Positions 1 through 64,000 of a stretch of DNA of 64,000 nt are shown in pieces (the first letter of the stretch is position 1; the number at the start of each line of letters is the position of its first letter). The stretch is from NCBI RefSeq assembly GCF_030297155.1, contig NZ_AP028067.1:744001-808000 (forward strand), written 5' to 3'. The notes below the pieces were generated by a model. That model searched no databases. It was not told the DNA's origin and worked only from the letters and a program-made list of their open reading frames with translations. The DNA is from Vibrio sp. FE10. GTDB lineage: Bacteria; Pseudomonadota; Gammaproteobacteria; Enterobacterales; Vibrionaceae. The translations under genes and the position numbers were made by a program.

Positions 1-857
1 CCCGCGGTCACGTAAAGACCAGACTCAACCGTACAACGGTCGCCCATTGGGAAGCCAAGACCCGCGTTTGCGCCTAGTAGGCAGTTTTCGCCGATAGAGA
101 TAACCATAGTACCGCCACCAGACAGAGTACCCATGATAGAAGCACCGCCGCCGATGTCAGAACCGTTACCCACAACAACACCCGCAGAGATACGACCTTC
201 AACCATGCTTACGCCAGTCGTACCTGCATTGAAGTTGATGAAACCTTCGTGCATAACCGTTGTGCCTTCGCCTACGTGTGCGCCAAGACGAACACGAGAA
301 GTGTCAGCAATGCGAATACCTGTTGGTACCACGTAATCCACCATTTTAGGGAACTTGTCTACGCAATCTACAGATAGAGCGCGACCCGCAAGGCGAGCTT
401 CGATTTGACGCTCAGCCAGTTCAGGAAGATCGATTGGGCCTTCGTTAGTCCATGCGATGTTGTGCAGTAGACCGAAGATGCCGTCTAGTACCGTATCGTG
501 TGGTTGGACTAGGCGGTTAGAGATAAGTTGCAGCTTAAGGAAGCCTTCAGCAACTGATGCTGGCTTCTCGTCAGTCTCAAGAACAACAAGAACAAGTGGC
601 TGTTCAGACGCTGCTGCTTTCTCTGCGAAAGATGCATTTGCTGCATCGTCATTTGCTGCGAATGCTTTCGCCAGTTCTGCGCTTTGTGCAGCAGAGATTT
701 CGATAGCTTGGTTGCCTTCAGTGTAACCTGCAACCTCACCAACAGCTGCTACAAGAGCATCGCTTGGGTTTAGAAGTGGGTTAGGGAAGAACGCTTCAAT
801 GATTTTATTGTCGCGATTTTTGGTTGCCGTACCGAAGGCTAGTGAAAAGTAAGCCAT
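1..857 (-). CDS. dapD: DapD, tetrahydrodipicolinate N-succinyltransferase (C-terminus cut by window edge)
   Basis: The enzyme transfers succinyl from succinyl-CoA to tetrahydrodipicolinate in the cytoplasmic diaminopimelate/lysine pathway. Translation from the ATG at 857 gives MAYFSLAFGTATKNRDNKII and 285 codons without a stop before the window edge. The second half has the left-handed beta-helix hexapeptide pattern of the family, with short phrases such as GAHVGEGTTVMHEGFINFNAG and GNGSDIGGGASIMGTLSGGG. The alanine-rich N-terminal extension fits the longer (about 340-residue) DapD of Vibrio and relatives rather than the 274-residue E. coli form. About 55 residues should be missing. Identity is by recognition of the sequence. 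Confidence 0.9.
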   Translation of the reverse strand, partial: MAYFSLAFGTATKNRDNKIIEAFFPNPLLNPSDALVAAVGEVAGYTEGNQAIEISAAQSAELAKAFAANDDAANASFAEKAAASEQPLVLVVLETDEKPASVAEGFLKLQLISNRLVQPHDTVLDGIFGLLHNIAWTNEGPIDLPELAERQIEARLAGRALSVDCVDKFPKMVDYVVPTGIRIADTSRVRLGAHVGEGTTVMHEGFINFNAGTTGVSMVEGRISAGVVVGNGSDIGGGASIMGTLSGGGTMVISIGENCLLGANAGLGFPMGDRCTVESGLYVTA

Positions 858-1361
858 GTTGAATCTCCATGTGTTGAGTCTTGATTTTGCTATTCAATAA
901 CAACGGCTCGAATAACAAGCGCTGCCGTTAGCAAAGTTAATTTAATTGCGTTCATCATAAAGAGAGCGCCCTCGTTATGAAAGGGCGTATCGGGATAAAG
1001 TCTGTAAAATGATATTGCTTGTCTTTTTAGCGATAGTTTTCATTATCCGGATATTACTCTTAGCGCTTAATATCTCGTTGATTGGTTGAGTTGCGCCGCT
1101 CAGCCTCATTTTCATTTCCGATACTGCTCTATAGCTGCCCCTCTTGTTCTCAGTATCAATAGAGTTAGTCACATTTCCTTTATAAATTCATGTTTATTAT
1201 CACAATTAATCGAGTTCTGTTGATTTATCGTTTGTGCTTACAGTCCGAGTAAAAACTCAAGTTTTCAGCTGTGTAATTAAGAGAACGATCACTAAAACCC
1301 TTCAATATATAAGTATATTTCCAGCCATAACGACATTAAAACGATGAATAAAGGATCTTCT
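858..1361. other. Intergenic region between dapD and the nucleotidase gene
   Basis: This holds the leaders of two divergent genes. A CGCCCT/AGGGCG inverted repeat lies near 968-988 with no U-tract on either strand, so it may be a leader hairpin of dapD. A 65-codon minus-strand frame from a GTG at 1172 to 975 exists, but its start has a cramped ribosome site and the product resembles nothing I know. Positions 1170-1340 are AT-rich and probably hold the nucleotidase promoter. Confidence 0.4.
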
Positions 1362-3356
1362 ATGAATTTTACTAAGTCTTTACTGGTGCTCTCTATCGGC
1401 GTAGCGATGGTTGGCTGTGGCTCGGACAATGACGACAATATTATTGCTCCAGATATGACATTGCGCATAGCACATGTGAATGACACTCACTCAAATTTTG
1501 ATCCTGTAAAATCCAGTTTTACTATGGGTGTTGATGGCAAGAAGGTTTATAACGAATTTGGCGGCTATCCTCGCCTATTGAAAGCCGCTGACGATATCAA
1601 AGCGGGGGCTAAAGCAGACAAAGAACCTTTGTTATTCTTGCATGGTGGTGATGCATGGCAAGGTACCGCTTACTTTAAGCTAAATGAAGGTGCTGCAAAC
1701 GCAGACTTATTGTCCCAGATGGGGTTAGATGCAATGGTACTTGGGAACCATGAATTCGATTTAGATACCGACAAGCTCGCATCGTTCATCAATACGGTTA
1801 GTTTTCCTGTATTAGCAAATAATATGGATGCATCAAAAGATCAGTCTTTAAGTAATGTAGATAATTTATATCCGTATCAACTATTTGCATTTGAAGGCTC
1901 AGAAAAAAGAGCAATTACCTCTGTTTCTGATGCAAGTGATGATGAGAAAGTTATTGCGGTAATAGGTGTTGTTTTGGGTGATATGCCAACGATAGCTACC
2001 GGAACTGGCGATGTGACATTTAGTGACCAAATTACAGCAACTCAGGCCACTATAAATGATTTAAAAACCAAGGGTGTGAATAAAATCATCGTTCTATCAC
2101 ACATAGGAAATGCTGCCGATAAGGATCTGGCTGCCAATACAACGGGTATCGATATCATTGTTGGCGGTCATTCTCATACTTTACTTGGTGATTTTACCGA
2201 CCTTGATCAAGGCAATAATGGTATTTACGCCGAAATGATCCCGCAAAAAGACAAAGCACAAAATACTTGTGTGGTTCAAGCTGGCCAGTATGCGGAAGCT
2301 ATTGGAGATGTTGATGTATCATTTGACATAGACGGCAATCTCATCTCATGTGTTGGGAACAATACTTTATTATCAAATGATGAGTTTTATCACGATTCTC
2401 ATCGAGAACATCAAATGATTAGTACTGATAAAGATGATGTAACGTCGTTTATTGATAATAATGAAAAAATCACGATAAAAGATGAAGATATTGATTTAAG
2501 AACCCGTATCGACGCAACTTATAAGCCAGCTCTCGATGCTGCGTATGGTGATGTTGTTGCAGCTGCACCGACTGAAATCAGTCATGAGCGCCGTCCTGGT
2601 GATGCTGGAACTGATAAGCATGGTTCTGATGTTGCACCTATGATAGCTCAAGGTATGATTTATTGGGCAAATCAACCGTCGGTAGCAACGGTTACTGGTA
2701 AAAATGTTCAGATTGGTTTGGTGGGAGCTGGTGGTGTTCGAACGGATATCGCGTCAGGTGATTTTAGGGAAGGTAATGCTACGTTAGAATTACTCCCATT
2801 CTCGAACTACTTGTCGATTTTAACAGTGAAAGGCGAGGTGATTCGAAACCTTATTGACAGCACAATTGAGCCGACGCTTGCTGAAGGTGCTCATGCTGGC
2901 AAGTTCCCTTACGTATCAGGCATGCGTTACACGTTTACAGAAGATGTGAAAGGTGTATCAGGCACAGTGACAACTCTAGAGGTAAATACTGGAACAGAAG
3001 ACAATCCAGTGTGGGCGACAATGAACGATGTTGATAACTACACTGTTATCGTTAATAACTATAATGCAAGTGGTAGTGATGGTTGGAATGTATTAGGCAA
3101 TGCTCAATTAACATCTACAGATCGTCAAGACATTGTCATTTCAGGCAATGGTTTTAAAACTTACAAAGTTAATAACCTGACATACGATGGAAGTACCGAG
3201 AAATATAGCGTCCACTATGACGGTGGTATTAAACCATGCGCGGATGGTTCAGGTGAAAAATGTAATACTGATGCAGAATCATTTATTTCTTGGGCTGAGC
3301 ATAAGAAAGTATTAGAACCACTAGGCTTTGAAACAACAACGATGGAATACAAATAA
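1362..3356 (+). CDS. Lipoprotein 5'-nucleotidase / bifunctional metallophosphatase (UshA-like)
   Basis: Predicted envelope lipoprotein of the 5'-nucleotidase family, which removes phosphate from nucleotides outside the inner membrane. I start at the ATG at 1362, because an AAAGGA ribosome site lies 6 bases before it and would sit inside the gene if the ATG at 1344 were used. The N-terminus is a signal peptide ending in the lipobox VGC. The metallophosphatase domain shows VNDTHSNF, GGDAWQG, GNHEFD and GGHSHT; the C-terminal substrate domain shows GAGGVRTDIASGDF and NASGSDGW. An Asp-rich run follows the lipid-modified Cys. It is monocistronic, with a strong terminator behind. Substrate range cannot be read from the sequence. 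Confidence 0.85.
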   Translation: MNFTKSLLVLSIGVAMVGCGSDNDDNIIAPDMTLRIAHVNDTHSNFDPVKSSFTMGVDGKKVYNEFGGYPRLLKAADDIKAGAKADKEPLLFLHGGDAWQGTAYFKLNEGAANADLLSQMGLDAMVLGNHEFDLDTDKLASFINTVSFPVLANNMDASKDQSLSNVDNLYPYQLFAFEGSEKRAITSVSDASDDEKVIAVIGVVLGDMPTIATGTGDVTFSDQITATQATINDLKTKGVNKIIVLSHIGNAADKDLAANTTGIDIIVGGHSHTLLGDFTDLDQGNNGIYAEMIPQKDKAQNTCVVQAGQYAEAIGDVDVSFDIDGNLISCVGNNTLLSNDEFYHDSHREHQMISTDKDDVTSFIDNNEKITIKDEDIDLRTRIDATYKPALDAAYGDVVAAAPTEISHERRPGDAGTDKHGSDVAPMIAQGMIYWANQPSVATVTGKNVQIGLVGAGGVRTDIASGDFREGNATLELLPFSNYLSILTVKGEVIRNLIDSTIEPTLAEGAHAGKFPYVSGMRYTFTEDVKGVSGTVTTLEVNTGTEDNPVWATMNDVDNYTVIVNNYNASGSDGWNVLGNAQLTSTDRQDIVISGNGFKTYKVNNLTYDGSTEKYSVHYDGGIKPCADGSGEKCNTDAESFISWAEHKKVLEPLGFETTTMEYK

Positions 3357-3436
3357 TACAGATATCGCTCTTATCGGAGCGTTATGTATTGTTAATTAAA
3401 GTCTTAAAATACAAGGCTATAGGTTAGCCTTGAGAG

Positions 3437-3466
3437 AAAGTAGCCAGCAAGTTGCTGGCTACTTTT
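3437..3466. terminator. Bidirectional terminator
   Basis: A perfect 14-bp stem (AAAGTAGCCAGCAA with its complement) with almost no loop, flanked by A and T runs, lies between two convergent genes and can serve both. Confidence 0.85.
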
Positions 3467-3491
3467 GTATCAGAACTTCGTCGTTCTGATC

Positions 3492-4133
3492 TTAGATAAA
3501 CAACGCCTTATAAGCCTGCTCAATCCCTTCAATCAACATCTGCATACCGATAACTGCGAGTATTAAGCCCATCATTCGAGTAATCACATTCAGTGCGCTT
3601 GGTCCGACCGCTTTCACGAAGCGTTCGCCGAATACAAACAGTATGTAGGTTAAGGTACACAGTAGACCAAAGGCGACGATGGTAATGATGGTCTCGTAAA
3701 TGCCTTCAGTGCTGGCGAAGTTCATCGCAGTGGCAATGGTGCCTGGGCCTGCCAGTATTGGCATGGCTAAAGGTGATACAGCGATGCTTAACGCAGCGTC
3801 TCGCTGGGCGTCTGAGTTCACTTTCTCTTTTGCTTTTGAGTGTGTTGAATCACCTTGCAGCATGTGAAAGCCAATCAAAAAGACCAGAATACCGCCTGTG
3901 ATGCGCAGCGCGTACAGCGTGATACCAAAGAGGTCAAAGATCAGTTTGCCAGAGATTGCAAAAGTACTGACGATAACGAAGGCAATGAGTACCGATCGGA
4001 ATGCGATAGATTTAACCGTTTCCCTATCGTTATCACCGGTTAATCCAAGAAAGATTGGCGTATTAGCAATAGGGTTCATAATGGCAAAAAAGCCCATGAA
4101 CACGGTAATGGTATGAATGATGAGCTCTTTCAT
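3492..4133 (-). CDS. MarC-family integral membrane protein
   Basis: 213-residue polytopic inner-membrane protein of the MarC/SnatA family. The N-terminal phrase FMGFFAIMNPIANTPIFLGL, a mid-protein hydrophilic loop near residues 95-115 (HSKAKEKVNSDAQ) and the segment SPLAMPILAGPGTIATAM are typical, with six predicted membrane segments. Members have been proposed as amino-acid exporters in some species; the original antibiotic-resistance role of MarC was not upheld. It stands alone between two terminators. Family assignment is firm, function is not. Confidence 0.85.
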   Translation of the reverse strand: MKELIIHTITVFMGFFAIMNPIANTPIFLGLTGDNDRETVKSIAFRSVLIAFVIVSTFAISGKLIFDLFGITLYALRITGGILVFLIGFHMLQGDSTHSKAKEKVNSDAQRDAALSIAVSPLAMPILAGPGTIATAMNFASTEGIYETIITIVAFGLLCTLTYILFVFGERFVKAVGPSALNVITRMMGLILAVIGMQMLIEGIEQAYKALFI

Positions 4134-4234
4134 ATTATTCCTTTGAAAAGATGCAGTTAAATACGAATGGTTTGTGTATTTAATCTTAGATACAAATAAT
4201 TATTAGAAATAGATAGTAGAGCAAGTGTGAATAA

Positions 4235-4264
4235 AAAACAGCCAGCATAAGGCTGACTGTTTGG
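4235..4264 (-). terminator. Terminator of the IscU-like/GGGtGRT operon
   Basis: On the minus strand, an AAACAG(T)CAGCC / GGCTGGCTGTTT stem with one mismatch is followed by a run of six T, about 100 bases after the GGGtGRT stop. Confidence 0.75.
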
Positions 4265-4362
4265 TTTTAGTGATAGGTGTAGAGTTTTGGTCGTCTGTTA
4301 TTGCTTGTTTCTCAGTTAACGGACTCTACTCTATGGATAGATCGTGGTGCCCAACGTTGTCG

Positions 4363-5352
4363 TTATGCGTTTTGAGATTCGCTCACTGCCACAGCCAATG
4401 CAACCGTTGCACCGACCATTGGGTTGTTACCCATACCGATGAAGCCCATCATTGCCACGTGAGCTGGGACAGAAGAGCTACCTGCGAACTGAGCATCAGC
4501 GTGCATTCTGCCCATGGTATCTGTCATGCCGTAAGACGCTGGGCCTGCTGCCACGTTATCTGGGTGCAATGTTCGACCTGTACCGCCGCCTGAAGCAACT
4601 GAGAAGTAAGGTAAACCTTGGCGAGTACGTTCTGCTTTGTAGATACCTGCAACAGGGTGTTGGAAGCGTGTTGGGTTAGTTGAGTTACCCGTAATACTTA
4701 CATCCACTTCTTCTCTGTGCATGATTGCCACGCCTTCACGTACATCATCAGTGCCGTAACACAAGATCTCTCCGCGAGGGCCTTGTGAGAAGCGGCGACG
4801 TTCTGTTTCAACAAGCTCGCCTGTTTGGTAATCGTATTGAGTGCGAACATAGGTAAAACCATTGATGCGAGAGATTAAGTAAGCCGCATCTTTACCTAGA
4901 CCATTAAGTATTACCTTCAATGGGTTGTGACGTGATTTGTTGACGTTGAGTGCGATTTTAATCGCACCTTCTGCAGCAGCAAAAGATTCATGGCCCGCAA
5001 GGAAAGCAAAGCAGTGGCTTTCTTCATTTAGAAGACGCGCTGCCAGTGCACCGTGGCCGATACCCACTTGACGTTGTTCCGCAACACTGCCGGGTTTAGT
5101 AAATGCTTGAAGGCCTTCACCAATGATATTTGCAGCTTGTTCAGCGTTGCTTGCTTTACGAAATAACGCCAGTGCTGAGCCAAGGATATAGGCATCGGCA
5201 GCGCTTTCAAAAGCAATAGGTTGGGTGTCCATCACCATGGCTTTTGGATCAACGTTGTGGGCTTTACAGTATTGGTTCGCTTGCTCTAAAGAGTCGAAGT
5301 TCATTTCTGCCAATACGCGAGTTACTGATTCATTAAATTGAGTGTTCATCAT
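4363..5352 (-). CDS. GGGtGRT-family protein
   Basis: 329-residue cytoplasmic protein carrying the signature SGGGTGRTLHPDN near residue 255 that names the GGGtGRT family. The C-terminus is glycine- and methionine-rich (GFIGMGNNPMVGATVAL). No biochemical role is established to my knowledge. It lies 24 bases behind the IscU-like gene and must be translated from the same message, ending at the terminator near 4250. The fixed pairing with an iron-sulfur-scaffold-like partner suggests a cofactor or assembly role, which is inference. Because it shares the upstream leader, it should also be under the fluoride riboswitch. The start is the first of two adjacent ATG codons at 5352/5349. Confidence 0.85.
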   Translation of the reverse strand: MMNTQFNESVTRVLAEMNFDSLEQANQYCKAHNVDPKAMVMDTQPIAFESAADAYILGSALALFRKASNAEQAANIIGEGLQAFTKPGSVAEQRQVGIGHGALAARLLNEESHCFAFLAGHESFAAAEGAIKIALNVNKSRHNPLKVILNGLGKDAAYLISRINGFTYVRTQYDYQTGELVETERRRFSQGPRGEILCYGTDDVREGVAIMHREEVDVSITGNSTNPTRFQHPVAGIYKAERTRQGLPYFSVASGGGTGRTLHPDNVAAGPASYGMTDTMGRMHADAQFAGSSSVPAHVAMMGFIGMGNNPMVGATVALAVAVSESQNA

Positions 5353-5376
5353 ATCTTTCCTCTAAATTGGCAAAAA

Positions 5377-6069
5377 TTATTGTTGGCGTGGGTTAATGGT
5401 GGTTACGGCTTCATCGAAGCGACCGTAAGTCCCCGTCGCAAGGTCAGCAGCTTCGTTCGCTGGTACACCTTGATTGATCGCTTTCATCATTTTGCCGAGG
5501 TTGAGATACTCGTAGCCAATCACTTCGCTGTGATCATCAAGTGCAAGCTTGGTCACGTAACCTTCTGCAAGCTCTAGGTAACGAACGCCTTTCGCTGAAG
5601 TTGAGTAGCTAGTACCTACTTGGCTACGTTGTGTTTGACCTAGGTCTTCTAATGCAGCACCAATTTCTAGGCCACCTTCAGAGAATGCAGACTGAGTTCG
5701 GCCGTAAACAAATTGCAGAAAGATTTCGCGCATGGCTACGTTAATAGCGTCACACACCAAGTCAGTATTCAGGGCTTCAAGAATGGTTCTTCCAGTGAGG
5801 ATTTCGGCTGCCATCGCGGCTGATTGAGTCATGCCTGAACAACCAATCGTTTCGATTAGCGCTTCTTCGATGATGCCGTTTTTTACGTTTAGCGTCAGTT
5901 TGGCTGCACCTTGTTGTGGTGCACAAGTGCCGACACCATGGCTTAAGCCAGAAATAGCGATGACATCTTTTGGGCTAACCATAGCGCCTTCAACTGGAAT
6001 TGGAGCTGAAGTGTGAAGATCACCCCTTTGAATTGGGCACATTGATTGAATTTCTGAAGAGTAGTGCAT
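5377..6069 (-). CDS. IscU/NifU-N-like iron-sulfur scaffold family protein, partner of GGGtGRT
   Basis: 230-residue protein with a NifU-N/IscU-like fold. Cysteines lie in MCPIQRGDLH (near residue 11), HGVGTCAPQQGA (near 50) and ETIGCSGMTQSA (near 75), the last at the position of the conserved GCG motif of IscU. The C-terminal third is an extension not present in IscU. It is the first gene of a two-gene operon with GGGtGRT. Its ATG at 6069 lies 3 bases past a GTGAGAA ribosome site that is buried in a 10-bp leader helix. Whether it builds clusters has not been shown; ordinary Isc/Suf scaffolds are separate proteins. Confidence 0.8.
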   Translation of the reverse strand: MHYSSEIQSMCPIQRGDLHTSAPIPVEGAMVSPKDVIAISGLSHGVGTCAPQQGAAKLTLNVKNGIIEEALIETIGCSGMTQSAAMAAEILTGRTILEALNTDLVCDAINVAMREIFLQFVYGRTQSAFSEGGLEIGAALEDLGQTQRSQVGTSYSTSAKGVRYLELAEGYVTKLALDDHSEVIGYEYLNLGKMMKAINQGVPANEAADLATGTYGRFDEAVTTINPRQQ

Positions 6070-6071
6070 AA

Positions 6072-6120
6072 TGTTTTCTCACTTATAGAGCCATTTAAGA
6101 CCTAGGGCGTTGAGAAAACA
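6072..6120 (-). promoter_or_regulatory. Ribosome-site sequestering helix of the IscU-like gene
   Basis: On the minus strand TGTTTTCTCA (6120-6111) is perfectly complementary to TGAGAAAACA (6081-6072), which contains the Shine-Dalgarno sequence just before the ATG at 6069. The hairpin would hide the ribosome site. The 5' arm can pair instead with GAAAACAGG at 6263-6255, so this reads as the expression platform of the upstream riboswitch. Confidence 0.75.
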
Positions 6121-6263
6121 GGACGTGTTGGAAGAGGTGCGGCTAATTCACTACAGATCTTGAGCATCGATAATCCAAAGGTGTCATGGAGCTTGGTCTT
6201 AATAGACTAAGTCCATTTCAAAATGGAGGAATAGCGATACATCCAACAGTATTACCTGTTTTC
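6114..6263 (-). ncRNA. Uncharacterised structured leader domain between fluoride aptamer and start codon
   Basis: On the minus strand GAAAACAGG (6263-6255) pairs perfectly with CCTGTTTTC (6122-6114), and inside it TGTTGGA pairs with TCCAACA, giving a long closing stem. Enclosed are a TCCATT-TTGA-AATGGA hairpin and a CTTAGTCT-ATTA-AGACCAAG hairpin with one mismatch, then about 60 bases with less obvious pairing. I do not recognise it as a lysine, cobalamin, Mn, SAM, TPP or Moco aptamer. It may be only a spacer that helps switching, or an aptamer of its own. Confidence 0.45.
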
Positions 6264-6267
6264 GATT

Positions 6268-6342
6268 CTGTAGGAGTCATTAGCACTGTTCGAAAAGAAC
6301 GGGCGGTTGAAGCAAAAGCTTAGGTGGAACCCCATCACCTGA
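6268..6342 (-). promoter_or_regulatory. Fluoride riboswitch (crcB motif)
   Basis: The minus strand reads AGGTG-ATGGGGTTC-CACCT, then AACCGCC, a GTTC/GAAC hairpin, then GCTAATGACTCCTAC. This is the layout of known fluoride aptamers: P1 hairpin with an AUGG loop, the AACCGC joining segment, P3 and UAAUG. The loop bases GGGGT can pair with ACTCC as the required pseudoknot, with one G-U pair. It sits at the start of the leader of the IscU-like/GGGtGRT operon, about 200 bases before the ATG. In the family, bound fluoride normally turns expression on. Confidence 0.85.
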
Positions 6343-6349
6343 TGACTAT

Positions 6350-6379
6350 AGATTAGATCTTTATCACACTTTTGTGCAA
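6350..6379 (-). promoter_or_regulatory. Candidate sigma-70 promoter for the riboswitch operon
   Basis: The minus strand has TTGCAC (6379-6374), an 18-base spacer and TAATCT (6355-6350), placing the transcript start just ahead of the fluoride aptamer. An overlapping TATAGT is an alternative -10. Confidence 0.5.
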
Positions 6380-6436
6380 GCGAATGTTTAGAGCGATTTC
6401 GACTATAAACAAGCTTCATTATATTTCAATAAGTAT

Positions 6437-6487
6437 AAAAAAACGCCAATAACGGACTCTTATTAGAGGCATTATTGACGTTTTTTA
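6437..6487. terminator. Terminator behind yebG
   Basis: An A-run, AACG(C)CAATAA stem and its complement ending in CG plus six T surround a second inner stem (ACTCTTATTAGAG). It ends the minus-strand yebG transcript and has an A/T arrangement suitable for both strands. Confidence 0.75.
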
Positions 6488-6503
6488 GAAAGGTATCAGC
6501 TAG

Positions 6504-6797
6504 TTATGCTGCATCTTCTTCTGCGTCTTCAACAGCTTCAAGTTTCTTTTCTTTTTTCGGAGCTGGTTTGCGCTTAGCACCTAGTGCGTAAAGAACTTCT
6601 TCTTTATTCTTCGCTAGGTACATTGCAAGTTCTTCTTGCTTGCCTTCATCTTCAACTAAATCGCTTTTGCTTAACAGTTCAAAAAGCTCATCAGCCATAT
6701 CCAGCATTTTGTCGTATGCGTCAGCTTCGGCTTTAGAGGTAAAAGTCATTTTCTCTTCTCCGTTGCGTTCGACCACGTACTTGACGATAACAGCCAT
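6504..6797 (-). CDS. yebG: YebG-family SOS-induced protein
   Basis: 97-residue small acidic cytoplasmic protein close to E. coli YebG: MAVIVKYVVERNGEEKMTFT and KAEADAYDKMLDMADELFEL match the family start and middle. The C-terminus is Lys/Ala-rich then acidic (EAVEDAEEDAA). I use the ATG at 6797 rather than the upstream one at 6854, since AGAGGAT precedes it at good spacing and the family begins there. E. coli yebG is LexA-controlled, and a near-consensus LexA box lies 30 bases upstream here. The molecular role in the damage response is unclear. Confidence 0.88.
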   Translation of the reverse strand: MAVIVKYVVERNGEEKMTFTSKAEADAYDKMLDMADELFELLSKSDLVEDEGKQEELAMYLAKNKEEVLYALGAKRKPAPKKEKKLEAVEDAEEDAA

Positions 6798-6826
6798 GGT
6801 TAATCCTCTAAGTTTGATAAATTTTA

Positions 6827-6842
6827 CTGGCTTTTTATACAG
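6827..6842. promoter_or_regulatory. LexA (SOS) box for yebG
   Basis: The minus strand reads CTGT-ATAAAAAG-CCAG with A and TA flanks, one base off the CTGT-N8-ACAG consensus, directly ahead of yebG, a known LexA target in E. coli. Confidence 0.7.
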
Positions 6843-6885
6843 TTTCTGATGCAAAAAGTCCAGTTGATGACCTAACTATGCGGCC

Positions 6886-7782
6886 TCAATCTTGATGTGT
6901 AGCCCAGTCTTCACAATAACCCATGAAAGATTTCAGCAGTGGGCTTTGATATTTGTCTTTGTGCACCAGCATCCAGAATCGGCGTTTCATGTCGAGCGGG
7001 ACATCGAGTGTTTTAACTCGGCCGGAATCAATCGCTCGTTGTGCGGCCAACCGTGATAAACAGGCAAGTCCAAGCCCTGCAGAAACCGAATTGATGATGG
7101 CCTCCGTGGTGTTTAGCTCAAAGGATTCATACCAATGTTCGATACGAGGTGCGACGGCACGCAGGAAAAACTCACGGGTTCCTGAACCTGACTCTCTCAG
7201 TATCCAGTGGCTGCCTTCTAAATCTTGCAATGCAACTTTGTCTTGAGAAAGGAGAGGGTGTTGATTACTAACGATAATACACATTTCATCGCTACTGAAC
7301 TGGCTAGAGATCAACTCCGGATGGAGTGTTTTTCCTTCAATTAACGCGATATCCAGTTCATAATCCACCAACTTTTGGCAGATCAGCGCACTGTTTGAAA
7401 TGAACAAGCTCTGATCTTGATGCTGAGTTAGCTCGCGAAAGCCAGACAGAATAAACGGCGCGACCTGATTACCAATCGTGTCACTGGCGCCAACCTTGAG
7501 ATTGCCACTTAATGGTTGGTCATCTCGGAATAAAACATCGATGCCTGCGGCTCTATGAAGAATCTCGTCAGCCAAAGGAAGTAGCTTTTGTCCTTCTTGA
7601 TTGAGAATTAATCGGTTGTTGACCCGGTCAAATAGAGAGTGGCCCAATTGTTTCTCCATTTCGCCAAGCGCCATGCTGACAGCAGCCTTAGATAAAAACA
7701 GTGCTTCCGATGCGGCGGTAAGCGTCGAATGTTGGGTAATGGTGACAAACACTTTGAGTTGTTTGATTGAAATATTAGCCAT
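6886..7782 (-). CDS. LysR-family transcriptional regulator
   Basis: 298-residue regulator. The N-terminal winged helix shows SIKQLKVFVTITQHSTLTAA and LSKAAVSMALGEMEKQLG, and the rest is a LysR substrate-binding domain (LKVGASDTIGNQVAPFILSGF). I begin at ATG 7782 (MANISIKQLK), where the family starts; the frame is open 32 codons further up. The sequence is closest in feel to YeiE-type LysR proteins. It is divergent from the TDT transporter gene at 7946, the usual arrangement for a LysR regulator and its target, so the transporter is the likely regulated gene (inference). The inducer is unknown. Confidence 0.85.
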   Translation of the reverse strand: MANISIKQLKVFVTITQHSTLTAASEALFLSKAAVSMALGEMEKQLGHSLFDRVNNRLILNQEGQKLLPLADEILHRAAGIDVLFRDDQPLSGNLKVGASDTIGNQVAPFILSGFRELTQHQDQSLFISNSALICQKLVDYELDIALIEGKTLHPELISSQFSSDEMCIIVSNQHPLLSQDKVALQDLEGSHWILRESGSGTREFFLRAVAPRIEHWYESFELNTTEAIINSVSAGLGLACLSRLAAQRAIDSGRVKTLDVPLDMKRRFWMLVHKDKYQSPLLKSFMGYCEDWATHQD

Positions 7783-7945
7783 CAGGTTCCTAGTTTTACG
7801 CTGCTGGTGGAAAAAGGTCTTGTTCAGTATTAATGAACACTTGTTATATATAATTGGATATTGTTTAACGAAGCGCAAGCGTATTATGGCTTCAACAAGC
7901 TGATGAGTTCACATGTTTAGTGAATTAAGTTTAAGAGAGGCTGAC

Positions 7946-8941
7946 ATGATTCAACGTATTAAATATAGATTAACAGGAGCTCCAACCCCCATGGCAGGGT
8001 TAGCACTCGCAATTGCAAGCTTAGGCTGGTGTTGGGATGGTGTTCTCGTCGCACAAGGTATATTACATACTCCAGGCTTAGTGCAGTGGGTTAGTGCTGG
8101 TATTGCTGCGGTATTACTTCTTGTTTTAGCTGTGAAATTTTTGATTCACGGCCACTTATTACGTGAAGACCTTGCTCATCCTGTTGTTGGTAGTGTGGTA
8201 CCCACATTCGCAATGGGTTGTATGGTGGTGTCTGCTTCGTTGGCTCCAATTTCTCAATTCTTACAAGAAGCTGTGTGGCTCGCTTCGGTAGCGTTACATG
8301 TCGTGTTCTTGGTGAGCTTCTTATACCACAGAGCTAAAAACTTCGAGATTCACCACATGGTGCCAAGTTGGTTTGTGCCACCAATCGGTATTATCGTGGC
8401 AGACGTTTCTTTTTCAGGTAACCCGATCTTAGAACCTGTTGCTCACGCGACTTTAGTCTTTGGCTTATTGGTTTATGCCGTAATGCTACCGCTCATGATC
8501 TACCGTTTGATCTTCTCTCATGAAGTGCCTGACGCAGCAAAACCAACCATTGCGATTATGGCGGCTCCAGCAAGTCTATCTTTAGCTGGCTACCTAACGG
8601 TGACGGCAAATCCTTCGCCAGTGATCATTGGGTTACTCTTTGGCATTGCAGTGTTGATGACGTTTATTATCTACATCGCGTTTTTCAAACTACTTCGTCT
8701 ACCATTCAGCCCAGGTTATGCGGCGTTTACATTCCCAATCGTGATTGGTGCAACGGCGTTATTCAAATTGGCGGCTTGGATGCAAACTGTTGGTGTGGAA
8801 ACTCACTATGTGGATCAAGTCTTCAACCTAGCGTATCTAGAATTGATTGTGGCAACGTTTGTGGTGGGCTATGTGGCAGTTCGTTATTACATGAATTACA
8901 AACCTCACCGTGTTCTAAGCGCGGTAGGCAGTAGATTGTAA
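7946..8941 (+). CDS. TDT-family (TehA/SLAC1-like) membrane transporter
   Basis: 331-residue protein with about ten hydrophobic segments. LTGAPTPMAGLALAIASLGW at the N-terminus is the start pattern of the tellurite-resistance/dicarboxylate transporter (TDT) family, which includes TehA and anion channels of the SLAC1 type. I use the ATG at 7946 after AGAGGCTGAC rather than the upstream frame start at 7913. It is divergent from a LysR gene, which probably controls it. Substrate could be a dicarboxylate, sulfite or another anion; the sequence does not decide. Confidence 0.8.
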   Translation: MIQRIKYRLTGAPTPMAGLALAIASLGWCWDGVLVAQGILHTPGLVQWVSAGIAAVLLLVLAVKFLIHGHLLREDLAHPVVGSVVPTFAMGCMVVSASLAPISQFLQEAVWLASVALHVVFLVSFLYHRAKNFEIHHMVPSWFVPPIGIIVADVSFSGNPILEPVAHATLVFGLLVYAVMLPLMIYRLIFSHEVPDAAKPTIAIMAAPASLSLAGYLTVTANPSPVIIGLLFGIAVLMTFIIYIAFFKLLRLPFSPGYAAFTFPIVIGATALFKLAAWMQTVGVETHYVDQVFNLAYLELIVATFVVGYVAVRYYMNYKPHRVLSAVGSRL

Positions 8942-9068
8942 GAAGCAATAGTTCAAAAGATAAACGGACCTTAAGTTTTCAGTATTTCATAAGCTTATAT
9001 TCCTAATCCAAACTCGGCACTTATGCTAATCTGGCTTTATATTGTGGCAAGATTAGCGTGAGTGCACT

Positions 9069-12000
9069 TTGTTTACTGTTTACCATTCCAATAAAGTCAA
9101 TACTTTAAAAATCCTTCTCGTTCACTTAATCAAAAGTGACCCTTTAGCCAATCCTTTCGAAAAAGAGCAGATCTTGGTTCAGAGCCCAGGTATGTCTCAA
9201 TGGCTTAAGATGGAACTCGCCAAAGAGTTTGGTGTAGCAGCAAATATAGACTTTCCTCTTCCAGCAACCTTCATTTGGGATATGTTTACCCAAGTTCTTC
9301 CGGATGTCCCTAAACGCAGTGCGTTTAACAAAGAAGCAATGACGTGGAAGTTGATGAGTTTGCTACCCGCTAAGCTTGACCACCCTGATTTCTTACCCCT
9401 GCAACGTTATCTTGAAAATGATGAAGATGACTCTAAGTTGTATCAATTGGCAGAGAAGATTGCCGATATCTTCGATGGTTACTTAGTGTATCGACCTGAA
9501 TGGATGGCGATGTGGGAATCAGGAGAGCCCGTTGCTGAATTGGTCGATGATGAAGGGCAACAAGAGCACCCTTGGCAGCCGATTTTGTGGAAAGCGCTTT
9601 ATGATCAGACCCTCTCTCAGGGTCAATCAAAGTATCACCGTGGTAACTTGTATCACGACTTCATTGAAGCGTTAGCCAATCAACAAGGTCAACTGCAGCA
9701 CCTACCTAAACGCTTGTTCGTGTTTGGTATTTCTTCGTTGCCTCCTCGTTATATGGATGCGCTGAAGGCTCTCGGTGAACAGATTGATGTCAATTTAATG
9801 TTCACGAACCCAAGTAGGCCTTATTGGGGAGATATTGATAGTCTTAAAGATCTTGCAAGGTTTGATGCAAAGCGACGAAAAAAGTTAGCTCTATCAAATA
9901 ATATTATTGCTGATGCTGGCTCATCCTCTCTTATGGAGGGGGCTAAATATGTCGTTCATGATGACTTGCATATCGATAATGCAGTCGGTAATAACCTTTT
10001 AGCTTCTATGGGTAAGTTGGGCCGAGATAATCTGCGTTTATTATCAGAGGGAGATAGTGGTGAGTTTGAAGCTTTTGTAAATATTAAGGCTGATAATTTA
10101 CTTCACCAGATTCAATCTGACATTCTCGAACTCAAAGAGTATCGAAATGATCAAATCTTGGATTCCAGTGATCACAAGCAAACGGTTGAGCTTGGCGATC
10201 GCTCGCTGACCGTACATGCGTGTCACAGTCCAATGCGCGAGGTTGAAGTTCTTCATGATCAGTTGTTGGCGATGTTTGATGCCGATCCGACACTAAAACC
10301 ACGCGATATCATCGTAATGGTGTCTGACATCAATGCCTATAGCCCAGCGATTCAGGCGGTATTTGGTAATGCTCCGGGTGAGCGTTATATCCCTTACTCG
10401 ATCTCTGATAGAACCGCAGACCAAGAAAGCCCAATTCTGACCGCCTTCATGCAGTTGGTCGCGCTACCGAATACGCGTTGTCTAGCGTCTGAGTTGCTAG
10501 AACTATTAGAAATTCCTGCGATGATGGCACGCTTTGGTATTGATGAGTTTCAATTCGAGCAAGCCAAGCAATGGGTTGAAGAAGCCGGTATTCGTTGGGG
10601 GGTTGATGCATCAACTGCGACAGAATTTGATTTACCTGCGACCGAGCAAAACACTTGGCTCTTTGGTATTCAGCGCATGTTACTGGGCTATGCGATGTCG
10701 GATTCTGCAGGTTTGTTTGAAACTGAACACTCTCCGATTGCTGCTTATAACGAAGTTCAAGGCATTAACGCCGAACTTGCTGGTAAGTTAGCGCACTTTA
10801 TTGACCGCATCGCACATTACCGTCAACGCTTAACTGAAACACAATCTATCGATATGTGGCGTGAAACCTTGCTGAAAATGATTGATGATTTCTTTGCAGT
10901 GGAGCTAGAAGGTGAGGTGGTGCTTAAGTCGATTCGCGATGCACTTTCGCAATTGAATGAACAGCTTGATGATGCCTTGTATGAACAAGAACTGTCGCCA
11001 AGCATTATCTATCAGTACCTCAATAATAAGTTATCTGGCGCGCGTATTAGCCAGCGATTCTTAGCTGGCCAAGTTAACTTTTGTACTTTGATGCCGATGC
11101 GTTCTATCCCGTTCAAAACCGTCTGTTTGTTAGGTATGAATGATGGGGTTTACCCTCGCTCAATGCCGCCAGAGGGCTTTGATTTGATGAATGGGCGTAC
11201 GCGTCCTGGCGATCGTTCTCGCCGTGATGATGACCGCTATCTATTCTTAGAAGCGATGCTGTCAGCGCAAGAATGCTTGTACATCAGCTATGTTGGCCGT
11301 TCGATTCAAGATAATACTGAGCGAGTGCCATCGGTGTTGGTTTCAGAGTTGATCGAGTACTGCCAGCAGAACTACTGCTTAAGTGAAGACCAAGCCTTAC
11401 CAAGTGATGATTCAGGCATCAACCTGACTCAAGCGATCAGTTTTGAACACACCATGACACCGTTCAGCCCTACTGCGTTTACTCAAGGTGATGCGAGCCA
11501 TGTGTTGAGTTATGCCAAAGAGTGGCTTCCAGCGGCTAACCGTTCCGGTGAACGCAGTGGTGAATTCAATCGCGCATTGGATGATTACTTGTTGGGTGCA
11601 ACGTATCCGTTAGAACTAGACTTGGTTGAGTTACAGCGTTTTTGGCGTTTGCCAGTGCAGTACTTCTTTAACCGCCGTCTAAAAGTGGTGTTTGAGCCGC
11701 CACTTCCTGTGATGGAAGATGATGAGCCATTCGTGCTTAATGGTTTAGAGAGTTTCCAGCTTAAGGATGCTTTGCTGCAAGTGCTGCTAGACCACCCTGA
11801 AGGTGCAGACGAAGCAGTGCGACTGTTTGTCTCTGAGCAAAAAGCACAGGGTCGTTTACCGGTCGGAGCCTTTGGTGATATTGAATTTGAAACCAACCGT
11901 GTTCAAGCGGAAGACTTAGCCAAAGAGATTCGATTTGTGAGTGGATCACCGCAACAAGATCTCGAAGTGAATATCGAACTTGATGTGTTAGGCGAAGGCA

Positions 12001-12542
12001 AACCTGTTCGCTTGATGGGTTGGTTAACTCAAAACTATCAATCGGGTCTAGTTCGTTTCCGTAGCGGTAAAATACGCTCTCAAGATTATTTGGCAGCGTG
12101 GATTGATCATCTATGTTGTGCAGTCATGGGACACGGAAAAACGACCCATATTATCGGCTACGACAGAAAAGAGGGCGTGGTTCACCAAACGCTACAACCT
12201 ATCGGCGATGCGCAGCAGGCGAAGAGTTTACTGGCTGAGTTAGTACGACTGTTTTATCAAGGCATGACAGCACCACTGCCTTATTTCCCGAAAAGCGCAT
12301 TGGCTGGCGTTGAGGCTGGCTTTAGTCGTGGTAAGTGGGTTGATGACGAAGAAAAGTCTCTTAAGAAAATGGCCGATACCTTTAATGACAGCTTCGCCTT
12401 TACGGGCGAGGGCAGAGATACCTACATCTCTCGAATCTGGCCTAAGTGGGATGATGGATTAGCTGCTGAGTCGCGTATGTATTCAACGCTTGTGTTACAG
12501 GCCGCAAGACTTGCCGCTGCCGATCTTGAAGATCAGGAATAA
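9069..12542 (+). CDS. recC: RecC, exodeoxyribonuclease V gamma subunit
   Basis: 1157-residue RecC, the subunit that splits duplex ends and scans for Chi in the RecBCD nuclease-helicase. It begins MFTVYHSNKVNTLKILLVHL at a TTG codon; no in-frame ATG or GTG lies in a suitable place upstream and the family starts with this phrase. LVQSPGMSQWLKMELA and FCTLMPMRSIPFKTVCLLGM are typical. The ribosome site is weak (GTGAG). recB and recD follow on the same strand, with a 461-base gap before recB and no ptrA. Confidence 0.93.
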   Translation: MFTVYHSNKVNTLKILLVHLIKSDPLANPFEKEQILVQSPGMSQWLKMELAKEFGVAANIDFPLPATFIWDMFTQVLPDVPKRSAFNKEAMTWKLMSLLPAKLDHPDFLPLQRYLENDEDDSKLYQLAEKIADIFDGYLVYRPEWMAMWESGEPVAELVDDEGQQEHPWQPILWKALYDQTLSQGQSKYHRGNLYHDFIEALANQQGQLQHLPKRLFVFGISSLPPRYMDALKALGEQIDVNLMFTNPSRPYWGDIDSLKDLARFDAKRRKKLALSNNIIADAGSSSLMEGAKYVVHDDLHIDNAVGNNLLASMGKLGRDNLRLLSEGDSGEFEAFVNIKADNLLHQIQSDILELKEYRNDQILDSSDHKQTVELGDRSLTVHACHSPMREVEVLHDQLLAMFDADPTLKPRDIIVMVSDINAYSPAIQAVFGNAPGERYIPYSISDRTADQESPILTAFMQLVALPNTRCLASELLELLEIPAMMARFGIDEFQFEQAKQWVEEAGIRWGVDASTATEFDLPATEQNTWLFGIQRMLLGYAMSDSAGLFETEHSPIAAYNEVQGINAELAGKLAHFIDRIAHYRQRLTETQSIDMWRETLLKMIDDFFAVELEGEVVLKSIRDALSQLNEQLDDALYEQELSPSIIYQYLNNKLSGARISQRFLAGQVNFCTLMPMRSIPFKTVCLLGMNDGVYPRSMPPEGFDLMNGRTRPGDRSRRDDDRYLFLEAMLSAQECLYISYVGRSIQDNTERVPSVLVSELIEYCQQNYCLSEDQALPSDDSGINLTQAISFEHTMTPFSPTAFTQGDASHVLSYAKEWLPAANRSGERSGEFNRALDDYLLGATYPLELDLVELQRFWRLPVQYFFNRRLKVVFEPPLPVMEDDEPFVLNGLESFQLKDALLQVLLDHPEGADEAVRLFVSEQKAQGRLPVGAFGDIEFETNRVQAEDLAKEIRFVSGSPQQDLEVNIELDVLGEGKPVRLMGWLTQNYQSGLVRFRSGKIRSQDYLAAWIDHLCCAVMGHGKTTHIIGYDRKEGVVHQTLQPIGDAQQAKSLLAELVRLFYQGMTAPLPYFPKSALAGVEAGFSRGKWVDDEEKSLKKMADTFNDSFAFTGEGRDTYISRIWPKWDDGLAAESRMYSTLVLQAARLAAADLEDQE

Positions 12543-13003
12543 TCGGCAGTGATCAGCAAGGTCGCCAACGATACTAACGTCAAAGAGATGTGCTTGAATA
12601 AAGGCATAGAAAATAAAGAGTTAGATTTAAACTTGGAGTGCTTGGCTTATCAAAAGGTTAGAGATAATCGAGGTATAAGCTTAGTCAAAGCGATAGATAG
12701 TGACTTGCGAGAAGTCAGGGTACAGGAAATAAAGTGGCCGCCAGTAAATCATTATTAGTGTAGGGCGTTCGCTGTACGGCCACAGGTCAGAGGGACCATT
12801 ATTCTGTGGTTCAAAGTAACGCATGAGTATAAAACTCGAATCGCGCTCCTGAACTCGTGGGCGCATAGTAGCGAGGCGATCTGAATTGATCCGTGAGAGA
12901 GATCGCACTAACTATTAACAAATCAGCGTAGGACGTAAATTGAATGACGTTTTCCACGCTAGGTCACATTTGTAACAACACATTTATCAGAAGGCAGTAA
13001 GGC
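12543..13003 (+). other. recC-recB intergenic region
   Basis: 461 bases where E. coli has ptrA. A 69-codon frame (12549-12758) starts 6 bases after the recC stop, but I do not recognise its product and see no strong ribosome site. No terminator is evident. AAGG lies about 10 bases before the recB ATG. This may hold a promoter for recBD. Confidence 0.35.
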
Positions 13004-16000
13004 ATGACGACCACAAGCAGTGTTCAGGTAATCGCTCCACAGACACTCGATACCATGACGTTTCCACTTCATGGCGCGCGTTTAATTGAAGCATCAGCGG
13101 GTACTGGTAAAACATTCACCATTGCTGGCTTGTACTTGCGCCTACTGCTCGGGCACGGCACGGCTGCGCAACAAGGTGATCTGACTGAAGCCACTCGACA
13201 CCATGAGCCGCTTACCGTAGACCAAATTTTGGTGGTGACCTTTACGGAAGCGGCAACGGCAGAGCTACGTGATCGTATTCGCGCGCGAATTCATGATGCA
13301 CGTATTGCGTTTGCTCGCGGGCAAAGTGACGATCCAGTGATTGCTCCTTTGTTACAAGCCATCGAAGATCATGCTGGTGCGGCGAAAACTCTACTCAATG
13401 CCGAAAGACAAATGGATGAGGCCGCGGTATACACCATTCACGGCTTCTGTCAGCGTATGTTGACTCAAAATGCCTTTGAGTCTGGCAGCCGATTTGATAA
13501 TGAATTTGTGACCGATGAAAGCCATCTTAAAGCGCAAGTGGTTGCCGATTATTGGCGTAAACAGTTCTACCCGCTACCAATTCAACTGGCTGGTGAGGTG
13601 CGAAATATTTGGGGTTCGCCTGCTGCATTATTAGCAGACGTAAATCGTTATCTGACAGGATCTCCGCTGAAATTGACGGTAGATGCGATGTCGGGTGACT
13701 TGCAAACTCTGCACAATCAGAATCTAGATAAAGTGAAGCAACTTAAGGCGTTGTGGTGTGAATCTGAAGCGGACTTTTTGGCTTTGATTTCAGGTTCAGA
13801 TGTGAACAAACGCAGCTACACCAAGAAGTCTCTGCCTACTTGGTTAGAAGCCGTCACAGCATGGGCGCAGAGCGACACTCATGATTACCAGTTTCCAGAT
13901 AAATTAGAGAAGTTCTCTCAAGCAACCCTAATTGAAAAAACACCAAAAGGTACGGCTCCTCAACACGCGGTGTTTGAGGCTATTGAGAGCTTCTTAAACT
14001 CTCCTGCAGATCTAAAAGCCCCATTGTTGGCACATGCGATTACTCATTGTCGAACCATGCTAGCTAAGGCGAAACAGCAGAAGCAATGGTTATCGTTTGA
14101 TGATTTGTTGACTCAGTTATCCGCGTCGATTGATGTGGATGAGCAATCACTGCTGGTGGAGAGAATCCGCACCTTATACCCAGTGGCGATGATCGATGAA
14201 TTCCAAGATACCGATCCGCTGCAATACAGTATTTTTAGCCGAATCTACCTAGATAACCCGCAATGCGGCCTGTTTATGATCGGTGACCCGAAGCAGGCTA
14301 TTTATGGATTCCGTGGCGCAGATATCTTTACCTATATTAAGGCGAGAAACCAAGTTAGTGCTCACTACACCTTAGGCACTAACTGGCGTTCAAGTTCCGA
14401 TATGGTCAGTGCAGTAAACCAAGTGTTTATGAATTCGGACAGCCCGTTTATCTACGACCAAGACATTCCATTCTTACCCGTTGCTGCTAGTCCATCGGCC
14501 GACAAACGCCAATGGGTGATGAATGGTCAAACTCAGCGCGCACTTACCTTTTGGCTGCAAGAGGCTGAAGACAAGCCACTACCAAAAGGCGAATATCACA
14601 AGGCGATGGCTGAGGCGACGGCGAGTCAAATTCAAACCATTCTGACTGCCTCTCAAAACCAACAAGCCTATTTTGATAACGGTAAAAAACAACATGCCGT
14701 GAATGCGGGTGATATTGCTGTCTTGGTTAGAACCGGTAGTGAAGGGCGTCTAATTAAAAATGCGTTGTCTGAACAAGGTATCGCGAGCGTGTACTTGTCC
14801 AACCGAGACAGTGTGTTCACCAGCTTGGTCGCACAAGATATTCAGCGTTTATTACAGGCGGTGCTGACGCCTGAAAATGACCGAGCATTACGCGCTAGTT
14901 TAGCCTCAGAGTTGTTTGCTCTGGATGCGGCTTCATTGGACGAACTCAACAACGATGAAGTGGTGTGGGAAAACGTCGTTAACGAATTTCGAGAATATCG
15001 TAAGTTATGGCTACAGCGCGGCGTGTTACCAATGTTGCGCAGCGTGATCAGTAAAAGACATCTCGCGGAACGCTTACTGGAAGAAGAAAATGGTGAGCGC
15101 TCACTCACTGACTTGATGCACATTGGCGAGCTGCTGCAACAAGCTAGGCAAGAGCTCGACAGCGACTATGGCTTACTGCGTTGGTTGGCAGAAGCGATAT
15201 CAGATGCACAAAATGGTTTAGGCGGCAGTGAAGACGACATTCAACGCCTTGAATCAGAAAGAAACTTGGTTCAAATCGTCACTATTCATAAGTCGAAAGG
15301 CTTGGAATATGATCTAGTATTTTTGCCGTTCGTTGCAAGCTATCGTGAAGCGAGTGAAGGTAAATTCTACGACCATGACTCAGATACCACGGTACTTGAT
15401 ATTACGGGCAGTGATAGTGCTTTAGCACAAGCGGATAAAGAGCGACTGGCGGAAGACTTGCGCTTAATTTATGTAGCGCTGACTCGTGCGGTTTATGGCT
15501 GTTTTATTGGTATGGCTCCTTTACGTAAAGGGCGCTCAACCAAAGAGCCGACCGGTGTTCATTTGAGTGCCATGGGCTACTTGGTTCAAAACGGACAAGA
15601 GCAAGGCATTGCCGAGTTGAATCAAGCTTTGTCAGCGATTGAGGGTAAGAACTCAAGTGTGTTGTTAGCCGAAACCCCAACCGCTCATGAGCAAGTGTTT
15701 GTACAAACGGAGCAAGTGAGTGAAGACTTACATGCTAGTGAATTGAAGGCTTCAATTGACCGAGCTTGGCGAATCACCAGTTACTCGGGGCTTGTAAAAC
15801 AAGGCAGTCACGGCGCGAGCCATGACGCTACCATCGAGGTGTCAGGTTTCGATATTGATTCGGCTGATGAGCACGATGAGTCGGAACTGATTGAACCTGA
15901 ACGTTCTATATTCACGTTCCCTCGCGGCGCTCGCCCAGGTACTTTTTTGCACACCTTATTTGAGGATGTTGAATTTACCGAGCCAGCAACCAGCGAACAT

Positions 16001-16678
16001 AACACGCAAGTAATCACTCACTTATTAGAGTCGGATCAATACGAGCTAGAGTGGTTACCCGTGCTTCAACAGCTGGTTGATACCGTTCTTAATACCGCAT
16101 TAGATGGCAAGAATTTAAAGCTAAGCGAGAAAGACTCAACTCAACGATTAGTCGAAATGGAGTTCTTGTTGCCGATCGAAGTGTTGGCTGCATCTGAATT
16201 GAATCAGACCATTCAGTATCATGATCCGTTGTCGGCCAAAGCGGGCGACCTAGGCTTCCAAACCGTGCAAGGCATGTTGAAAGGCTTCATCGATTTAGTG
16301 TTTGAGCACCAAGGTAAATACTATGTACTCGACTGGAAATCGAACCATCTAGGTGATGATGTTGCCGTCTACCATGGTGAAGCATTGAAATCGGCGATGG
16401 CCGACCACCGCTACGATCTGCAATATCAAATCTATGCGTTGGCATTGCATCGTTTCTTACGCAGCCGCGTTGCGAATTATAGTTATGAACAACATTTCGG
16501 TGGGGTTTATTACTTATTCTTAAGAGGAATGGACGGCCAATCTCAACAAGGTATTTTCTCGGCTAAACCCACATTGGCTTTGCTCGATGAAATGGATCAA
16601 TTGATTGACGGTAAAGTGATAGACAGACGTTCAGCACAATTGAATGACAATGAAACTGGACAGATGGGGCTTCTATAA
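13004..16678 (+). CDS. recB: RecB, exodeoxyribonuclease V beta subunit
   Basis: 1224-residue 3'-5' helicase and nuclease subunit of RecBCD. Superfamily 1 motifs are present: Walker A SAGTGKTFTIAG near residue 30, VVTFTEAATAELRDRIR, MIDEFQDTDPLQ near 400, and TIHKSKGLEYDLVFLPF near 760. The C-terminal nuclease has the catalytic set: His in GTFLHTLFED, Asp in GFIDLVFE, and Asp/Lys in VLDWKSNHLG. All key residues look intact. The stop shares one base with the recD start, so the two are translationally coupled. Confidence 0.95.
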   Translation: MTTTSSVQVIAPQTLDTMTFPLHGARLIEASAGTGKTFTIAGLYLRLLLGHGTAAQQGDLTEATRHHEPLTVDQILVVTFTEAATAELRDRIRARIHDARIAFARGQSDDPVIAPLLQAIEDHAGAAKTLLNAERQMDEAAVYTIHGFCQRMLTQNAFESGSRFDNEFVTDESHLKAQVVADYWRKQFYPLPIQLAGEVRNIWGSPAALLADVNRYLTGSPLKLTVDAMSGDLQTLHNQNLDKVKQLKALWCESEADFLALISGSDVNKRSYTKKSLPTWLEAVTAWAQSDTHDYQFPDKLEKFSQATLIEKTPKGTAPQHAVFEAIESFLNSPADLKAPLLAHAITHCRTMLAKAKQQKQWLSFDDLLTQLSASIDVDEQSLLVERIRTLYPVAMIDEFQDTDPLQYSIFSRIYLDNPQCGLFMIGDPKQAIYGFRGADIFTYIKARNQVSAHYTLGTNWRSSSDMVSAVNQVFMNSDSPFIYDQDIPFLPVAASPSADKRQWVMNGQTQRALTFWLQEAEDKPLPKGEYHKAMAEATASQIQTILTASQNQQAYFDNGKKQHAVNAGDIAVLVRTGSEGRLIKNALSEQGIASVYLSNRDSVFTSLVAQDIQRLLQAVLTPENDRALRASLASELFALDAASLDELNNDEVVWENVVNEFREYRKLWLQRGVLPMLRSVISKRHLAERLLEEENGERSLTDLMHIGELLQQARQELDSDYGLLRWLAEAISDAQNGLGGSEDDIQRLESERNLVQIVTIHKSKGLEYDLVFLPFVASYREASEGKFYDHDSDTTVLDITGSDSALAQADKERLAEDLRLIYVALTRAVYGCFIGMAPLRKGRSTKEPTGVHLSAMGYLVQNGQEQGIAELNQALSAIEGKNSSVLLAETPTAHEQVFVQTEQVSEDLHASELKASIDRAWRITSYSGLVKQGSHGASHDATIEVSGFDIDSADEHDESELIEPERSIFTFPRGARPGTFLHTLFEDVEFTEPATSEHNTQVITHLLESDQYELEWLPVLQQLVDTVLNTALDGKNLKLSEKDSTQRLVEMEFLLPIEVLAASELNQTIQYHDPLSAKAGDLGFQTVQGMLKGFIDLVFEHQGKYYVLDWKSNHLGDDVAVYHGEALKSAMADHRYDLQYQIYALALHRFLRSRVANYSYEQHFGGVYYLFLRGMDGQSQQGIFSAKPTLALLDEMDQLIDGKVIDRRSAQLNDNETGQMGLL

Positions 16679-18903
16679 TGACAACAACGACCACTAATAC
16701 CAGCATAGAAACAGCGAACTCTGTTAAGCCAGTTTCACTTATCCCTGAACAACTCATGGGTGTATTAAAGTTCCTCGCTGATAAGGGCTCAATTCGTCAG
16801 CTGGATTATCAGTTTGCCCGTTTTATTGCTCAGCAAGCGACGAGTCACTCTCAAGAGATCGGCTTTCTCGCTGGGGTAGTGAGCCATGAATTAGGCAAAG
16901 GGCATATCTGTACTCAGCTTATACAGCTACATACGGTAGACCTTGAGCAAACGGCAGACCTTGCTCAGTTGCTTGGTTTGTACGGTGAAACGGCACTGCA
17001 ACTGAACCAGAAATTGTTGGGTATTGATTGGGTGACTGTTCTGCAATCATCTAACCTAGTTGGTACAACCAACGATTGCGTTAAGCCGCTGATGTTTGAT
17101 GGACAGCGTGTCTACTTACAACGCTATTGGAACTACGAAGTGGTGTTGGCTGAAACGTTAAACCGTTTAAGTAATCCAGTCGAGTTCAACATTGAGCAGA
17201 AAAAAGCGCTGACAGAAACGTTGAATCAATTATTCGCACGCAGTTATCACTTCCTGTTTAACGCATTAGCCAAGGCTGAAGCAAACCAACAAACCTCTCA
17301 GGTATTACGTCAGCAGTTAGTGTGTGACCATCTAGATATTGTGAATGAACAGGCTCTAGATTGGGGGGCGATAGACCAAGCGATTGTTCAAGCCAAGCAA
17401 GTGACCGATTTAGATGTACTGGATAGCCTAGTACCATTATCTGTTTGCTTGAATTGGCAAAAAGTAGCGGCAGCGGTGGCGTTAAGTCGTCGCTTCGCAG
17501 TGATTTCTGGTGGGCCGGGTACCGGTAAAACGACCACGGTAACTAAGTTGTTGTCGGCTATGGTCGAGCAATCACTCAGCCAAGGTAAAACACCGACGAT
17601 CAAGCTGGTGGCACCGACAGGTAAAGCGGCTGCACGTTTAACAGAGTCGATTGGTAAAGCGATTGAGCAACTGCCTTTAGCGCCTGAAGTGAAGGCCAAC
17701 ATACCGACGGAATCGAGTACTTTGCACAGACTGCTCGGTGCTATTCCTAATCGAGCGGAGTTTAGACACAACCGACGTAATCCACTTCACCTTGATATCT
17801 TGGTGGTGGACGAAGCATCGATGGTCGACTTATCCATGATGTATAAGCTGGTGGATGCGCTCCCTGAACACGCAAGGCTGATTTTGCTTGGTGATAAAGA
17901 TCAACTCGCTTCAGTCGAGGCAGGTGCCGTGTTGGGGGATATCTGCTCATTTAATTCAACAGGCTACAGCACAGCGCAAGGTAACTTGATTGCGGAAATG
18001 ACAGGCTTTGATGCGATAGCTAAACCCAGACAAGTCAAAGCTGGATCGGTTAACCCTTCTGCGATTGCAGATAGCTTGTGTATGCTGCAGAAGAGTTACC
18101 GTTTTGATGCGCGTTCAGGTATCGGACAGTTGGCAAAAGCGATCAATAACGGTTCTGCTAATCAGGTCGATCAAGTGTTTGCGAAAGGGTTTGAGGATAT
18201 CGAAAATCATCCCCTGTCGAGTGACAGCTATAACTTGATGTTGCGTACTTTAGTCAATGAGTATGGTGCGTATTTGAACCGAATGAATGTACCGTTAGAA
18301 GAATTAGAAACTCAAGAAGCGAGAGCCAAATCGGTGCTCGATTTGTTTAGCCAGTGTCGATTGCTATGTTCTATTCGTGAAGGTGACTTTGGTGTTAAAG
18401 GCCTCAACCACAGAATCGAAAGGGCACTTGCTGCAAGACGCTTGGTGAATCCGCATAACGATGAATTGTGGTATCACGGGCGACCAGTCATGGTAACGCG
18501 CAATGATCATGGCTTGGGCTTATACAATGGTGATATTGGTATCTGTATGCTTGAAGCTGATGCAAGTAGCTCTTCTTCAACTGACGATAACTCTGCACCT
18601 CGATTAAAGGTGTACTTTGAATTGCCCGATGGCAGTGTAAAAGCCGTACTACCAAGTCGAGTGCCTGATCATGAAACCGCCTATGCGATGACGATACACA
18701 AATCTCAAGGTAGTGAATTTGATCTGACCTTGATGATCTTACCGCCAGATTTCAGCCCGATTTTAACGCGAGAACTTATCTATACGGGGATTACGCGTGC
18801 CAAGAAACGACTGATGATGTTCAGTGATACGAATGTACTAAAGCGTGGGATTAAGGTGAAAACAGAACGAGTCAGTGGTTTAGGAAGTCGCTTAACCAGC
18901 TAA
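16678..18903 (+). CDS. recD: RecD, exodeoxyribonuclease V alpha subunit
   Basis: 741-residue 5'-3' helicase subunit of RecBCD, longer than the 608 residues of E. coli. Walker A SGGPGTGKTTTVTKLL near residue 280, LVVDEASMVDLSMMYKLV near 375 and YAMTIHKSQGSEFDLTLMIL near 670 are the RecD helicase motifs. Extra length lies mainly in a stretch near residues 415-450 and an acidic Ser-rich loop near 630. The start overlaps the recB stop (TAATG). A bidirectional hairpin terminator follows. Confidence 0.94.
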   Translation: MTTTTTNTSIETANSVKPVSLIPEQLMGVLKFLADKGSIRQLDYQFARFIAQQATSHSQEIGFLAGVVSHELGKGHICTQLIQLHTVDLEQTADLAQLLGLYGETALQLNQKLLGIDWVTVLQSSNLVGTTNDCVKPLMFDGQRVYLQRYWNYEVVLAETLNRLSNPVEFNIEQKKALTETLNQLFARSYHFLFNALAKAEANQQTSQVLRQQLVCDHLDIVNEQALDWGAIDQAIVQAKQVTDLDVLDSLVPLSVCLNWQKVAAAVALSRRFAVISGGPGTGKTTTVTKLLSAMVEQSLSQGKTPTIKLVAPTGKAAARLTESIGKAIEQLPLAPEVKANIPTESSTLHRLLGAIPNRAEFRHNRRNPLHLDILVVDEASMVDLSMMYKLVDALPEHARLILLGDKDQLASVEAGAVLGDICSFNSTGYSTAQGNLIAEMTGFDAIAKPRQVKAGSVNPSAIADSLCMLQKSYRFDARSGIGQLAKAINNGSANQVDQVFAKGFEDIENHPLSSDSYNLMLRTLVNEYGAYLNRMNVPLEELETQEARAKSVLDLFSQCRLLCSIREGDFGVKGLNHRIERALAARRLVNPHNDELWYHGRPVMVTRNDHGLGLYNGDIGICMLEADASSSSSTDDNSAPRLKVYFELPDGSVKAVLPSRVPDHETAYAMTIHKSQGSEFDLTLMILPPDFSPILTRELIYTGITRAKKRLMMFSDTNVLKRGIKVKTERVSGLGSRLTS

Positions 18904-18972
18904 CAGTCAGTCGTTTTAGCGAAGGTGGTGCTGGAAGTAAAACAACGAAATGGCAGGGTAAATCGTATACAC

Positions 18973-18996
18973 AAAGCAACCATCCCTGGTTGCTTT
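18973..18996. terminator. Terminator behind recD
   Basis: AAAGCAACC-ATCCCT-GGTTGCTTT, a perfect 9-bp stem. It lies between recD and a possible minus-strand gene ending at 19005. Confidence 0.65.
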
Positions 18997-19004
18997 GAAC
19001 GTTA

Positions 19005-19289
19005 TTAGGAATCCGTGCCTAAAAACGCTCGAGTAAACGATATATGGTTTATCTTGTACTTTGCTTGGCAATTCAAAATAAACTCTTTGAGGTTCTCGCT
19101 CACAGGGAACACGCAGTGTACGTCTAGCCCTTCTAAGAATTGGTTATCAGCCATATCCCAAAAACTTTGCAGCGAGTTACAAACAATGGTTCTCATATCA
19201 ATGTTGCTCTTTTTGCTGTTTATACTAACGGCAGAGCTACTGCTAGCGTGCTGACCGTTAACGGGTATAGCAATCCGTGCAGTTACCAT
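19005..19289 (-). CDS. Small hypothetical protein
   Basis: A 94-codon frame whose last two thirds (DMRTIVCNSLQSFWDMADNQ, FLEGLDVHCVFPVSENLKEF) look protein-like; an internal ATG would give about 64 residues. I recognise no family. The frame ends at the bidirectional hairpin, which favours a real gene, but a 79-codon frame overlaps on the other strand. The first ATG lies inside one arm of a perfect 10-bp inverted repeat (19283-19292 with 19314-19323), which could hide the start. Confidence 0.35.
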   Translation of the reverse strand: MVTARIAIPVNGQHASSSSAVSINSKKSNIDMRTIVCNSLQSFWDMADNQFLEGLDVHCVFPVSENLKEFILNCQAKYKINHISFTRAFLGTDS

Positions 19290-19478
19290 CTCAATAAGTT
19301 CGATGTGACTATCGAGATGGTAATTCCTATAAAAACATTTGTTAATATCATTAAAGCGCTTAAATTCTATACAATTATTCGTGTGAGTGAAAGTGCATAC
19401 TTAATAAATCTCATATAGAAAACGATTACATTTGCAATTATTTTCCTTTTGAAGTGAGATTTTAGTCCAAAACTTTAT

Positions 19479-20816
19479 TTACACATTTAACGCTAAGATC
19501 TTTGAGTTTCTCTGATAGTTGTATAGACCCTGTTTTTCCATCGGTAATTCATCAACACCTATCTCGTAAAAACCCTGTTCACGGAACCAATGAAGGCTAT
19601 GTGTGGTAAGAACAAAGATCTGGTCGATGTCACGCGACTTGGATTGATGACGCATATAATCCAGCAGTAATTGCCCACGGTTTCCATCGCGGTAGTCAGG
19701 GTGGATAGCCACACACGCCATCTCTGCCATATGATCTTCGGGATAAGCATATAGTGCAGCGCAGCCAATAATCAGACCGTCTTTTTCGATGATGGTAAAA
19801 CGATGGACTTCTTGTTCTAACTGCTCTCTTGAACGACGAACGAGAATACCTTGTTCTTCAAGAGGGCGAATGAGGTCAAAGATACCACCGATGTCATCAA
19901 TCTGAGCTTGTCTGACTTGCTCGGCACTCGCCATGACCACTTGGGTTCCAATACCGTCGAAAGAGAACAGCTCTTGGATTAATGCGCCATCCACTTTGTA
20001 GCTGATTAAGTGACAACGAGGCACACCAGCACGACAAGCAGAGATCGCGCCTTTCAAGAATCGAAGTGTTCCTGTACTCATGTCTTCAGCTGGGTCTTGA
20101 GATTGAGTTAAGCGTTCTAGAATTTGTTTTGCGTCTGTGGGGAAAAGTTCGGCGAGTACATTACCGGTTTGATCCGTTACCCCTTGCTCCGAGCAAAAAC
20201 CAATCAACTTATCGGCCTTTAAACGAATGGCCACTTGAGTGGCGACTTCTTCAGAAAGTAGGTTAAAGCTTTCGCCCGTTACCGAGCTGGCAATAGGGCC
20301 AAGCAGGACGATGGATCCTTGGTCGAGTGTACGATTAATCCCTTCTATATCGATTCGACGAATGCGCCCGCTGTGGCAGTAATCCGTACCATCATCGACA
20401 CCTAATGGCTGAGCGGTAATAAAGTTGCCGCTCATGACGTTCAGTTGAGTGCCTGCCATTGGGGTGTTGTTCAGACTCATTGAGAGTCGAGCGGTGATGG
20501 CGAGTTGTAATTGGCCAGCAGCCTGCATCGCAACACCCAGTGAATACTCATCGGTGACCCTAATATTCTTGTGGTAAGGCGTATGGCAATCTTGCTTTGC
20601 TAGCAGTTGGTTGATCTGCGGCCTTGCCCCATGAACAAGAACAATCTTGACTCCAAGGCTGTGGAGTAGGGCAATATCACTAATAATGTTGCCAAAGTTT
20701 CTATCGGCAACGGCTTCACCTCCCAGCATAATTACCATGGTTTTGCCACGGTGAGCATTTACGTAAGGGGTTGATTGTCTGAAACCTTTTACTAGCGCTG
20801 TACTTCTTAATTTCAC
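19479..20816 (-). CDS. argA: ArgA, amino-acid N-acetyltransferase (N-acetylglutamate synthase)
   Basis: 445-residue first enzyme of arginine synthesis, acetylating glutamate with acetyl-CoA. It has an N-terminal amino-acid-kinase-like domain ([40 protein letters not shown]) and a C-terminal GNAT domain from about residue 300 ([20 protein letters not shown]). Length and sequence follow E. coli ArgA. The start is a GTG at 20816, giving [20 protein letters not shown], which aligns with the family. Two tandem ArgR-like boxes precede it, so arginine repression is likely. Confidence 0.95.
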
Positions 20817-20830
20817 AGAACAAGTCCATT

Positions 20831-20869
20831 TGTGTTTATTTATTCGTTAATTTAGCATTTAAATTCAAA
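20831..20869 (-). promoter_or_regulatory. Tandem ARG boxes for argA
   Basis: On the minus strand TTTGAATTTAAATGCTAA and AACGAATAAATAAACACA are two 18-bp sites 3 bp apart, the usual ArgR spacing. The first matches about 8 of 10 fixed bases of the TGAAT-N4-ATTCA consensus, the second fewer. Confidence 0.5.
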
Positions 20870-20963
20870 AGTAAACAACACATTTTTGGAATAAAGCGCA
20901 AACTATTCTCATCTAGGGTTCATTATATAAACTGTCTCAGTGTAGAATGCGCATAGCATCTTT

Positions 20964-21452
20964 ATGAGTAGTCACCGAATGCAACAAGCTCCAGCAAGAA
21001 AGAACAAGATCGATGAAATAACCAAAGGCCTCTACAGTGAAGCTGAGCAACGCAACCAATCTAAATTGAAGCGTAAGATCATTGAACGCAGCCTGATGGC
21101 ATTAGCTATGGTCGGAACGTTTGCGGTGGTGTCTCTTTTTGGTGATGTTATTAATCGAGTACAAGATGCAGCAACGCCCGATCATTTGCTTTATGGCACT
21201 TGGGTTGAACAAGATGTTGCTCATTATGCGACAGATGAATTTGTGCTTAATGCCAACGGTGTCTCAGTCGGTGGTTCGGTCATTTCGACTAACTTTGAGT
21301 TTGATGGTAACTACTTTGAATACAAGGCGGGGGATAAAACGTACCGCTTCCGCATGACCAAATCTGATCATACAGAAATGGTGCTCGATTCAGATGGGCA
21401 CTACAACCCAGTCTTTCGCCTCAAAGGCTATATCGATAATTCCGTTCGATAG
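20964..21452 (+). CDS. DUF2850-family membrane protein
   Basis: 162-residue protein with a basic N-terminal tail of about 45 residues, one membrane segment (LMALAMVGTFAVVSLFGDVI) and a C-terminal outside domain of about 95 residues containing LLYGTWVEQDVAHYATDEFV. I recognise it as the DUF2850 family, found mostly in Vibrio and without known function. It is divergent from argA and lies just ahead of mltA on the same strand. No catalytic motif is visible. Confidence 0.7.
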   Translation: MSSHRMQQAPARKNKIDEITKGLYSEAEQRNQSKLKRKIIERSLMALAMVGTFAVVSLFGDVINRVQDAATPDHLLYGTWVEQDVAHYATDEFVLNANGVSVGGSVISTNFEFDGNYFEYKAGDKTYRFRMTKSDHTEMVLDSDGHYNPVFRLKGYIDNSVR

Positions 21453-21533
21453 GTTATCTTACTGTAAACTCTTACAATCTAAGATTGTGTTATCTGACCG
21501 TTTTTGTCATCCTCGATGCATAGAATTTTTAGG

Positions 21534-22646
21534 ATGACTCTTGTGATTAAAAAATGGCTTCCCCTTGTTGCCGCCTCTTTACTATTTGGCTGTGCTCAAC
21601 CCACCGATCGTGCTCAACAACACCTTGATGATGAATTTCCCCGTGCCTTAAATAAGGTCGATCAGGTTGAATCCAATAAACCAAGAGACTACACCGCATT
21701 TTCAGAACAAGCTGAGATGGTGGTTTCTAAATCCCCTTCAATGGCAAAAATCTATGAGCCGCTTTATCAGCAACTTAACGAGTGGGCGATGCAAAGTGGT
21801 GATCCGAGCGAGCTAGCCAACTTTGGTGTTCAAACCGCGCAACTTGGTGGTGGCGATAAGCAAGGCAATGTTTTGTTCACGGGCTACTTTTCTCCTGTGA
21901 TGGAACTGCGCCATGAAGCGAATGAAGAATACCGATTCCCTGTTTATGGACTTCCTGATTGTGATAAAGATTGTCCGACTCGTGAAGAGATCTACAACGG
22001 TGCATTAGAAGGCCAAGGTCTTGAATTAGGTTACGCTGCAAATCGTATCGACCCGTTTATGATGGAAGTGCAGGGCAGTGGCTTTGTGCATTTTGGTGAC
22101 GACGACACGCTTAAATATTTCGCGTATGCGGGTAAGAACAACAAAGCTTACGTGAGCATTGGCCGTGTTTTGATTGATCGAGGCTTAGTTCCACGCGAAA
22201 AAATGTCTTTGAAAGCCATTAAAGAGTGGGTCATGGCAAATGAGCCTTCCGTGGTAAAAGAGCTACTTGAGCAAAACCCTTCTTTTGTTTTCTTTAGTTC
22301 TAGAGAAGATTTATCGGTAATGGGTAGCGCAGGCATTCCATTGTTACCAATGGCGGCGGTTGCAGGTGATCGCTCTATCTTACCAATGGGAACTCCGATT
22401 CTTGCAGAGGTGCCACTATTAAATGCCGATGGTACTTGGAGCGGAGCACACCAACTAAGACTGCTACTGGTTTTGGATACCGGTGGCGCGGTTAAGCAGA
22501 ACCACTTGGATCTCTACCACGGTATGGGGCCAAGAGCGGGTACTGAAGCGGGTCATTACAAGCATTTTGGTCGAGTGTGGAAGCTGGGTCTAGATGGCAG
22601 CGCGACCGAAGCGCCTTGGGCTTTGCCTCCTGAGAAGGTCGAGTAA
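21534..22646 (+). CDS. mltA: MltA, membrane-bound lytic murein transglycosylase A
   Basis: Outer-membrane lipoprotein that cleaves peptidoglycan glycan strands to anhydro-muropeptides. The signal peptide ends in the lipobox LLFGC. FTGYFSPVMELRHEANEEYR, MMEVQGSGFVHFGDDDTLKY and the C-terminal 3D domain LVLDTGGAVKQNHLDLYHGM carry the catalytic Asp region. Three starts are possible: ATG 21504, ATG 21534 and GTG 21543. The AGGA at 21531 fits the GTG best; 21534 is a compromise and does not alter the signal peptide. A terminator follows. Confidence 0.92.
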   Translation: MTLVIKKWLPLVAASLLFGCAQPTDRAQQHLDDEFPRALNKVDQVESNKPRDYTAFSEQAEMVVSKSPSMAKIYEPLYQQLNEWAMQSGDPSELANFGVQTAQLGGGDKQGNVLFTGYFSPVMELRHEANEEYRFPVYGLPDCDKDCPTREEIYNGALEGQGLELGYAANRIDPFMMEVQGSGFVHFGDDDTLKYFAYAGKNNKAYVSIGRVLIDRGLVPREKMSLKAIKEWVMANEPSVVKELLEQNPSFVFFSSREDLSVMGSAGIPLLPMAAVAGDRSILPMGTPILAEVPLLNADGTWSGAHQLRLLLVLDTGGAVKQNHLDLYHGMGPRAGTEAGHYKHFGRVWKLGLDGSATEAPWALPPEKVE

Positions 22647-22702
22647 ACGACAATAAAATTGGGCATTGAAAGCGAATCGCTAATCCCCTAGACTTTTTAT
22701 TC

Positions 22703-22728
22703 AAGAGTGCGTATAAAACGCACTCTTT
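22703..22728 (+). terminator. Terminator behind mltA
   Basis: AAGAGTGCG-TATAAAA-CGCACTCTT stem followed by a T-rich tract. Confidence 0.8.
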
Positions 22729-22759
22729 TCTTTTTCTCAGAAATAAATTGGCGGCAACA

Positions 22760-23569
22760 ATGCGTGAATTGACCACTCCAGCTTCAGAAAACTATGACCA
22801 ACGATTTGGTGGCACTCGTCGCCTATATGGCAATAGTGAAGTCGACATACTTAGAGCGGCACACGTGTGTGTTATCGGTATTGGTGGCGTGGGTTCATGG
22901 GCTGTTGAAGCGCTTGCTCGTACTGGTTTAGGTGAGCTGACGTTGATCGATATGGATGACGTTTGCGTGACTAACATCAACCGTCAGATCCACGCTATGT
23001 CGGGTACGGTTGGTAAGAGCAAAATCGAAGTGATGGCTGAGCGCGTTAAGTTGATTAACCCTGAATGTAAAGTGAACCTGATAGACGATTTTATTGGTCC
23101 TGACAATCAGTCTGAATACTTGTCGAAAGATTTCGATTTTGTTCTCGATGCGATTGATAGCATGAAAGCTAAGGCTTCGCTGTTGGCGTATTGTCGTAGT
23201 AACAAGATCAAAGTGATCACCACTGGTGGTGCGGGTGGCCAAGTTGACCCAACTCAAATCAAAGTGGCTGATCTGACTAAGACGATTCAAGATCCGTTAG
23301 CGAAGAAACTGAAAGACACGTTGCGTCGCCATCACAATTTCCCTAAGAACCCAGCACGTAAGTTTGGCATCGATTGTGTGTTCTCGACTGAGCAACTTAA
23401 ATACCCTCAAGCTGACGGCAGTGTATGTGCTGCGAAAGCGACCGCAGAAGGTCCAAAGCGCATGGATTGTGCGACGGGGTTTGGTGCAGCAACGGTTGTA
23501 ACGGCTACGTTTGGTTTTGTGGCGGTTTCACGTATCGTAGAAAAGATCGTTCAAAAGCATACTAAATAA
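22760..23569 (+). CDS. tcdA: TcdA (CsdL), tRNA threonylcarbamoyladenosine dehydratase
   Basis: E1/ThiF-type enzyme that cyclises the N6-threonylcarbamoyl group of tRNA A37 using ATP. N-terminal QRFGGTRRLYGNSEVDILR leads into the nucleotide-binding motif GIGGVGSWAVEALARTG, then DMDDVCVTNINRQIHAM. A C-terminal hydrophobic helix (FGFVAVSRIVEKIV) is typical. I take the ATG at 22760; a TTG at 22748 is open in frame but less likely. The csdE gene follows by 60 bases, matching the csdE-csdL pairing of E. coli. Confidence 0.92.
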   Translation: MRELTTPASENYDQRFGGTRRLYGNSEVDILRAAHVCVIGIGGVGSWAVEALARTGLGELTLIDMDDVCVTNINRQIHAMSGTVGKSKIEVMAERVKLINPECKVNLIDDFIGPDNQSEYLSKDFDFVLDAIDSMKAKASLLAYCRSNKIKVITTGGAGGQVDPTQIKVADLTKTIQDPLAKKLKDTLRRHHNFPKNPARKFGIDCVFSTEQLKYPQADGSVCAAKATAEGPKRMDCATGFGAATVVTATFGFVAVSRIVEKIVQKHTK

Positions 23570-23629
23570 GTAAGCACTCGATACGAAACAGCAAGCTTTT
23601 GTGCACCTAACAATCTACTGGATAATAAA

Positions 23630-24058
23630 ATGATGTCATTCCCAAGCTCTCCATTCGGCAAAGAAATTAACAGCAATGATATTGTCGCAAAGATGCAGAC
23701 TTTCAGCGGTTGGGAAGACCGTTATCGTCAAGTGATTCAATGGGGCAAGAAACTGCCAATCATGCCTGACGAGCTGAAAAATGATCAGGTTGTGGTTTCT
23801 GGTTGTGAAAGCCAAGTGTGGCTAGTTTCTCAGAACATCGACGGTGTTTGGTATTTTTGTGCAGATTCGGATGCGCGTATTGTGCGTGGTCTTATTGCTT
23901 TAGTGATGGCCGCGTATGACGGTAAAACATCAGAGCAGATTCAAGCGTTCGATATTGATGGATACTTCGAAGAGGTCGGCTTAATTACTCACCTTAGCCC
24001 TTCTAGAGGGAATGGTCTGAAGGCGATTGTTGAACAGATAAAGCTTCTTTCAGCTTAG
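23630..24058 (+). CDS. csdE: CsdE, sulfur acceptor of cysteine desulfurase CsdA
   Basis: 142-residue SufE-family protein that takes sulfur from CsdA on an active-site cysteine, here in VVSGCESQVWLVSQ near residue 62. PSSPFGKEI at the start and RGLIALVMAAYDGKTSEQIQ later are typical. It follows tcdA on the same strand and ends in a strong terminator. Its partner csdA lies on the opposite strand 940 bases away, with an outer-membrane gene between. Confidence 0.9.
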   Translation: MMSFPSSPFGKEINSNDIVAKMQTFSGWEDRYRQVIQWGKKLPIMPDELKNDQVVVSGCESQVWLVSQNIDGVWYFCADSDARIVRGLIALVMAAYDGKTSEQIQAFDIDGYFEEVGLITHLSPSRGNGLKAIVEQIKLLSA

Positions 24059-24108
24059 AACTAGAAGTCAGTTATTAGAAAGCCTGCTTTTATAAACAAG
24101 AGATTAGA

Positions 24109-24140
24109 AAATACGGTGCTCAATGAGCACCGTATTTTTT
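24109..24140. terminator. Terminator between csdE and the outer-membrane gene
   Basis: AATACGGTGCTCA-ATGAGCACCGTATT stem followed by T7 on the plus strand and preceded by an A-run for the minus strand. Confidence 0.85.
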
Positions 24141-24178
24141 TATGAACTAGTCATAAGTGAAAAAGTAAATAAGTAGGT

Positions 24179-24658
24179 TTAGAAGTGGAACTCAGCGCTT
24201 ACCGCGTAGCCATTCTCGATAACTTTTGCTTCGTACATTGTGTATTCAAGAGCAACACGAGCCGGGCCAATCATTACACCTGCACCCACACCGTAGTAAA
24301 CGTCGTTGCTATCACCTAGGTTACTTTCAAAGTGCCCAATACCTGCACGGCCATAAATGTCAAAGATAGTGATTGGCAAAGAAACTTTTGCACTAGTTAG
24401 CCATGCATTTGAGTACACGTGTTCGAAATCTTTGTGTGTATCGACAAAGTCAGCGTAGCCAGCTTCGATAGAAAGAAGGTCGTTGAATGAGTAACCCAAG
24501 TACAAGTTGTATCCGCTATTCTCATCGGTCATATCGACGTTTTCGTTCTCTACTTGGTACTCAGAATATAAGTAGCTCGCACCAATATATGGGTCAGCTG
24601 AAGCTTGTTGAGCGGCAGTTAGCATTACTAGAGGAAGAACGATTGTTTTAAGTTTCAT
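24179..24658 (-). CDS. Small outer-membrane beta-barrel protein
   Basis: 159 residues with a signal peptide cut after QQASA, then alternating amphipathic strands (YIGASYLYSEYQVENENVDM, GYNLYLGYSFNDLLSIEAGY, YGVGAGVMIGPARVALEYTM) and a C-terminal Phe, the usual OmpA/OmpW-like eight-strand barrel pattern. I see no periplasmic domain. It interrupts the csd gene set without an evident functional tie. The exact family is not certain. Confidence 0.75.
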   Translation of the reverse strand: MKLKTIVLPLVMLTAAQQASADPYIGASYLYSEYQVENENVDMTDENSGYNLYLGYSFNDLLSIEAGYADFVDTHKDFEHVYSNAWLTSAKVSLPITIFDIYGRAGIGHFESNLGDSNDVYYGVGAGVMIGPARVALEYTMYEAKVIENGYAVSAEFHF

Positions 24659-24995
24659 TGTGTTGTCTCTATCTAAAAAGTTTGTATTTAAAGTGCTATT
24701 CCGTCAGCTCTAGGTCACCCATGATAAATGGTGGTTCTTGTTATTGATGGCGAGATTCAGTTTGTTATCTGCGGTTAACGAGAACGGGGTGCATTGTGTC
24801 TTTTTTTAGAAATGACTCATCAATGAAGTCTTAGAAATCAATAAAAACGAATCAGAGAAATATAAAGGAAATATAAAGTTATTACTTATCAACGGTTTAA
24901 CTTGGTAGGTGTTTAATGGGGAAATGGAACTAATTTGGAAGGAGGAGTGTCTGGTTTGAAAATTAAAACCAGACACCAAAATTGTTAGCGGTGAA
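24659..24995 (-). other. Leader of the outer-membrane gene and tail of csdA
   Basis: 337 bases. An 11-bp perfect inverted repeat (24947-24957 GTGTCTGGTTT with 24966-24976) lies 20 bases behind the csdA stop and probably ends that transcript, although no T-run follows. The rest is AT-rich promoter-like sequence for the minus-strand barrel gene. Confidence 0.5.
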
Positions 24996-26207
24996 TTAGA
25001 GCATATCGACGGCTTTTTCTATCGCTGCAATGAGCTTTTCAACATCATCCATATTGTTATAAATACCAAATGAGATCCGTACCGTCCCTTTTACATTAAG
25101 TGCATCCATTAATGGGTGTGCACAGTGGTGGCCAGCACGAACTGCGATGCCTTGTTGATCTAACAGCGTCGCAATATCTTGATGGTGAACTCCGTCCATC
25201 ACAAAAGTAATCACACTTGAATTGGGTTTGTAGCCAAGAACCTGGATATCACCCAATTGATTGAGTGCTTGGTAGGTTTTCTGTAGTAGCTGGTGGATGT
25301 GAGTTTCCACATCGTGCTGCTCAAACTGATGTAACCACTCTATCGCTGTACTTAATGCGATGGCTCCCGCCACGTTTGGCGTGCCAGCTTCAAATTTACC
25401 AGGCAGTTCAGAAAATGTGGTGCCAGAAAAGGATACGCGCTCGACCATTTTGCCACCACCATGCCAAGGTGGCATCGCTTCTAACAATTCAATCTTACCG
25501 TAAAGCACGCCAATGCCTGCTGGAGCATAGAGCTTATGTCCTGAGAAAACGTAGAAGTCAGCATCTAAAGCAGCAACATCAACGGGTTCATGAACAATAC
25601 CTTGCGCGCCATCGACCACAACAATTGCATTCATCTTATGTGCTTTCTTGATGACAGCTTCAATCGGCTGACGAGAACCAGTGACGTTGGTTATCTGAGC
25701 CAGCGCAACAATCTTGGTTCGCTCATTCAACAGAGCGTTAAACGCAACAAGATCAAACTCGCAGTCCGATGTCATCGGTACTTTCACAACTTTAGCACCA
25801 GTTTGTTCAGCTACGATTTGCCAAGGGACGATGTTGGCGTGGTGTTCCATTTCACTGACCAAGATCTCATCGCCAGGTTGAAGCGTACTTCTAGCGTAAG
25901 TTTGTGCGATCAGGTTAAGTGCTTCGGTTGCACCGCGAGTCCAAATAATTTCTTTTGACGATGTCGCGCCGATAAACTGTGCGACTTTGTCTCTGGCCGC
26001 TTCAAATTGACTGGTCGCCTGAGCTGTTAAGCTGTGGCTACCACGGTGAACATTGGCATTTTGCTTGGAGTAATATTGGCTAATGGCATCAATAACCACC
26101 TGAGGTTTTTGTGTTGTTGCCGCGCTGTCTAAGTAAATCAACGGTTGTTGGTTGATGGTTTGTGATAGCGCAGGAAACTGCTCTCGGATGTGATTGATAT
26201 CAAGCAT
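24996..26207 (-). CDS. csdA: CsdA, cysteine desulfurase
   Basis: 403-residue PLP enzyme that turns cysteine into alanine and hands sulfur to CsdE. The PLP lysine lies in FSGHKLYAPAGIGVLYGK near residue 225, and the catalytic cysteine in AVRAGHHCAHPLMDALN near 358, typical of the group II (SufS/CsdA) enzymes. IYLDSAATTQKPQVVIDAIS marks the N-terminus. The presence of csdE and tcdA nearby makes CsdA more likely than SufS. It stands alone on this strand. Confidence 0.9.
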   Translation of the reverse strand: MLDINHIREQFPALSQTINQQPLIYLDSAATTQKPQVVIDAISQYYSKQNANVHRGSHSLTAQATSQFEAARDKVAQFIGATSSKEIIWTRGATEALNLIAQTYARSTLQPGDEILVSEMEHHANIVPWQIVAEQTGAKVVKVPMTSDCEFDLVAFNALLNERTKIVALAQITNVTGSRQPIEAVIKKAHKMNAIVVVDGAQGIVHEPVDVAALDADFYVFSGHKLYAPAGIGVLYGKIELLEAMPPWHGGGKMVERVSFSGTTFSELPGKFEAGTPNVAGAIALSTAIEWLHQFEQHDVETHIHQLLQKTYQALNQLGDIQVLGYKPNSSVITFVMDGVHHQDIATLLDQQGIAVRAGHHCAHPLMDALNVKGTVRISFGIYNNMDDVEKLIAAIEKAVDML

Positions 26208-26294
26208 CTATTCTTACCTAAAATCTTGGAAATTGGTGCTAGCGTTATGCTTAGCGGTATCGTTATTTTATCGCGACTTGTTAACCGTTGCTGA

Positions 26295-27188
26295 CTAATC
26301 TTGATGATTCCAGCTATTTTCTCGTTCTTTAACCTGAGCGAAGAGCTTTTGGTTAACCGGAACTTCTATCTGATGCTTAAGCGCGGTTTTTATTAGGTGT
26401 CCGGTAATGAAGTCGATTTCTGTTTTTCGTTGGTAAAACACATCTTGCTTCATTGAGGAATTGTTCTTAGCTGTCGCTTGAATAACCTTATTGACGCTTG
26501 TCTCTAATTCGTCGAAGGAACAAGTAATACCCTCAGCCTGCATCACTTGTGTGAGTTCTTTAATTATAGAACTCAAAACTTCGCTAAACCTTTGGTCAGC
26601 AAGCTCTCCGTTTTTGACTTGTTCCAACCCTGTCAGTGGGTTGATGGCACAATTGATGGCGAGCTTAGTCCATAGCGCTGTTTTTATTTCTGGATTCCAA
26701 CTCACGGCAGGTAAGGCATGTTCCAACACATCAACTAAAAAAGTGCACTGTTGACCCTTGAGGTTAAAAGCCCCCAATTGTGTTTGGCCGATTCCTGTGT
26801 GGGATACATTGTTGCGGTTGGGTTTGAATGCCGCTTGGGTGGTGGTCGCCAATACTACCGGATGACCATCAATTTGAGTGGCTATATCGTCAACCGCGCC
26901 CATTCCGTTGTGCATGAACATGAGAATGGTATCAGGCTCGAGATATTGAAGCAGCGGGGTAGTTGCTTCTTCTACTTGCCAAGCTTTGACCGTGAAGATG
27001 ACTAGATCACTTTCCGATAGCTTTTCGATATTGTGGTTACTGAAAGAAAGGGAAGCTTGTTCATCTAATGATAGTTTCATTGAGTCGTCAGCGGAGCGAC
27101 CCCACAAAGATACATTATGACCCGCTTGAAGTAGTTTTATCGCCCACAAAGAGCCAATAGCCCCAGGCCCAACAATCGTGATGTTCAC
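26295..27188 (-). CDS. panE: PanE-like 2-dehydropantoate 2-reductase
   Basis: 297-residue NADPH-dependent ketopantoate reductase of the pantothenate pathway. The N-terminal Rossmann motif is VGPGAIGSLWAIKLLQAGH; AINCAINPLTGLEQVKNGEL in the C-terminal domain holds the conserved lysine/asparagine region. The length is normal. It is read alone; the ompK terminator lies upstream of it on the same strand. PanE paralogues with other substrates exist, so specificity is inferred. Confidence 0.85.
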   Translation of the reverse strand: MNITIVGPGAIGSLWAIKLLQAGHNVSLWGRSADDSMKLSLDEQASLSFSNHNIEKLSESDLVIFTVKAWQVEEATTPLLQYLEPDTILMFMHNGMGAVDDIATQIDGHPVVLATTTQAAFKPNRNNVSHTGIGQTQLGAFNLKGQQCTFLVDVLEHALPAVSWNPEIKTALWTKLAINCAINPLTGLEQVKNGELADQRFSEVLSSIIKELTQVMQAEGITCSFDELETSVNKVIQATAKNNSSMKQDVFYQRKTEIDFITGHLIKTALKHQIEVPVNQKLFAQVKERENSWNHQD

Positions 27189-27249
27189 AGCAATACCGAG
27201 ATAAGAAAGTGATGCTGCAAGGATAGCGAGGCATTAAATGAAAGCAATA

Positions 27250-27276
27250 AAAAATGGCACCCGAGGGTGCCATTTA
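27250..27276 (-). terminator. Terminator behind ompK
   Basis: AAATGGCACC-CTCG-GGTGCCATTT stem followed by T-rich sequence on the minus strand. Confidence 0.85.
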
Positions 27277-27298
27277 GGAAGTTTTCTTAGAAGTTCGA

Positions 27299-28096
27299 TT
27301 AGAACTTGTAAGTTACTGCTACGTAGTGACCGAAGCCTGTCGTTTTACCTGCTAGGCCGTCATCTTTAAGACCGTATACGTCTTTGTAACCTTTTAGACC
27401 GTAACCAACCGCGAAGCTGTCAGAGTGCCAGTAGATACCGTTGAACATAGCACCACCGTTAGTAGTGTTAAGTGCAGCGAAGTCGTCATCCATGCCGAAT
27501 TGGTAATCGATGTAACCTTGGTAAGAGATGAACGAACCGTTTTCAAAGAAGTAGAATGGTTTGAACCAGTTCATAGAAACTTGGTAACCGTTCCAGTCTT
27601 TAATTTTTGAGTCGTATGTACCGTAAAGGTTTAGGCCTACTTTGCCAAACCAAGGAACCATTACGTCAGAACCAAGGCCCACTTTTTGAGTGTTTACACC
27701 ACCGTTTGAACCATCCCACTCCATAAGAGTAGCAACGTATAGCTCTTGAACTGGACCGAAAGAAAGGTCTTTACCAGTTAGTCCGTCTAGAGACATACGA
27801 GGTGCGAACTTCATAAAGATTTTTGAGTCTGCGTCAGCTTTGTCGCTGCCAGGATCAGACGTTAGGTTGAACACATCAACGTAACCGTAAAGATCGAAGA
27901 TACCAGAGCGGCCGCCGAATTCCATTTCTAGGTAATCATGAGTTGATTCACCTGGAAGCTCGTCAATTGCAGCCATAAGGTTGAATTGAAGCCATTTGTA
28001 ATCGTTCTTGTGAATGTCGCCGTCAGAATAATCCGCTGCCATTACTGGAGCAGATGTTGCTGCAAGTAGGCCAAGAGTTAAAAGTGATTTACGCAT
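27299..28096 (-). CDS. ompK: OmpK, Tsx-family outer-membrane channel
   Basis: 265-residue outer-membrane protein of the nucleoside-specific channel (Tsx) family; OmpK is the Vibrio member known as the KVP40 phage receptor. Signal peptide MRKSLLTLGLLAATSAPVMA, then YSDGDIHKNDYKWLQFNLMA, and many aromatic beta strands ending in a C-terminal Phe (YVAVTYKF). I use the ATG at 28096; the frame is open 24 codons further upstream without a signal peptide. A CRP-like site lies 130 bases upstream, in keeping with catabolite control of tsx genes. Confidence 0.9.
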   Translation of the reverse strand: MRKSLLTLGLLAATSAPVMAADYSDGDIHKNDYKWLQFNLMAAIDELPGESTHDYLEMEFGGRSGIFDLYGYVDVFNLTSDPGSDKADADSKIFMKFAPRMSLDGLTGKDLSFGPVQELYVATLMEWDGSNGGVNTQKVGLGSDVMVPWFGKVGLNLYGTYDSKIKDWNGYQVSMNWFKPFYFFENGSFISYQGYIDYQFGMDDDFAALNTTNGGAMFNGIYWHSDSFAVGYGLKGYKDVYGLKDDGLAGKTTGFGHYVAVTYKF

Positions 28097-28682
28097 AATG
28101 GAACTCTCTATGTTTAAAATAAGTAACCCGCTAATCCGTGCGTGTTTGTATGTCCGAATGCCGAGCATAATAGCGATTTTGTTCTCAAATAAAAGTGAGA
28201 CGGAGTGAAAACTATAATTATTATAGTGAGGTTGATCACACTAATGATCTAAATGATGGAACTTTAAGTCAGTAATGCATCTTGATGCACCACTAATTCT
28301 ATTGATTTTGTGAAATTCGATTATTTTATGGATAAATTGGTGAATTACTGCCCTAAGCAAACGATTCTACTGAATAGAGTGACATGCATATCAAAATCAA
28401 CAGTATTCCTTTCCAAGGCTTTTCGCGCTGAAAAGTGACTAATTCAAATCACCCTCCATTCTGTGTTTGATCTATTTTTGACCAACTTCGTAATGGTGTT
28501 GGAATCAATTGATGAACAACTCATGTGATGAGTAATCTGGAATTCGAGCCTCATTACTTTTCAAGCTACAGATATATTTGAGACAGTTCACAGCACTAAA
28601 TACCGAGAGAGTGTTTAAAGATTTTTACTGAGCTTATCTTTTTGTGTGACGAACTGGTCTAATTTTTTTGGAGAGAAGACCG
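28097..28682. other. Intergenic region between ompK and the DUF4397 lipoprotein
   Basis: 586 bases holding two divergent leaders, AT-rich, with a CRP-like site (28225-28240) on the ompK side. A TTTTTTGGAGAGAAG ribosome region lies just before 28683. No further gene or repeat is evident. Confidence 0.45.
28225..28240. promoter_or_regulatory. CRP-like site upstream of ompK
   Basis: AGTGA-GGTTGA-TCACA matches the TGTGA-N6-TCACA consensus at 9 of 10 fixed bases. Confidence 0.55.
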
Positions 28683-30023
28683 ATGAAATATTCACCATTA
28701 TTAGCGGTAGCAATTTCAGCGCTGTTCATTGTTGGGTGTGATGACGACGATGAACCAACAACACAACTGCAAGCCGTGCATGCATCACCCGACGCGCCCT
28801 TAGCTAATGTTATCGTAAATAGTCAGGCTCGTTGGACTGGCGTTGATTATGCTCAAGCGTCTGGTTACACCTCTGTCGACCAGGGGCAGACATCAGTACA
28901 AGTCGATGTGCAATTACCTGGTGATGCTGTCGCCACAGTGATTCCTCAAAGCCAATTCGATTTGAGCGGTGACTTAGATTACACCGTCATGGTGGTCGGC
29001 GATGCCGATGGCTCTAATAATCCTGTAGAGGCTTTAGTTGTTACACGCCCTGCAGAGGGGACGGCAACAAGCTCAAGTTTAGACGTGCAAGTTGTACATG
29101 CAGCAACAGGAGTTGGTGATGTGAACCTGTATGTTACCGGGCCGAGTGATCCGTTAGGTGCGCCGCTTGGGACTCTTGGTTACAAAGATTTTACTGATGT
29201 GCTGAATATCCCAGCTGGTCAGTACCGAATAAGATTAGAAACAGTGAGCGGAAGTGCTATTGCTTTTGATTCTGGGGAGATAACGCTTTCTGGTGGCAGT
29301 GAACTTACTATTGCAGCGGTACCAAGAGCTGACTCAAACAGTGCATCTCCGGTGAAGTTGATGGTGATGGACGGTAGCGGTTCATCTTTAATTTACGACA
29401 TGGCAGAAACTGCCGAAGTAAGAGTCGGGCATTTAGTTAATGGAGCGCCGGATGTAGATCCATTTGTGAACGGAGCTGCATTTGCACCTCTTGCTGATTT
29501 GATGTTTAAAGAGATCCGTGGATTTCTAGATTTAGCCGTAGGCACTTACGATATTGATATCTTTGCTGATGGTACAACAACCAACGCATTGATTGATGCA
29601 GATGGAGTGGCTGTATTTGCTGGCATGGATTACAGCATCTATGCCGTGGGGACAGTGTCTCCATTGAACTTGGAAGCACTTGTAATCCCTGAGAACCGTC
29701 GTCCGGTAGCGACTAGCGCAGTATTGAATATTACCCATGCGGCGGCAAACCCAATTGCAGCTTCGGTAGATATTTACTTGACCGAGAATACGGGTATTGC
29801 TGGCAGCACCCCTGCGCTGAGCGATGTGAAATTCAAAGATTATGTGAATGGTATTTATGTTGCGGCGGGGTCTTACTTTGTGACGATTACGGTCGCGGGT
29901 CAACCGTCGGTTGTGGCAATTGATTCTGCTCCTGCTACCTTGGCTGATGGTGTGGTGTATCAAGTCGTGGCGATTGATGACGGAACGGGTTTTAATCTTA
30001 TAGTGAGTGATACAACAGATTAG
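28683..30023 (+). CDS. DUF4397-domain lipoprotein
   Basis: 446-residue lipoprotein: MKYSPLLAVAISALFIVGC is a signal peptide with lipobox, followed by an Asp/Glu-rich stretch. The remainder consists of repeated beta-rich DUF4397 units, each beginning with a phrase like LQAVHASPDAPLANVIV, VQVVHAATGVGDVNLYV, VRVGHLVNGAPDVDPFV and LNITHAAANPIAASVDI, giving four units of about 110 residues. The ATG at 28683 follows GGAGAGAAG; a TTG 15 bases upstream is open but unlikely. Function unknown, probably surface or periplasmic. It is monocistronic. Confidence 0.8.
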   Translation: MKYSPLLAVAISALFIVGCDDDDEPTTQLQAVHASPDAPLANVIVNSQARWTGVDYAQASGYTSVDQGQTSVQVDVQLPGDAVATVIPQSQFDLSGDLDYTVMVVGDADGSNNPVEALVVTRPAEGTATSSSLDVQVVHAATGVGDVNLYVTGPSDPLGAPLGTLGYKDFTDVLNIPAGQYRIRLETVSGSAIAFDSGEITLSGGSELTIAAVPRADSNSASPVKLMVMDGSGSSLIYDMAETAEVRVGHLVNGAPDVDPFVNGAAFAPLADLMFKEIRGFLDLAVGTYDIDIFADGTTTNALIDADGVAVFAGMDYSIYAVGTVSPLNLEALVIPENRRPVATSAVLNITHAAANPIAASVDIYLTENTGIAGSTPALSDVKFKDYVNGIYVAAGSYFVTITVAGQPSVVAIDSAPATLADGVVYQVVAIDDGTGFNLIVSDTTD

Positions 30024-30051
30024 CTCTTGTTAAATTGATAGCGACAAAGTA

Positions 30052-30080
30052 AAAGAGGGTAGCGTGATGCTACCCTCTTT
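30052..30080. terminator. Bidirectional terminator
   Basis: AAAGAGGGTAGC-GTGAT-GCTACCCTCTTT, a perfect 12-bp stem between convergent genes with T-rich sequence on both sides. Confidence 0.87.
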
Positions 30081-30100
30081 CTATTCTGTTTCTTTTTATC

Positions 30101-31459
30101 TTATTCGTGATTGTTTTTGGCTTTTTCTAATAAATCCGTGAAAAAGTGACGTAACGAATAGAGCATGATCAAACTCGGAATCACCATTAATGACGTCAGT
30201 ATAAAGAAGGTTGACCAATCATTGAGGAAGTCGACGAGCTCGCCACTGAATGAAGCCAGTGTTGTTCGACCGAAATTACCCAAGGACGCTAACAAGGCAT
30301 ATTGTGTCGCTGAGAAGGCTTGCCCTGTTAATAGTGTTAAGAAAGACACAAATGCGACGGTCGAGAAAGCGGTAGTGAAATTATCGACAATAATCGTTGC
30401 CAAGAATAAGTTTTCATTTGGCCCTACTTGAGCTATCCATGCAAACATTAGGTTGCTGGCTGCCATTGCTACGCCGCCAATCATTAGCCCACGTACAATA
30501 CCAAATTTCACATTGAAGACACTGCCTAACAAGGTGAAGAATATTGTTGCGCCCCAACCAATTAATTTGGAGTAGTGGCCGATTTGTTCATTGCTAAAGC
30601 CGATCTCTTTATAGAAGGGAATCGACATTCTACCTAAGAAGGCTTCACCAATCTTAAATAGGAATACGAAGAGCAATAGAGTAATGGCAACTTGAACACC
30701 GTTACGCTTAAAGAAATCGTAGAACGGCTCTAGTACCGTTACGCTAAACCAAGCGACGACTTTTGAACCCACCACCTTACTATGTCGCTGCTGTGCTTCT
30801 TGTTGTAGCGCTTCACGTTGTGTTGTTGGTTCACCGACAAATAAAGTGAATAGCATCAGAATAATCACAACGCCAGCCATGCCGTAGTACACGCCATTCC
30901 AACCGATAGTATCGGCATTGATAAAGGCGAGATAACCCGGAAGAGAATAACCCGTCCACCATCCCATCACGGCCATTGCGGATGCTTGCGGCAGTTTTGA
31001 TGCTTCGGATTTTGGGAAGGTATCAATACGAAATGCATCAATCGCGATGTCTTGTGTGGCTGAGGCAATAGCAATAGCGAGCGCTAACATTGAGGTAAAC
31101 GCCAAATTATCTGCGGGATTGACGCCTGCGATGAATAAGGTGCCGATTAAAACAATGGTTTGGCAGAAAAAGATCCAACTGCGGCGCTGGCCGAGTATTG
31201 CGTGAAGCACCGGCAGTTTTACTCGGTCTACCAATGGTGCCCATAAAAAGTTAATGGCATAGACGGCAAATACACTACCGAAATAACCGATCGCAGCACG
31301 AGTTAAGCCAGCATCTTTTAGCCAGCCAGACATGTTAGAGCCGATAAGAACCCAAGGAAAGCCACTCGAACAACCCAGCATAAACACCCAAAGTAGACGT
31401 TTATCTAGGTAGCTACGGAAGGTCTGCATCCAAGAAAGAGAGGGAGTGCCAGATGACAT
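30101..31459 (-). CDS. ampG: AmpG, muropeptide permease (MFS)
   Basis: 452-residue inner-membrane permease importing anhydro-muropeptides for peptidoglycan recycling. LLWVFMLGCSSGFPWVLIGS at the start, SATQDIAIDAFRIDTFPKSE near residue 140 and about twelve hydrophobic segments fit AmpG. In this window MltA makes the kind of product AmpG imports. It is preceded by ppiA and yajG on the same strand with a terminator between ppiA and ampG, so it may have its own promoter. Confidence 0.88.
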   Translation of the reverse strand: MSSGTPSLSWMQTFRSYLDKRLLWVFMLGCSSGFPWVLIGSNMSGWLKDAGLTRAAIGYFGSVFAVYAINFLWAPLVDRVKLPVLHAILGQRRSWIFFCQTIVLIGTLFIAGVNPADNLAFTSMLALAIAIASATQDIAIDAFRIDTFPKSEASKLPQASAMAVMGWWTGYSLPGYLAFINADTIGWNGVYYGMAGVVIILMLFTLFVGEPTTQREALQQEAQQRHSKVVGSKVVAWFSVTVLEPFYDFFKRNGVQVAITLLLFVFLFKIGEAFLGRMSIPFYKEIGFSNEQIGHYSKLIGWGATIFFTLLGSVFNVKFGIVRGLMIGGVAMAASNLMFAWIAQVGPNENLFLATIIVDNFTTAFSTVAFVSFLTLLTGQAFSATQYALLASLGNFGRTTLASFSGELVDFLNDWSTFFILTSLMVIPSLIMLYSLRHFFTDLLEKAKNNHE

Positions 31460-31481
31460 GGGGCGTCCTTGTATAGAAAAA

Positions 31482-31503
31482 CGCCCTTAAGAGATTAAGG
31501 GCG
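31482..31503 (-). terminator. Terminator behind ppiA
   Basis: CGCCCTTAA-TCTC-TTAAGGGCG stem followed by T5 on the minus strand, between ppiA and ampG. Confidence 0.8.
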
Positions 31504-31513
31504 CTGTATGAGA

Positions 31514-32062
31514 TTACTTAAGAAGTGTTACTTTGTTGATGATGATAGGGTCTGATGGGATATCTGACATACGACCGATTCGCTTAGTTGGAATGGTTGC
31601 CATCTTTTGTACGACATCGAAACCTTCAGTCACCGTACCGAAAACAGCGTAACCAGGGTTGCCACCTTTTGCATTCAAGAAGTCGTTATCCGAAAAGTTG
31701 ATAAAGAACTGACGAGTCGCAGAATCTGGCGCGTTAGTACGAGCCATTGCAATCGTTGCTGTATCATTTTTTAGACCGTTACTGCCTTCATTTTTGATCG
31801 GAGCATAAGTCGCTTGTTGATTCATATCTTGATCAAAGCCGCCACCTTGCGCCATAAATCCAGGGATAACACGGTGGAAGATAGTGCCTTCGTAGCTGCC
31901 ATCTTCAACGTATTTTAGGAAGTTAGCCACACTAATAGGTGCTTGCTCTTGGTTTAGCTCGATAGTGAAGTCGCCTAATGTCGTCTCTACGTTGACTTTA
32001 GGGGTAGCCCAAACGCTCACGCTAACCAGCATTAATGCAATAGAAGTTAGAATACGGCTCAT
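31514..32062 (-). CDS. ppiA: Periplasmic cyclophilin-type peptidyl-prolyl isomerase
   Basis: 182-residue cyclophilin with a signal peptide cut near SVWA, so periplasmic. TTLGDFTIELNQEQAPISVA, FHRVIPGFMAQGGGFDQDM (catalytic Arg, plus the Phe/Met/Gln of the active site) and GNPGYAVFGTVTEGFDVVQK are standard. It speeds cis-trans isomerisation at proline. Its start shares one base with the yajG stop, so they are coupled. Confidence 0.9.
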   Translation of the reverse strand: MSRILTSIALMLVSVSVWATPKVNVETTLGDFTIELNQEQAPISVANFLKYVEDGSYEGTIFHRVIPGFMAQGGGFDQDMNQQATYAPIKNEGSNGLKNDTATIAMARTNAPDSATRQFFINFSDNDFLNAKGGNPGYAVFGTVTEGFDVVQKMATIPTKRIGRMSDIPSDPIIINKVTLLK

Positions 32063-32631
32063 TAGAAACGTTCCTTCATGTAGTTTTGTAGTTCAGGATC
32101 GTTCGCGATTTCAGTAAGAACCAAGTTGATCACATCGTTTAGAACCATTGAGATGTCTTCGTTTGAAGCACTTAATGCACCAGTACGAGTTGCAGTACCG
32201 TTGAATGTTTTAACGAGCTTACCTTCAGGTGTCTCAGCCGTGACTTCAAGTGTCACTTTACCGTCCATTTGGTTTTCCATAATGGTGTGTTCTACGGTAA
32301 CAAGTGCTTCTTGAATCTCTAAAACAATTGAGTTTTCACTGTTTACGCTTGCACGGAAACCTTGAGAGTCCAGTTGTTTTGCTAATGCGTCCTCTAGAGA
32401 AATACGCATGTTCTGTTTAGCGTGAATCGGCTGGATATTTGAACGGCCACTATCAACCAAGGCTACATACTGAGCGGCACGAACATCTTTGCTCGTTAGT
32501 GTGTATGTTTTGTCTTGAACGATGTTGCTTGAGCTTAGTGAAGCTTCTGGCATTACGTTGATCTGTTCTTGCTGAGGGGCTGAACAGGCAGTCAGAGCCA
32601 TGATAGAAGCAGCCAAAATCAGTTTTTTCAT
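32062..32631 (-). CDS. yajG: YajG-family lipoprotein
   Basis: 189-residue lipoprotein with lipobox LTACSAP. DSGRSNIQPIHAKQNMRISL and TRTGALSASNEDISMVLNDV are family features. yajG lies next to ampG in E. coli, as here with ppiA inserted. Its role is not known. First gene of the yajG-ppiA unit. Confidence 0.82.
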   Translation of the reverse strand: MKKLILAASIMALTACSAPQQEQINVMPEASLSSSNIVQDKTYTLTSKDVRAAQYVALVDSGRSNIQPIHAKQNMRISLEDALAKQLDSQGFRASVNSENSIVLEIQEALVTVEHTIMENQMDGKVTLEVTAETPEGKLVKTFNGTATRTGALSASNEDISMVLNDVINLVLTEIANDPELQNYMKERF

Positions 32632-32698
32632 TCCTTTATCCTTTCTAAATTCACACCAGAAGCTCGGTATCTTAAATTCTTATAAAGCAGTCTACTGC

Positions 32699-33850
32699 CT
32701 ATTTATTAAAATTAGCAGGCTCTCTTGTTGCCTGTAATATCTCAAATTTTTGGTTCAATTCAAGCGTTTCGACGTTAGCTTCACCAAATAATCTTGCTAG
32801 TTTGACATCGTATCCGAGGTGTCGGTTACCAATAACAATTAATTTACCTCCGTTACTAAGAACATGCTTTGCATCACAGAACATTTGCCACGCAATGTGA
32901 TCAGTGATCGCTTGCTGTTGATGGAACGGAGGATTACACATAACTAAGTAGGTGCTGTTTTTCTTAAAGCCATCTAAACAGTTATTTGCGATGAACTGGA
33001 AGTTACCTTCTTCGCCAAGATTGTCTTTTACGTTTTGGCGCGCAGATTCCACCGCCATGAAGCTTTCGTCTACACAGGTAATACGAGCTTGTGGGTTTAA
33101 CTGACCTGCTTTCACACTCAGTACACCATTACCACAACCCAAATCAATTATGTGACGTAATTCTGGATCTTGTGGAATGTGTTCCAACATATAACGAGCG
33201 CCTTGATCGAGTGCCTCGCCTGAGTAAACATTTGGTAAATTTTTCAAGCGAATATCTTCACCGTCCACATCCCATTCAACATAAGGCTCTACCGTTTGAA
33301 TTGGTTGGCAGTTTGGAGACGAGAACACAAGGCGATGCTTTTTCTTAGCTAGAGAGGTTTTGGTTTCACCCAGATACTTTTCAAACAGGTTCAGTGTTGA
33401 AGTGTGGATCTCTTTAACTTTATTCACACCAATTACTTGGCAGCCTTCAGGCAGTGCTTGGCGCAACTGACTCAACTGCCATACAAGGTGGCGGTTGGTT
33501 TTCGGCAATTGCATGATCACAAGGTCGATACCGTGTGGGATATCATCCATCGTGTTTAAAAAGTTCACACGGTTGCTCTGATTACGTTGCAAGTTTTTTA
33601 GCGTTCCGCGATGAGAGATAAAAGAGTCACTCATCATGGTCACGTCATGATCTTTTGAGAACCAAGCGGATAGGGCGCCAAAACTGTCGTTCATGATCAG
33701 GATGTGTTTACCAGGTTCAAGATTCATCTCTTCAACATGGCTAATCAGGTATTCGTCGCCGGCATCCCAAGCTTGAAGGGTTTCATTTGAACGGTTGGGG
33801 AAACGATTTAGGGTTAAAGTTCTATCGTGAAGGGTAAGTTCAGTTTTCAT
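32699..33850 (-). CDS. rlmG: RlmG, 23S rRNA guanine-1835 N2-methyltransferase
   Basis: 383 residues with two Rossmann-like halves, the first degenerate (EPGKHILIMNDSFGALSAWF) and the second active: SAM motif IIDLGCGNGVLSVKAGQLN near residue 235 and the N2-guanine methylase motif MCNPPFHQQQAITD near 305. This is the RsmC/RlmG arrangement; MKTELTLHDRTLTLNRFPNR fits RlmG. It is divergent from bolA. Confidence 0.9.
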   Translation of the reverse strand: MKTELTLHDRTLTLNRFPNRSNETLQAWDAGDEYLISHVEEMNLEPGKHILIMNDSFGALSAWFSKDHDVTMMSDSFISHRGTLKNLQRNQSNRVNFLNTMDDIPHGIDLVIMQLPKTNRHLVWQLSQLRQALPEGCQVIGVNKVKEIHTSTLNLFEKYLGETKTSLAKKKHRLVFSSPNCQPIQTVEPYVEWDVDGEDIRLKNLPNVYSGEALDQGARYMLEHIPQDPELRHIIDLGCGNGVLSVKAGQLNPQARITCVDESFMAVESARQNVKDNLGEEGNFQFIANNCLDGFKKNSTYLVMCNPPFHQQQAITDHIAWQMFCDAKHVLSNGGKLIVIGNRHLGYDVKLARLFGEANVETLELNQKFEILQATREPANFNK

Positions 33851-34025
33851 TGCTTGAGATACTTATGTAAGAAATAACAAAGATATTGTCTCAAATGCAG
33901 CCTGAACAAGATATAAAAAACTCGACTAAACCCCTCGAGTCAGCGATGAAATACTCAGACAGTCGGTTAGTTAGGGTTTATACTGGAGCGACAGATAATG
34001 CCAATACGCTATTTAAGGAATCACA

Positions 34026-34334
34026 ATGATCCAAGAAGTTATCGAAACAAAATTGCACAATGAGTTTTCACCAAGTCATTTAAACGTGGTGAATGAGAGC
34101 TATATGCACAATGTTCCGGCTGGTTCTGAGAGTCATTTTAAAGTGATTGTTGTCAGCGATGTGTTTGAAGGTTTGCGTCTTATTGCTCGTCACCGAGCGG
34201 TAAATAAAGCACTTTCAGAAGAACTGGCGAATAATATTCACGCGCTATCCATTCATACCTATACAAAAGATGAATGGATGAAGCAGCTAGATAACGTGCC
34301 AGATAGCCCTATGTGTATGGGCGGTGGCAAGTAA
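34026..34334 (+). CDS. bolA: BolA-family protein
   Basis: 102-residue Bol[21 protein letters not shown], then [20 protein letters not shown] and [20 protein letters not shown], the class II KH-like fold with the invariant His of the RHR region. BolA proteins work with monothiol glutaredoxins in iron-sulfur handling and affect cell shape. An AAGGAATCACA ribosome site precedes it and a terminator follows. Confidence 0.92.
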
Positions 34335-34353
34335 TAGATTCAATACATATAAA

Positions 34354-34378
34354 GAGAGGTGGTTATGCCGCCTCTTTT
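34354..34378 (+). terminator. Terminator behind bolA
   Basis: AGAGGTGG-TTATG-CCGCCTCT stem with one G-U pair followed by TTTTGT. Confidence 0.75.
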
Positions 34379-34854
34379 GTCATCAAAACTATGTGTTTTT
34401 AGGTTTATATCACTCAGATTGATGTCAAATTGAGCTGTCAAAAATACCTACAATGAGTAATGTTTTTATTAACAGTGTTTCAACATAACTCGTAAAATAT
34501 TAGTTTGTGACAGAGTATTAATCTCTTGTTTAAAACACGATTCAAAAGCCATTTTATCTGTGCGGCTCGTCAAATTTATACATATTTGAGAGTCCATATG
34601 CTTCAAATCTCACCAAATAAAGGCCGTATTCAAGTTATTGGTCATGGCATCAAGTTGTCAAAAAATGCTAGAATACGGCACCTGATAAATCTCACATAAT
34701 TAGTGTGATGAATTTATTAAGATAATGTTGCGATTTTGGTATCTCAAATCTACCGAAACCGGACACTGTAATGTCGTGTCTAAGGGCGGAATAAAACGTC
34801 CTGAATTTACGCAATTAAAAGAATCTTTTTCCCGATAAAGTAGTGCAAGTGCGT
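34379..34854 (+). promoter_or_regulatory. Upstream region of the nqr operon
   Basis: 476 bases without a gene. GCCGTATTC (34623-34631) and GAATACGGC (34671-34679) form a 9-bp inverted repeat around an extended -10-like TGCTAGAAT (34666-34674). The 180 bases between this and nqrA form a long leader. I recognise no known riboswitch. Confidence 0.4.
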
Positions 34855-36195
34855 ATGATTACAATAAAGAAGGGTTTGGATCTTCCTATCGCAGGAACTC
34901 CATCCCAGGTGATTAATGATGGTAAGTCCATCACTAAAGTCGCCTTGCTTGGCGAAGAGTACGTTGGTATGCGTCCTACGATGCATGCTCGCGTTGGTGA
35001 TGAAGTGAAGAAAGGCCAAGTTCTTTTTGCAGATAAAAAGAACCCAGGTGTTGTATTTACTTCTCCAGCAAGCGGTAAAGTTATTGAAGTGAACCGTGGT
35101 GCTAAGCGTGTTCTTCAATCAGTAGTGATTGAAGTAGCAGGCAATGAGCAAATCACGTTCAATAACTATGAAGCTAACCAACTAGTAGGCCTTGACCGTG
35201 AAACGGTTAAAGCTCAGTTAGTTGAGTCTGGCGCATGGACCGCTTTGCGAACTCGTCCGTTCAGCAAGGTTCCAGCCATTGATTCTGAAACTCAGGCTAT
35301 TTTCGTAACTGCTATGGATACTAATCCGCTAGCAGCTGAGCCAGAATTAATCATTAACGAGCAGTCTGATGCTTTCGTTGCTGGTTTAGATCTTCTTTCA
35401 ATTCTGACTAACGGTAAAGTGTACGTTTGTAAAAAAGGTACTAGCTTACCTCGTTCAGCTCAGTCTAACGTTGAAGAACATGTTTTTGATGGCCCACACC
35501 CTGCAGGTCTTGCAGGCACGCATATGCATTACCTATACCCGGTAAATGCACAAAATGTAGCGTGGAGCATTAACTACCAAGATGTTATCGCATTCGGTAA
35601 GCTTTTCCTTACTGGTGAGATTTACTCTGAGCGTGTTGTTTCTCTGGCTGGTCCAGTGGTGAACAACCCACGTCTAGTTCGTACTCAACTTGGTGCTAGC
35701 CTTGAAGAGTTGACAGACAGCGAGTTAATGCCAGGTGAAGTTCGTGTGATTTCTGGTTCTGTACTTACGGGTACTGAAGCAACAGGTTCACATGCTTACC
35801 TTGGTCGTTACCATCAGCAAGTTTCTGTTCTACGTGAAGGTCGTGATAAAGAGCTATTCGGCTGGGCTATGCCTGGTAAGAACAAGTTCTCTGTTACTCG
35901 TTCATTCCTTGGTCACATGTTTAAAGGTCAGTTGTTCAACATGACAACGACAACAAACGGTAGTGACCGCTCAATGGTTCCAATTGGTAATTACGAGCGC
36001 GTAATGCCTCTAGATATGGAACCAACATTGCTGCTTCGTGATCTATGTGCAGGCGACATTGATAGTGCTCAAGCACTTGGTGCGCTAGAACTAGACGAAG
36101 AAGATGTAGCATTGTGTACCTTTGTATGTCCAGGTAAATACGAGTACGGTCAACTACTTCGTGAATGCCTAGATACGATTGAGAAGGAAGGGTAA
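34855..36195 (+). CDS. nqrA: NqrA, Na+-translocating NADH:quinone reductase subunit A
   Basis: 446-residue peripheral subunit of the sodium-pumping respiratory complex, contributing to the quinone site. [20 protein letters not shown] is the classic start, so I use ATG 34855 rather than the upstream GTG at 34843. [20 protein letters not shown] and [20 protein letters not shown] match V. cholerae closely. No cofactor is bound. First gene of nqrABCDEF. Confidence 0.97.
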
Positions 36196-36200
36196 TTTTC

Positions 36201-37445
36201 ATGGGCCTTAAAAAGTTTCTTGAAGACATCGAGCATCATTTTGAGCCAGGTGGTAAACACGAGAAGTGGTTTGCGCTTTACGAAGCAGCAGCGACAGTGT
36301 TCTACACGCCAGGTCTTATCACAAAGAAAAGCTCACACGTTCGTGATAGCGTTGATTTAAAACGTATCATGATCATGGTTTGGTTCGCGGTATTCCCAGC
36401 AATGTTCTGGGGTATGTACAACGCGGGTGGCCAAGCTATCGCTGCACTTAACCATATGTACGCAGGCGCTGAATTAGTTTCTGTTATCGATGGTAACTGG
36501 CACTACTGGCTAACCGAAATGCTTGGAGCCTCCTTAGGGCCCGATGCAGGTGTTGGCAGCAAGATGCTACTTGGTGCGACATACTTCCTACCTATTTACG
36601 CAACGGTATTTATCGTTGGTGGTTTCTGGGAAGTTCTGTTCTGTATGGTGCGTAAGCACGAAGTAAATGAAGGTTTCTTTGTTACTTCTATCTTATTTGC
36701 GCTTATCGTTCCGCCAACTCTTCCTCTATGGCAAGCAGCACTAGGTATTACCTTCGGTGTTGTTGTAGCGAAAGAGATCTTCGGTGGCACGGGTCGTAAC
36801 TTCCTGAACCCTGCACTTGCTGGCCGTGCGTTCCTATTCTTTGCATACCCTGCACAGATTTCAGGTGACGTAGTTTGGACTGCTGCAGATGGTTTCTCTG
36901 GTGCAACTGCTCTTAGCCAATGGGCTCAAGGCGGCGGTAGCGCACTAATGAACGTAACATCTGGTGAAGCAATCACTTGGATGGACGCATTCATTGGTAA
37001 CATCCCAGGTTCTATCGGTGAAGTATCGACTCTTGCACTTATGATTGGTGCAGCGATGATTGTTTACATGCGTATCGCTTCATGGCGCATCATTGCTGGT
37101 GTAATGATCGGTATGATTGCTGTGTCTACGCTGTTCAACGTGATCGGTTCTGATACTAACGCAATGTTCAGCATGCCTTGGCACTGGCACCTAGTTCTAG
37201 GTGGCTTCGCGTTCGGTATGTTCTTCATGGCGACAGACCCAGTATCAGCTTCATTTACCAATAAAGGTAAGTGGTGGTACGGAATCCTAATCGGCGCAAT
37301 GTGTGTAATGATTCGTGTAGTTAACCCTGCATATCCAGAAGGCATGATGCTTGCGATTCTATTCGCAAACCTATTTGCTCCTCTGTTTGACCACGTTGTA
37401 ATCGAGAAGAACATTAAGCGGAGACTAGCGCGCTATGGCAAGTAA
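36201..37445 (+). CDS. nqrB: NqrB, membrane subunit with covalent FMN
   Basis: 414-residue polytopic subunit that forms the sodium path and carries covalent FMN plus riboflavin. The flavinylation motif [11 protein letters not shown] places the modified Thr at residue 236, exactly as in V. cholerae. Five bases separate it from nqrA, and its last 11 bases overlap nqrC. ApbE, encoded downstream, attaches the FMN. Confidence 0.97.
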
Positions 37446-38202
37446 TAACGATAGCATTAAAAAGACGCTGTTTGTTGTTATCGCATTGAGCCTAGTGTGC
37501 TCAATCATCGTTTCAACAGCTGCAGTTGTTCTTAAACCTAAGCAGCAAGCTAACGCAGTTCTGGATCAGCAAACTAAGATCCTTGAAGTTGCGGGTATTG
37601 AGCTTGCAGGTGATATTCCAGCACTGTACGCAGAGAACATCGAACCTCGTCTAGTTGATTTCGCTACTGGCGATTTCGTTGACGGCGATGCTGCTGCATA
37701 CGACCAACGTAAAGCGGCAAAAGATCCTGCTGAGTCAATCAAGCTTTCAGCTGAAGATGACATCGCTAAGATCATTCGTCGTGCTAACACGGGTACTGTA
37801 TACCTTGTGAAAGATGGCGCTGAAACTTCTAAAGTTATCATCCCTGTTCACGGTAACGGCCTATGGTCAATGATGTACGCATTCGTTGCGGTAGAAACTG
37901 ATGGAAACACAGTTTCTGGTATCACTTACTACGAGCAAGGTGAAACTCCTGGACTTGGTGGTGAAGTTGAGAACCCAACTTGGCGCGCTCAATTCGTTGG
38001 TAAGAAATTATTCGACGAAAACCACAAACCTGCTATTCAGGTTGTTAAAGGTGGCGCTCCTCAAGGTTCTGAGCACGGTGTAGATGGCCTTTCTGGTGCA
38101 ACACTGACTAGCGTTGGTGTTCAACATACATTTGACTTCTGGTTAGGTGATATGGGCTTTGGTCCGTTCCTAGCAAAAGTTCGTGACGGAGGTCTGAACT
38201 AA
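37435..38202 (+). CDS. nqrC: NqrC, FMN-binding subunit
   Basis: 255 residues with one N-terminal membrane helix ([20 protein letters not shown]) and a periplasmic FMN domain. The ApbE target motif [10 protein letters not shown] places the modified Thr at 223, two short of V. cholerae numbering. [19 protein letters not shown] is the typical flavin-pocket segment. It overlaps nqrB at its start and nqrD (TAATG) at its end. Confidence 0.97.
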
Positions 38203-38834
38203 TGTCTAGTGCAAAAGAAATTAAAAAGAGCATCTTAGCGCCTGTGTTGGATAACAACCCAATCGCGCTACAGGTTCTTGGTGTGTGTTCTGCTCTTGCG
38301 GTAACCACTAAGCTAGAAACAGCATTTGTTATGACAATCGCGGTAATGTTCGTTACTGCTCTGTCTAACTTCTTCGTTTCTTTAATCCGTAACCACATTC
38401 CTAACAGTGTGCGTATCATCGTTCAGATGGCAATTATCGCATCATTAGTAATCGTGGTAGACCAAGTGCTTAAAGCATACTTATACGATATCTCTAAACA
38501 GCTATCTGTATTCGTTGGCCTAATCATTACTAACTGTATTGTAATGGGTCGTGCTGAAGCATTCGCAATGAAGTCTGCTCCAATCCCATCGTTCATCGAT
38601 GGTCTTGGTAACGGTCTTGGTTACGGTTTCGTTCTTATCACTGTTGGTTTCTTCCGTGAGCTTCTAGGCTCTGGCAAACTATTTGGTATGGAAGTACTAC
38701 CTCTAGTGAGCAACGGTGGTTGGTATCAGCCAAACGGCTTGATGCTTCTAGCACCTTCAGCATTCTTCCTAATTGGTTTCTTGATTTGGGCAATTCGTGT
38801 GTTCAAACCAGAACAAGTAGAAGCGAAGGGGTAA
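38202..38834 (+). CDS. nqrD: NqrD, membrane subunit
   Basis: 210-residue subunit with six membrane segments. The cysteines in [12 protein letters not shown] and [20 protein letters not shown] are those that, with the matching pair in NqrE, hold the intramembrane iron-sulfur centre. Its start shares one base with the nqrC stop. Confidence 0.96.
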
Positions 38835-38841
38835 GGTAGTC

Positions 38842-39438
38842 ATGGAACATTATATTAGTCTGCTAGTTAAATCGATTTTCATCGAAAACATGGCGCTTTC
38901 TTTCTTCCTAGGTATGTGTACATTCCTAGCGGTTTCTAAGAAAGTTAAAACTTCTTTTGGTCTTGGTGTTGCGGTAGTTGTAGTACTTACAATCGCTGTT
39001 CCTGTAAACAACCTTGTTTACACACACATCCTAAAAGAAAATGCACTTGTTGCCGGTGTCGATTTAAGTTTCCTTAACTTCATCGCATTCATCGGTGTTA
39101 TCGCTGCACTTGTACAAATCCTAGAGATGGTTCTAGACCGTTTCTTCCCACCTTTGTACAACGCACTAGGTATCTTCCTTCCTCTGATCACAGTTAACTG
39201 TGCAATCTTTGGTGGTGTATCTTTCATGGTAACTCGTGACTACAACTTTGCTGAATCTGTTGTTTACGGCTTCGGTTCTGGTGTGGGTTGGATGTTAGCT
39301 ATCGTTGCTCTTGCGGGTATCCGTGAGAAGATGAAGTACTCTGACGTACCTCCAGGTCTACGTGGCCTTGGTATCACGTTCATTACTGTTGGTTTGATGG
39401 CGTTAGGCTTTATGTCTTTCTCTGGTGTTCAACTGTAG
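38842..39438 (+). CDS. nqrE: NqrE, membrane subunit
   Basis: 198-residue subunit homologous to NqrD but inverted in the membrane. The cluster cysteines lie in [15 protein letters not shown] and [18 protein letters not shown]. Seven bases follow nqr[21 protein letters not shown] is the family signature. Confidence 0.96.
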
Positions 39439-39467
39439 GGTAAGCACCCAGTAATAAGGAATAACAA

Positions 39468-40694
39468 ATGCAAAGCATTATTCTTGGCGTAGCGATGTTT
39501 ACCATTATTGTATTGGCTCTAGTATTAGTGATTCTTTTCGCTAAATCTAAGCTAGTACCATCAGGTGACATCACTATTGCTGTAAACGGCGACCCTGAGA
39601 AGGCGATCGTTACTCAACCTGGTAGTAAGCTACTTGGTGCTCTTGCTGGTGCAGGCATCTTCGTATCTTCTGCTTGTGGTGGCGGTGGCTCTTGTGGTCA
39701 GTGTCGTGTAAAAGTTAAGTCTGGCGGTGGCGATATTCTACCTACAGAACTTGATCACATCACAAAAGGCGAAGCTCGTGAAGGCGAACGTCTTGCATGT
39801 CAAGTTGCTATGAAAACTGACATGGAGATTGAGCTAGACGAAGACATCTTTGGTGTTAAGAAGTGGGAATGTACTGTTATCTCTAACGATAACGAAGCTA
39901 CTTTCATCAAAGAGTTAGCACTTGCTATCCCTGAAGGCGAAGAAGTACCTTTCCGTGCCGGTGGTTACATTCAGATTGAAGCTGAACCACATCACGTGAA
40001 ATACGCAGATTACGATATTCCTGACGAATACCGTGGTGACTGGGATAAGTTCAACTTGTTCCGTTACGAGTCTATCGTTAAAGAGCATTCGATCCGTGCT
40101 TACTCTATGGCTTCATACCCAGAAGAGAAAGGCATCATCAAGCTTAACGTGCGTATCGCAACTCCGCCGCCAAACAACCCTGACGTAGCTCCTGGTGTGA
40201 TGTCTTCATACATCTGGTCTCTTAAAGAAGGCGACAAATGTACTATTTCTGGTCCATTTGGTGAGTTCTTTGCTAAAGACACAGACAATGAAATGGTATT
40301 CATCGGTGGTGGTGCAGGTATGGCGCCAATGCGTTCACATATCTTCGACCAACTTAAGCGTCTTAACTCTACTCGTAAGATGTCTTACTGGTACGGTGCA
40401 CGTTCTAAGCGTGAGATGTTCTACATTGAAGACTTCGACGGCCTAGCGGCTGCAAACGAAAACTTCGTGTGGCACTGTGCACTGTCTGATCCTCAACCAG
40501 AGGACAACTGGGACGGTTACACAGGTTTCATCCATAATGTACTGTACGAAAACTACCTGAAGGATCACGAAGCTCCTGAAGACTGCGAGTACTACATGTG
40601 TGGTCCACCAATGATGAACGCGGCTGTTATCGGCATGCTGAAAGATCTTGGTGTAGAAGATGAAAACATCCTACTAGATGACTTCGGTGGTTAA
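39468..40694 (+). CDS. nqrF: NqrF, NADH-oxidising subunit
   Basis: 408-residue entry point for electrons. One N-terminal helix, then a 2Fe-2S ferredoxin domain with cysteines in [17 protein letters not shown] and RLACQVAM, an FAD domain ([14 protein letters not shown]) and an NADH domain ([35 protein letters not shown]). It is the last structural nqr gene; a terminator follows before apbE. Confidence 0.97.
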
Positions 40695-40714
40695 TCCATT
40701 TAAGTGATTGATAT

Positions 40715-40750
40715 TATGGCTGACTCCTACGAGTCAGCCATTTGTTTTTC
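40715..40750 (+). terminator. Terminator behind nqrF
   Basis: ATGGCTGACTC-CTAC-GAGTCAGCCAT stem followed by a T-rich tract. It would limit transcript entry into apbE-nqrM. Confidence 0.85.
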
Positions 40751-40867
40751 TAAAGCTCGTTTTGACAACATACTGGCTTATATAAGAAAGAGTAAGGTAT
40801 TTTTAAGACCTATATTTACTCTTATTTTTCCTTATATAAATCCTCAACATTAGACAGGAGTAAGCAA

Positions 40868-41872
40868 GTGAGAATTTGGCTTGTTGCATTAACTTCTTTG
40901 ATTTTTCTTGCTGGCTGTGAAAAGCCGATTGAGCAAGTGCATTTAAGTGGCCCAACGATGGGTACTAGCTACAATATTAAATACATCAATGGTGATGAGT
41001 TCCCTGAGTCTAAAGAGATTCACACCGAGATTGATCGCTTACTTGAAGAAGTAAATGATCAGATGTCGACTTACCGTGAAGACTCAGAGTTAAGCCGTTT
41101 TAATCAGCACAAGGGCGCAGACCCATTTGAAGTTTCTGAGCAAACTGCGATTGTAGTGAAAGAAGCTATTCGTTTGAACGGTCTTACTGAAGGAGCGTTG
41201 GATGTTACTGTTGGTCCTTTAGTGAACTTGTGGGGTTTTGGCCCAGAAGCACGTCCAGAAGTTGTTCCAACTGACGAAGAACTTGCTGCTCGTAAAGCGA
41301 AGGTGGGTATCCATCACCTAAGCATTGAAGGCAACAAGCTCACCAAGGATCTACCGAACTTGTATGTCGATCTTTCGACAATTGCAAAAGGTTGGGGTGT
41401 TGACGTTGTAGCTGACTATCTTGATTCAATTGGCATTCACAACTACATGGTTGAAATTGGCGGTGAAATTCGCTTGAAAGGTCTAAACCGTGACAATGTA
41501 GGTTGGCGCATAGCGATTGAGAAACCAAGTGTAGAAGAGCGTACTATTCAAGAGATCATCGAACCGGGTGATATGGCGATTGCAACCTCTGGTGACTATC
41601 GTAACTATTTCGAGCGTGATGGTGTTCGTTACTCACACATCATCAACCCAGAAACAGGTAAACCTCTTCATCACAAAGTGGTTTCTGTGACTGTTTTAAA
41701 CCCGTCTTCAATGACTGCAGACGGCTTATCTACTGGCCTTATGGTCTTAGGTGAAGTAAGAGGAATGGAAATCGCTAACCAGCATAACATCCCAGCGTTT
41801 ATGGTGGTTAAAACAGCAGATGGCTTTAAAGAAATTGCTTCAGAAGCATTTAAGCCATACTTAGGTAAATAA
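40868..41872 (+). CDS. apbE: ApbE, FAD:protein FMN transferase
   Basis: 334-residue lipoprotein (signal peptide ending LAGC) that moves FMN from FAD onto Thr of NqrB and NqrC. GPTMGTSYNIKYINGDE, VDLSTIAKGWGVDVVADYLD, VEIGGEIRLKGLN and SHIINPETGKPLHH are the FAD- and Mg-binding segments. The start is a GTG after AGGAG. It lies just behind nqrF, next to its substrates, and is followed 16 bases later by nqrM. Confidence 0.95.
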   Translation: MRIWLVALTSLIFLAGCEKPIEQVHLSGPTMGTSYNIKYINGDEFPESKEIHTEIDRLLEEVNDQMSTYREDSELSRFNQHKGADPFEVSEQTAIVVKEAIRLNGLTEGALDVTVGPLVNLWGFGPEARPEVVPTDEELAARKAKVGIHHLSIEGNKLTKDLPNLYVDLSTIAKGWGVDVVADYLDSIGIHNYMVEIGGEIRLKGLNRDNVGWRIAIEKPSVEERTIQEIIEPGDMAIATSGDYRNYFERDGVRYSHIINPETGKPLHHKVVSVTVLNPSSMTADGLSTGLMVLGEVRGMEIANQHNIPAFMVVKTADGFKEIASEAFKPYLGK

Positions 41873-41888
41873 GGTAAGCGAGAGAATT

Positions 41889-42143
41889 ATGAATACATTT
41901 CTGATTACATTTGGTGTTTTTCTTGCCGTGATCACAGCAATGTCGATTGGCTATATTGTCCAAAAGAAAGTTGTGAAGGGTAGCTGTGGTGGTTTAGGCG
42001 CTGTCGGTATCGACAAAGTCTGTAATTGCCCAGAACCTTGTGATGCGCGTAAAAAGCGCGAAGCACGTGAAGCTTACCGAGTTGAAAAACTGGCTGAGCG
42101 TCAAGAAAAAGAAGCGGCTTGGAGCAAGGATCGTATCGCTTAA
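41889..42143 (+). CDS. nqrM: NqrM, Na+-NQR maturation protein
   Basis: 84-residue protein with one N-terminal membrane helix and four cysteines (SCGG, then VCNCPEPCDARKKREAREAY) followed by a charged tail. NqrM is needed for assembly of active Na+-NQR and is thought to bring iron to the NqrD/E cluster. It is in the apbE unit and ends in a terminator. Confidence 0.93.
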   Translation: MNTFLITFGVFLAVITAMSIGYIVQKKVVKGSCGGLGAVGIDKVCNCPEPCDARKKREAREAYRVEKLAERQEKEAAWSKDRIA

Positions 42144-42217
42144 TTGGTGATAACGATTGATGCTAGTTTTCCTTAATTAGTCCTTAACTAATGGGTAATC
42201 TAGCTCTCTAAACGTAA

Positions 42218-42246
42218 GAGCTCAAGGCATTGTCTTGAGCTCTTTT
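42218..42246. terminator. Terminator behind nqrM
   Basis: AGAGCTCAAG-GCATTGT-CTTGAGCTCT stem followed by TTTT. Confidence 0.83.
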
Positions 42247-42341
42247 GGTATCTACAGACTTAAACGCTTAAAGTGAAAACCGTATAAGCCTGCCTATAAA
42301 GGGTTTGGCTGTTATATCTGTCTATCTATATAGCTAACTAC

Positions 42342-43571
42342 CTATGAACTCTTATTTCGAGCGCATACAAGCTGGTTTCTACCTTGTTCTTTGGCCGTAT
42401 AAAGCAGTTCGTCGGCTGCTTTTATTTGTTCATCTAGCTTGCCGTTTAAATCCGTGACACCAATGCTGATGCTGACTTTAATGCTTTGGGATTCATGAAT
42501 CACTTCATGATCTTCTATTGCTACTCTCATTGATTCTAGGTTATCAACGAAGCTTTCAAACGACCCACATGACTGAATACAAAACTCTTCACCGCCAAAA
42601 CGAACGGCCACATCATCGTTGAAGTGATCCTTGATGATACTGCCCACAGCAACCAGTACCGCATCGCCACCATCATGGCCGAAGGTATCGTTCACTTTCT
42701 TGAAAAAGTCGATATCCATCATCGCGATATTACGTTCTTCACAGCCTTTGCACGATTGATTGAACAAGTAGCGACGGTTCCATAGCCCCGTGAGTGCATC
42801 CTCATTGGCATGACGAAACAGTTCATTGGTCGCTTCTTTCATATCGAGAAGTTGGTGAATACGACAGAAAAACTCTTCTTGGTTAAATGGCTTATAGAGG
42901 AAGTCATTGGCGCCCGCTTTAAGGAAGCGTGCGGTCATGGTGCGATCGTCACTGCCTGATAACCCAAGAATAGCGAGTTGGTTTCGATCGTGGTGTACTC
43001 GAATGTCACGAGTCATCGATATGCCATCTTTTTTAGGCATGTCATGATCGGTAACGACAAACGTGATATCAGGATCGTTGCGTAGAAGCTCTAGCGCTTG
43101 TTCGCCATCTTCCGCTTGAATCGTTTGAATGTATTGATGTTCGAGGAGCTGAACGACATATCGGCGAACCACCGCAGAATCATCAACGACTAACGCTTTA
43201 TGGTGTCGATTATTCGAGATTCGATTAACCAGAGGAAGTAAGTAACTGACCGATGACATACTGTCTTTGAGGATGTAATCAAGCACACCTTTGGCGAGAA
43301 CTTGCTCTCGAAGTGTGTTGTTAAACATGCCAGTGAGTACAATGATTTTTTGTTGGTAACCGAGTACCAAATCAATGATTTCACCATCTTGGCCATCGGG
43401 TAGGCAGTAATCTAATACAGCACACAAGAAATCCGTTTCTTGCTCTAAGATCGCTTTCGCTTCCTTAATAGACTCTGCGAGTGCGACTTCATAGCCACTG
43501 TTTTTTAATTGCTGGTATAGATAGTTTCGGAATGCTCGACTGTCTTCTACCACTAGTATTTTTTCACTCAA
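42342..43571 (-). CDS. REC-REC-GGDEF response regulator (diguanylate cyclase)
   Basis: 409 residues: receiver 1 (about 4-118) with the phosphorylation Asp in CAVLDYCLPDG, receiver 2 (about 125-240) with FVVTDHDMPKKDG, then a GGDEF domain (about 255-405) with the active-site motif RFGGEEF near residue 325. Both receivers keep the Asp and the switch lysine (YILKDS, FLYKPF). It should make cyclic di-GMP. No kinase is adjacent. It is divergent from the truncated dinB. Confidence 0.9.
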   Translation of the reverse strand: MSEKILVVEDSRAFRNYLYQQLKNSGYEVALAESIKEAKAILEQETDFLCAVLDYCLPDGQDGEIIDLVLGYQQKIIVLTGMFNNTLREQVLAKGVLDYILKDSMSSVSYLLPLVNRISNNRHHKALVVDDSAVVRRYVVQLLEHQYIQTIQAEDGEQALELLRNDPDITFVVTDHDMPKKDGISMTRDIRVHHDRNQLAILGLSGSDDRTMTARFLKAGANDFLYKPFNQEEFFCRIHQLLDMKEATNELFRHANEDALTGLWNRRYLFNQSCKGCEERNIAMMDIDFFKKVNDTFGHDGGDAVLVAVGSIIKDHFNDDVAVRFGGEEFCIQSCGSFESFVDNLESMRVAIEDHEVIHESQSIKVSISIGVTDLNGKLDEQIKAADELLYTAKEQGRNQLVCARNKSS

Positions 43572-43694
43572 AAGCTATCCCTACTTATAGACTAAATACT
43601 CCTTACAATACTATCAGAAGAGTGGACTGCTGTTGAAGTGAAACCTCTTGAGCTGGACACGAGATCATTTTAAATCGCGGGATAATTGATTATA

Positions 43695-43710
43695 CTGTTC
43701 ATAGATACAG
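43695..43710. promoter_or_regulatory. LexA (SOS) box of dinB
   Basis: CTGT-TCATAGAT-ACAG is a perfect CTGT-N8-ACAG site with TA and TT flanks, 24 bases before the dinB ATG. With dinB cut, the first complete gene downstream is gmtY at 43889. Confidence 0.85.
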
Positions 43711-43733
43711 TTGTAAGGTTGAGTTATTCCTAA

Positions 43734-43796
43734 ATGTGCAGTGCAGACCAAGATAAAATCAGAAAAATAATCCATGTCGATATGGATTGTTTTTAA
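43734..43796 (+). pseudogene. dinB: dinB (DNA polymerase IV), first 20 codons only
   Basis: ATG at 43734 gives MCSADQDKIRKIIHVDMDCF and then TAA. RKIIHVDMDCF is the invariant N-terminus of Pol IV, holding the first catalytic Asp, and normally continues FAAVEMRDNP or YAAVEMRDNP. Sequence homology ends at the TTT at 43791-43793, so the foreign element begins at about 43793. The SOS box in front agrees with dinB, as does its place behind nqr-apbE-nqrM. I do not find the rest of dinB anywhere in the window. Confidence 0.88.
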
Positions 43797-43888
43797 ACTA
43801 GCAGGTGTTAATTATTGGGGAAAGTTGTAATTGAATTAATGCCTACTACACTTCAACCAAAGGGTGGCAATTTTGGGGTTGAAAATGT

Positions 43889-45109
43889 ATGCAGCGTATT
43901 CATGATAAATCACATAATGGTCATTGGATTTACCTTTACGATAATGATGTTCCTATTCTTCTACCTTGTCTCTATTGTCGATACACTTATGTGACTGGTC
44001 TTTCGGTTGTTCATGAAAAAAAACGTATTGAAGGCAAAGGCAATTTCGAGTTCTTACTCAAAGAGGATGAGATTGGAGGTGATGCTCAATATGTACGTGG
44101 ACATCAACTTGGCCTGTTCTTAGAATGGATAGAAGATTATAACCACCCTTCCGTTACCCTTGCGTGGCATACCGCCCTTCCTGCCGAGTTCATTAATGAA
44201 TATATAAATGAATACCTCATTGTAGAAAAGCAAAAAAGCGAAGTCGTTGTGAACAAAGCCATTACTTCCCTTTGTAGCTATTACCATTGGTTGACTTACT
44301 TTTTCGATACAAACTTTAAAAAGATATTTATTTTCTCTGAATATAGAGCATTAGCTAGAGGAAATAATAAGTCTAATCTCATTGTCAAATACTTTCTTCC
44401 TGCGACAAGGGAGCTCCTTTATCGACATACAGACAGTTTGCTAGAGGAAATTGTTCTTCGAAATGGTGGGGAGTTAGGGTGCAGGACTTCTGAGAACCGA
44501 GGGTTTTATTTGGCTGATTTTAAAGCTGACGGCAAAATCCGTCTGGGTTTACAGAGCTTATTTAAGAAATTGAAAGAATCACCTGAAAAGGAAGAGTTTG
44601 AGTACCACCTCTCTTCTATGGATGTGAAATACGGCTCTGCGCGAACACTCTATATTCCTCGTACTCACCTAGAATTGATGGAGCGTTACTGCAATACGGA
44701 GCGCCCAGAGTCAGCGTCGAATCATTTGCTTGTTTCTAACTCTAGCAATTACACGAAAGGAGAAGAGGTTAGCAGAAGGTACGGAAGTGCTACTTTTTCT
44801 AAGACACTGAAGAAGCTGTTAAAGGTAATGAGTGAAAACCCAGAGGCTTATTCAGGTTATCAAATGTTAGATGAGGACAATGTTTACCATCATTTAAGGC
44901 ATTCGTTTGGAACAGATATTTTCCACTATTTATGTGTTGCTGCTAAAAAAAATTACGAGTCAATCACAACAGAATCAAGAGTTTATATTGAAACCGCTCG
45001 GCGTCTTGGCCATAAGGTAGATGGTAAGCACGCTAACCAAACAACAAAAATCTACATTCATGCTTGTGGAGAGCGAGAAGCTCTATTAATAGAGGTGGTT
45101 AATGGATAA
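43889..45109 (+). CDS. gmtY: Tyrosine recombinase, GmtY-like (gamma-mobile-trio)
   Basis: 406-residue site-specific recombinase. The C-terminal catalytic domain has H334-x-x-R337 in YHHLRHSFGTDIF, His375 in RRLGHKVDGK and the nucleophile Tyr389 in TTKIYIHA. The N-terminal half resembles nothing I know. It heads a block of four same-strand genes that matches GmtY, an unnamed gene, GmtZ and GmtX of gamma-mobile-trio elements. The stop overlaps the next start by 8 bases. It is the first gene behind the dinB SOS promoter. Codon use is more AT-rich than in the core genes. The family name is from memory; the recombinase call is firm. Confidence 0.75.
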   Translation: MQRIHDKSHNGHWIYLYDNDVPILLPCLYCRYTYVTGLSVVHEKKRIEGKGNFEFLLKEDEIGGDAQYVRGHQLGLFLEWIEDYNHPSVTLAWHTALPAEFINEYINEYLIVEKQKSEVVVNKAITSLCSYYHWLTYFFDTNFKKIFIFSEYRALARGNNKSNLIVKYFLPATRELLYRHTDSLLEEIVLRNGGELGCRTSENRGFYLADFKADGKIRLGLQSLFKKLKESPEKEEFEYHLSSMDVKYGSARTLYIPRTHLELMERYCNTERPESASNHLLVSNSSNYTKGEEVSRRYGSATFSKTLKKLLKVMSENPEAYSGYQMLDEDNVYHHLRHSFGTDIFHYLCVAAKKNYESITTESRVYIETARRLGHKVDGKHANQTTKIYIHACGEREALLIEVVNG

Positions 45110-47348
45110 AGCGCTTTCAAGTTCTGAGATAGAAGAGCGATTAAAGCATGACTTTAAAAAAGAACAATCAGTTACTGCATTTGAATTGCCTTTTACAGCT
45201 ACTTCAATAATAGTGCCTAAAACGGAACAATATGCTTCGCACATACTATTATTGGATGATATTAACACGCCTGATAAGGTGATTATATATAAAGCAATGA
45301 TTGCTGTTTATAATTATGTGTTCTTTGATAAAAGTGCAGCTGTAACAGCTAAAGATGTTTTCTCATCAGCAGCAAAACCCTTCATTTCATGGTTAAATTC
45401 TTACAAAATTAATAATCGTTACGAAATTTTAAGGCGTTATGAATCTGATCGTATGGATGAGCTTGATAATCATGGTGGTTATAGCCCACTAAGAGCCCTC
45501 AATTCTATTATTGGGTATGCAATTGAATCGGAAGCTCTTAGTAAAGAGTTGAGTAGCGAAGATTATACATTTCTTATTGAACTAAGAAAGACGAAACCTG
45601 CACCTAACTTAAACAAATCACAAAAATCCATAGCGAGTTATTTCGGTGCGTTAGACTGGTTGAGAAGAGAAGATATTGGCATTGGGGGTGAGTTATATTC
45701 GGCTTTAGCTTCACCGAAGTTAGCCATCAATTCATTAAGTTTGACAGCTGCAACTTTGATTATTGAACTTAAAGATTATAAAGATGAACTTCAAACATTG
45801 ATCAAGAGTACCGAGCCTCAGTTAGCACCTTTGTTAGATTTGAATTTTAAAACTCTTTCACGGAGTAAAAAGCAATGTCTAATTGGGGAGATGGTTTATT
45901 TAATTGTGTGTGCTTATCATCGACTAGATAAACCATCATATACTCTTCAATCCGCTCTAGGAGTTTTGCTATTGTCGAATGCATCTAGTCAAAGTAGCTA
46001 CTTCAATCTATTAAATGTATTAAAGAGTCAGACTGAATGCGATAGTTTATTTTTAAATAAAAAGTTCAATACGGATAAAGTTAATGCTGAATATTGTAGA
46101 GATAATTTCACCGCTATGAGAAATGGAACTCTTTTCTCAATTGATGTAGTTAAAAACTTATTGTGTAATGAAGTATCAAAAGCTGTCACCAAAATAGAAG
46201 AAGTTATGTTTGCGTGGATAATGGCAGGATTAATGGTACAGCCGACAGATATACCTAAAATTACTCATTCGGACTTCAGGTTAATGAAAGTTGGTGGTCG
46301 AGTGACACATATCGAATGTGAATACTTCAAAGGGAGGTCAAAGCTTTTTCACGCTACACGCTCCCTTTCAACTCGAACGCGAGAAGGAAAGGCATTATTG
46401 GTTGTAATGGAGCAACAAGAAGAAAGCCTACCTTTTTATACTAAGGTGGTTCTTTTTATAAGTAATGGTTTTAACTCACTTTTAGGGACTTTAAATTTAC
46501 TGCTTCAATCAAGTAGTATTTCTATGGTGTTAAAAACCGTACACTCAAAGCAAAATATACCTTGTTTAATGCCCTTAACACTTTGCTCTCTGATATCGAA
46601 TGGGATTCATACTATTAATTGTGTTGCAAACGCTAATAAAGTGGCATTAGAAGACAGACAAAAATTGGTAAGGCAATCACAATCTCCTTGTCAGTCAAAT
46701 TTGTTTGGTTTTCAATTAATAAAAAATAGCGCAGTTCATGCTTTTAGCGATCCTTATACTTTAGACTACCTCATTAACCGAAACTCTCATTCAAACCAGA
46801 CAGAGAAGGTTAACTACCTGACTGAAGATAATGAAGCGTGGATTAATAACTCAGGAAGAATTACTCGTGAGGTAATGTTTGATTTAATTCAAAATGTCTT
46901 TAATTTGGGCTTTGAGCGTGATGATGCAGAACAATTAAAACGATTTAACAGCGAATTTATGGCGGTGACAGAAAGTATCTCTTATAGGCATGAAGAAATG
47001 AACTCAAGACTTCGTATGATAACTGGACAGGGAAAAGGAAAAGTGAATGAAGTAGGAGTTCTCTCATTGAATGATAAAAATGAAAGCGAACCTTTATCTC
47101 CTATTTATGTAGTTGATAGCTCAATCACAGTTCTAAAGATGTATAACTACCTCCACGAATTTAAAAAAAATCACAAAAAGATACTTGCGAATAATCCAGA
47201 CTTTTTGTTTAAGACTGTTATACCAACCGTTGAATGGATCGAGGGTACGCTCAAAAAGATGAGTAAACCATCACTACGAAAGGGTAGAGACCAATTTGAT
47301 TTAATGATTAAGAATGGCGTAGTGATTAGCGTCTTTAATTCTATGTAG
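45102..47348 (+). CDS. Second gene of the GMT block, degenerate recombinase-like protein
   Basis: 748 residues, AT-rich. I recognise no named family. Around residues 365-440, WIMAGLMVQPTDIPKITHSD followed by ECEYFKGRSKLFHATRSLST has the shape of the recombinase box I and beta-hairpin region, but the box I Arg of the G-x-R-x-x-E pattern is replaced, and I see no H-x-x-R or Tyr motif later. It may be a recombinase fold that has lost catalysis and serves a structural role in the synaptic complex (inference). It overlaps gmtY by 8 bases and is followed 12 bases later by gmtZ. Confidence 0.6.
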   Translation: MDKALSSSEIEERLKHDFKKEQSVTAFELPFTATSIIVPKTEQYASHILLLDDINTPDKVIIYKAMIAVYNYVFFDKSAAVTAKDVFSSAAKPFISWLNSYKINNRYEILRRYESDRMDELDNHGGYSPLRALNSIIGYAIESEALSKELSSEDYTFLIELRKTKPAPNLNKSQKSIASYFGALDWLRREDIGIGGELYSALASPKLAINSLSLTAATLIIELKDYKDELQTLIKSTEPQLAPLLDLNFKTLSRSKKQCLIGEMVYLIVCAYHRLDKPSYTLQSALGVLLLSNASSQSSYFNLLNVLKSQTECDSLFLNKKFNTDKVNAEYCRDNFTAMRNGTLFSIDVVKNLLCNEVSKAVTKIEEVMFAWIMAGLMVQPTDIPKITHSDFRLMKVGGRVTHIECEYFKGRSKLFHATRSLSTRTREGKALLVVMEQQEESLPFYTKVVLFISNGFNSLLGTLNLLLQSSSISMVLKTVHSKQNIPCLMPLTLCSLISNGIHTINCVANANKVALEDRQKLVRQSQSPCQSNLFGFQLIKNSAVHAFSDPYTLDYLINRNSHSNQTEKVNYLTEDNEAWINNSGRITREVMFDLIQNVFNLGFERDDAEQLKRFNSEFMAVTESISYRHEEMNSRLRMITGQGKGKVNEVGVLSLNDKNESEPLSPIYVVDSSITVLKMYNYLHEFKKNHKKILANNPDFLFKTVIPTVEWIEGTLKKMSKPSLRKGRDQFDLMIKNGVVISVFNSM

Positions 47349-47359
47349 TTGGAGGTTAT

Positions 47360-50167
47360 ATGACATTAAGTGTACTAAATTATCAAATTGATAACTTTTG
47401 GCATGAGAAAAATCTAAAATTAAAGGCGAATCCGTTCTTTATAAATGAAAGAGGTGATTTTTACTCTGATGTTTGGAGTTTTAGTGCAAAACAATATGGC
47501 AATATAACAACGATTGATTTTTCATGGTTTGATTCACCTGAATATAGCTTAAGTTCAATTGCAACTTATATCAAAGATAATTGTGAGTATTTGTTAAGCA
47601 GTAAAGCATATGCGAAGCTGGCCTGTCTGGAAATGTTGACGCCATCTAATATTGCGTATGTCCAACCGACCTACCAAATGATGCTTCATTTATTTGCCTT
47701 TTTTAAAGAGAATAATGTTTCTATCCTAAATATATCACTAATGGAACCTTTCTGGACATCATTCATGGGACGAACGATAAGCCCACATGGTTTAGTGAAT
47801 CGTGTATCAATACCTTCATATCGTGCCTCTATCAGACGAGTGTCTTTTCATAAAATAAGAAATTCACTAAAAGCATTAGGTGTGGTGGGGGTGATTGAAC
47901 CTAAACTCACATTTAAAATAGTTGAAAAAAGTTTAAATGATGTATGCCAAACGCAGTATAGCACTACGCTAGCTGAGTATAAAAAAGGAGGTAGCTTTAA
48001 CTTTCTTGGTTTAGAGCTTGGACAATATTATGTCGATTACTTGAATGGTGTTTATCAGCAGAATTTTCTTTATGTCTTAGTGTGTAAAAAAACCTTTGAA
48101 CATTGCATTAATAAGTACTCTATTGGAAGTTTTGAATCAAAAACGAATAATCGTCTATTTAATGTAATGCTTTCTGCTGTGTTTGGTGGCGAGGATTATG
48201 CGCCTAATTCTCATACTAAAGGTATTAATCATATAGCACTTAAAGTTAATGCTGAAAATATCCTTTTTAATGAATACCTGAAGCATTTTGAAGCAGTGAT
48301 GTCGTTAAAAGATAGTAATATTGAAGCTTTGGTTTATGAGCTAGGTTTATCTACTCGAAGCGATGCAATGGAATTAATTCGAGTCCTGATGTTACAAAAG
48401 CATTTAGGGTTGGATGGACATAAGACACCAGATGAGGTATGGCAAGGTTATTTATTGTCACTGGATCAGACTTTCTTAGGAAGTGAGTCCCTGAATGAAA
48501 CTTTGGTGGAAGATCTGTATAAAAAAATGCAATTAATCATCGACAAGAAGAAATTAGAACAAACTCAGTTTCTAGTAGATATTCAAAAGTGGGCACTAGA
48601 GCAAATCTCCTATTCGGAGAATAAAACGTATGAAAACTTTAAAACGACACTCAACATTACACTATATGCAATGACAAGTTTAGTGGTTGCGTGGACTGGT
48701 TATCGAAGATCAGAATTTGGATTCCCACTGAGTGCTATACGTCCAGAACCTAATCTAGATATTTTAGATAATGCTCATGTGCCATTTTGTTTTAAATTAA
48801 AATGGCTTGTTCCTAAAACGAGTGGGTCAACTAAAATTAATCGAGAAATCACATCGCAGTGCTATCAAATTGCGGCACAATTGAATGATGTGTTTGGGAG
48901 TTCAAGCAATGAACCTTGCTTGTATCGGTTGGAAAATAATAATTTCAAAAAAGAAAAGTTAAACAATTCTGATGTTTGTATTAATAATAGAGTTATCGCT
49001 AATTGGAAAGGGTTTGTAGATTCTTATTCACCTTTTAATGACGTAGTTTTGTTAGACAGATTAATTCAAAAAGAGATTTGTCTGTTAACGAACACAGAAC
49101 AAGAAAAGCTTAGGAAATTATCTTTGATGTATGAGGTCGGTAGCGCGCGTTATGAGAATTTATTAACTTGTGCCAAAGAGGTGAAAAAAGATTGGCTTCG
49201 TCTATCAAATTCCTCATTCAATGGAGCTAGAGCGCAAGAGCGTTTTAAATCTTCTTTAATTAAATATATGAAAGATAATGAAGTCGATAACATTAAACAT
49301 CAGCAAATAATAGATACTTATCTTTCTGATGAAACTAAAAATCTATTGACGAGTAATTCGATAGATTTAAATGATAAAAAAACAGTTATGGATATAACCT
49401 CTGAAATATTAGAGGGGGTTCGCTATCCATCTGCTCATGCTTTTCGTCATATTTGGGCTGAAGCGGTATTAACGCGCTATCAGGGGGATGTAGGGGCAGT
49501 AATTCGCCATCAATTTGCTCATTTAGACAATTCATTCTTTATGGCGTACTTGAGAGACAAAGACGCACGGGGGCTGATGGCCTCGGCAAAACAACGCTAT
49601 TTAAACACCATTGTTGAAACGTTGATTATCGAATCAAACCACATTGGTGAGCGGTATATCGGGGGGGTAGCCCAGTTTGTCAAAAAGGCTGTCCACTTAA
49701 CACAGGTTAAAGATGAGAGCGAGCTCACTGAGAGTGAACGGCGTGCATTAAGCGAGGCGATTGCTGGGAGGATCATCGATATTCAACCGAGTCGATTTGC
49801 TACGTGTATTCCTCGTGATGGTGGCGAGAGCCGTGCCAAGTGCGCCCAAATGGGAAGCTTAAATCCACAGGATGCAAAACTCGAATTTTGTCTAAATTGT
49901 ATGAATGCTTATATTTCGGAGGGGAATATCCGGGGAATTTGGCAAACAGTTCAACCAATGGTTAAAGAGGCAATGCAACCAAATGGGATTGGCTTTTTAC
50001 TGGAATCTCACCTTCCTGCCTTAACATCAAGTTTAAGGCGAATCAAAGAGCTTCGAAACAGTAGGAATGAGGAAAGCGTAGACAAAATATTGTCAGCGAT
50101 AGAGGATGCGGTCGATTCAATTAAGCGCAAAATGGCAGTGGAGGCAAAACAGTATGGCTACGAATGA
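47360..50167 (+). CDS. gmtZ: Large tyrosine recombinase, GmtZ-like (gamma-mobile-trio)
   Basis: 935-residue protein with a full recombinase residue set: Arg449 in WTGYRRSEFGFPLSAI, H693-x-x-R696 in HAFRHIW, His721 in HQFAHLDNS and Tyr730 in FMAYLRDK. A cysteine cluster follows near residues 815-855 (CIPRDGG, KCAQM, FCLNCMNAY) and could bind zinc. A strong GGAGG precedes the ATG. From about 49480 the coding sequence turns less AT-rich, as if the gene were mosaic. The last 14 bases overlap gmtX. Name by recall of the GMT family, catalytic class from the motifs. Confidence 0.75.
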   Translation: MTLSVLNYQIDNFWHEKNLKLKANPFFINERGDFYSDVWSFSAKQYGNITTIDFSWFDSPEYSLSSIATYIKDNCEYLLSSKAYAKLACLEMLTPSNIAYVQPTYQMMLHLFAFFKENNVSILNISLMEPFWTSFMGRTISPHGLVNRVSIPSYRASIRRVSFHKIRNSLKALGVVGVIEPKLTFKIVEKSLNDVCQTQYSTTLAEYKKGGSFNFLGLELGQYYVDYLNGVYQQNFLYVLVCKKTFEHCINKYSIGSFESKTNNRLFNVMLSAVFGGEDYAPNSHTKGINHIALKVNAENILFNEYLKHFEAVMSLKDSNIEALVYELGLSTRSDAMELIRVLMLQKHLGLDGHKTPDEVWQGYLLSLDQTFLGSESLNETLVEDLYKKMQLIIDKKKLEQTQFLVDIQKWALEQISYSENKTYENFKTTLNITLYAMTSLVVAWTGYRRSEFGFPLSAIRPEPNLDILDNAHVPFCFKLKWLVPKTSGSTKINREITSQCYQIAAQLNDVFGSSSNEPCLYRLENNNFKKEKLNNSDVCINNRVIANWKGFVDSYSPFNDVVLLDRLIQKEICLLTNTEQEKLRKLSLMYEVGSARYENLLTCAKEVKKDWLRLSNSSFNGARAQERFKSSLIKYMKDNEVDNIKHQQIIDTYLSDETKNLLTSNSIDLNDKKTVMDITSEILEGVRYPSAHAFRHIWAEAVLTRYQGDVGAVIRHQFAHLDNSFFMAYLRDKDARGLMASAKQRYLNTIVETLIIESNHIGERYIGGVAQFVKKAVHLTQVKDESELTESERRALSEAIAGRIIDIQPSRFATCIPRDGGESRAKCAQMGSLNPQDAKLEFCLNCMNAYISEGNIRGIWQTVQPMVKEAMQPNGIGFLLESHLPALTSSLRRIKELRNSRNEESVDKILSAIEDAVDSIKRKMAVEAKQYGYE

Positions 50168-50696
50168 TCTGGATGAATTGTTCACCGATGACTTCCTTGA
50201 TTCGCTGGATGATGATTCAACAGTTGAGCAGAGCGTCTCGGCCTCCTGGGTGGTTGATGACAAAGACCACACCACTTACAAAGCTTACCATGCGATTCTT
50301 GAGTTGAAGGCACAGGCAGAGAAAGCAATTGAGAACTTTGGTGAAGTCGAAACAACAAAAACGCCGAAATTCTACCAGTTGAAAAAGTCACATGTGGCTA
50401 AAGCAGTGGGCGTATCAGCACAGAGTATTTTTAACACATCCTCTTTCAGCCCTCATATTCGTACTTTCTTTGATGATATTAACGATGAGCTTCTTAAGCG
50501 GCATCAAACCGAACAGAAGAAACAAGTCAAACGGAAAAATACGGGACTTAGAAGGAAAAAGAAGGAGGCGGTTGTGGTGAGCCATCAAAGTCTAGAGAAG
50601 AAATACAATGCTCTCAAGGCTCTCACGACCAAAGAGGTGCTAAACCTTTCAATTGAGAAGATGCCAATCGATCTTAAGGCTAAGTTAGGCTTGTAA
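50154..50696 (+). CDS. gmtX: Small accessory protein, GmtX-like (gamma-mobile-trio)
   Basis: 180 residues: acidic N-terminus (MATNDLDELFTDDFLDSLDD), a middle section with a helix-turn-helix-like phrase VAKAVGVSAQSIFNTSSFSP, and a strongly basic stretch (KRKNTGLRRKKKEA) leading to a C-terminal helix. It likely binds DNA and assists the recombinases, by analogy with TnpC of Tn554, which follows two tyrosine recombinases. I place the start at ATG 50154, overlapping gmtZ, because MATNDLDEL follows a GGAGG site (50139-50143). Confidence 0.7.
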   Translation: MATNDLDELFTDDFLDSLDDDSTVEQSVSASWVVDDKDHTTYKAYHAILELKAQAEKAIENFGEVETTKTPKFYQLKKSHVAKAVGVSAQSIFNTSSFSPHIRTFFDDINDELLKRHQTEQKKQVKRKNTGLRRKKKEAVVVSHQSLEKKYNALKALTTKEVLNLSIEKMPIDLKAKLGL

Positions 50697-50798
50697 ATAA
50701 ACCCATGTTCACAACCGAAAATACGCCTTTAGACAGGAAAAAGAGTTCTTGTTTTTAAATCACTGAGCTTCACATAAATGATAGGTACAAAATTGCCT

Positions 50799-53339
50799 CT
50801 ACTCATACAAATACTTCTGAAACCCAATGAACGTATCTCGTATAGCCATTGGCGAACCGAATTGTTCAGCAGCATCGCTTATCGTGCCGTACTTAAGCTC
50901 AACTAAACTGCGCATTTTCTTGGCTGCCAGCTCTTGAACGCCATCTTCAATGTACTTGTCTAAAATGAATTCGATAAACTCTATTTGGTTTGGGGTGAAT
51001 TCGCTCGATATGCCTGGCTTTGCTGTAGCGACGCGTTCTTTTCGAGTATGGGTTTCTCTGGCGTAAGCGACAAAAGACAACAGGTCATAAACGTCGCTAT
51101 CTTTAGCATCGATAATTTCTTTCATGCTATCGAGTTTTTCATCGTCGTAACCCGCTTCTTGCAGATCCGCGAGTAGCTTTTCGCGGGTGCTTGGGTTGCT
51201 CCAGATCTCGCGTAGCTCATCTTCATTGCCAAAGAATCGTGGTAAATAACCAAATAGCTGCTCAACAAACTGTTTAGCGGTGAGCATGTCGCCGTCAGCA
51301 CCCATGAACAATACGCTTTTCATGTGTTGTATTTGGCGTACTTTGCCGTCGGTTAGAGTAATGAATATCTTCTCTGGTTTACCTGGCCCTTCATCATCGC
51401 CCCCCGTATCGCAGCTACAAGGGGTGTCTCCGCAGTTATTACAAGGTTCGACAAGACATTGGCAAGGAGAGTGGTGGCACTCGCTACAAGGCACGTCTGG
51501 GGCTTCAGTGTCACAATTGCACGGATTGAAGCCACACTCTTCACATAGGCAACTACATGGCTTGTTATTACAGGTATCACAAGGCTCTTCGCCGGGCTTT
51601 TCCTCTGGCGGTAATGGCTCGCCATCCCACCCAGGGTCAGAGAAATTGTGATGGGCTTTTACAAAGTCATATACCGTGAAAAATGATTTGCCATCGTACA
51701 TACGAGTGCCACGGCCAATGATCTGCTTAAACTCAATCATGTTGTTACATGGGCGCATCAGTACTATGTTACGTACGTTACGGGCATCAACACCGGTCGA
51801 TAGCTTACGAGAGGTCGTTAAGATCGTCGGAATTGTTTTTTCGTTGTCACAGAATGTGCGTAGATCATTCTCACCCGCAGCGCCATCATTAGCAGTTATG
51901 CGAACACAGTAACTTGGGTTTGTTGTCCAACCTTTCTTAACTGCGTATTGGTTGATGAAGTCTCTAACCATACCTGCATGCTCTTGAGTAGCACAGAATA
52001 CTATGGTCTTCTCTCTTGGATTGATATGGTCCATCCAATATTGCACACGCTTTTGCTCTCTCTGAGGCATTGTGATAATTCGATTGAAATCACTCTCTTT
52101 GTACACTTTCCCTGGCTCTGGTTCACCTTTAAAGGTCACTGCATCACCTGGGGTATAGATGTACTCATCCATAGTGCCGACAATTGGATATACTTTAAAA
52201 GGTGTTAAGAAACCGTCGTTGATGCCTTGCTTTAATGTGTAGCTATAAACAGGATCACCGAAGTATTTGTAACTATCAGCGTTGTCAGTACGTTTAGGTG
52301 TTGCAGTCAAGCCCAGTTGTACGGCAGGTGCGAAATAGTTGAGGATGTCACGCCATGAGCTTTCATCATTTGCGCCGCCACGGTGACACTCATCAATAAT
52401 GATGAAGTCGAAGAAGTCTTCAGGATATTGTCTGAAGTTACAGTAGTCTGTGTCGGTGATGACAGCTTGTTCAAATTCTTCGTCTTCAACCTCTTCTAGA
52501 TCCGCACTGTTTTGGTTTGCACTATCAGTCATTAAGGTTTGGAAAATGGCCATGAAGATACTGGCATTTTTCGGCACACCTTTGGCTTTTTTGATTTCGC
52601 TAGGGGTAATACGAACCACCGCATCTTCACCAAAGGCACCAAAGTCATTAAAGGCTTGCTTAGTAAGTACATTACGGTCGGCTAGGAATAATATACGTGG
52701 GCGCTTTTTAGCGTTACTTGGATTCTTAGCCGCTTGTAAGCTCCAGCGGCTGTTGAATAGCTTCCAAGACAGCTGAATGGCAATGCAGGTTTTACCCGTG
52801 CCTTTTGCTATTGCCTCCAACGCTTGGTTAATCGCATTCTCTTGGTAATAGCGAGGTTGCCAATCGCCTTTACATTCAAACGGGATTTTTGCAAAGTTCT
52901 CACGCCAAGTACTCGTGAATTTGGGTTCGCTCTTTCCGTCTTCACCATTAAAGGCAATCGCCCACATCTCTTCAGGGCTTAAATAGCGGTTAACGAGCTG
53001 TTCTTCACCCGTTAGCATGTCTATTTGGTAAATGTCATGACCATTGGTGGCATAAGCGAAACGGCACTGCAAGCGTTGAGCGTAGTCTTTGGCTTGGCGA
53101 ACACCTTCGGTGTAACTTAGGCTTTCACGTTTGGCTTCAACAGCTGCGAGTTTACGGCCTTGAAACTCTAAAACGTAATCCGCACTGAGTTTAGAACTAC
53201 GTTTACCACCGCCTAAAATACGCCCAGCAGTAATGATCACCTCTCGGCGAATAATGCTGTGGTCAGCTTTACCCCAACCATCTATCGTTAATTTAGGTGA
53301 GATTAGTTCAGCACGGGTTTCAGATTCATTTCTACTCAT
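50799..53339 (-). CDS. hsdR: HsdR, type I restriction endonuclease R subunit with Cys-repeat insert
   Basis: 846-residue motor and nuclease subunit. The N-terminal PD-(D/E)XK nuclease shows SADYVLEFQ and AAVEAKRE; Walker A is KGTGKTCIA near residue 183, DEAH-type box IIIDECHRG near 315, and later helicase motifs include IIGRGTRMYDG near 555. At about residues 587-643 lie four copies of C-x2-C-x3-P-C-x-C (16 cysteines), an insert I do not know from the standard EcoEI-type R subunit. It is the last gene of the xre-hsdM-hsdS-hsdR operon, convergent with the GMT block. Without HsdM it should be inactive. Confidence 0.88.
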   Translation of the reverse strand: MSRNESETRAELISPKLTIDGWGKADHSIIRREVIITAGRILGGGKRSSKLSADYVLEFQGRKLAAVEAKRESLSYTEGVRQAKDYAQRLQCRFAYATNGHDIYQIDMLTGEEQLVNRYLSPEEMWAIAFNGEDGKSEPKFTSTWRENFAKIPFECKGDWQPRYYQENAINQALEAIAKGTGKTCIAIQLSWKLFNSRWSLQAAKNPSNAKKRPRILFLADRNVLTKQAFNDFGAFGEDAVVRITPSEIKKAKGVPKNASIFMAIFQTLMTDSANQNSADLEEVEDEEFEQAVITDTDYCNFRQYPEDFFDFIIIDECHRGGANDESSWRDILNYFAPAVQLGLTATPKRTDNADSYKYFGDPVYSYTLKQGINDGFLTPFKVYPIVGTMDEYIYTPGDAVTFKGEPEPGKVYKESDFNRIITMPQREQKRVQYWMDHINPREKTIVFCATQEHAGMVRDFINQYAVKKGWTTNPSYCVRITANDGAAGENDLRTFCDNEKTIPTILTTSRKLSTGVDARNVRNIVLMRPCNNMIEFKQIIGRGTRMYDGKSFFTVYDFVKAHHNFSDPGWDGEPLPPEEKPGEEPCDTCNNKPCSCLCEECGFNPCNCDTEAPDVPCSECHHSPCQCLVEPCNNCGDTPCSCDTGGDDEGPGKPEKIFITLTDGKVRQIQHMKSVLFMGADGDMLTAKQFVEQLFGYLPRFFGNEDELREIWSNPSTREKLLADLQEAGYDDEKLDSMKEIIDAKDSDVYDLLSFVAYARETHTRKERVATAKPGISSEFTPNQIEFIEFILDKYIEDGVQELAAKKMRSLVELKYGTISDAAEQFGSPMAIRDTFIGFQKYLYE

Positions 53340-53374
53340 GACACTTACCTTGTGTTTACTGTTTAGACTGATGC

Positions 53375-54523
53375 TTAGTCGTGAGTTAATTCACCGCTGA
53401 AAGCTTTTTGTAGTATTGATTTTTTAAGTTCGTCTATTGAATTCAGCTTTTCATTGTAAATATCAACAACTTTCTCTATCTCTATTGATAACTGGTCGAT
53501 AAGTTTAGTAATTTCTATTTGCTTGTTTTTTGAAGGTACTCTCACCCCAAACTTACTCAAACTAGAGTTACTTAAATTTGGCATTACAGCGCCCCCAGCT
53601 ATTTTTTCCAAACTGGCTACACAAGAAGCAGACCTAAGAAATCTTACGAGAAATCCTCCATCACAACGATCTGATGATTTGATGATAAAGCTGCCAGTTC
53701 CGCATAAATACCCATCTTCATCTTGGGTTATTAATGCGCAGCGCCCCATTTCCCCCCTACGACCAATAACGATATCACCAGCTTTCATTTTATAAGCTGA
53801 AAGTCGCAATGCTGTCTCTTCTGAAATCGTCTTTCTTGTATCTGGTACTATTTTTTGTCCGACAATGTGCGCAGGATTTACAAGTGGTATACCGTCTTCA
53901 ATGTAATCACTTTTATGGAGAAGTGAGCCGAAAGGCCCAGTAGCTATACCACCCGTGATTTCACCCAAAGTAGTATCAATCCAACCTTCACCTTTTTGGC
54001 TAAACACTTGTTGCAGGTAACTATCAAACAACTCACATGCGTTTTTTAGGTTTTGTTCGGTTTTAGCGCGTGTTTGCTCTAAGTCGGCAAACACAGTGTC
54101 GAGTAATGTCACAATGCGTTTTTGTTCTTCTACATCGAGAGGGAATTCTAATTCAAGATCCTTAAGCGATGAGTTTGAAATTACAGGCTGTGCAGCCTGC
54201 CGAGCAAGACTTCGTAAATTGTTAAAATTCAACAAGTAAGTTAAAAATTTATTATCAAAATCATACTTTTCATCTATGATCTTAAAGGCATTGTCTGTTA
54301 ACCAAATATCTTCAGTAATATGCCTCGCATTGCCACATAAGGCACCTACACGACCAACAATTACATTATCGCCAGAAAGGTTGAAAGTATTATGAGTACC
54401 TGCTTGAGAGTTACCACCAAATACAGGGTAATCACCAGCTATCATATTTTTTGCAGTAAGACCGTCACCACTTTTCAGTTTAAAACAGTCTTTAAGCTTC
54501 TTGCGTACCCAACCTTGATTCAT
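53375..54523 (-). CDS. hsdS: HsdS, type I restriction specificity subunit
   Basis: 382 residues with two target-recognition domains (about 1-140 and 185-330), each followed by a helical conserved region (VEEQKRIVTLLDTVFADLEQ and NKQIEITKLIDQLSIEIEKV). Each half sets one part of the bipartite DNA target, which cannot be read from sequence. The ATG overlaps the hsdM stop by 4 bases (ATGA). It appears intact. Confidence 0.9.
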   Translation of the reverse strand: MNQGWVRKKLKDCFKLKSGDGLTAKNMIAGDYPVFGGNSQAGTHNTFNLSGDNVIVGRVGALCGNARHITEDIWLTDNAFKIIDEKYDFDNKFLTYLLNFNNLRSLARQAAQPVISNSSLKDLELEFPLDVEEQKRIVTLLDTVFADLEQTRAKTEQNLKNACELFDSYLQQVFSQKGEGWIDTTLGEITGGIATGPFGSLLHKSDYIEDGIPLVNPAHIVGQKIVPDTRKTISEETALRLSAYKMKAGDIVIGRRGEMGRCALITQDEDGYLCGTGSFIIKSSDRCDGGFLVRFLRSASCVASLEKIAGGAVMPNLSNSSLSKFGVRVPSKNKQIEITKLIDQLSIEIEKVVDIYNEKLNSIDELKKSILQKAFSGELTHD

Positions 54524-55058
54524 AACAACCCCTGAATCTTAGCCAAAATCGCTTCAGATTCTTTATCTAATGCAATGATGTCATCAATAATCACGTTAGG
54601 CTCACGCAGCGGTACTGCTTCCTCGGTATTTGGGTTTTTAATCGATAGATCATAAGTGCTTTCATCAACATCGCTAATGGCAATTGACCATGACTTATCA
54701 GAGTCACCTTTTTTCAAATCGCTCATGGCTGCTTTTTGAAGCACTACAAACTCTTCTAAATCTTTATCGTTTAGTGGGTTTGTTTTGCCCATGTTACGAC
54801 CGACATTTAGCTCGTAGAACCATGTATTAAGCGTTGGTTCGCCTTTGGTAAAGAACAGCACAACGGTTTTTACTCCCGCACCTAAGAACGTACCACCAGG
54901 GCAATCAAGCACAGTATGTAAATTACAGTTTTCAAGTAGTTCCTTACGCAGTTTAATCGCGGCATTGTCGGTATTACTTAGGAAGGTATTTTTAATAACA
55001 ACCGCTGCGCGGCCGCCAGGTGTAGTTGACCCGATCTAGTGGACACCTTCAATTGTAA

Positions 55059-55412
55059 TTGGAGGTGTTTATGCCAGCTTATAAATCAGGTAAAAAAACT
55101 CAACAATATCTTACGGAATTTAAGGTAACTGCTGTCCGACTTTCGCTTCGAGAAGGAGCTACAGTTAAAAGCGTGGCGCTATCATTAGATATCCACCCTT
55201 ATATGCTTTCTAAATGGCGAAAGGACTATAGAGAAGGGGTTATTATGGAAGATAAACGTAAGAAAAGGACTCAGATCCCGAGCCAGAAAACTGAGTCTAG
55301 TCGGATTGCAGAGCTTGAACGTCAGAACGAACAACTTAAGCTCGAGAATGACTTGCTAAAAAAGTGGCAACGATTCGTTGCCCAAGAAAATCGACAAAAT
55401 TCCGATTCATAG
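55059..55412 (+). CDS. IS3-family transposase OrfA
   Basis: 117-residue DNA-binding part: a helix-turn-helix (YLTEFKVTAVRLSLREGATV, SVALSLDIHPYMLSKWRKDY) and a leucine-zipper-like helix (AELERQNEQLKLENDLLKKW). An A6G slippery run (55358-55364) sits where the OrfB frame (-1) begins, so an OrfAB fusion is expected by programmed frameshifting. Confidence 0.9.
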   Translation: MEVFMPAYKSGKKTQQYLTEFKVTAVRLSLREGATVKSVALSLDIHPYMLSKWRKDYREGVIMEDKRKKRTQIPSQKTESSRIAELERQNEQLKLENDLLKKWQRFVAQENRQNSDS

Positions 55413-56251
55413 CCCATTACAAAACGCGTTATTCCATTGTCTTGATGTGTCGTTTTCTATCTGTTTCTAAGTCGGGTTACTACGCATGGCTTGATAGAGA
55501 GCCAAGCCGCTACGATCAAGAAGAGCAGGCTTTGAAGAAGCGCATAATTAAAGTGTTTACCCAGAGTCGAGAGACTTACGGTAGTCCACGAGTTCATGCA
55601 GAGCTGAGGCGCCAAGGAGTTTTGGTTAGCCGCAAGCGTGTAGCTCGGATCATGAGAGAGCAAGGGCTAAGAGCGCGAAGTTATCGCATTTACATGAAAA
55701 TGGCCAAGCTACATCGGTTCTATCAATCGATTAAGAATATTAAAAAAGACACACCAAAACCAACGGCAGTTAATCAACAATGGTCTGGAGATCTAACGTA
55801 TATAAAGCAAGGTAAACGTTGGATGTATCTAGCGGTCGTTATCGATCTTTACTCGCGTAAAATCGTCGGTTGGTCGCTTGGTAGTAAGAAGAGTACACAA
55901 CTAACGATGAGTTCGTTGAGAATGGCCATTAGAAATCGAAAGCCACAAGAGCGCTTATTGTTTCATACCGACAGAGGCTCTGAATATCGAGCACATGAAG
56001 TTCAAGCTTTATTATCAAAAAATGGAATTGTCCCAAGTATGAATCGTCCAGGTCATTGCACTGATAATGCGGAGGTGGAGTCGTTCTTCCATACGCTCAA
56101 AGGCGACATAATTAGGAAAAATAGTTTTAAAAGTGAGAAGCAGCTTAGAGATAAACTTGCCGGTTATATCCAGCATTTTTATAACCGTTATAGACTGCAC
56201 TCAAGTCTTGGATATCGACCCCCGCATGAATATGAAGTAGCGACGGGTTAA
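55364..56251 (+). CDS. IS3-family transposase OrfB (DDE integrase)
   Basis: 295-residue catalytic part. HTH_21-like ETYGSPRVHAELRRQGVLVS, then the rve core with the DDE triad: Asp in WSGDLTYIK, Asp in FHTDRGSEYRA and Glu in NAEVESFFHTLK. All are intact, so the element may be active. It is read with OrfA by -1 frameshift; the GTG at 55364 is a nominal start. Confidence 0.9.
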   Translation: MATIRCPRKSTKFRFIAHYKTRYSIVLMCRFLSVSKSGYYAWLDREPSRYDQEEQALKKRIIKVFTQSRETYGSPRVHAELRRQGVLVSRKRVARIMREQGLRARSYRIYMKMAKLHRFYQSIKNIKKDTPKPTAVNQQWSGDLTYIKQGKRWMYLAVVIDLYSRKIVGWSLGSKKSTQLTMSSLRMAIRNRKPQERLLFHTDRGSEYRAHEVQALLSKNGIVPSMNRPGHCTDNAEVESFFHTLKGDIIRKNSFKSEKQLRDKLAGYIQHFYNRYRLHSSLGYRPPHEYEVATG

Positions 56252-57389
56252 AGATAATAGGGTGTCCATTTTATCGGGTGAAGATCACAGGTTTAAGCAT
56301 TTTGATAAAGTGCTGCAAGAACAAAAATGCCGTTTCACTCGTTTGAATCGGGAAGTTCTCTTGAACCTCTTTACGCTCTTTACCACCAAATGGAGGGTTA
56401 GCCAATATTACATCGTGTTGGTTGCTTGGCTGAATGTCTTGCAAGTTTTCAGATAATGTATTGGTGTGCAATACATTAGGGGCTTCAATGCCGTGCAAAA
56501 TCATGTTCATGATGGCGATAACGTAGGCTAAAGACTTCTTCTCTTTGGCATAGAAGGTGCCATCTTGCAGTGTTTTCAAATCACTCGTACTAAGTTTGGT
56601 TTTGTCTCGACCACCTTGACGTAAGTAATCGTAGGCTTCACATAAGAACCCTGCTGAACCAGCGGCACCGTCGTAAATGGTATCCCCGATTTTTGGCTGT
56701 ACGACATCGATCATCGCGCGGATTAATGGGCGTGGCGTATAGTACTCGCCACCGTTTCGGCCAGCGTTACCCATATTCTTGATTTTAACTTCGTATAAGT
56801 GGCTCAACTCGTGCTTTTCTTTTTGCGATCGGAAACGAAGAGTATCTATTTTTTCCAGTGCATCACGCAGTGAGTAACCGCTTTGAATCTTGTTTTTTAT
56901 CTCACCAAAAACCTCACCAATTTTATATTCAATGGTGTTGGCATTATTCGCTCGTTGTTTAAAGCCTTTCAGGTAAGGAAACAGTTCTCCATCAACAAAC
57001 TCCATTAGGTCATCGCCAGTTAATGCGTTGTTGTGGTCGAAGTTACCTTCTGCATCTTTTGGTGCAGCCCAGTTACTCCAGCGATATTGCTCTTCGATGA
57101 TGTACTCGTAGGTTTCCATCATCATTTCAGCTTCCTGTGACTTGGTGAACTCAAGATCATCAAGGTACTTTAGAAACAGCATCCATGATGATTGCTCTGT
57201 GTAGTCGAGTTCAGACGAACAACCTGCGTCTTTATGAAAGATATCGTCGACGTTTTTAAATACTTGTTCAAACATGCTTTGAATGTCCTGTCACGGCTGT
57301 ACTATTGGGAGGATGGTTACTGCTAACTTCACCGAAAAATCCCATAGAAAATTGAGTTCTGAATTTAGGGTGGAATATACCCATTTTCT

Positions 57390-57701
57390 TTAGTCTTTAC
57401 TTTGGCTTAGTGATGCGATGAGTGTCTTTCTGTCGCTCTCAGTCATTTGAGAAATAATGCATGCTAACTCAGCAGAGCTTTCATCTTCACAGAAGAAATA
57501 ATTGAGCGGCACACCAAGCTCATCAGCGATGAGCTTTAAGGTTTGAACATCTGGGGCGTGCTTGCCTTTCTCGTACTGATTCATTCGAGGGCTTGCTGAA
57601 CTTGCATCCATACCTATGCTTTCTCCCAAGGCTTTTTGAGAGAGCTTTGCTTTTTTTCGAGCTTGTTTGAGTCGCTCTGGGATTGGGTTTTTAAATGACA
57701 C
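57390..57701 (-). CDS. XRE-family regulator of the restriction operon
   Basis: 103 residues with a Cro/C1 helix-turn-helix: RLKQARKKAKLSQKALGESI and MNQYEKGKHAPDVQTLKLIA, and an acidic tail. It lies 114 bases ahead of hsdM on the same strand, with two identical-type palindromes 30-80 bases before its start. That is how controller proteins of restriction systems are laid out, so it probably represses or times the operon (inference). Confidence 0.82.
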   Translation of the reverse strand: MSFKNPIPERLKQARKKAKLSQKALGESIGMDASSASPRMNQYEKGKHAPDVQTLKLIADELGVPLNYFFCEDESSAELACIISQMTESDRKTLIASLSQSKD

Positions 57702-57731
57702 TTAGATTTCATTTCTCTGAGCTCAAGTTGA

Positions 57732-57780
57732 CTAAGATTTTCTTAGTTTTATGGATTTCTGTATACTAAGCAATCCTTAG
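57732..57780. promoter_or_regulatory. Twin CTAAG-N5-CTTAG operators
   Basis: CTAAG-ATTTT-CTTAG at 57732-57746 and CTAAG-CAATC-CTTAG at 57766-57780, each followed by TTTT, centres 34 bases apart. They lie between the XRE gene and a truncated divergent frame, and are the likely binding sites of the XRE protein. Confidence 0.7.
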
Positions 57781-57804
57781 TTTTTGGTTGGTGTAATTTT
57801 GGAA

Positions 57805-57855
57805 ATGAAACGGGCTCGAAGAATTAGTGCGGTCATGCACAAATTATTGATAGAG
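57805..57855 (+). pseudogene. Possible divergent gene cut by the IS21 element
   Basis: ATG at 57805 opens MKRARRISAVMHKLLIE and reaches the IS21 end exactly at a codon boundary, then runs 5 codons into it before a stop. It is divergent from the XRE gene across the twin operators. The continuation is not in the window, so I cannot name it. It may be a chance frame. Confidence 0.35.
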
Positions 57856-58063
57856 TGCATATTTCGGAGCTAGCCGACCGCCTATTTCGGTTTTAATCGA
57901 CCACCAAATCCGTTTTTAACCGACCACTCATTTCGGTTTTAATCATCCACTTTTCGGTGTGTTTCCGAAATCGATGGTCGATTTACCGAAATAAACCTCT
58001 TTTCTCTTTTAAATCAATAGGTTTAACCTGAGTCTTTCATGTTGAGAGCACTAAGGATAAATC

Positions 58064-59596
58064 ATGCCGAAAAAGAGAATGCCAATGAATAAAATTAAGG
58101 AAATCTTACGCCTCCGATACGAGTGCAATCTTTCTAATCGACAGATCGCCGCTTGCCTCAATATTGCTCATTCCACTGTATCCCAGCATCTATCCCGATT
58201 TAAATCCAGTGGCCTCACGTGGCCACTGGAAGAGACTCATCATGAAAATCAAGTCACCCAAGCTTTGTTTGATGGTCGCTCATCTTCTCAGCATAAAGTG
58301 ATGCCTGATTTCACTCTCTGCTACTTAGAATTGAAGCGTAAAGGGATGACTAAAGCTTTGCTTTGGGAAGAGTATTGTCATCAGCATCAAGACAAAGCCT
58401 ATGGCTATACACAGTTCTGCGAACTGTATAGACGTTGGCTAAAGACACAAAAACGCAGTATGCGCCAACTTCACCATGCTGGTGACAAGCTCTTCATTGA
58501 CTACTGTGGCCCAACGATCCCTGTTGTGAATCCAGATACAGGAGAATGCCGACATGCTCAGGTATTTGTCGCCACTTTAGGAGCGTCAAATTACACCTAT
58601 GTCGAGGCGAGTGAGAGCCAAGGGCTTGAACACTTCCTCATGGCTCATGTGAATACCTTTAATCACTTTGGTGGTGCTCCGAATCTACTTGTACCTGATA
58701 ATCTGAAATCTGCTGTAACGAAAGCAGACTGTCATAGCCCTATCCTCAATGAGAGCTACCGAAAACTGGCACAACATTACGGCGTTGCTGTGATGCCAGC
58801 CAGGCCCTACAAGCCTAAAGATAAAGCCAAAGCTGAGAACGCAGTTCTCATCGTAGAGCGCTGGATAATGATGCGCCTTCGCCACCAAGTGTTCTATACA
58901 ATGGCTGAGCTGAACCTGGCTATCCGAAAGCTGATGCATGACTTAAACCAACGAGAGATGAAACAGCTTGGTGTCAATCGACATGACTTGTTCAACAAAG
59001 TTGACCGTCCAGCGTTAAAACCACTGCCATCGCAACCATATGTGTATATCGAAACTAAACGAGCAACCGTCTCCCCTGATTATCACATTCAATATAAAAA
59101 GCACTTCTACTCTGTGCCGCACCAACTTGTTGGGCAACAAGTTGAGCTTGAAGCAACGCATCAAATAATACGTATCTACCACAAAGGGAGCATTGTTGCT
59201 CACCACTGCACAAGCCAAAAAGAATATGGTCTCTCTACCGTTTACGAGCATATGCCAAGCAACCATCAATACCAATCATGGACACCCGAGCGTTTTATCC
59301 GTTGGGGAAAATCTATTGGGCCAGCCACAGGTGAACTGACTCAGATGTTGCTCAAACGCCCAGAGCATGAAGCATTGGCCTTTAGAAGTTGCTTTGGGTT
59401 ACTAAGTCTTGCCAAAAAGCACTCAGACGCACGGTTAGAACAAGCTTGCCGAGATGCCTTAGTGACAGAGAAGCCATACCTTGGCTTCGTCAAAAACTTA
59501 TTGAAGAACCATCGAGAAGGCACTCTCTCTCAGCCTTCCACTGATACCCCAAACCTTAAACACACTAATGTTCGTGGTTCCAACTACTACCACTAG
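58064..59596 (+). CDS. istA: IstA, IS21-family transposase
   Basis: 510 residues. N-terminal helix-turn-helix (ILRLRYECNLSNRQIAACLN), DDE integrase core with FIDYCGPTIPV, LLVPDNLKSAVTKAD and KPKDKAKAENAVLIVERWI, then a C-terminal domain with a Mu-transposase-like barrel (HFYSVPHQLVGQQVELEAT). It seems complete. Confidence 0.92.
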   Translation: MPKKRMPMNKIKEILRLRYECNLSNRQIAACLNIAHSTVSQHLSRFKSSGLTWPLEETHHENQVTQALFDGRSSSQHKVMPDFTLCYLELKRKGMTKALLWEEYCHQHQDKAYGYTQFCELYRRWLKTQKRSMRQLHHAGDKLFIDYCGPTIPVVNPDTGECRHAQVFVATLGASNYTYVEASESQGLEHFLMAHVNTFNHFGGAPNLLVPDNLKSAVTKADCHSPILNESYRKLAQHYGVAVMPARPYKPKDKAKAENAVLIVERWIMMRLRHQVFYTMAELNLAIRKLMHDLNQREMKQLGVNRHDLFNKVDRPALKPLPSQPYVYIETKRATVSPDYHIQYKKHFYSVPHQLVGQQVELEATHQIIRIYHKGSIVAHHCTSQKEYGLSTVYEHMPSNHQYQSWTPERFIRWGKSIGPATGELTQMLLKRPEHEALAFRSCFGLLSLAKKHSDARLEQACRDALVTEKPYLGFVKNLLKNHREGTLSQPSTDTPNLKHTNVRGSNYYH

Positions 59597-59606
59597 GAGA
59601 AACAAT

Positions 59607-60329
59607 ATGGACGCAATAATCCAACAGTTAAAATCACTACGCCTAAGTCATGCTTCTGATGCACTGGAACAGCAAAGGATACACCCCGCGACCTATGCTG
59701 AACTTGGCTTTGAAGAAAGGTTAGGACTCATCCTTGATCATGAGATAGTGAACCGAGATCAAACCAAAATCCAACGACTTAAACGGCAAGCCAAGCTGCG
59801 CCTAAGCGCTAGCGGTAATCAACTGGACTACCGCCCAGAACGAGGCTTAAAAAGAGCAATGATGGGAGAGTTATTATCAGGCACTTATTTACAAAAGCGA
59901 CAGAATGTCCTGATTACAGGTGCAACAGGTGCAGGTAAAACCTATGTTGCTTGTGCGCTCGCCGAGCAGGCGTGTGAGCAACACTGCCCAAGTCGTTATT
60001 ATCGCCTAAATCGTTTACTTGATGACCTGAGTAGTAGCCGCCTTGATGGCAGCTATCAAAAGCTGCTACTGAGCTTGTCTAAGAAAAAACTGTTGGTTAT
60101 CGATGACTGGGGAATGGAAAAACTCAGCCAAGAGCATGCAAGTAATCTTCTCGAAGTGCTAGAAGATAGATACCAAGAGTGCAGTACAATCATTATCAGC
60201 CAACTACCTGTAAAAGAATGGCACGAGATGATCGACAACTCGACGATCGCTGATGCGATCTTAGATAGGTTGGTTCATCAAAGTCATAGAATCGAGTTAC
60301 GAGGGGAATCAATGAGAAAACTGGCTTAA
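59607..60329 (+). CDS. istB: IstB, IS21-family ATPase helper
   Basis: 240-residue AAA+ ATPase that works with IstA. Walker A ITGATGAGKTYVACALAEQA near residue 105 and Walker B LLVIDDWGMEKLS near 165. The ATG at 59607 follows GGAGA and lies 10 bases behind istA; the frame is open further upstream, but that would overlap istA. Confidence 0.92.
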   Translation: MDAIIQQLKSLRLSHASDALEQQRIHPATYAELGFEERLGLILDHEIVNRDQTKIQRLKRQAKLRLSASGNQLDYRPERGLKRAMMGELLSGTYLQKRQNVLITGATGAGKTYVACALAEQACEQHCPSRYYRLNRLLDDLSSSRLDGSYQKLLLSLSKKKLLVIDDWGMEKLSQEHASNLLEVLEDRYQECSTIIISQLPVKEWHEMIDNSTIADAILDRLVHQSHRIELRGESMRKLA

Positions 60330-60427
60330 ATCGACCACTTGGAGTAAAACTAAGGAAGAGAAAAGAGAGGCTTAAAAAGGTGGTCGATTAAAAACGAAAC
60401 TAGGGGTCACATCAGCCGAAATACGCA

Positions 60428-60793
60428 GCTGAAGCGATTGTTTCACCGCTAAGTAATATGGAAGCGATGGCGAAGCACCTTGAATTGATCTCAATAGCAA
60501 CACCGATTGATAAACACTCTGTGATTATTATGGATCAAGCGAGCTGGCATCAAACACACTTAGCCAATCACTTTAAGAACATCACGATAATCCATATCCC
60601 GCCCAATTCACCAAAATTAAACCCGATAGAGCAAGTTTGGCAATGGCTTCGTCAGTACAAGTTAGCGAATCGGTGTTTTGAAAACTATAACGATATAGTG
60701 AACTCGGTGTGCGAAGCTTGGAACAGTTTTTGTGAAGATAAACGCAGAGTCCAATCTCTCTGCTTTAGATACTGGACTAGGTTGATAAGTTAA
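60428..60793 (+). pseudogene. IS630-family transposase, C-terminal fragment
   Basis: From the IS21 end the frame reads AEAIVSPLSNMEAMAKHLEL, SVIIMDQASWHQTHLANHF and IHIPPNSPKLNPIEQVWQWL, the DDE tail of an IS630-type transposase (second Asp in MDQASWH, Glu in NPIEQVW). The N-terminal two thirds are absent and are not found on the left side of IS21 either. So IS21 joined this site by insertion plus deletion or by recombination. Confidence 0.82.
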
Positions 60794-61290
60794 TTAATGG
60801 AATTGGTATTATTTCACTTTCAGACATGCTTCCTTTATGCTTACCGTTTTCAAGTTGAAGTTTTACCATTGAGGTAGAAAAGCCTTACAAAAGTCATCGA
60901 CATGGCAAAATGAGTCTACTAGTTTATGCATAGCTGGTTCCCTGCGATTGTTATCTCTTGGTCGAAAGATCTGATCGCAGAACCAGCGTTTAGTTCACTT
61001 CTATTTTTATCCCAAGTTCAGGTTAATTAGGGAACATTAGTTGAAGAAAAGTAAATTATCGAGCATCAAAGAAGCAAGACTATCAGTTCCAACCAAACTG
61101 GACACAATAGTAACGATAAGGTTTGTATTCCTTTTGATGGTTTAAAATACCAATGCTGTGGTGAAAGTTTTAAACTTTATTGTCATGATGCTAGCATCCC
61201 GGAGGTTGTTAGGTTAATTTAGTTTCAATCTTTATTGCTCCTTGTGACATTACCTAGCAACAAGCTCTACACGAGAAAATGTTTTAAACT
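60794..61290. other. Gene-poor stretch at the right side of the accessory region
   Basis: About 500 bases with no recognisable gene. GCTGGTTCCCTGCGAT (from 60933) pairs with ATCGCAGAACCAGC (to 60987) around 25 bases, a hairpin of unknown use. GGAATTGGTATTA near 60800 is a phrase often seen at remains of Vibrio insertion sequences. Two 18-bp direct repeats (see 61167-61298) lie in its right part. Confidence 0.45.
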
Positions 61291-61298
61291 TTAATGTC
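61167..61298 (+). repeat. Direct repeat pair GTTTTAAACTTTAWTGTC
   Basis: Copies at 61167-61184 and 61281-61298 match at 17 of 18 bases, 114 bases apart. The second ends 7 bases before the udp fragment begins to match. A related GTTTTTAAACT lies at 43789-43799, at the dinB break. Confidence 0.6.
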
Positions 61299-61689
61299 CT
61301 CCGACACCTGCTTTTAGGCCAGAACTTGCGCACATTGTTAGCAGAGTGGCTGATTCCATTTCAAAGTTCAGCACCCCCATATCTTGCCATTCTTTCATCG
61401 AGCCTTGAAAACGTCTCACCACTCGACCCGAGAAAGTATCGTAACGTTCTTGGCCGGGATAGAAAGTGTCACTTGATGCCGTCACGCCCATGTGAACTTG
61501 AGCTCCCGACTCTTCCACCGCTGCTTTCATCGCCGTCGCGACTGAAAAATCAGCCACAGCAGGAAATTCCATTGGAGCAAAGTGCAGGCTTGCACCATCT
61601 AGGCGAACCGAGCCTGTCGATACAATCATATCACCAACATTCACATGTGGCTGTATGGCACCCGTTGTACCAACTCGTAAGAAAGTCTA
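61291..61689 (-). pseudogene. udp: udp (uridine phosphorylase), internal fragment
   Basis: The minus strand reads [60 protein letters not shown] and [19 protein letters not shown], the central part of uridine phosphorylase, including the phosphate- and ribose-contact residues. Homology starts after a TAG at 61690 and ends at GLKAG (about 61306), where the true gene would go on to VAGVIINRT. Both ends are missing, so it is a relic of about 130 codons. Confidence 0.88.
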
Positions 61690-61740
61690 GTTGACACCAA
61701 AGTAGCTCATCGCTAACATTCACGGCGCTTTTAAAGCAAT

Positions 61741-61816
61741 TCCCCCTTAGTTCAGTTGGTAGAACGGCGGACTGTTAATCCGTATGTCGCAGGTTCGAGC
61801 CCCGCAGGGGGAGCCA
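61741..61816 (+). tRNA. tRNA-Asn (anticodon GTT)
   Basis: 76 bases including CCA. Acceptor TCCCCCT pairs with AGGGGGA, D-loop AGTTCAGTTGGTAGA, anticodon arm with GTT in GGACTGTTAATCC, T-arm GCAGGTTCGAGCCCCGC. All stems close. Confidence 0.96.
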
Positions 61817-61821
61817 AATTC

Positions 61822-61850
61822 AAAAAAGACGCCTTATGGCGTCTTTTTTT
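61822..61850 (+). terminator. Terminator behind tRNA-Asn
   Basis: AAAAAAGACGCC-TTAT-GGCGTCTTTTTTT stem with a T-run. Confidence 0.85.
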
Positions 61851-62341
61851 GTCTTACACCTTGCCCTATTTTTCTTGACTGACCTCGCTTAACGTTTTCT
61901 CGCTAATCTTACAAGACCGTCACCTATACCCAATACAACCAGTAGATCATTTGCAATACATGTTTTGTCATCTTGCAAATAAGTCTGATTACTAGGCCAT
62001 CCTATCCTCCATCGATTTTTTATGACTTAATGGCTAAGAGAAAAGTAAACCAACGCAGAACTCAACCATTTTTTTCTAAAAAACCACCACTAAACACCAA
62101 AAAAACAAATCACTAAAAGTTAAAAAAACAAATAATAACAGTCACTTAAAATGACAAAGAAACCAAAAAAAAGGTAAATGATTAGGCTTTATTTTTTTTC
62201 TGCGTGATTCCGTGTAATTCCTTTCTGTTTTTAGGCCCAAGGCTCTAACTTAGTCGCCACTTTCACCGCAGCGTGAAACAAAAAATCGATAACAACAGAG
62301 TCAGCTACTTGTTAGCTTTAGATACCTAGGAAATACATAGT
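61851..62341. other. A-tract-rich intergenic region before the outer-membrane gene
   Basis: About 490 bases. Between roughly 62070 and 62200 the plus strand carries many A4-A8 runs separated by short spacers, likely curved DNA of the sort bound by H-NS. No gene is evident. TAGGAAATACATAGT just ahead of 62342 may supply a weak ribosome site. Confidence 0.45.
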
Positions 62342-62944
62342 ATGCAAAACAAAACAGTAAAATTTTTCGCTTTGGGCGCATTGGCAGCAGCAACGACATT
62401 TGGTGCAAGTGCAGAAAATACTTATGACTACTTTGTCGGTTTTGATGCCGGTACTCATATCAGCGGTAAATCGAAGGCAACCGGAACAGAGGAAGATGGA
62501 ACCCCGTTTGAAAATTCTTATGATACCGATCCGTCTTTAATTACTGGATTGAGTGGTGGTGCGATTATTAATGACCACCACAGAGTAAAAATGAACCTTG
62601 CTTATGATGCTCTTGAGTTTGACGGAGAAGATCATACCATTGACCGTACAGACCTGACTGTTAGCTATGATTATATGCTACCTATCGCTAACAAGCTTAG
62701 CTGGACTGTGGGTGCGCATATGGGTTACGAATTTTTTGAAAGCGATGCAGATGACCTAGATGGCCTTACTTATGGTGTTCAAACCGGTCTAGACTACAGA
62801 CTAACTCAAAAATGGAGCCTAGGCGCTGAAATCGCCTACACAGCTCACGACGGTGAAGTAAAAGCTGGTGAAGGTTTATGGTCCTATGAAGAGCAAATCG
62901 AAGACGACGTAACCTTTATGGCTAACGTTCAATACCACTTCTAA
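62342..62944 (+). CDS. Outer-membrane beta-barrel protein
   Basis: 200 residues. Signal peptide cut after GASA, then alternating strands (VKMNLAYDALEFDGEDHTID, LSWTVGAHMGYEFFESDADD, KWSLGAEIAYTAHDGEVKAG) and a terminal Phe (FMANVQYHF), the pattern of small porin-like barrels. Rich in Asp and Glu in its loops. I cannot place it in a named family. It faces the regulator pair across a terminator; regulation by them is possible but not shown. Confidence 0.72.
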   Translation: MQNKTVKFFALGALAAATTFGASAENTYDYFVGFDAGTHISGKSKATGTEEDGTPFENSYDTDPSLITGLSGGAIINDHHRVKMNLAYDALEFDGEDHTIDRTDLTVSYDYMLPIANKLSWTVGAHMGYEFFESDADDLDGLTYGVQTGLDYRLTQKWSLGAEIAYTAHDGEVKAGEGLWSYEEQIEDDVTFMANVQYHF

Positions 62945-62968
62945 TTGAAGCTAAACACTGTCCTTATC

Positions 62969-62995
62969 ACTCCCGGCTTTTGCCGGGAGTTTTTT
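62969..62995 (+). terminator. Terminator behind the outer-membrane gene
   Basis: ACTCCCGGC-TTTT-GCCGGGAGT stem followed by T6. Confidence 0.87.
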
Positions 62996-63467
62996 ATCTC
63001 AACATAGAATTTTCACTGCGCGTCAGCATTACCGCCCCTCTAGTCCCTTCCAGCATCACTATATCTTCATTTTGATAAACCAAAACGTTATTTGATTTAC
63101 CAGATAAAAATAGTGATGTATAAGTGACTGCATGGTAGCCATCTATCACTTTGGAGGTTTGAATCGGCTCAGTGGAATATGACAACTCAAAAGCGCCATT
63201 TTCAGACTGAGTGACTTCACCACTTAGCGCAAATAACGCCACACCTTCCAATCCATCACCTTCAACTGATATAGTGGATTCTATTTTTTCTCGATTGAGA
63301 CTTACCTCAATTCTCTCTCGCCACTGACCATTGGCCTTTGAGTACCCTTGAATACGAGCAATATAACGCCCTTCAATTAGCAATTGCTGACTACTAAAAT
63401 ACAACGAGCTACCATAACCCAACAATGAGGCAATAAAGATACTTATCCAACATTTGAGACTCTTCAT
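62994..63467 (-). CDS. Small membrane-anchored partner of the adjacent regulator (VtrC/ToxS-like position)
   Basis: 157 residues: a short N-terminal membrane helix (CWISIFIASLLGYGSSLYF) and a beta-rich outside domain (YIARIQGYSKANGQWRERIE, GVALFALSGEVTQSENGAFE, NVLVYQNEDIVMLEGTRGAV). The strand pattern could make a lipocalin-like half barrel as in VtrC. Its ATG overlaps the stop of the regulator gene by 4 bases, as in vtrA-vtrC and toxR-toxS type pairs. I do not detect convincing sequence identity to VtrC or ToxS by eye. Confidence 0.55.
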   Translation of the reverse strand: MKSLKCWISIFIASLLGYGSSLYFSSQQLLIEGRYIARIQGYSKANGQWRERIEVSLNREKIESTISVEGDGLEGVALFALSGEVTQSENGAFELSYSTEPIQTSKVIDGYHAVTYTSLFLSGKSNNVLVYQNEDIVMLEGTRGAVMLTRSENSMLR

Positions 63468-64000
63468 TTCGCTAACTCCTTTGCTAACTGAGGAAACATT
63501 ACTTCTTCAACGAAGTAATTGTCACTACGGTGAGTGGCGTTATCATGAACCGAAATGTTGTAGCGACCATTTTTAAGACCAAAAAAATATAAACAGTCGC
63601 ACTGAGACGCTTTTATCATGTCTAACACTTGTGGTGGAATTTCAACATCATGCTTGCTAAGAACTTGCTTACCATCAACGTCAAGAAGCTCATAGTCAGG
63701 ATTGAGATAGGATATTAGCTGCGTATTGGTCACTTTAGTAAACTCAAGAAACGATGCAATAAGCAAAACAACACTGGCGATACCAAGCGCGAATCTCGCC
63801 CATGTTCTCAGTGACATTGTTTTACGCCCACTGCTAGCAGGTAGAACACCTTCCACTTTATCTAGCTTACCAGCACATTCACATGACAGCATATACCCAA
63901 CTCCAACCACAGTTTTTAACTCTACTGAATTGGAAATAGCAATCGCCAAGCGAATCTTCTGAATGGATTTTTGCAATGACGAATCTGTCACTATGGTATC
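63464..64000 (-). CDS. Membrane-bound winged-helix regulator (ToxR/VtrA type), N-terminus cut by window edge
   Basis: The visible part begins in the DNA-binding domain: TDSSLQKSIQKIRLAI and ELKTVVGVGYMLSC are the recognition helix and wing of the OmpR/ToxR trans_reg_C fold. A linker leads to one membrane helix (FALGIASVVLLIASFLEF, near residue 75) and an outside domain of about 85 residues with two cysteines (SQCDCLYFFG). The start lies beyond 64000. With the overlapping partner it forms a one-component membrane sensor; the signal is unknown. Confidence 0.75.
   Translation of the reverse strand, partial: DTIVTDSSLQKSIQKIRLAIAISNSVELKTVVGVGYMLSCECAGKLDKVEGVLPASSGRKTMSLRTWARFALGIASVVLLIASFLEFTKVTNTQLISYLNPDYELLDVDGKQVLSKHDVEIPPQVLDMIKASQCDCLYFFGLKNGRYNISVHDNATHRSDNYFVEEVMFPQLAKELAK

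Follow-up and report, generated by a model that had tools for sequence, protein, structure and literature searches.

A mobile element that interrupts dinB at its active-site codons in marine Gammaproteobacteria carries a divergent dinB of its own

SE-6283 (Tn6283) is a strand-biased circularizing integrative element (SE) that resides in bcp and carries a bcp homologue, described as 54.8% identical in E. coli (PMC5991714, PMC9345347). As described for SEs, the 6 bp to the left of the donor copy travel along and end up at the right terminus where the element newly inserts (PMC10214605; PMC9345347). For a GInt island, RT-PCR is reported to have demonstrated that a host promoter outside the island drives transcription into its first recombinase gene, besides a promoter that the island itself has (PMC5385486). 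Replacement of the disrupted target is already known, as with SE-6283 and bcp or with the recA mobile element (RME) and recA, and the new part of what we describe here is a variant that targets dinB. No insertion into dinB or trmL that is accompanied by a carried copy was found in the main texts of the literature searched, a search that did not cover the supplementary list of 37 published SEs and their targets.

The window that we analyzed is a stretch of 64,000 nucleotides from Vibrio sp. FE10 (NZ_AP028067.1, positions 744,001 to 808,000), and coordinates refer to it unless a contig (C) or locus (L) is named. An earlier note made from the letters alone had proposed that a mobile element cut dinB after codon 20, at a position behind nqr-apbE-nqrM, and the reading frame, the neighboring genes, and intact homologues in related Vibrio genomes all bear this out. 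Codons 1-20 occupy positions 43734-43793 of the forward strand (MCSADQDKIRKIIHVDMDCF) and are followed by a TAA stop (43794-43796) formed at the element junction, which gives a native 5' piece of 43734-43796. Upstream lie apbE (40868-41872) and nqrM (41889-42143); between nqrM and the cut dinB, a response-regulator/GGDEF gene is encoded on the minus strand (42342-43571). Positions 43650-43792 are similar to relatives G017 (88%), G006 (85%), and partly G009 (73%), and in all three genomes the dinB frame continues uninterrupted at the same place to give an intact DinB. The native dinB promoter before the element contains a LexA (SOS) box at 43693-43712 (+; TACTGTTCATAGATACAGTT) that faces intA, ends 21 bp ahead of the dinB ATG, has a complete CTG-N10-CAG core, and agrees with 16 of the 20 letters of what we take to be the SOS-box consensus.

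Comparison of attL and attR with intact sites places the native 6 bp TTTTTA of the left junction at 43790-43795 (+) and the first base of the element at 43796, so that the earlier note had found the right location for the left edge but set it, at about 43793, 3 bp too far to the left. Right of the element, native dinB resumes with the last base of codon 21 and then codon 22 onward, behind six foreign base pairs (TACATA) and outside the window (remainder at L004:5948-6962). This remainder is an open frame without the first 21 codons and without a usable start; its first listed start is at MRDNP, and a product beginning there would therefore be devoid of D8 and of the steric-gate residue.

The element is 25,146 bp long, occupies the window from 43796 to 64000 (+), and continues to its right end at C1:812941 (L004:5941), with a GC content of 40.3% compared to 44.2% for window positions 1-43789. 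Its left terminal motif AACTAGCAGGTG (43796-43807, +) and its right end CACCCACAAGTT (L004:5930-5941) form an imperfect inverted repeat. Four core genes follow the left terminus on the forward strand. The first encodes an intA-like tyrosine recombinase of 406 aa (43889-45109) in which R199, H334/H335, R337, H375, and Y389 are conserved in 7 aligned relatives (R337 is leucine in a copy at a flagellin gene of genome G003); it matched Phage_integrase weakly (E 0.053), and a profile search against solved structures gave no match at E 0.01. It is followed by a tfp-like protein of 748 aa (45102-47348), in which no R-H-R-Y set was seen on inspection by eye, an intB-like large tyrosine recombinase of 935 aa (47360-50167) with R449, H693, R696, H721, and Y730 invariant in 3 sequences, and a srap-like small protein (50106-50696) of 196 aa as listed, the start of which possibly lies further in. 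The cargo at 50799-57275 comprises minus-strand type I restriction-modification genes, namely hsdR (50799-53339), hsdS (53375-54523), and hsdM in two pieces (54520-54912 and 56271-57275), with a plus-strand IS3-type transposase gene (55364-56251) between the hsdM pieces that probably disables the element's type I modification gene. Further along are IS21-type istA/istB (58064-59596 and 59568-60329, +) and a DDE_3 transposase fragment (60458-60793, +).

This anatomy resembles that of an SE: The gene order intA-tfp-intB-srap is found as an ordinary tyrosine recombinase, a protein with the tyrosine recombinase fold but without the catalytic set, a large tyrosine recombinase, and a small protein (406/748/935/196 aa compared to 408/581/720/135 in SE-6945), and the ends consist of imperfect terminal inverted repeats with a 6-bp footprint beside the right terminus. 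Homology of the core proteins to those of known SEs was not found beyond IntA in the comparison with SE-6945, where hhalign gave E 2.8e-5 (probability 74%) for IntA, 0.34 for Tfp, 0.19 for IntB, and 0.0063 (probability 6%) for Srap, and blastp matched only IntA (E 0.013); the plasmid hits for IntA at E<=1 included no match to pSEA1. Assignment to the SEs by sequence was dropped for this reason, and with IntA alone resembling its SE-6945 counterpart, and weakly so, we call the element SE-like in anatomy without filing it as an SE.

The earlier note had also expected a cell without Pol IV unless another copy existed, and this loss is not supported, as the inserting element itself carries a complete, divergent dinB. 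Searching the whole genome for the IMS polymerase family yielded 3 matches, namely this complete DinB, the native remainder behind the element, and a UmuC-like protein elsewhere. The carried gene (349 aa; C1:811731-812780, L004:4731-5780, outside the window) stops 161 bp short of the element's right terminus, and its product is a full-length family match to the Pol IV model (487 bits at a cut-off of 256) that is 57-58% identical to the native gene. It retains D8, Y13, D103, E104, and K157 (E. coli numbering, with the roles that we presume for these residues) as well as a clamp-like tail, DQLQLPL, and an SOS-like CTG-N10-CAG box (15/20 letters) lies upstream. With a complete dinB on the element, the genome is not without a dinB gene, and loss of Pol IV as a full account is therefore rejected. 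We would expect the carried dinB to be active as Pol IV and to stand in for the native gene. A plain knock-out, in which the cell has no Pol IV because the carried gene is not made or inactive, fits the native dinB, which is certainly broken, as well as 2 genomes discussed below (G003 and G045) that seem to live without complete DinB; set against the complete carried DinB with its catalytic residues, its SOS-like box, and the low dN/dS values reported below, it appears very improbable.

Seventeen genomes, from Vibrio, Pseudoalteromonas, Thalassotalea, Psychrosphaera, Colwellia, Paraglaciecola, and one further genus, show the same cut in dinB, and 16 of them have a complete carried DinB together with a native remainder; in the 17th, the metagenome bin of Candidatus Colwellia aromaticivorans, neither was seen. 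This count is made up of 15 scanned sites plus G353 and G387 and leaves out G003, G113, and G153, where there is no left dinB cut or the left end was not seen (G307, by coordinates the same record as Thalassotalea, was counted once). IntA matches occurred in 12 of 148 Vibrio genomes, and in 7 of these the element interrupts dinB at this very position (the window genome, G018, G011, G127, G066, G005, and G144), while G003 has it at a flagellin gene and the other 4 have a trmL-type match only. When the same 148 genomes were searched with the native remainder as query, two DinB matches each were found, among matches listed down to 383 bits, in 8 genomes, which are the 7 carriers and G113, where only the right end of the element is present. 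A scan of named species, which partly overlaps with the 7 Vibrio carriers, found 12 loci, and 11 of these have dinB codons 1-20 or a similar stretch ahead of them: V. tasmaniensis, Vibrio sp. ES.051, V. rotiferianus, V. inusitatus, V. ezurae, Pseudoalteromonas sp. P1-25, Thalassotalea loyana, Psychrosphaera sp. F3M07, Colwellia sp. 75C3, Candidatus Colwellia aromaticivorans, and Paraglaciecola arctica. At the twelfth, in Colwellia sp. 1_MG-2023 (G153), intA lies directly behind a dinB-like copy, perhaps as part of an array of elements. Among 394 genomes of the order, 9 had matches and G353 and G387 were new dinB sites; the matches in G261, G378, and G452 had no dinB start in their flanks, and these genomes have one DinB each.

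Two side observations belong to this survey. Colwellia sp. 1_MG-2023 has three dinB copies around one element end (L091, L107, L113), as would result from tandem insertion of two elements in or beside dinB, and G275 has a 34-residue intA fragment near an intact dinB (L146) that is perhaps the trace of a lost element.

The carried copies differ from native genes precisely in the stretch that is hit. Native genes read DMDC-F-F/Y-AA or nearly so at the target, and carried copies read DLDSYYVS, DLDSYYAS, DLDCYYAA, DMDAFYVS, or DMDAFFVS (DLDCYFAA in G353); given this change, the carried gene is probably not itself a target. The catalytic residues are kept in the 17 carried rows of our first alignment wherever the region is present, with G003 broken there. 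For the Vibrio carried copies, 13 of 36 pairs permitted a dN/dS calculation, the other pairs being saturated at synonymous sites, and the resulting values of 0.046-0.156 demonstrate purifying selection at the level of sequence. SOS boxes are less uniform: Among eight carried copies scanned, two are without the full CTG-N10-CAG core, and the box of the G003 copy has 13 of 20 letters.

In a first tree, the carried copies form two clades with support of 100/99 each, one of Vibrio type with 10 rows and one of Alteromonadales type with 7, and within neither do they group with the native genes of their respective hosts. A second tree, which added 12 hand-picked Vibrio genomes to those already analyzed and did not include G013, places the native genes of Pseudoalteromonas and G387 next to the Alteromonadales type but outside it. 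The carried DinB of the window is 97-98% identical to those of G011 and G018 and 75% to that of V. tasmaniensis, and its IntA is closest to V. tasmaniensis (81%), so that the modules at the two ends are not linked to each other. Between G018 and G011, dS is 2.58 in the native remainders compared to 0.022 in the carried genes, from which it follows that at least the right end moved between species. A second dinB could in principle be the product of a tandem duplication that the host gene underwent when the element inserted or was aberrantly excised, as the adjacency of the two genes at the right end of the Vibrio insertions might suggest, but copies that move between species and fall into two well-supported clades apart from the host's native gene leave hardly any room for this, and as far as these genomes go, the trees rule it out.

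Carried-type dinB also occurs without the element. It is the sole dinB found in G024, G126, G085, G111, and G064 (second tree) as well as in G013, G068, and G132 (by identity), and the gene is therefore not element-specific. In G024, it lies between nqrM and recQ without element or remainder, and the flanking genes of this genome are close to those of the window genome (NqrF 99% and RecQ 94% identical). Elements may have seeded these carried-type sole alleles, or they may have taken their dinB from such hosts.

The right-end footprints bear on where the elements came from. With the register set from the dinB codons, 15 sites have AACT-type (once TACT) ends followed by 6 foreign bp, and these comprise 14 different 6-mers: TACATA, TCTAGT, CTTCAA, GAGTCA, GCACTT, TGTGGA, ATCTAG, TTGCGA (again in G353), AGAATT, CACAGG, GCATAG, TATAGT, GTAATC (G113), and TGAGTT (G153). 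None of the 15 equals a native dinB 6-mer of the left junctions (TTTTTA, TTTCTA, CTTTTA, CTTTTT, TTATTA, TTTCTT). Colwellia 75C3, Paraglaciecola, and G387 are not among the 15 sites, as no alignment of their terminal motifs with the AACT type was possible; read in the same way, these three have TAAATA, ATCTTA, and ATCTTA, again no dinB 6-mers. Since G018 and G011 share an identical right terminus and have different 6-mers, the six letters are not part of the element, and since the footprints are unlike dinB, the SE rule implies that the elements came from non-dinB sites. We infer that they reach dinB from elsewhere.

Genome G003 likely illustrates the reverse route. Its element sits in a flagellin gene (L041, L042) with the footprint TTTCTA, which is a dinB 6-mer (register set by hand), and in its dinB (L043) codon 19 is followed by 14 bp from the right terminus of that element and then by a deletion to about codon 131, as if dinB had been the former residence of the flagellin-site element. 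The carried dinB of this genome is frameshifted and the native dinB internally deleted, and no complete DinB was seen. G045 (L169) has a dinB in which one T is missing exactly at the target core, without a carried copy or another DinB match; this may be a scar from long ago, a frameshift that arose by chance, or a sequencing error, and a sequencing error may equally account for the break in G003. On the Shewanella xiamenensis plasmid pXY8M38-1 (L081, L139), there is an SE-like element with the same four core genes and hsd genes, with umuDC downstream; it is a possible vehicle, and because its ends and target could not be defined, we do not take it as vehicle evidence.

A second element in the window genome, inserted in trmL after codon 16 (C1, about 3523.9-3536 kb, L083; outside the window), is built from a homologous core (blastp against the dinB element: IntA 2e-17, Tfp 8e-39, IntB 3e-62, Srap 1e-7). 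It holds a complete TrmL (154 aa, minus strand) beside the native remainder, and this pair is present in all 5 genomes checked (the window genome, G007, G072, G134, and G137). The trmL element matters for the question of whether the carried dinB might be cargo with a job of its own, such as damage-induced mutagenesis useful to the element, with the match between target and cargo being incidental. Such a role would suit the distance between carried copies and native gene noted above for the window, the elements of Pseudoalteromonas, Thalassotalea, and Psychrosphaera, in which dinB lies inside the element and in two of three in opposite orientation, and the umuDC genes behind the plasmid-borne element of Shewanella. 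We nonetheless regard it as unlikely because dinB is present in 16 of 17 elements at dinB and trmL in 5 of 5 members of the homologous family that hits trmL.

In our best explanation, to which we assign a probability of about 0.8, a 25.1-kb SE-like tyrosine-recombinase element targets the DMDC-F/Y-AAVE active-site codons of dinB, and a carried, divergent dinB with a changed stretch takes over the Pol IV role. The cut with its ends, the carried gene, the altered motif, the 17 genomes in which the cut recurs, the purifying selection on carried copies, and their movement between species carry this reading as far as sequence comparison reaches; counted against it are G003 and G045 with no complete DinB, the weak or incomplete SOS boxes in 3 of 8 carried copies, and the Vibrio genomes that have carried-type dinB as their sole dinB without an element. 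Mechanistically, IntA and IntB together with Tfp and Srap would insert the circle into the active-site codons of dinB, the carried dinB would supply Pol IV, and its altered core motif would let it escape insertion. The native LexA-controlled dinB promoter, reading in the same direction, might moreover add SOS-driven transcription of the recombinase operon. This last step, the least supported of them, is suggested by the shared direction, by the absence of any terminator pattern between the native promoter and intA, and by the host SOS box, which all 15 sites covered by the scan (without G353 and G387) retain upstream of the cut and ahead of the recombinase operon; mobility of the element may thus be coupled to the SOS response.

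A single interrupted gene is ordinary, and what is notable is that the same codon has been hit many times, across several genera of marine Gammaproteobacteria, each time as far as seen with a substitute gene. In this way, the element would have a lasting target in the codons for the active site of a conserved repair gene, for which it brings a substitute. More tentatively, and with considerable doubt, dinB could be the place on the chromosome where a widespread marine family of elements chiefly lands and acts as a one-way gene-replacement system, with members that arrive from non-dinB sites, swap in a target-less Pol IV, and place their recombinase operon behind the LexA-controlled dinB promoter of the host, and with target-less alleles that spread over time and become sole copies, as in G024. 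If this were true, DNA damage would both induce the replacement polymerase and wake the element. Two questions become testable, one being whether DNA damage sets these elements in motion via a host promoter captured in this way and the other whether the version of an error-prone polymerase found in a species is determined by a mobile element.

Several described systems share parts of this picture. The tmexCD-toprJ units with two int genes in umuC likewise have a Y-family polymerase gene as insertion hot spot, but the gene is umuC instead of dinB, and their published description mentions no carried umuC (PMC8547460). GInt islands resemble the dinB element in a four-gene recombination operon at one end and in targets at the 5' ends of genes, whereas their ginA and ginB are described as having the integrase residues and their third gene, ginC, as being without the first arginine, and no carried target copy is part of the description; in the dinB element, it is the second gene that is without the catalytic set, and the third keeps R449 (PMC5385486). 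Membership among the GInt islands by gene order was set aside on the published description of their genes, the ginC trait being absent. Tn552-II of Staphylococcus aureus is described as a tnpABC element that carries a target homologue and brings donor-site bases to its new right end, and it differs as a Firmicute element with a 7-bp footprint whose carried gene still has an att-like motif (PMC12486829). RME of Vibrio cholerae likewise hits an SOS-regulated repair gene and has a complete divergent copy with a LexA box at one end, but recA is cut mid-gene (494 bp in), and the element is reported to have one phage integrase plus XerS and 9-bp inverted repeats (PMC4405046). SE-6283 shares the two tyrosine recombinases with two more core genes at the left end, the imperfect inverted repeats, the 6-bp footprint, and site-specific insertion in a gene as described for it (PMC5991714, PMC9345347); unlike SE-6283, the element studied here targets dinB instead of bcp, has an active-site stretch as its target motif, and has a LexA-controlled target promoter before intA. 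Taken together, dinB, trmL, bcp (SE-6283, PMC5991714), and recA (RME, PMC4405046) as described form a consistent habit in which the element carries what it breaks, and a match between target gene and carried gene suggests itself as a rule by which the targets of uncharacterized elements could be predicted.
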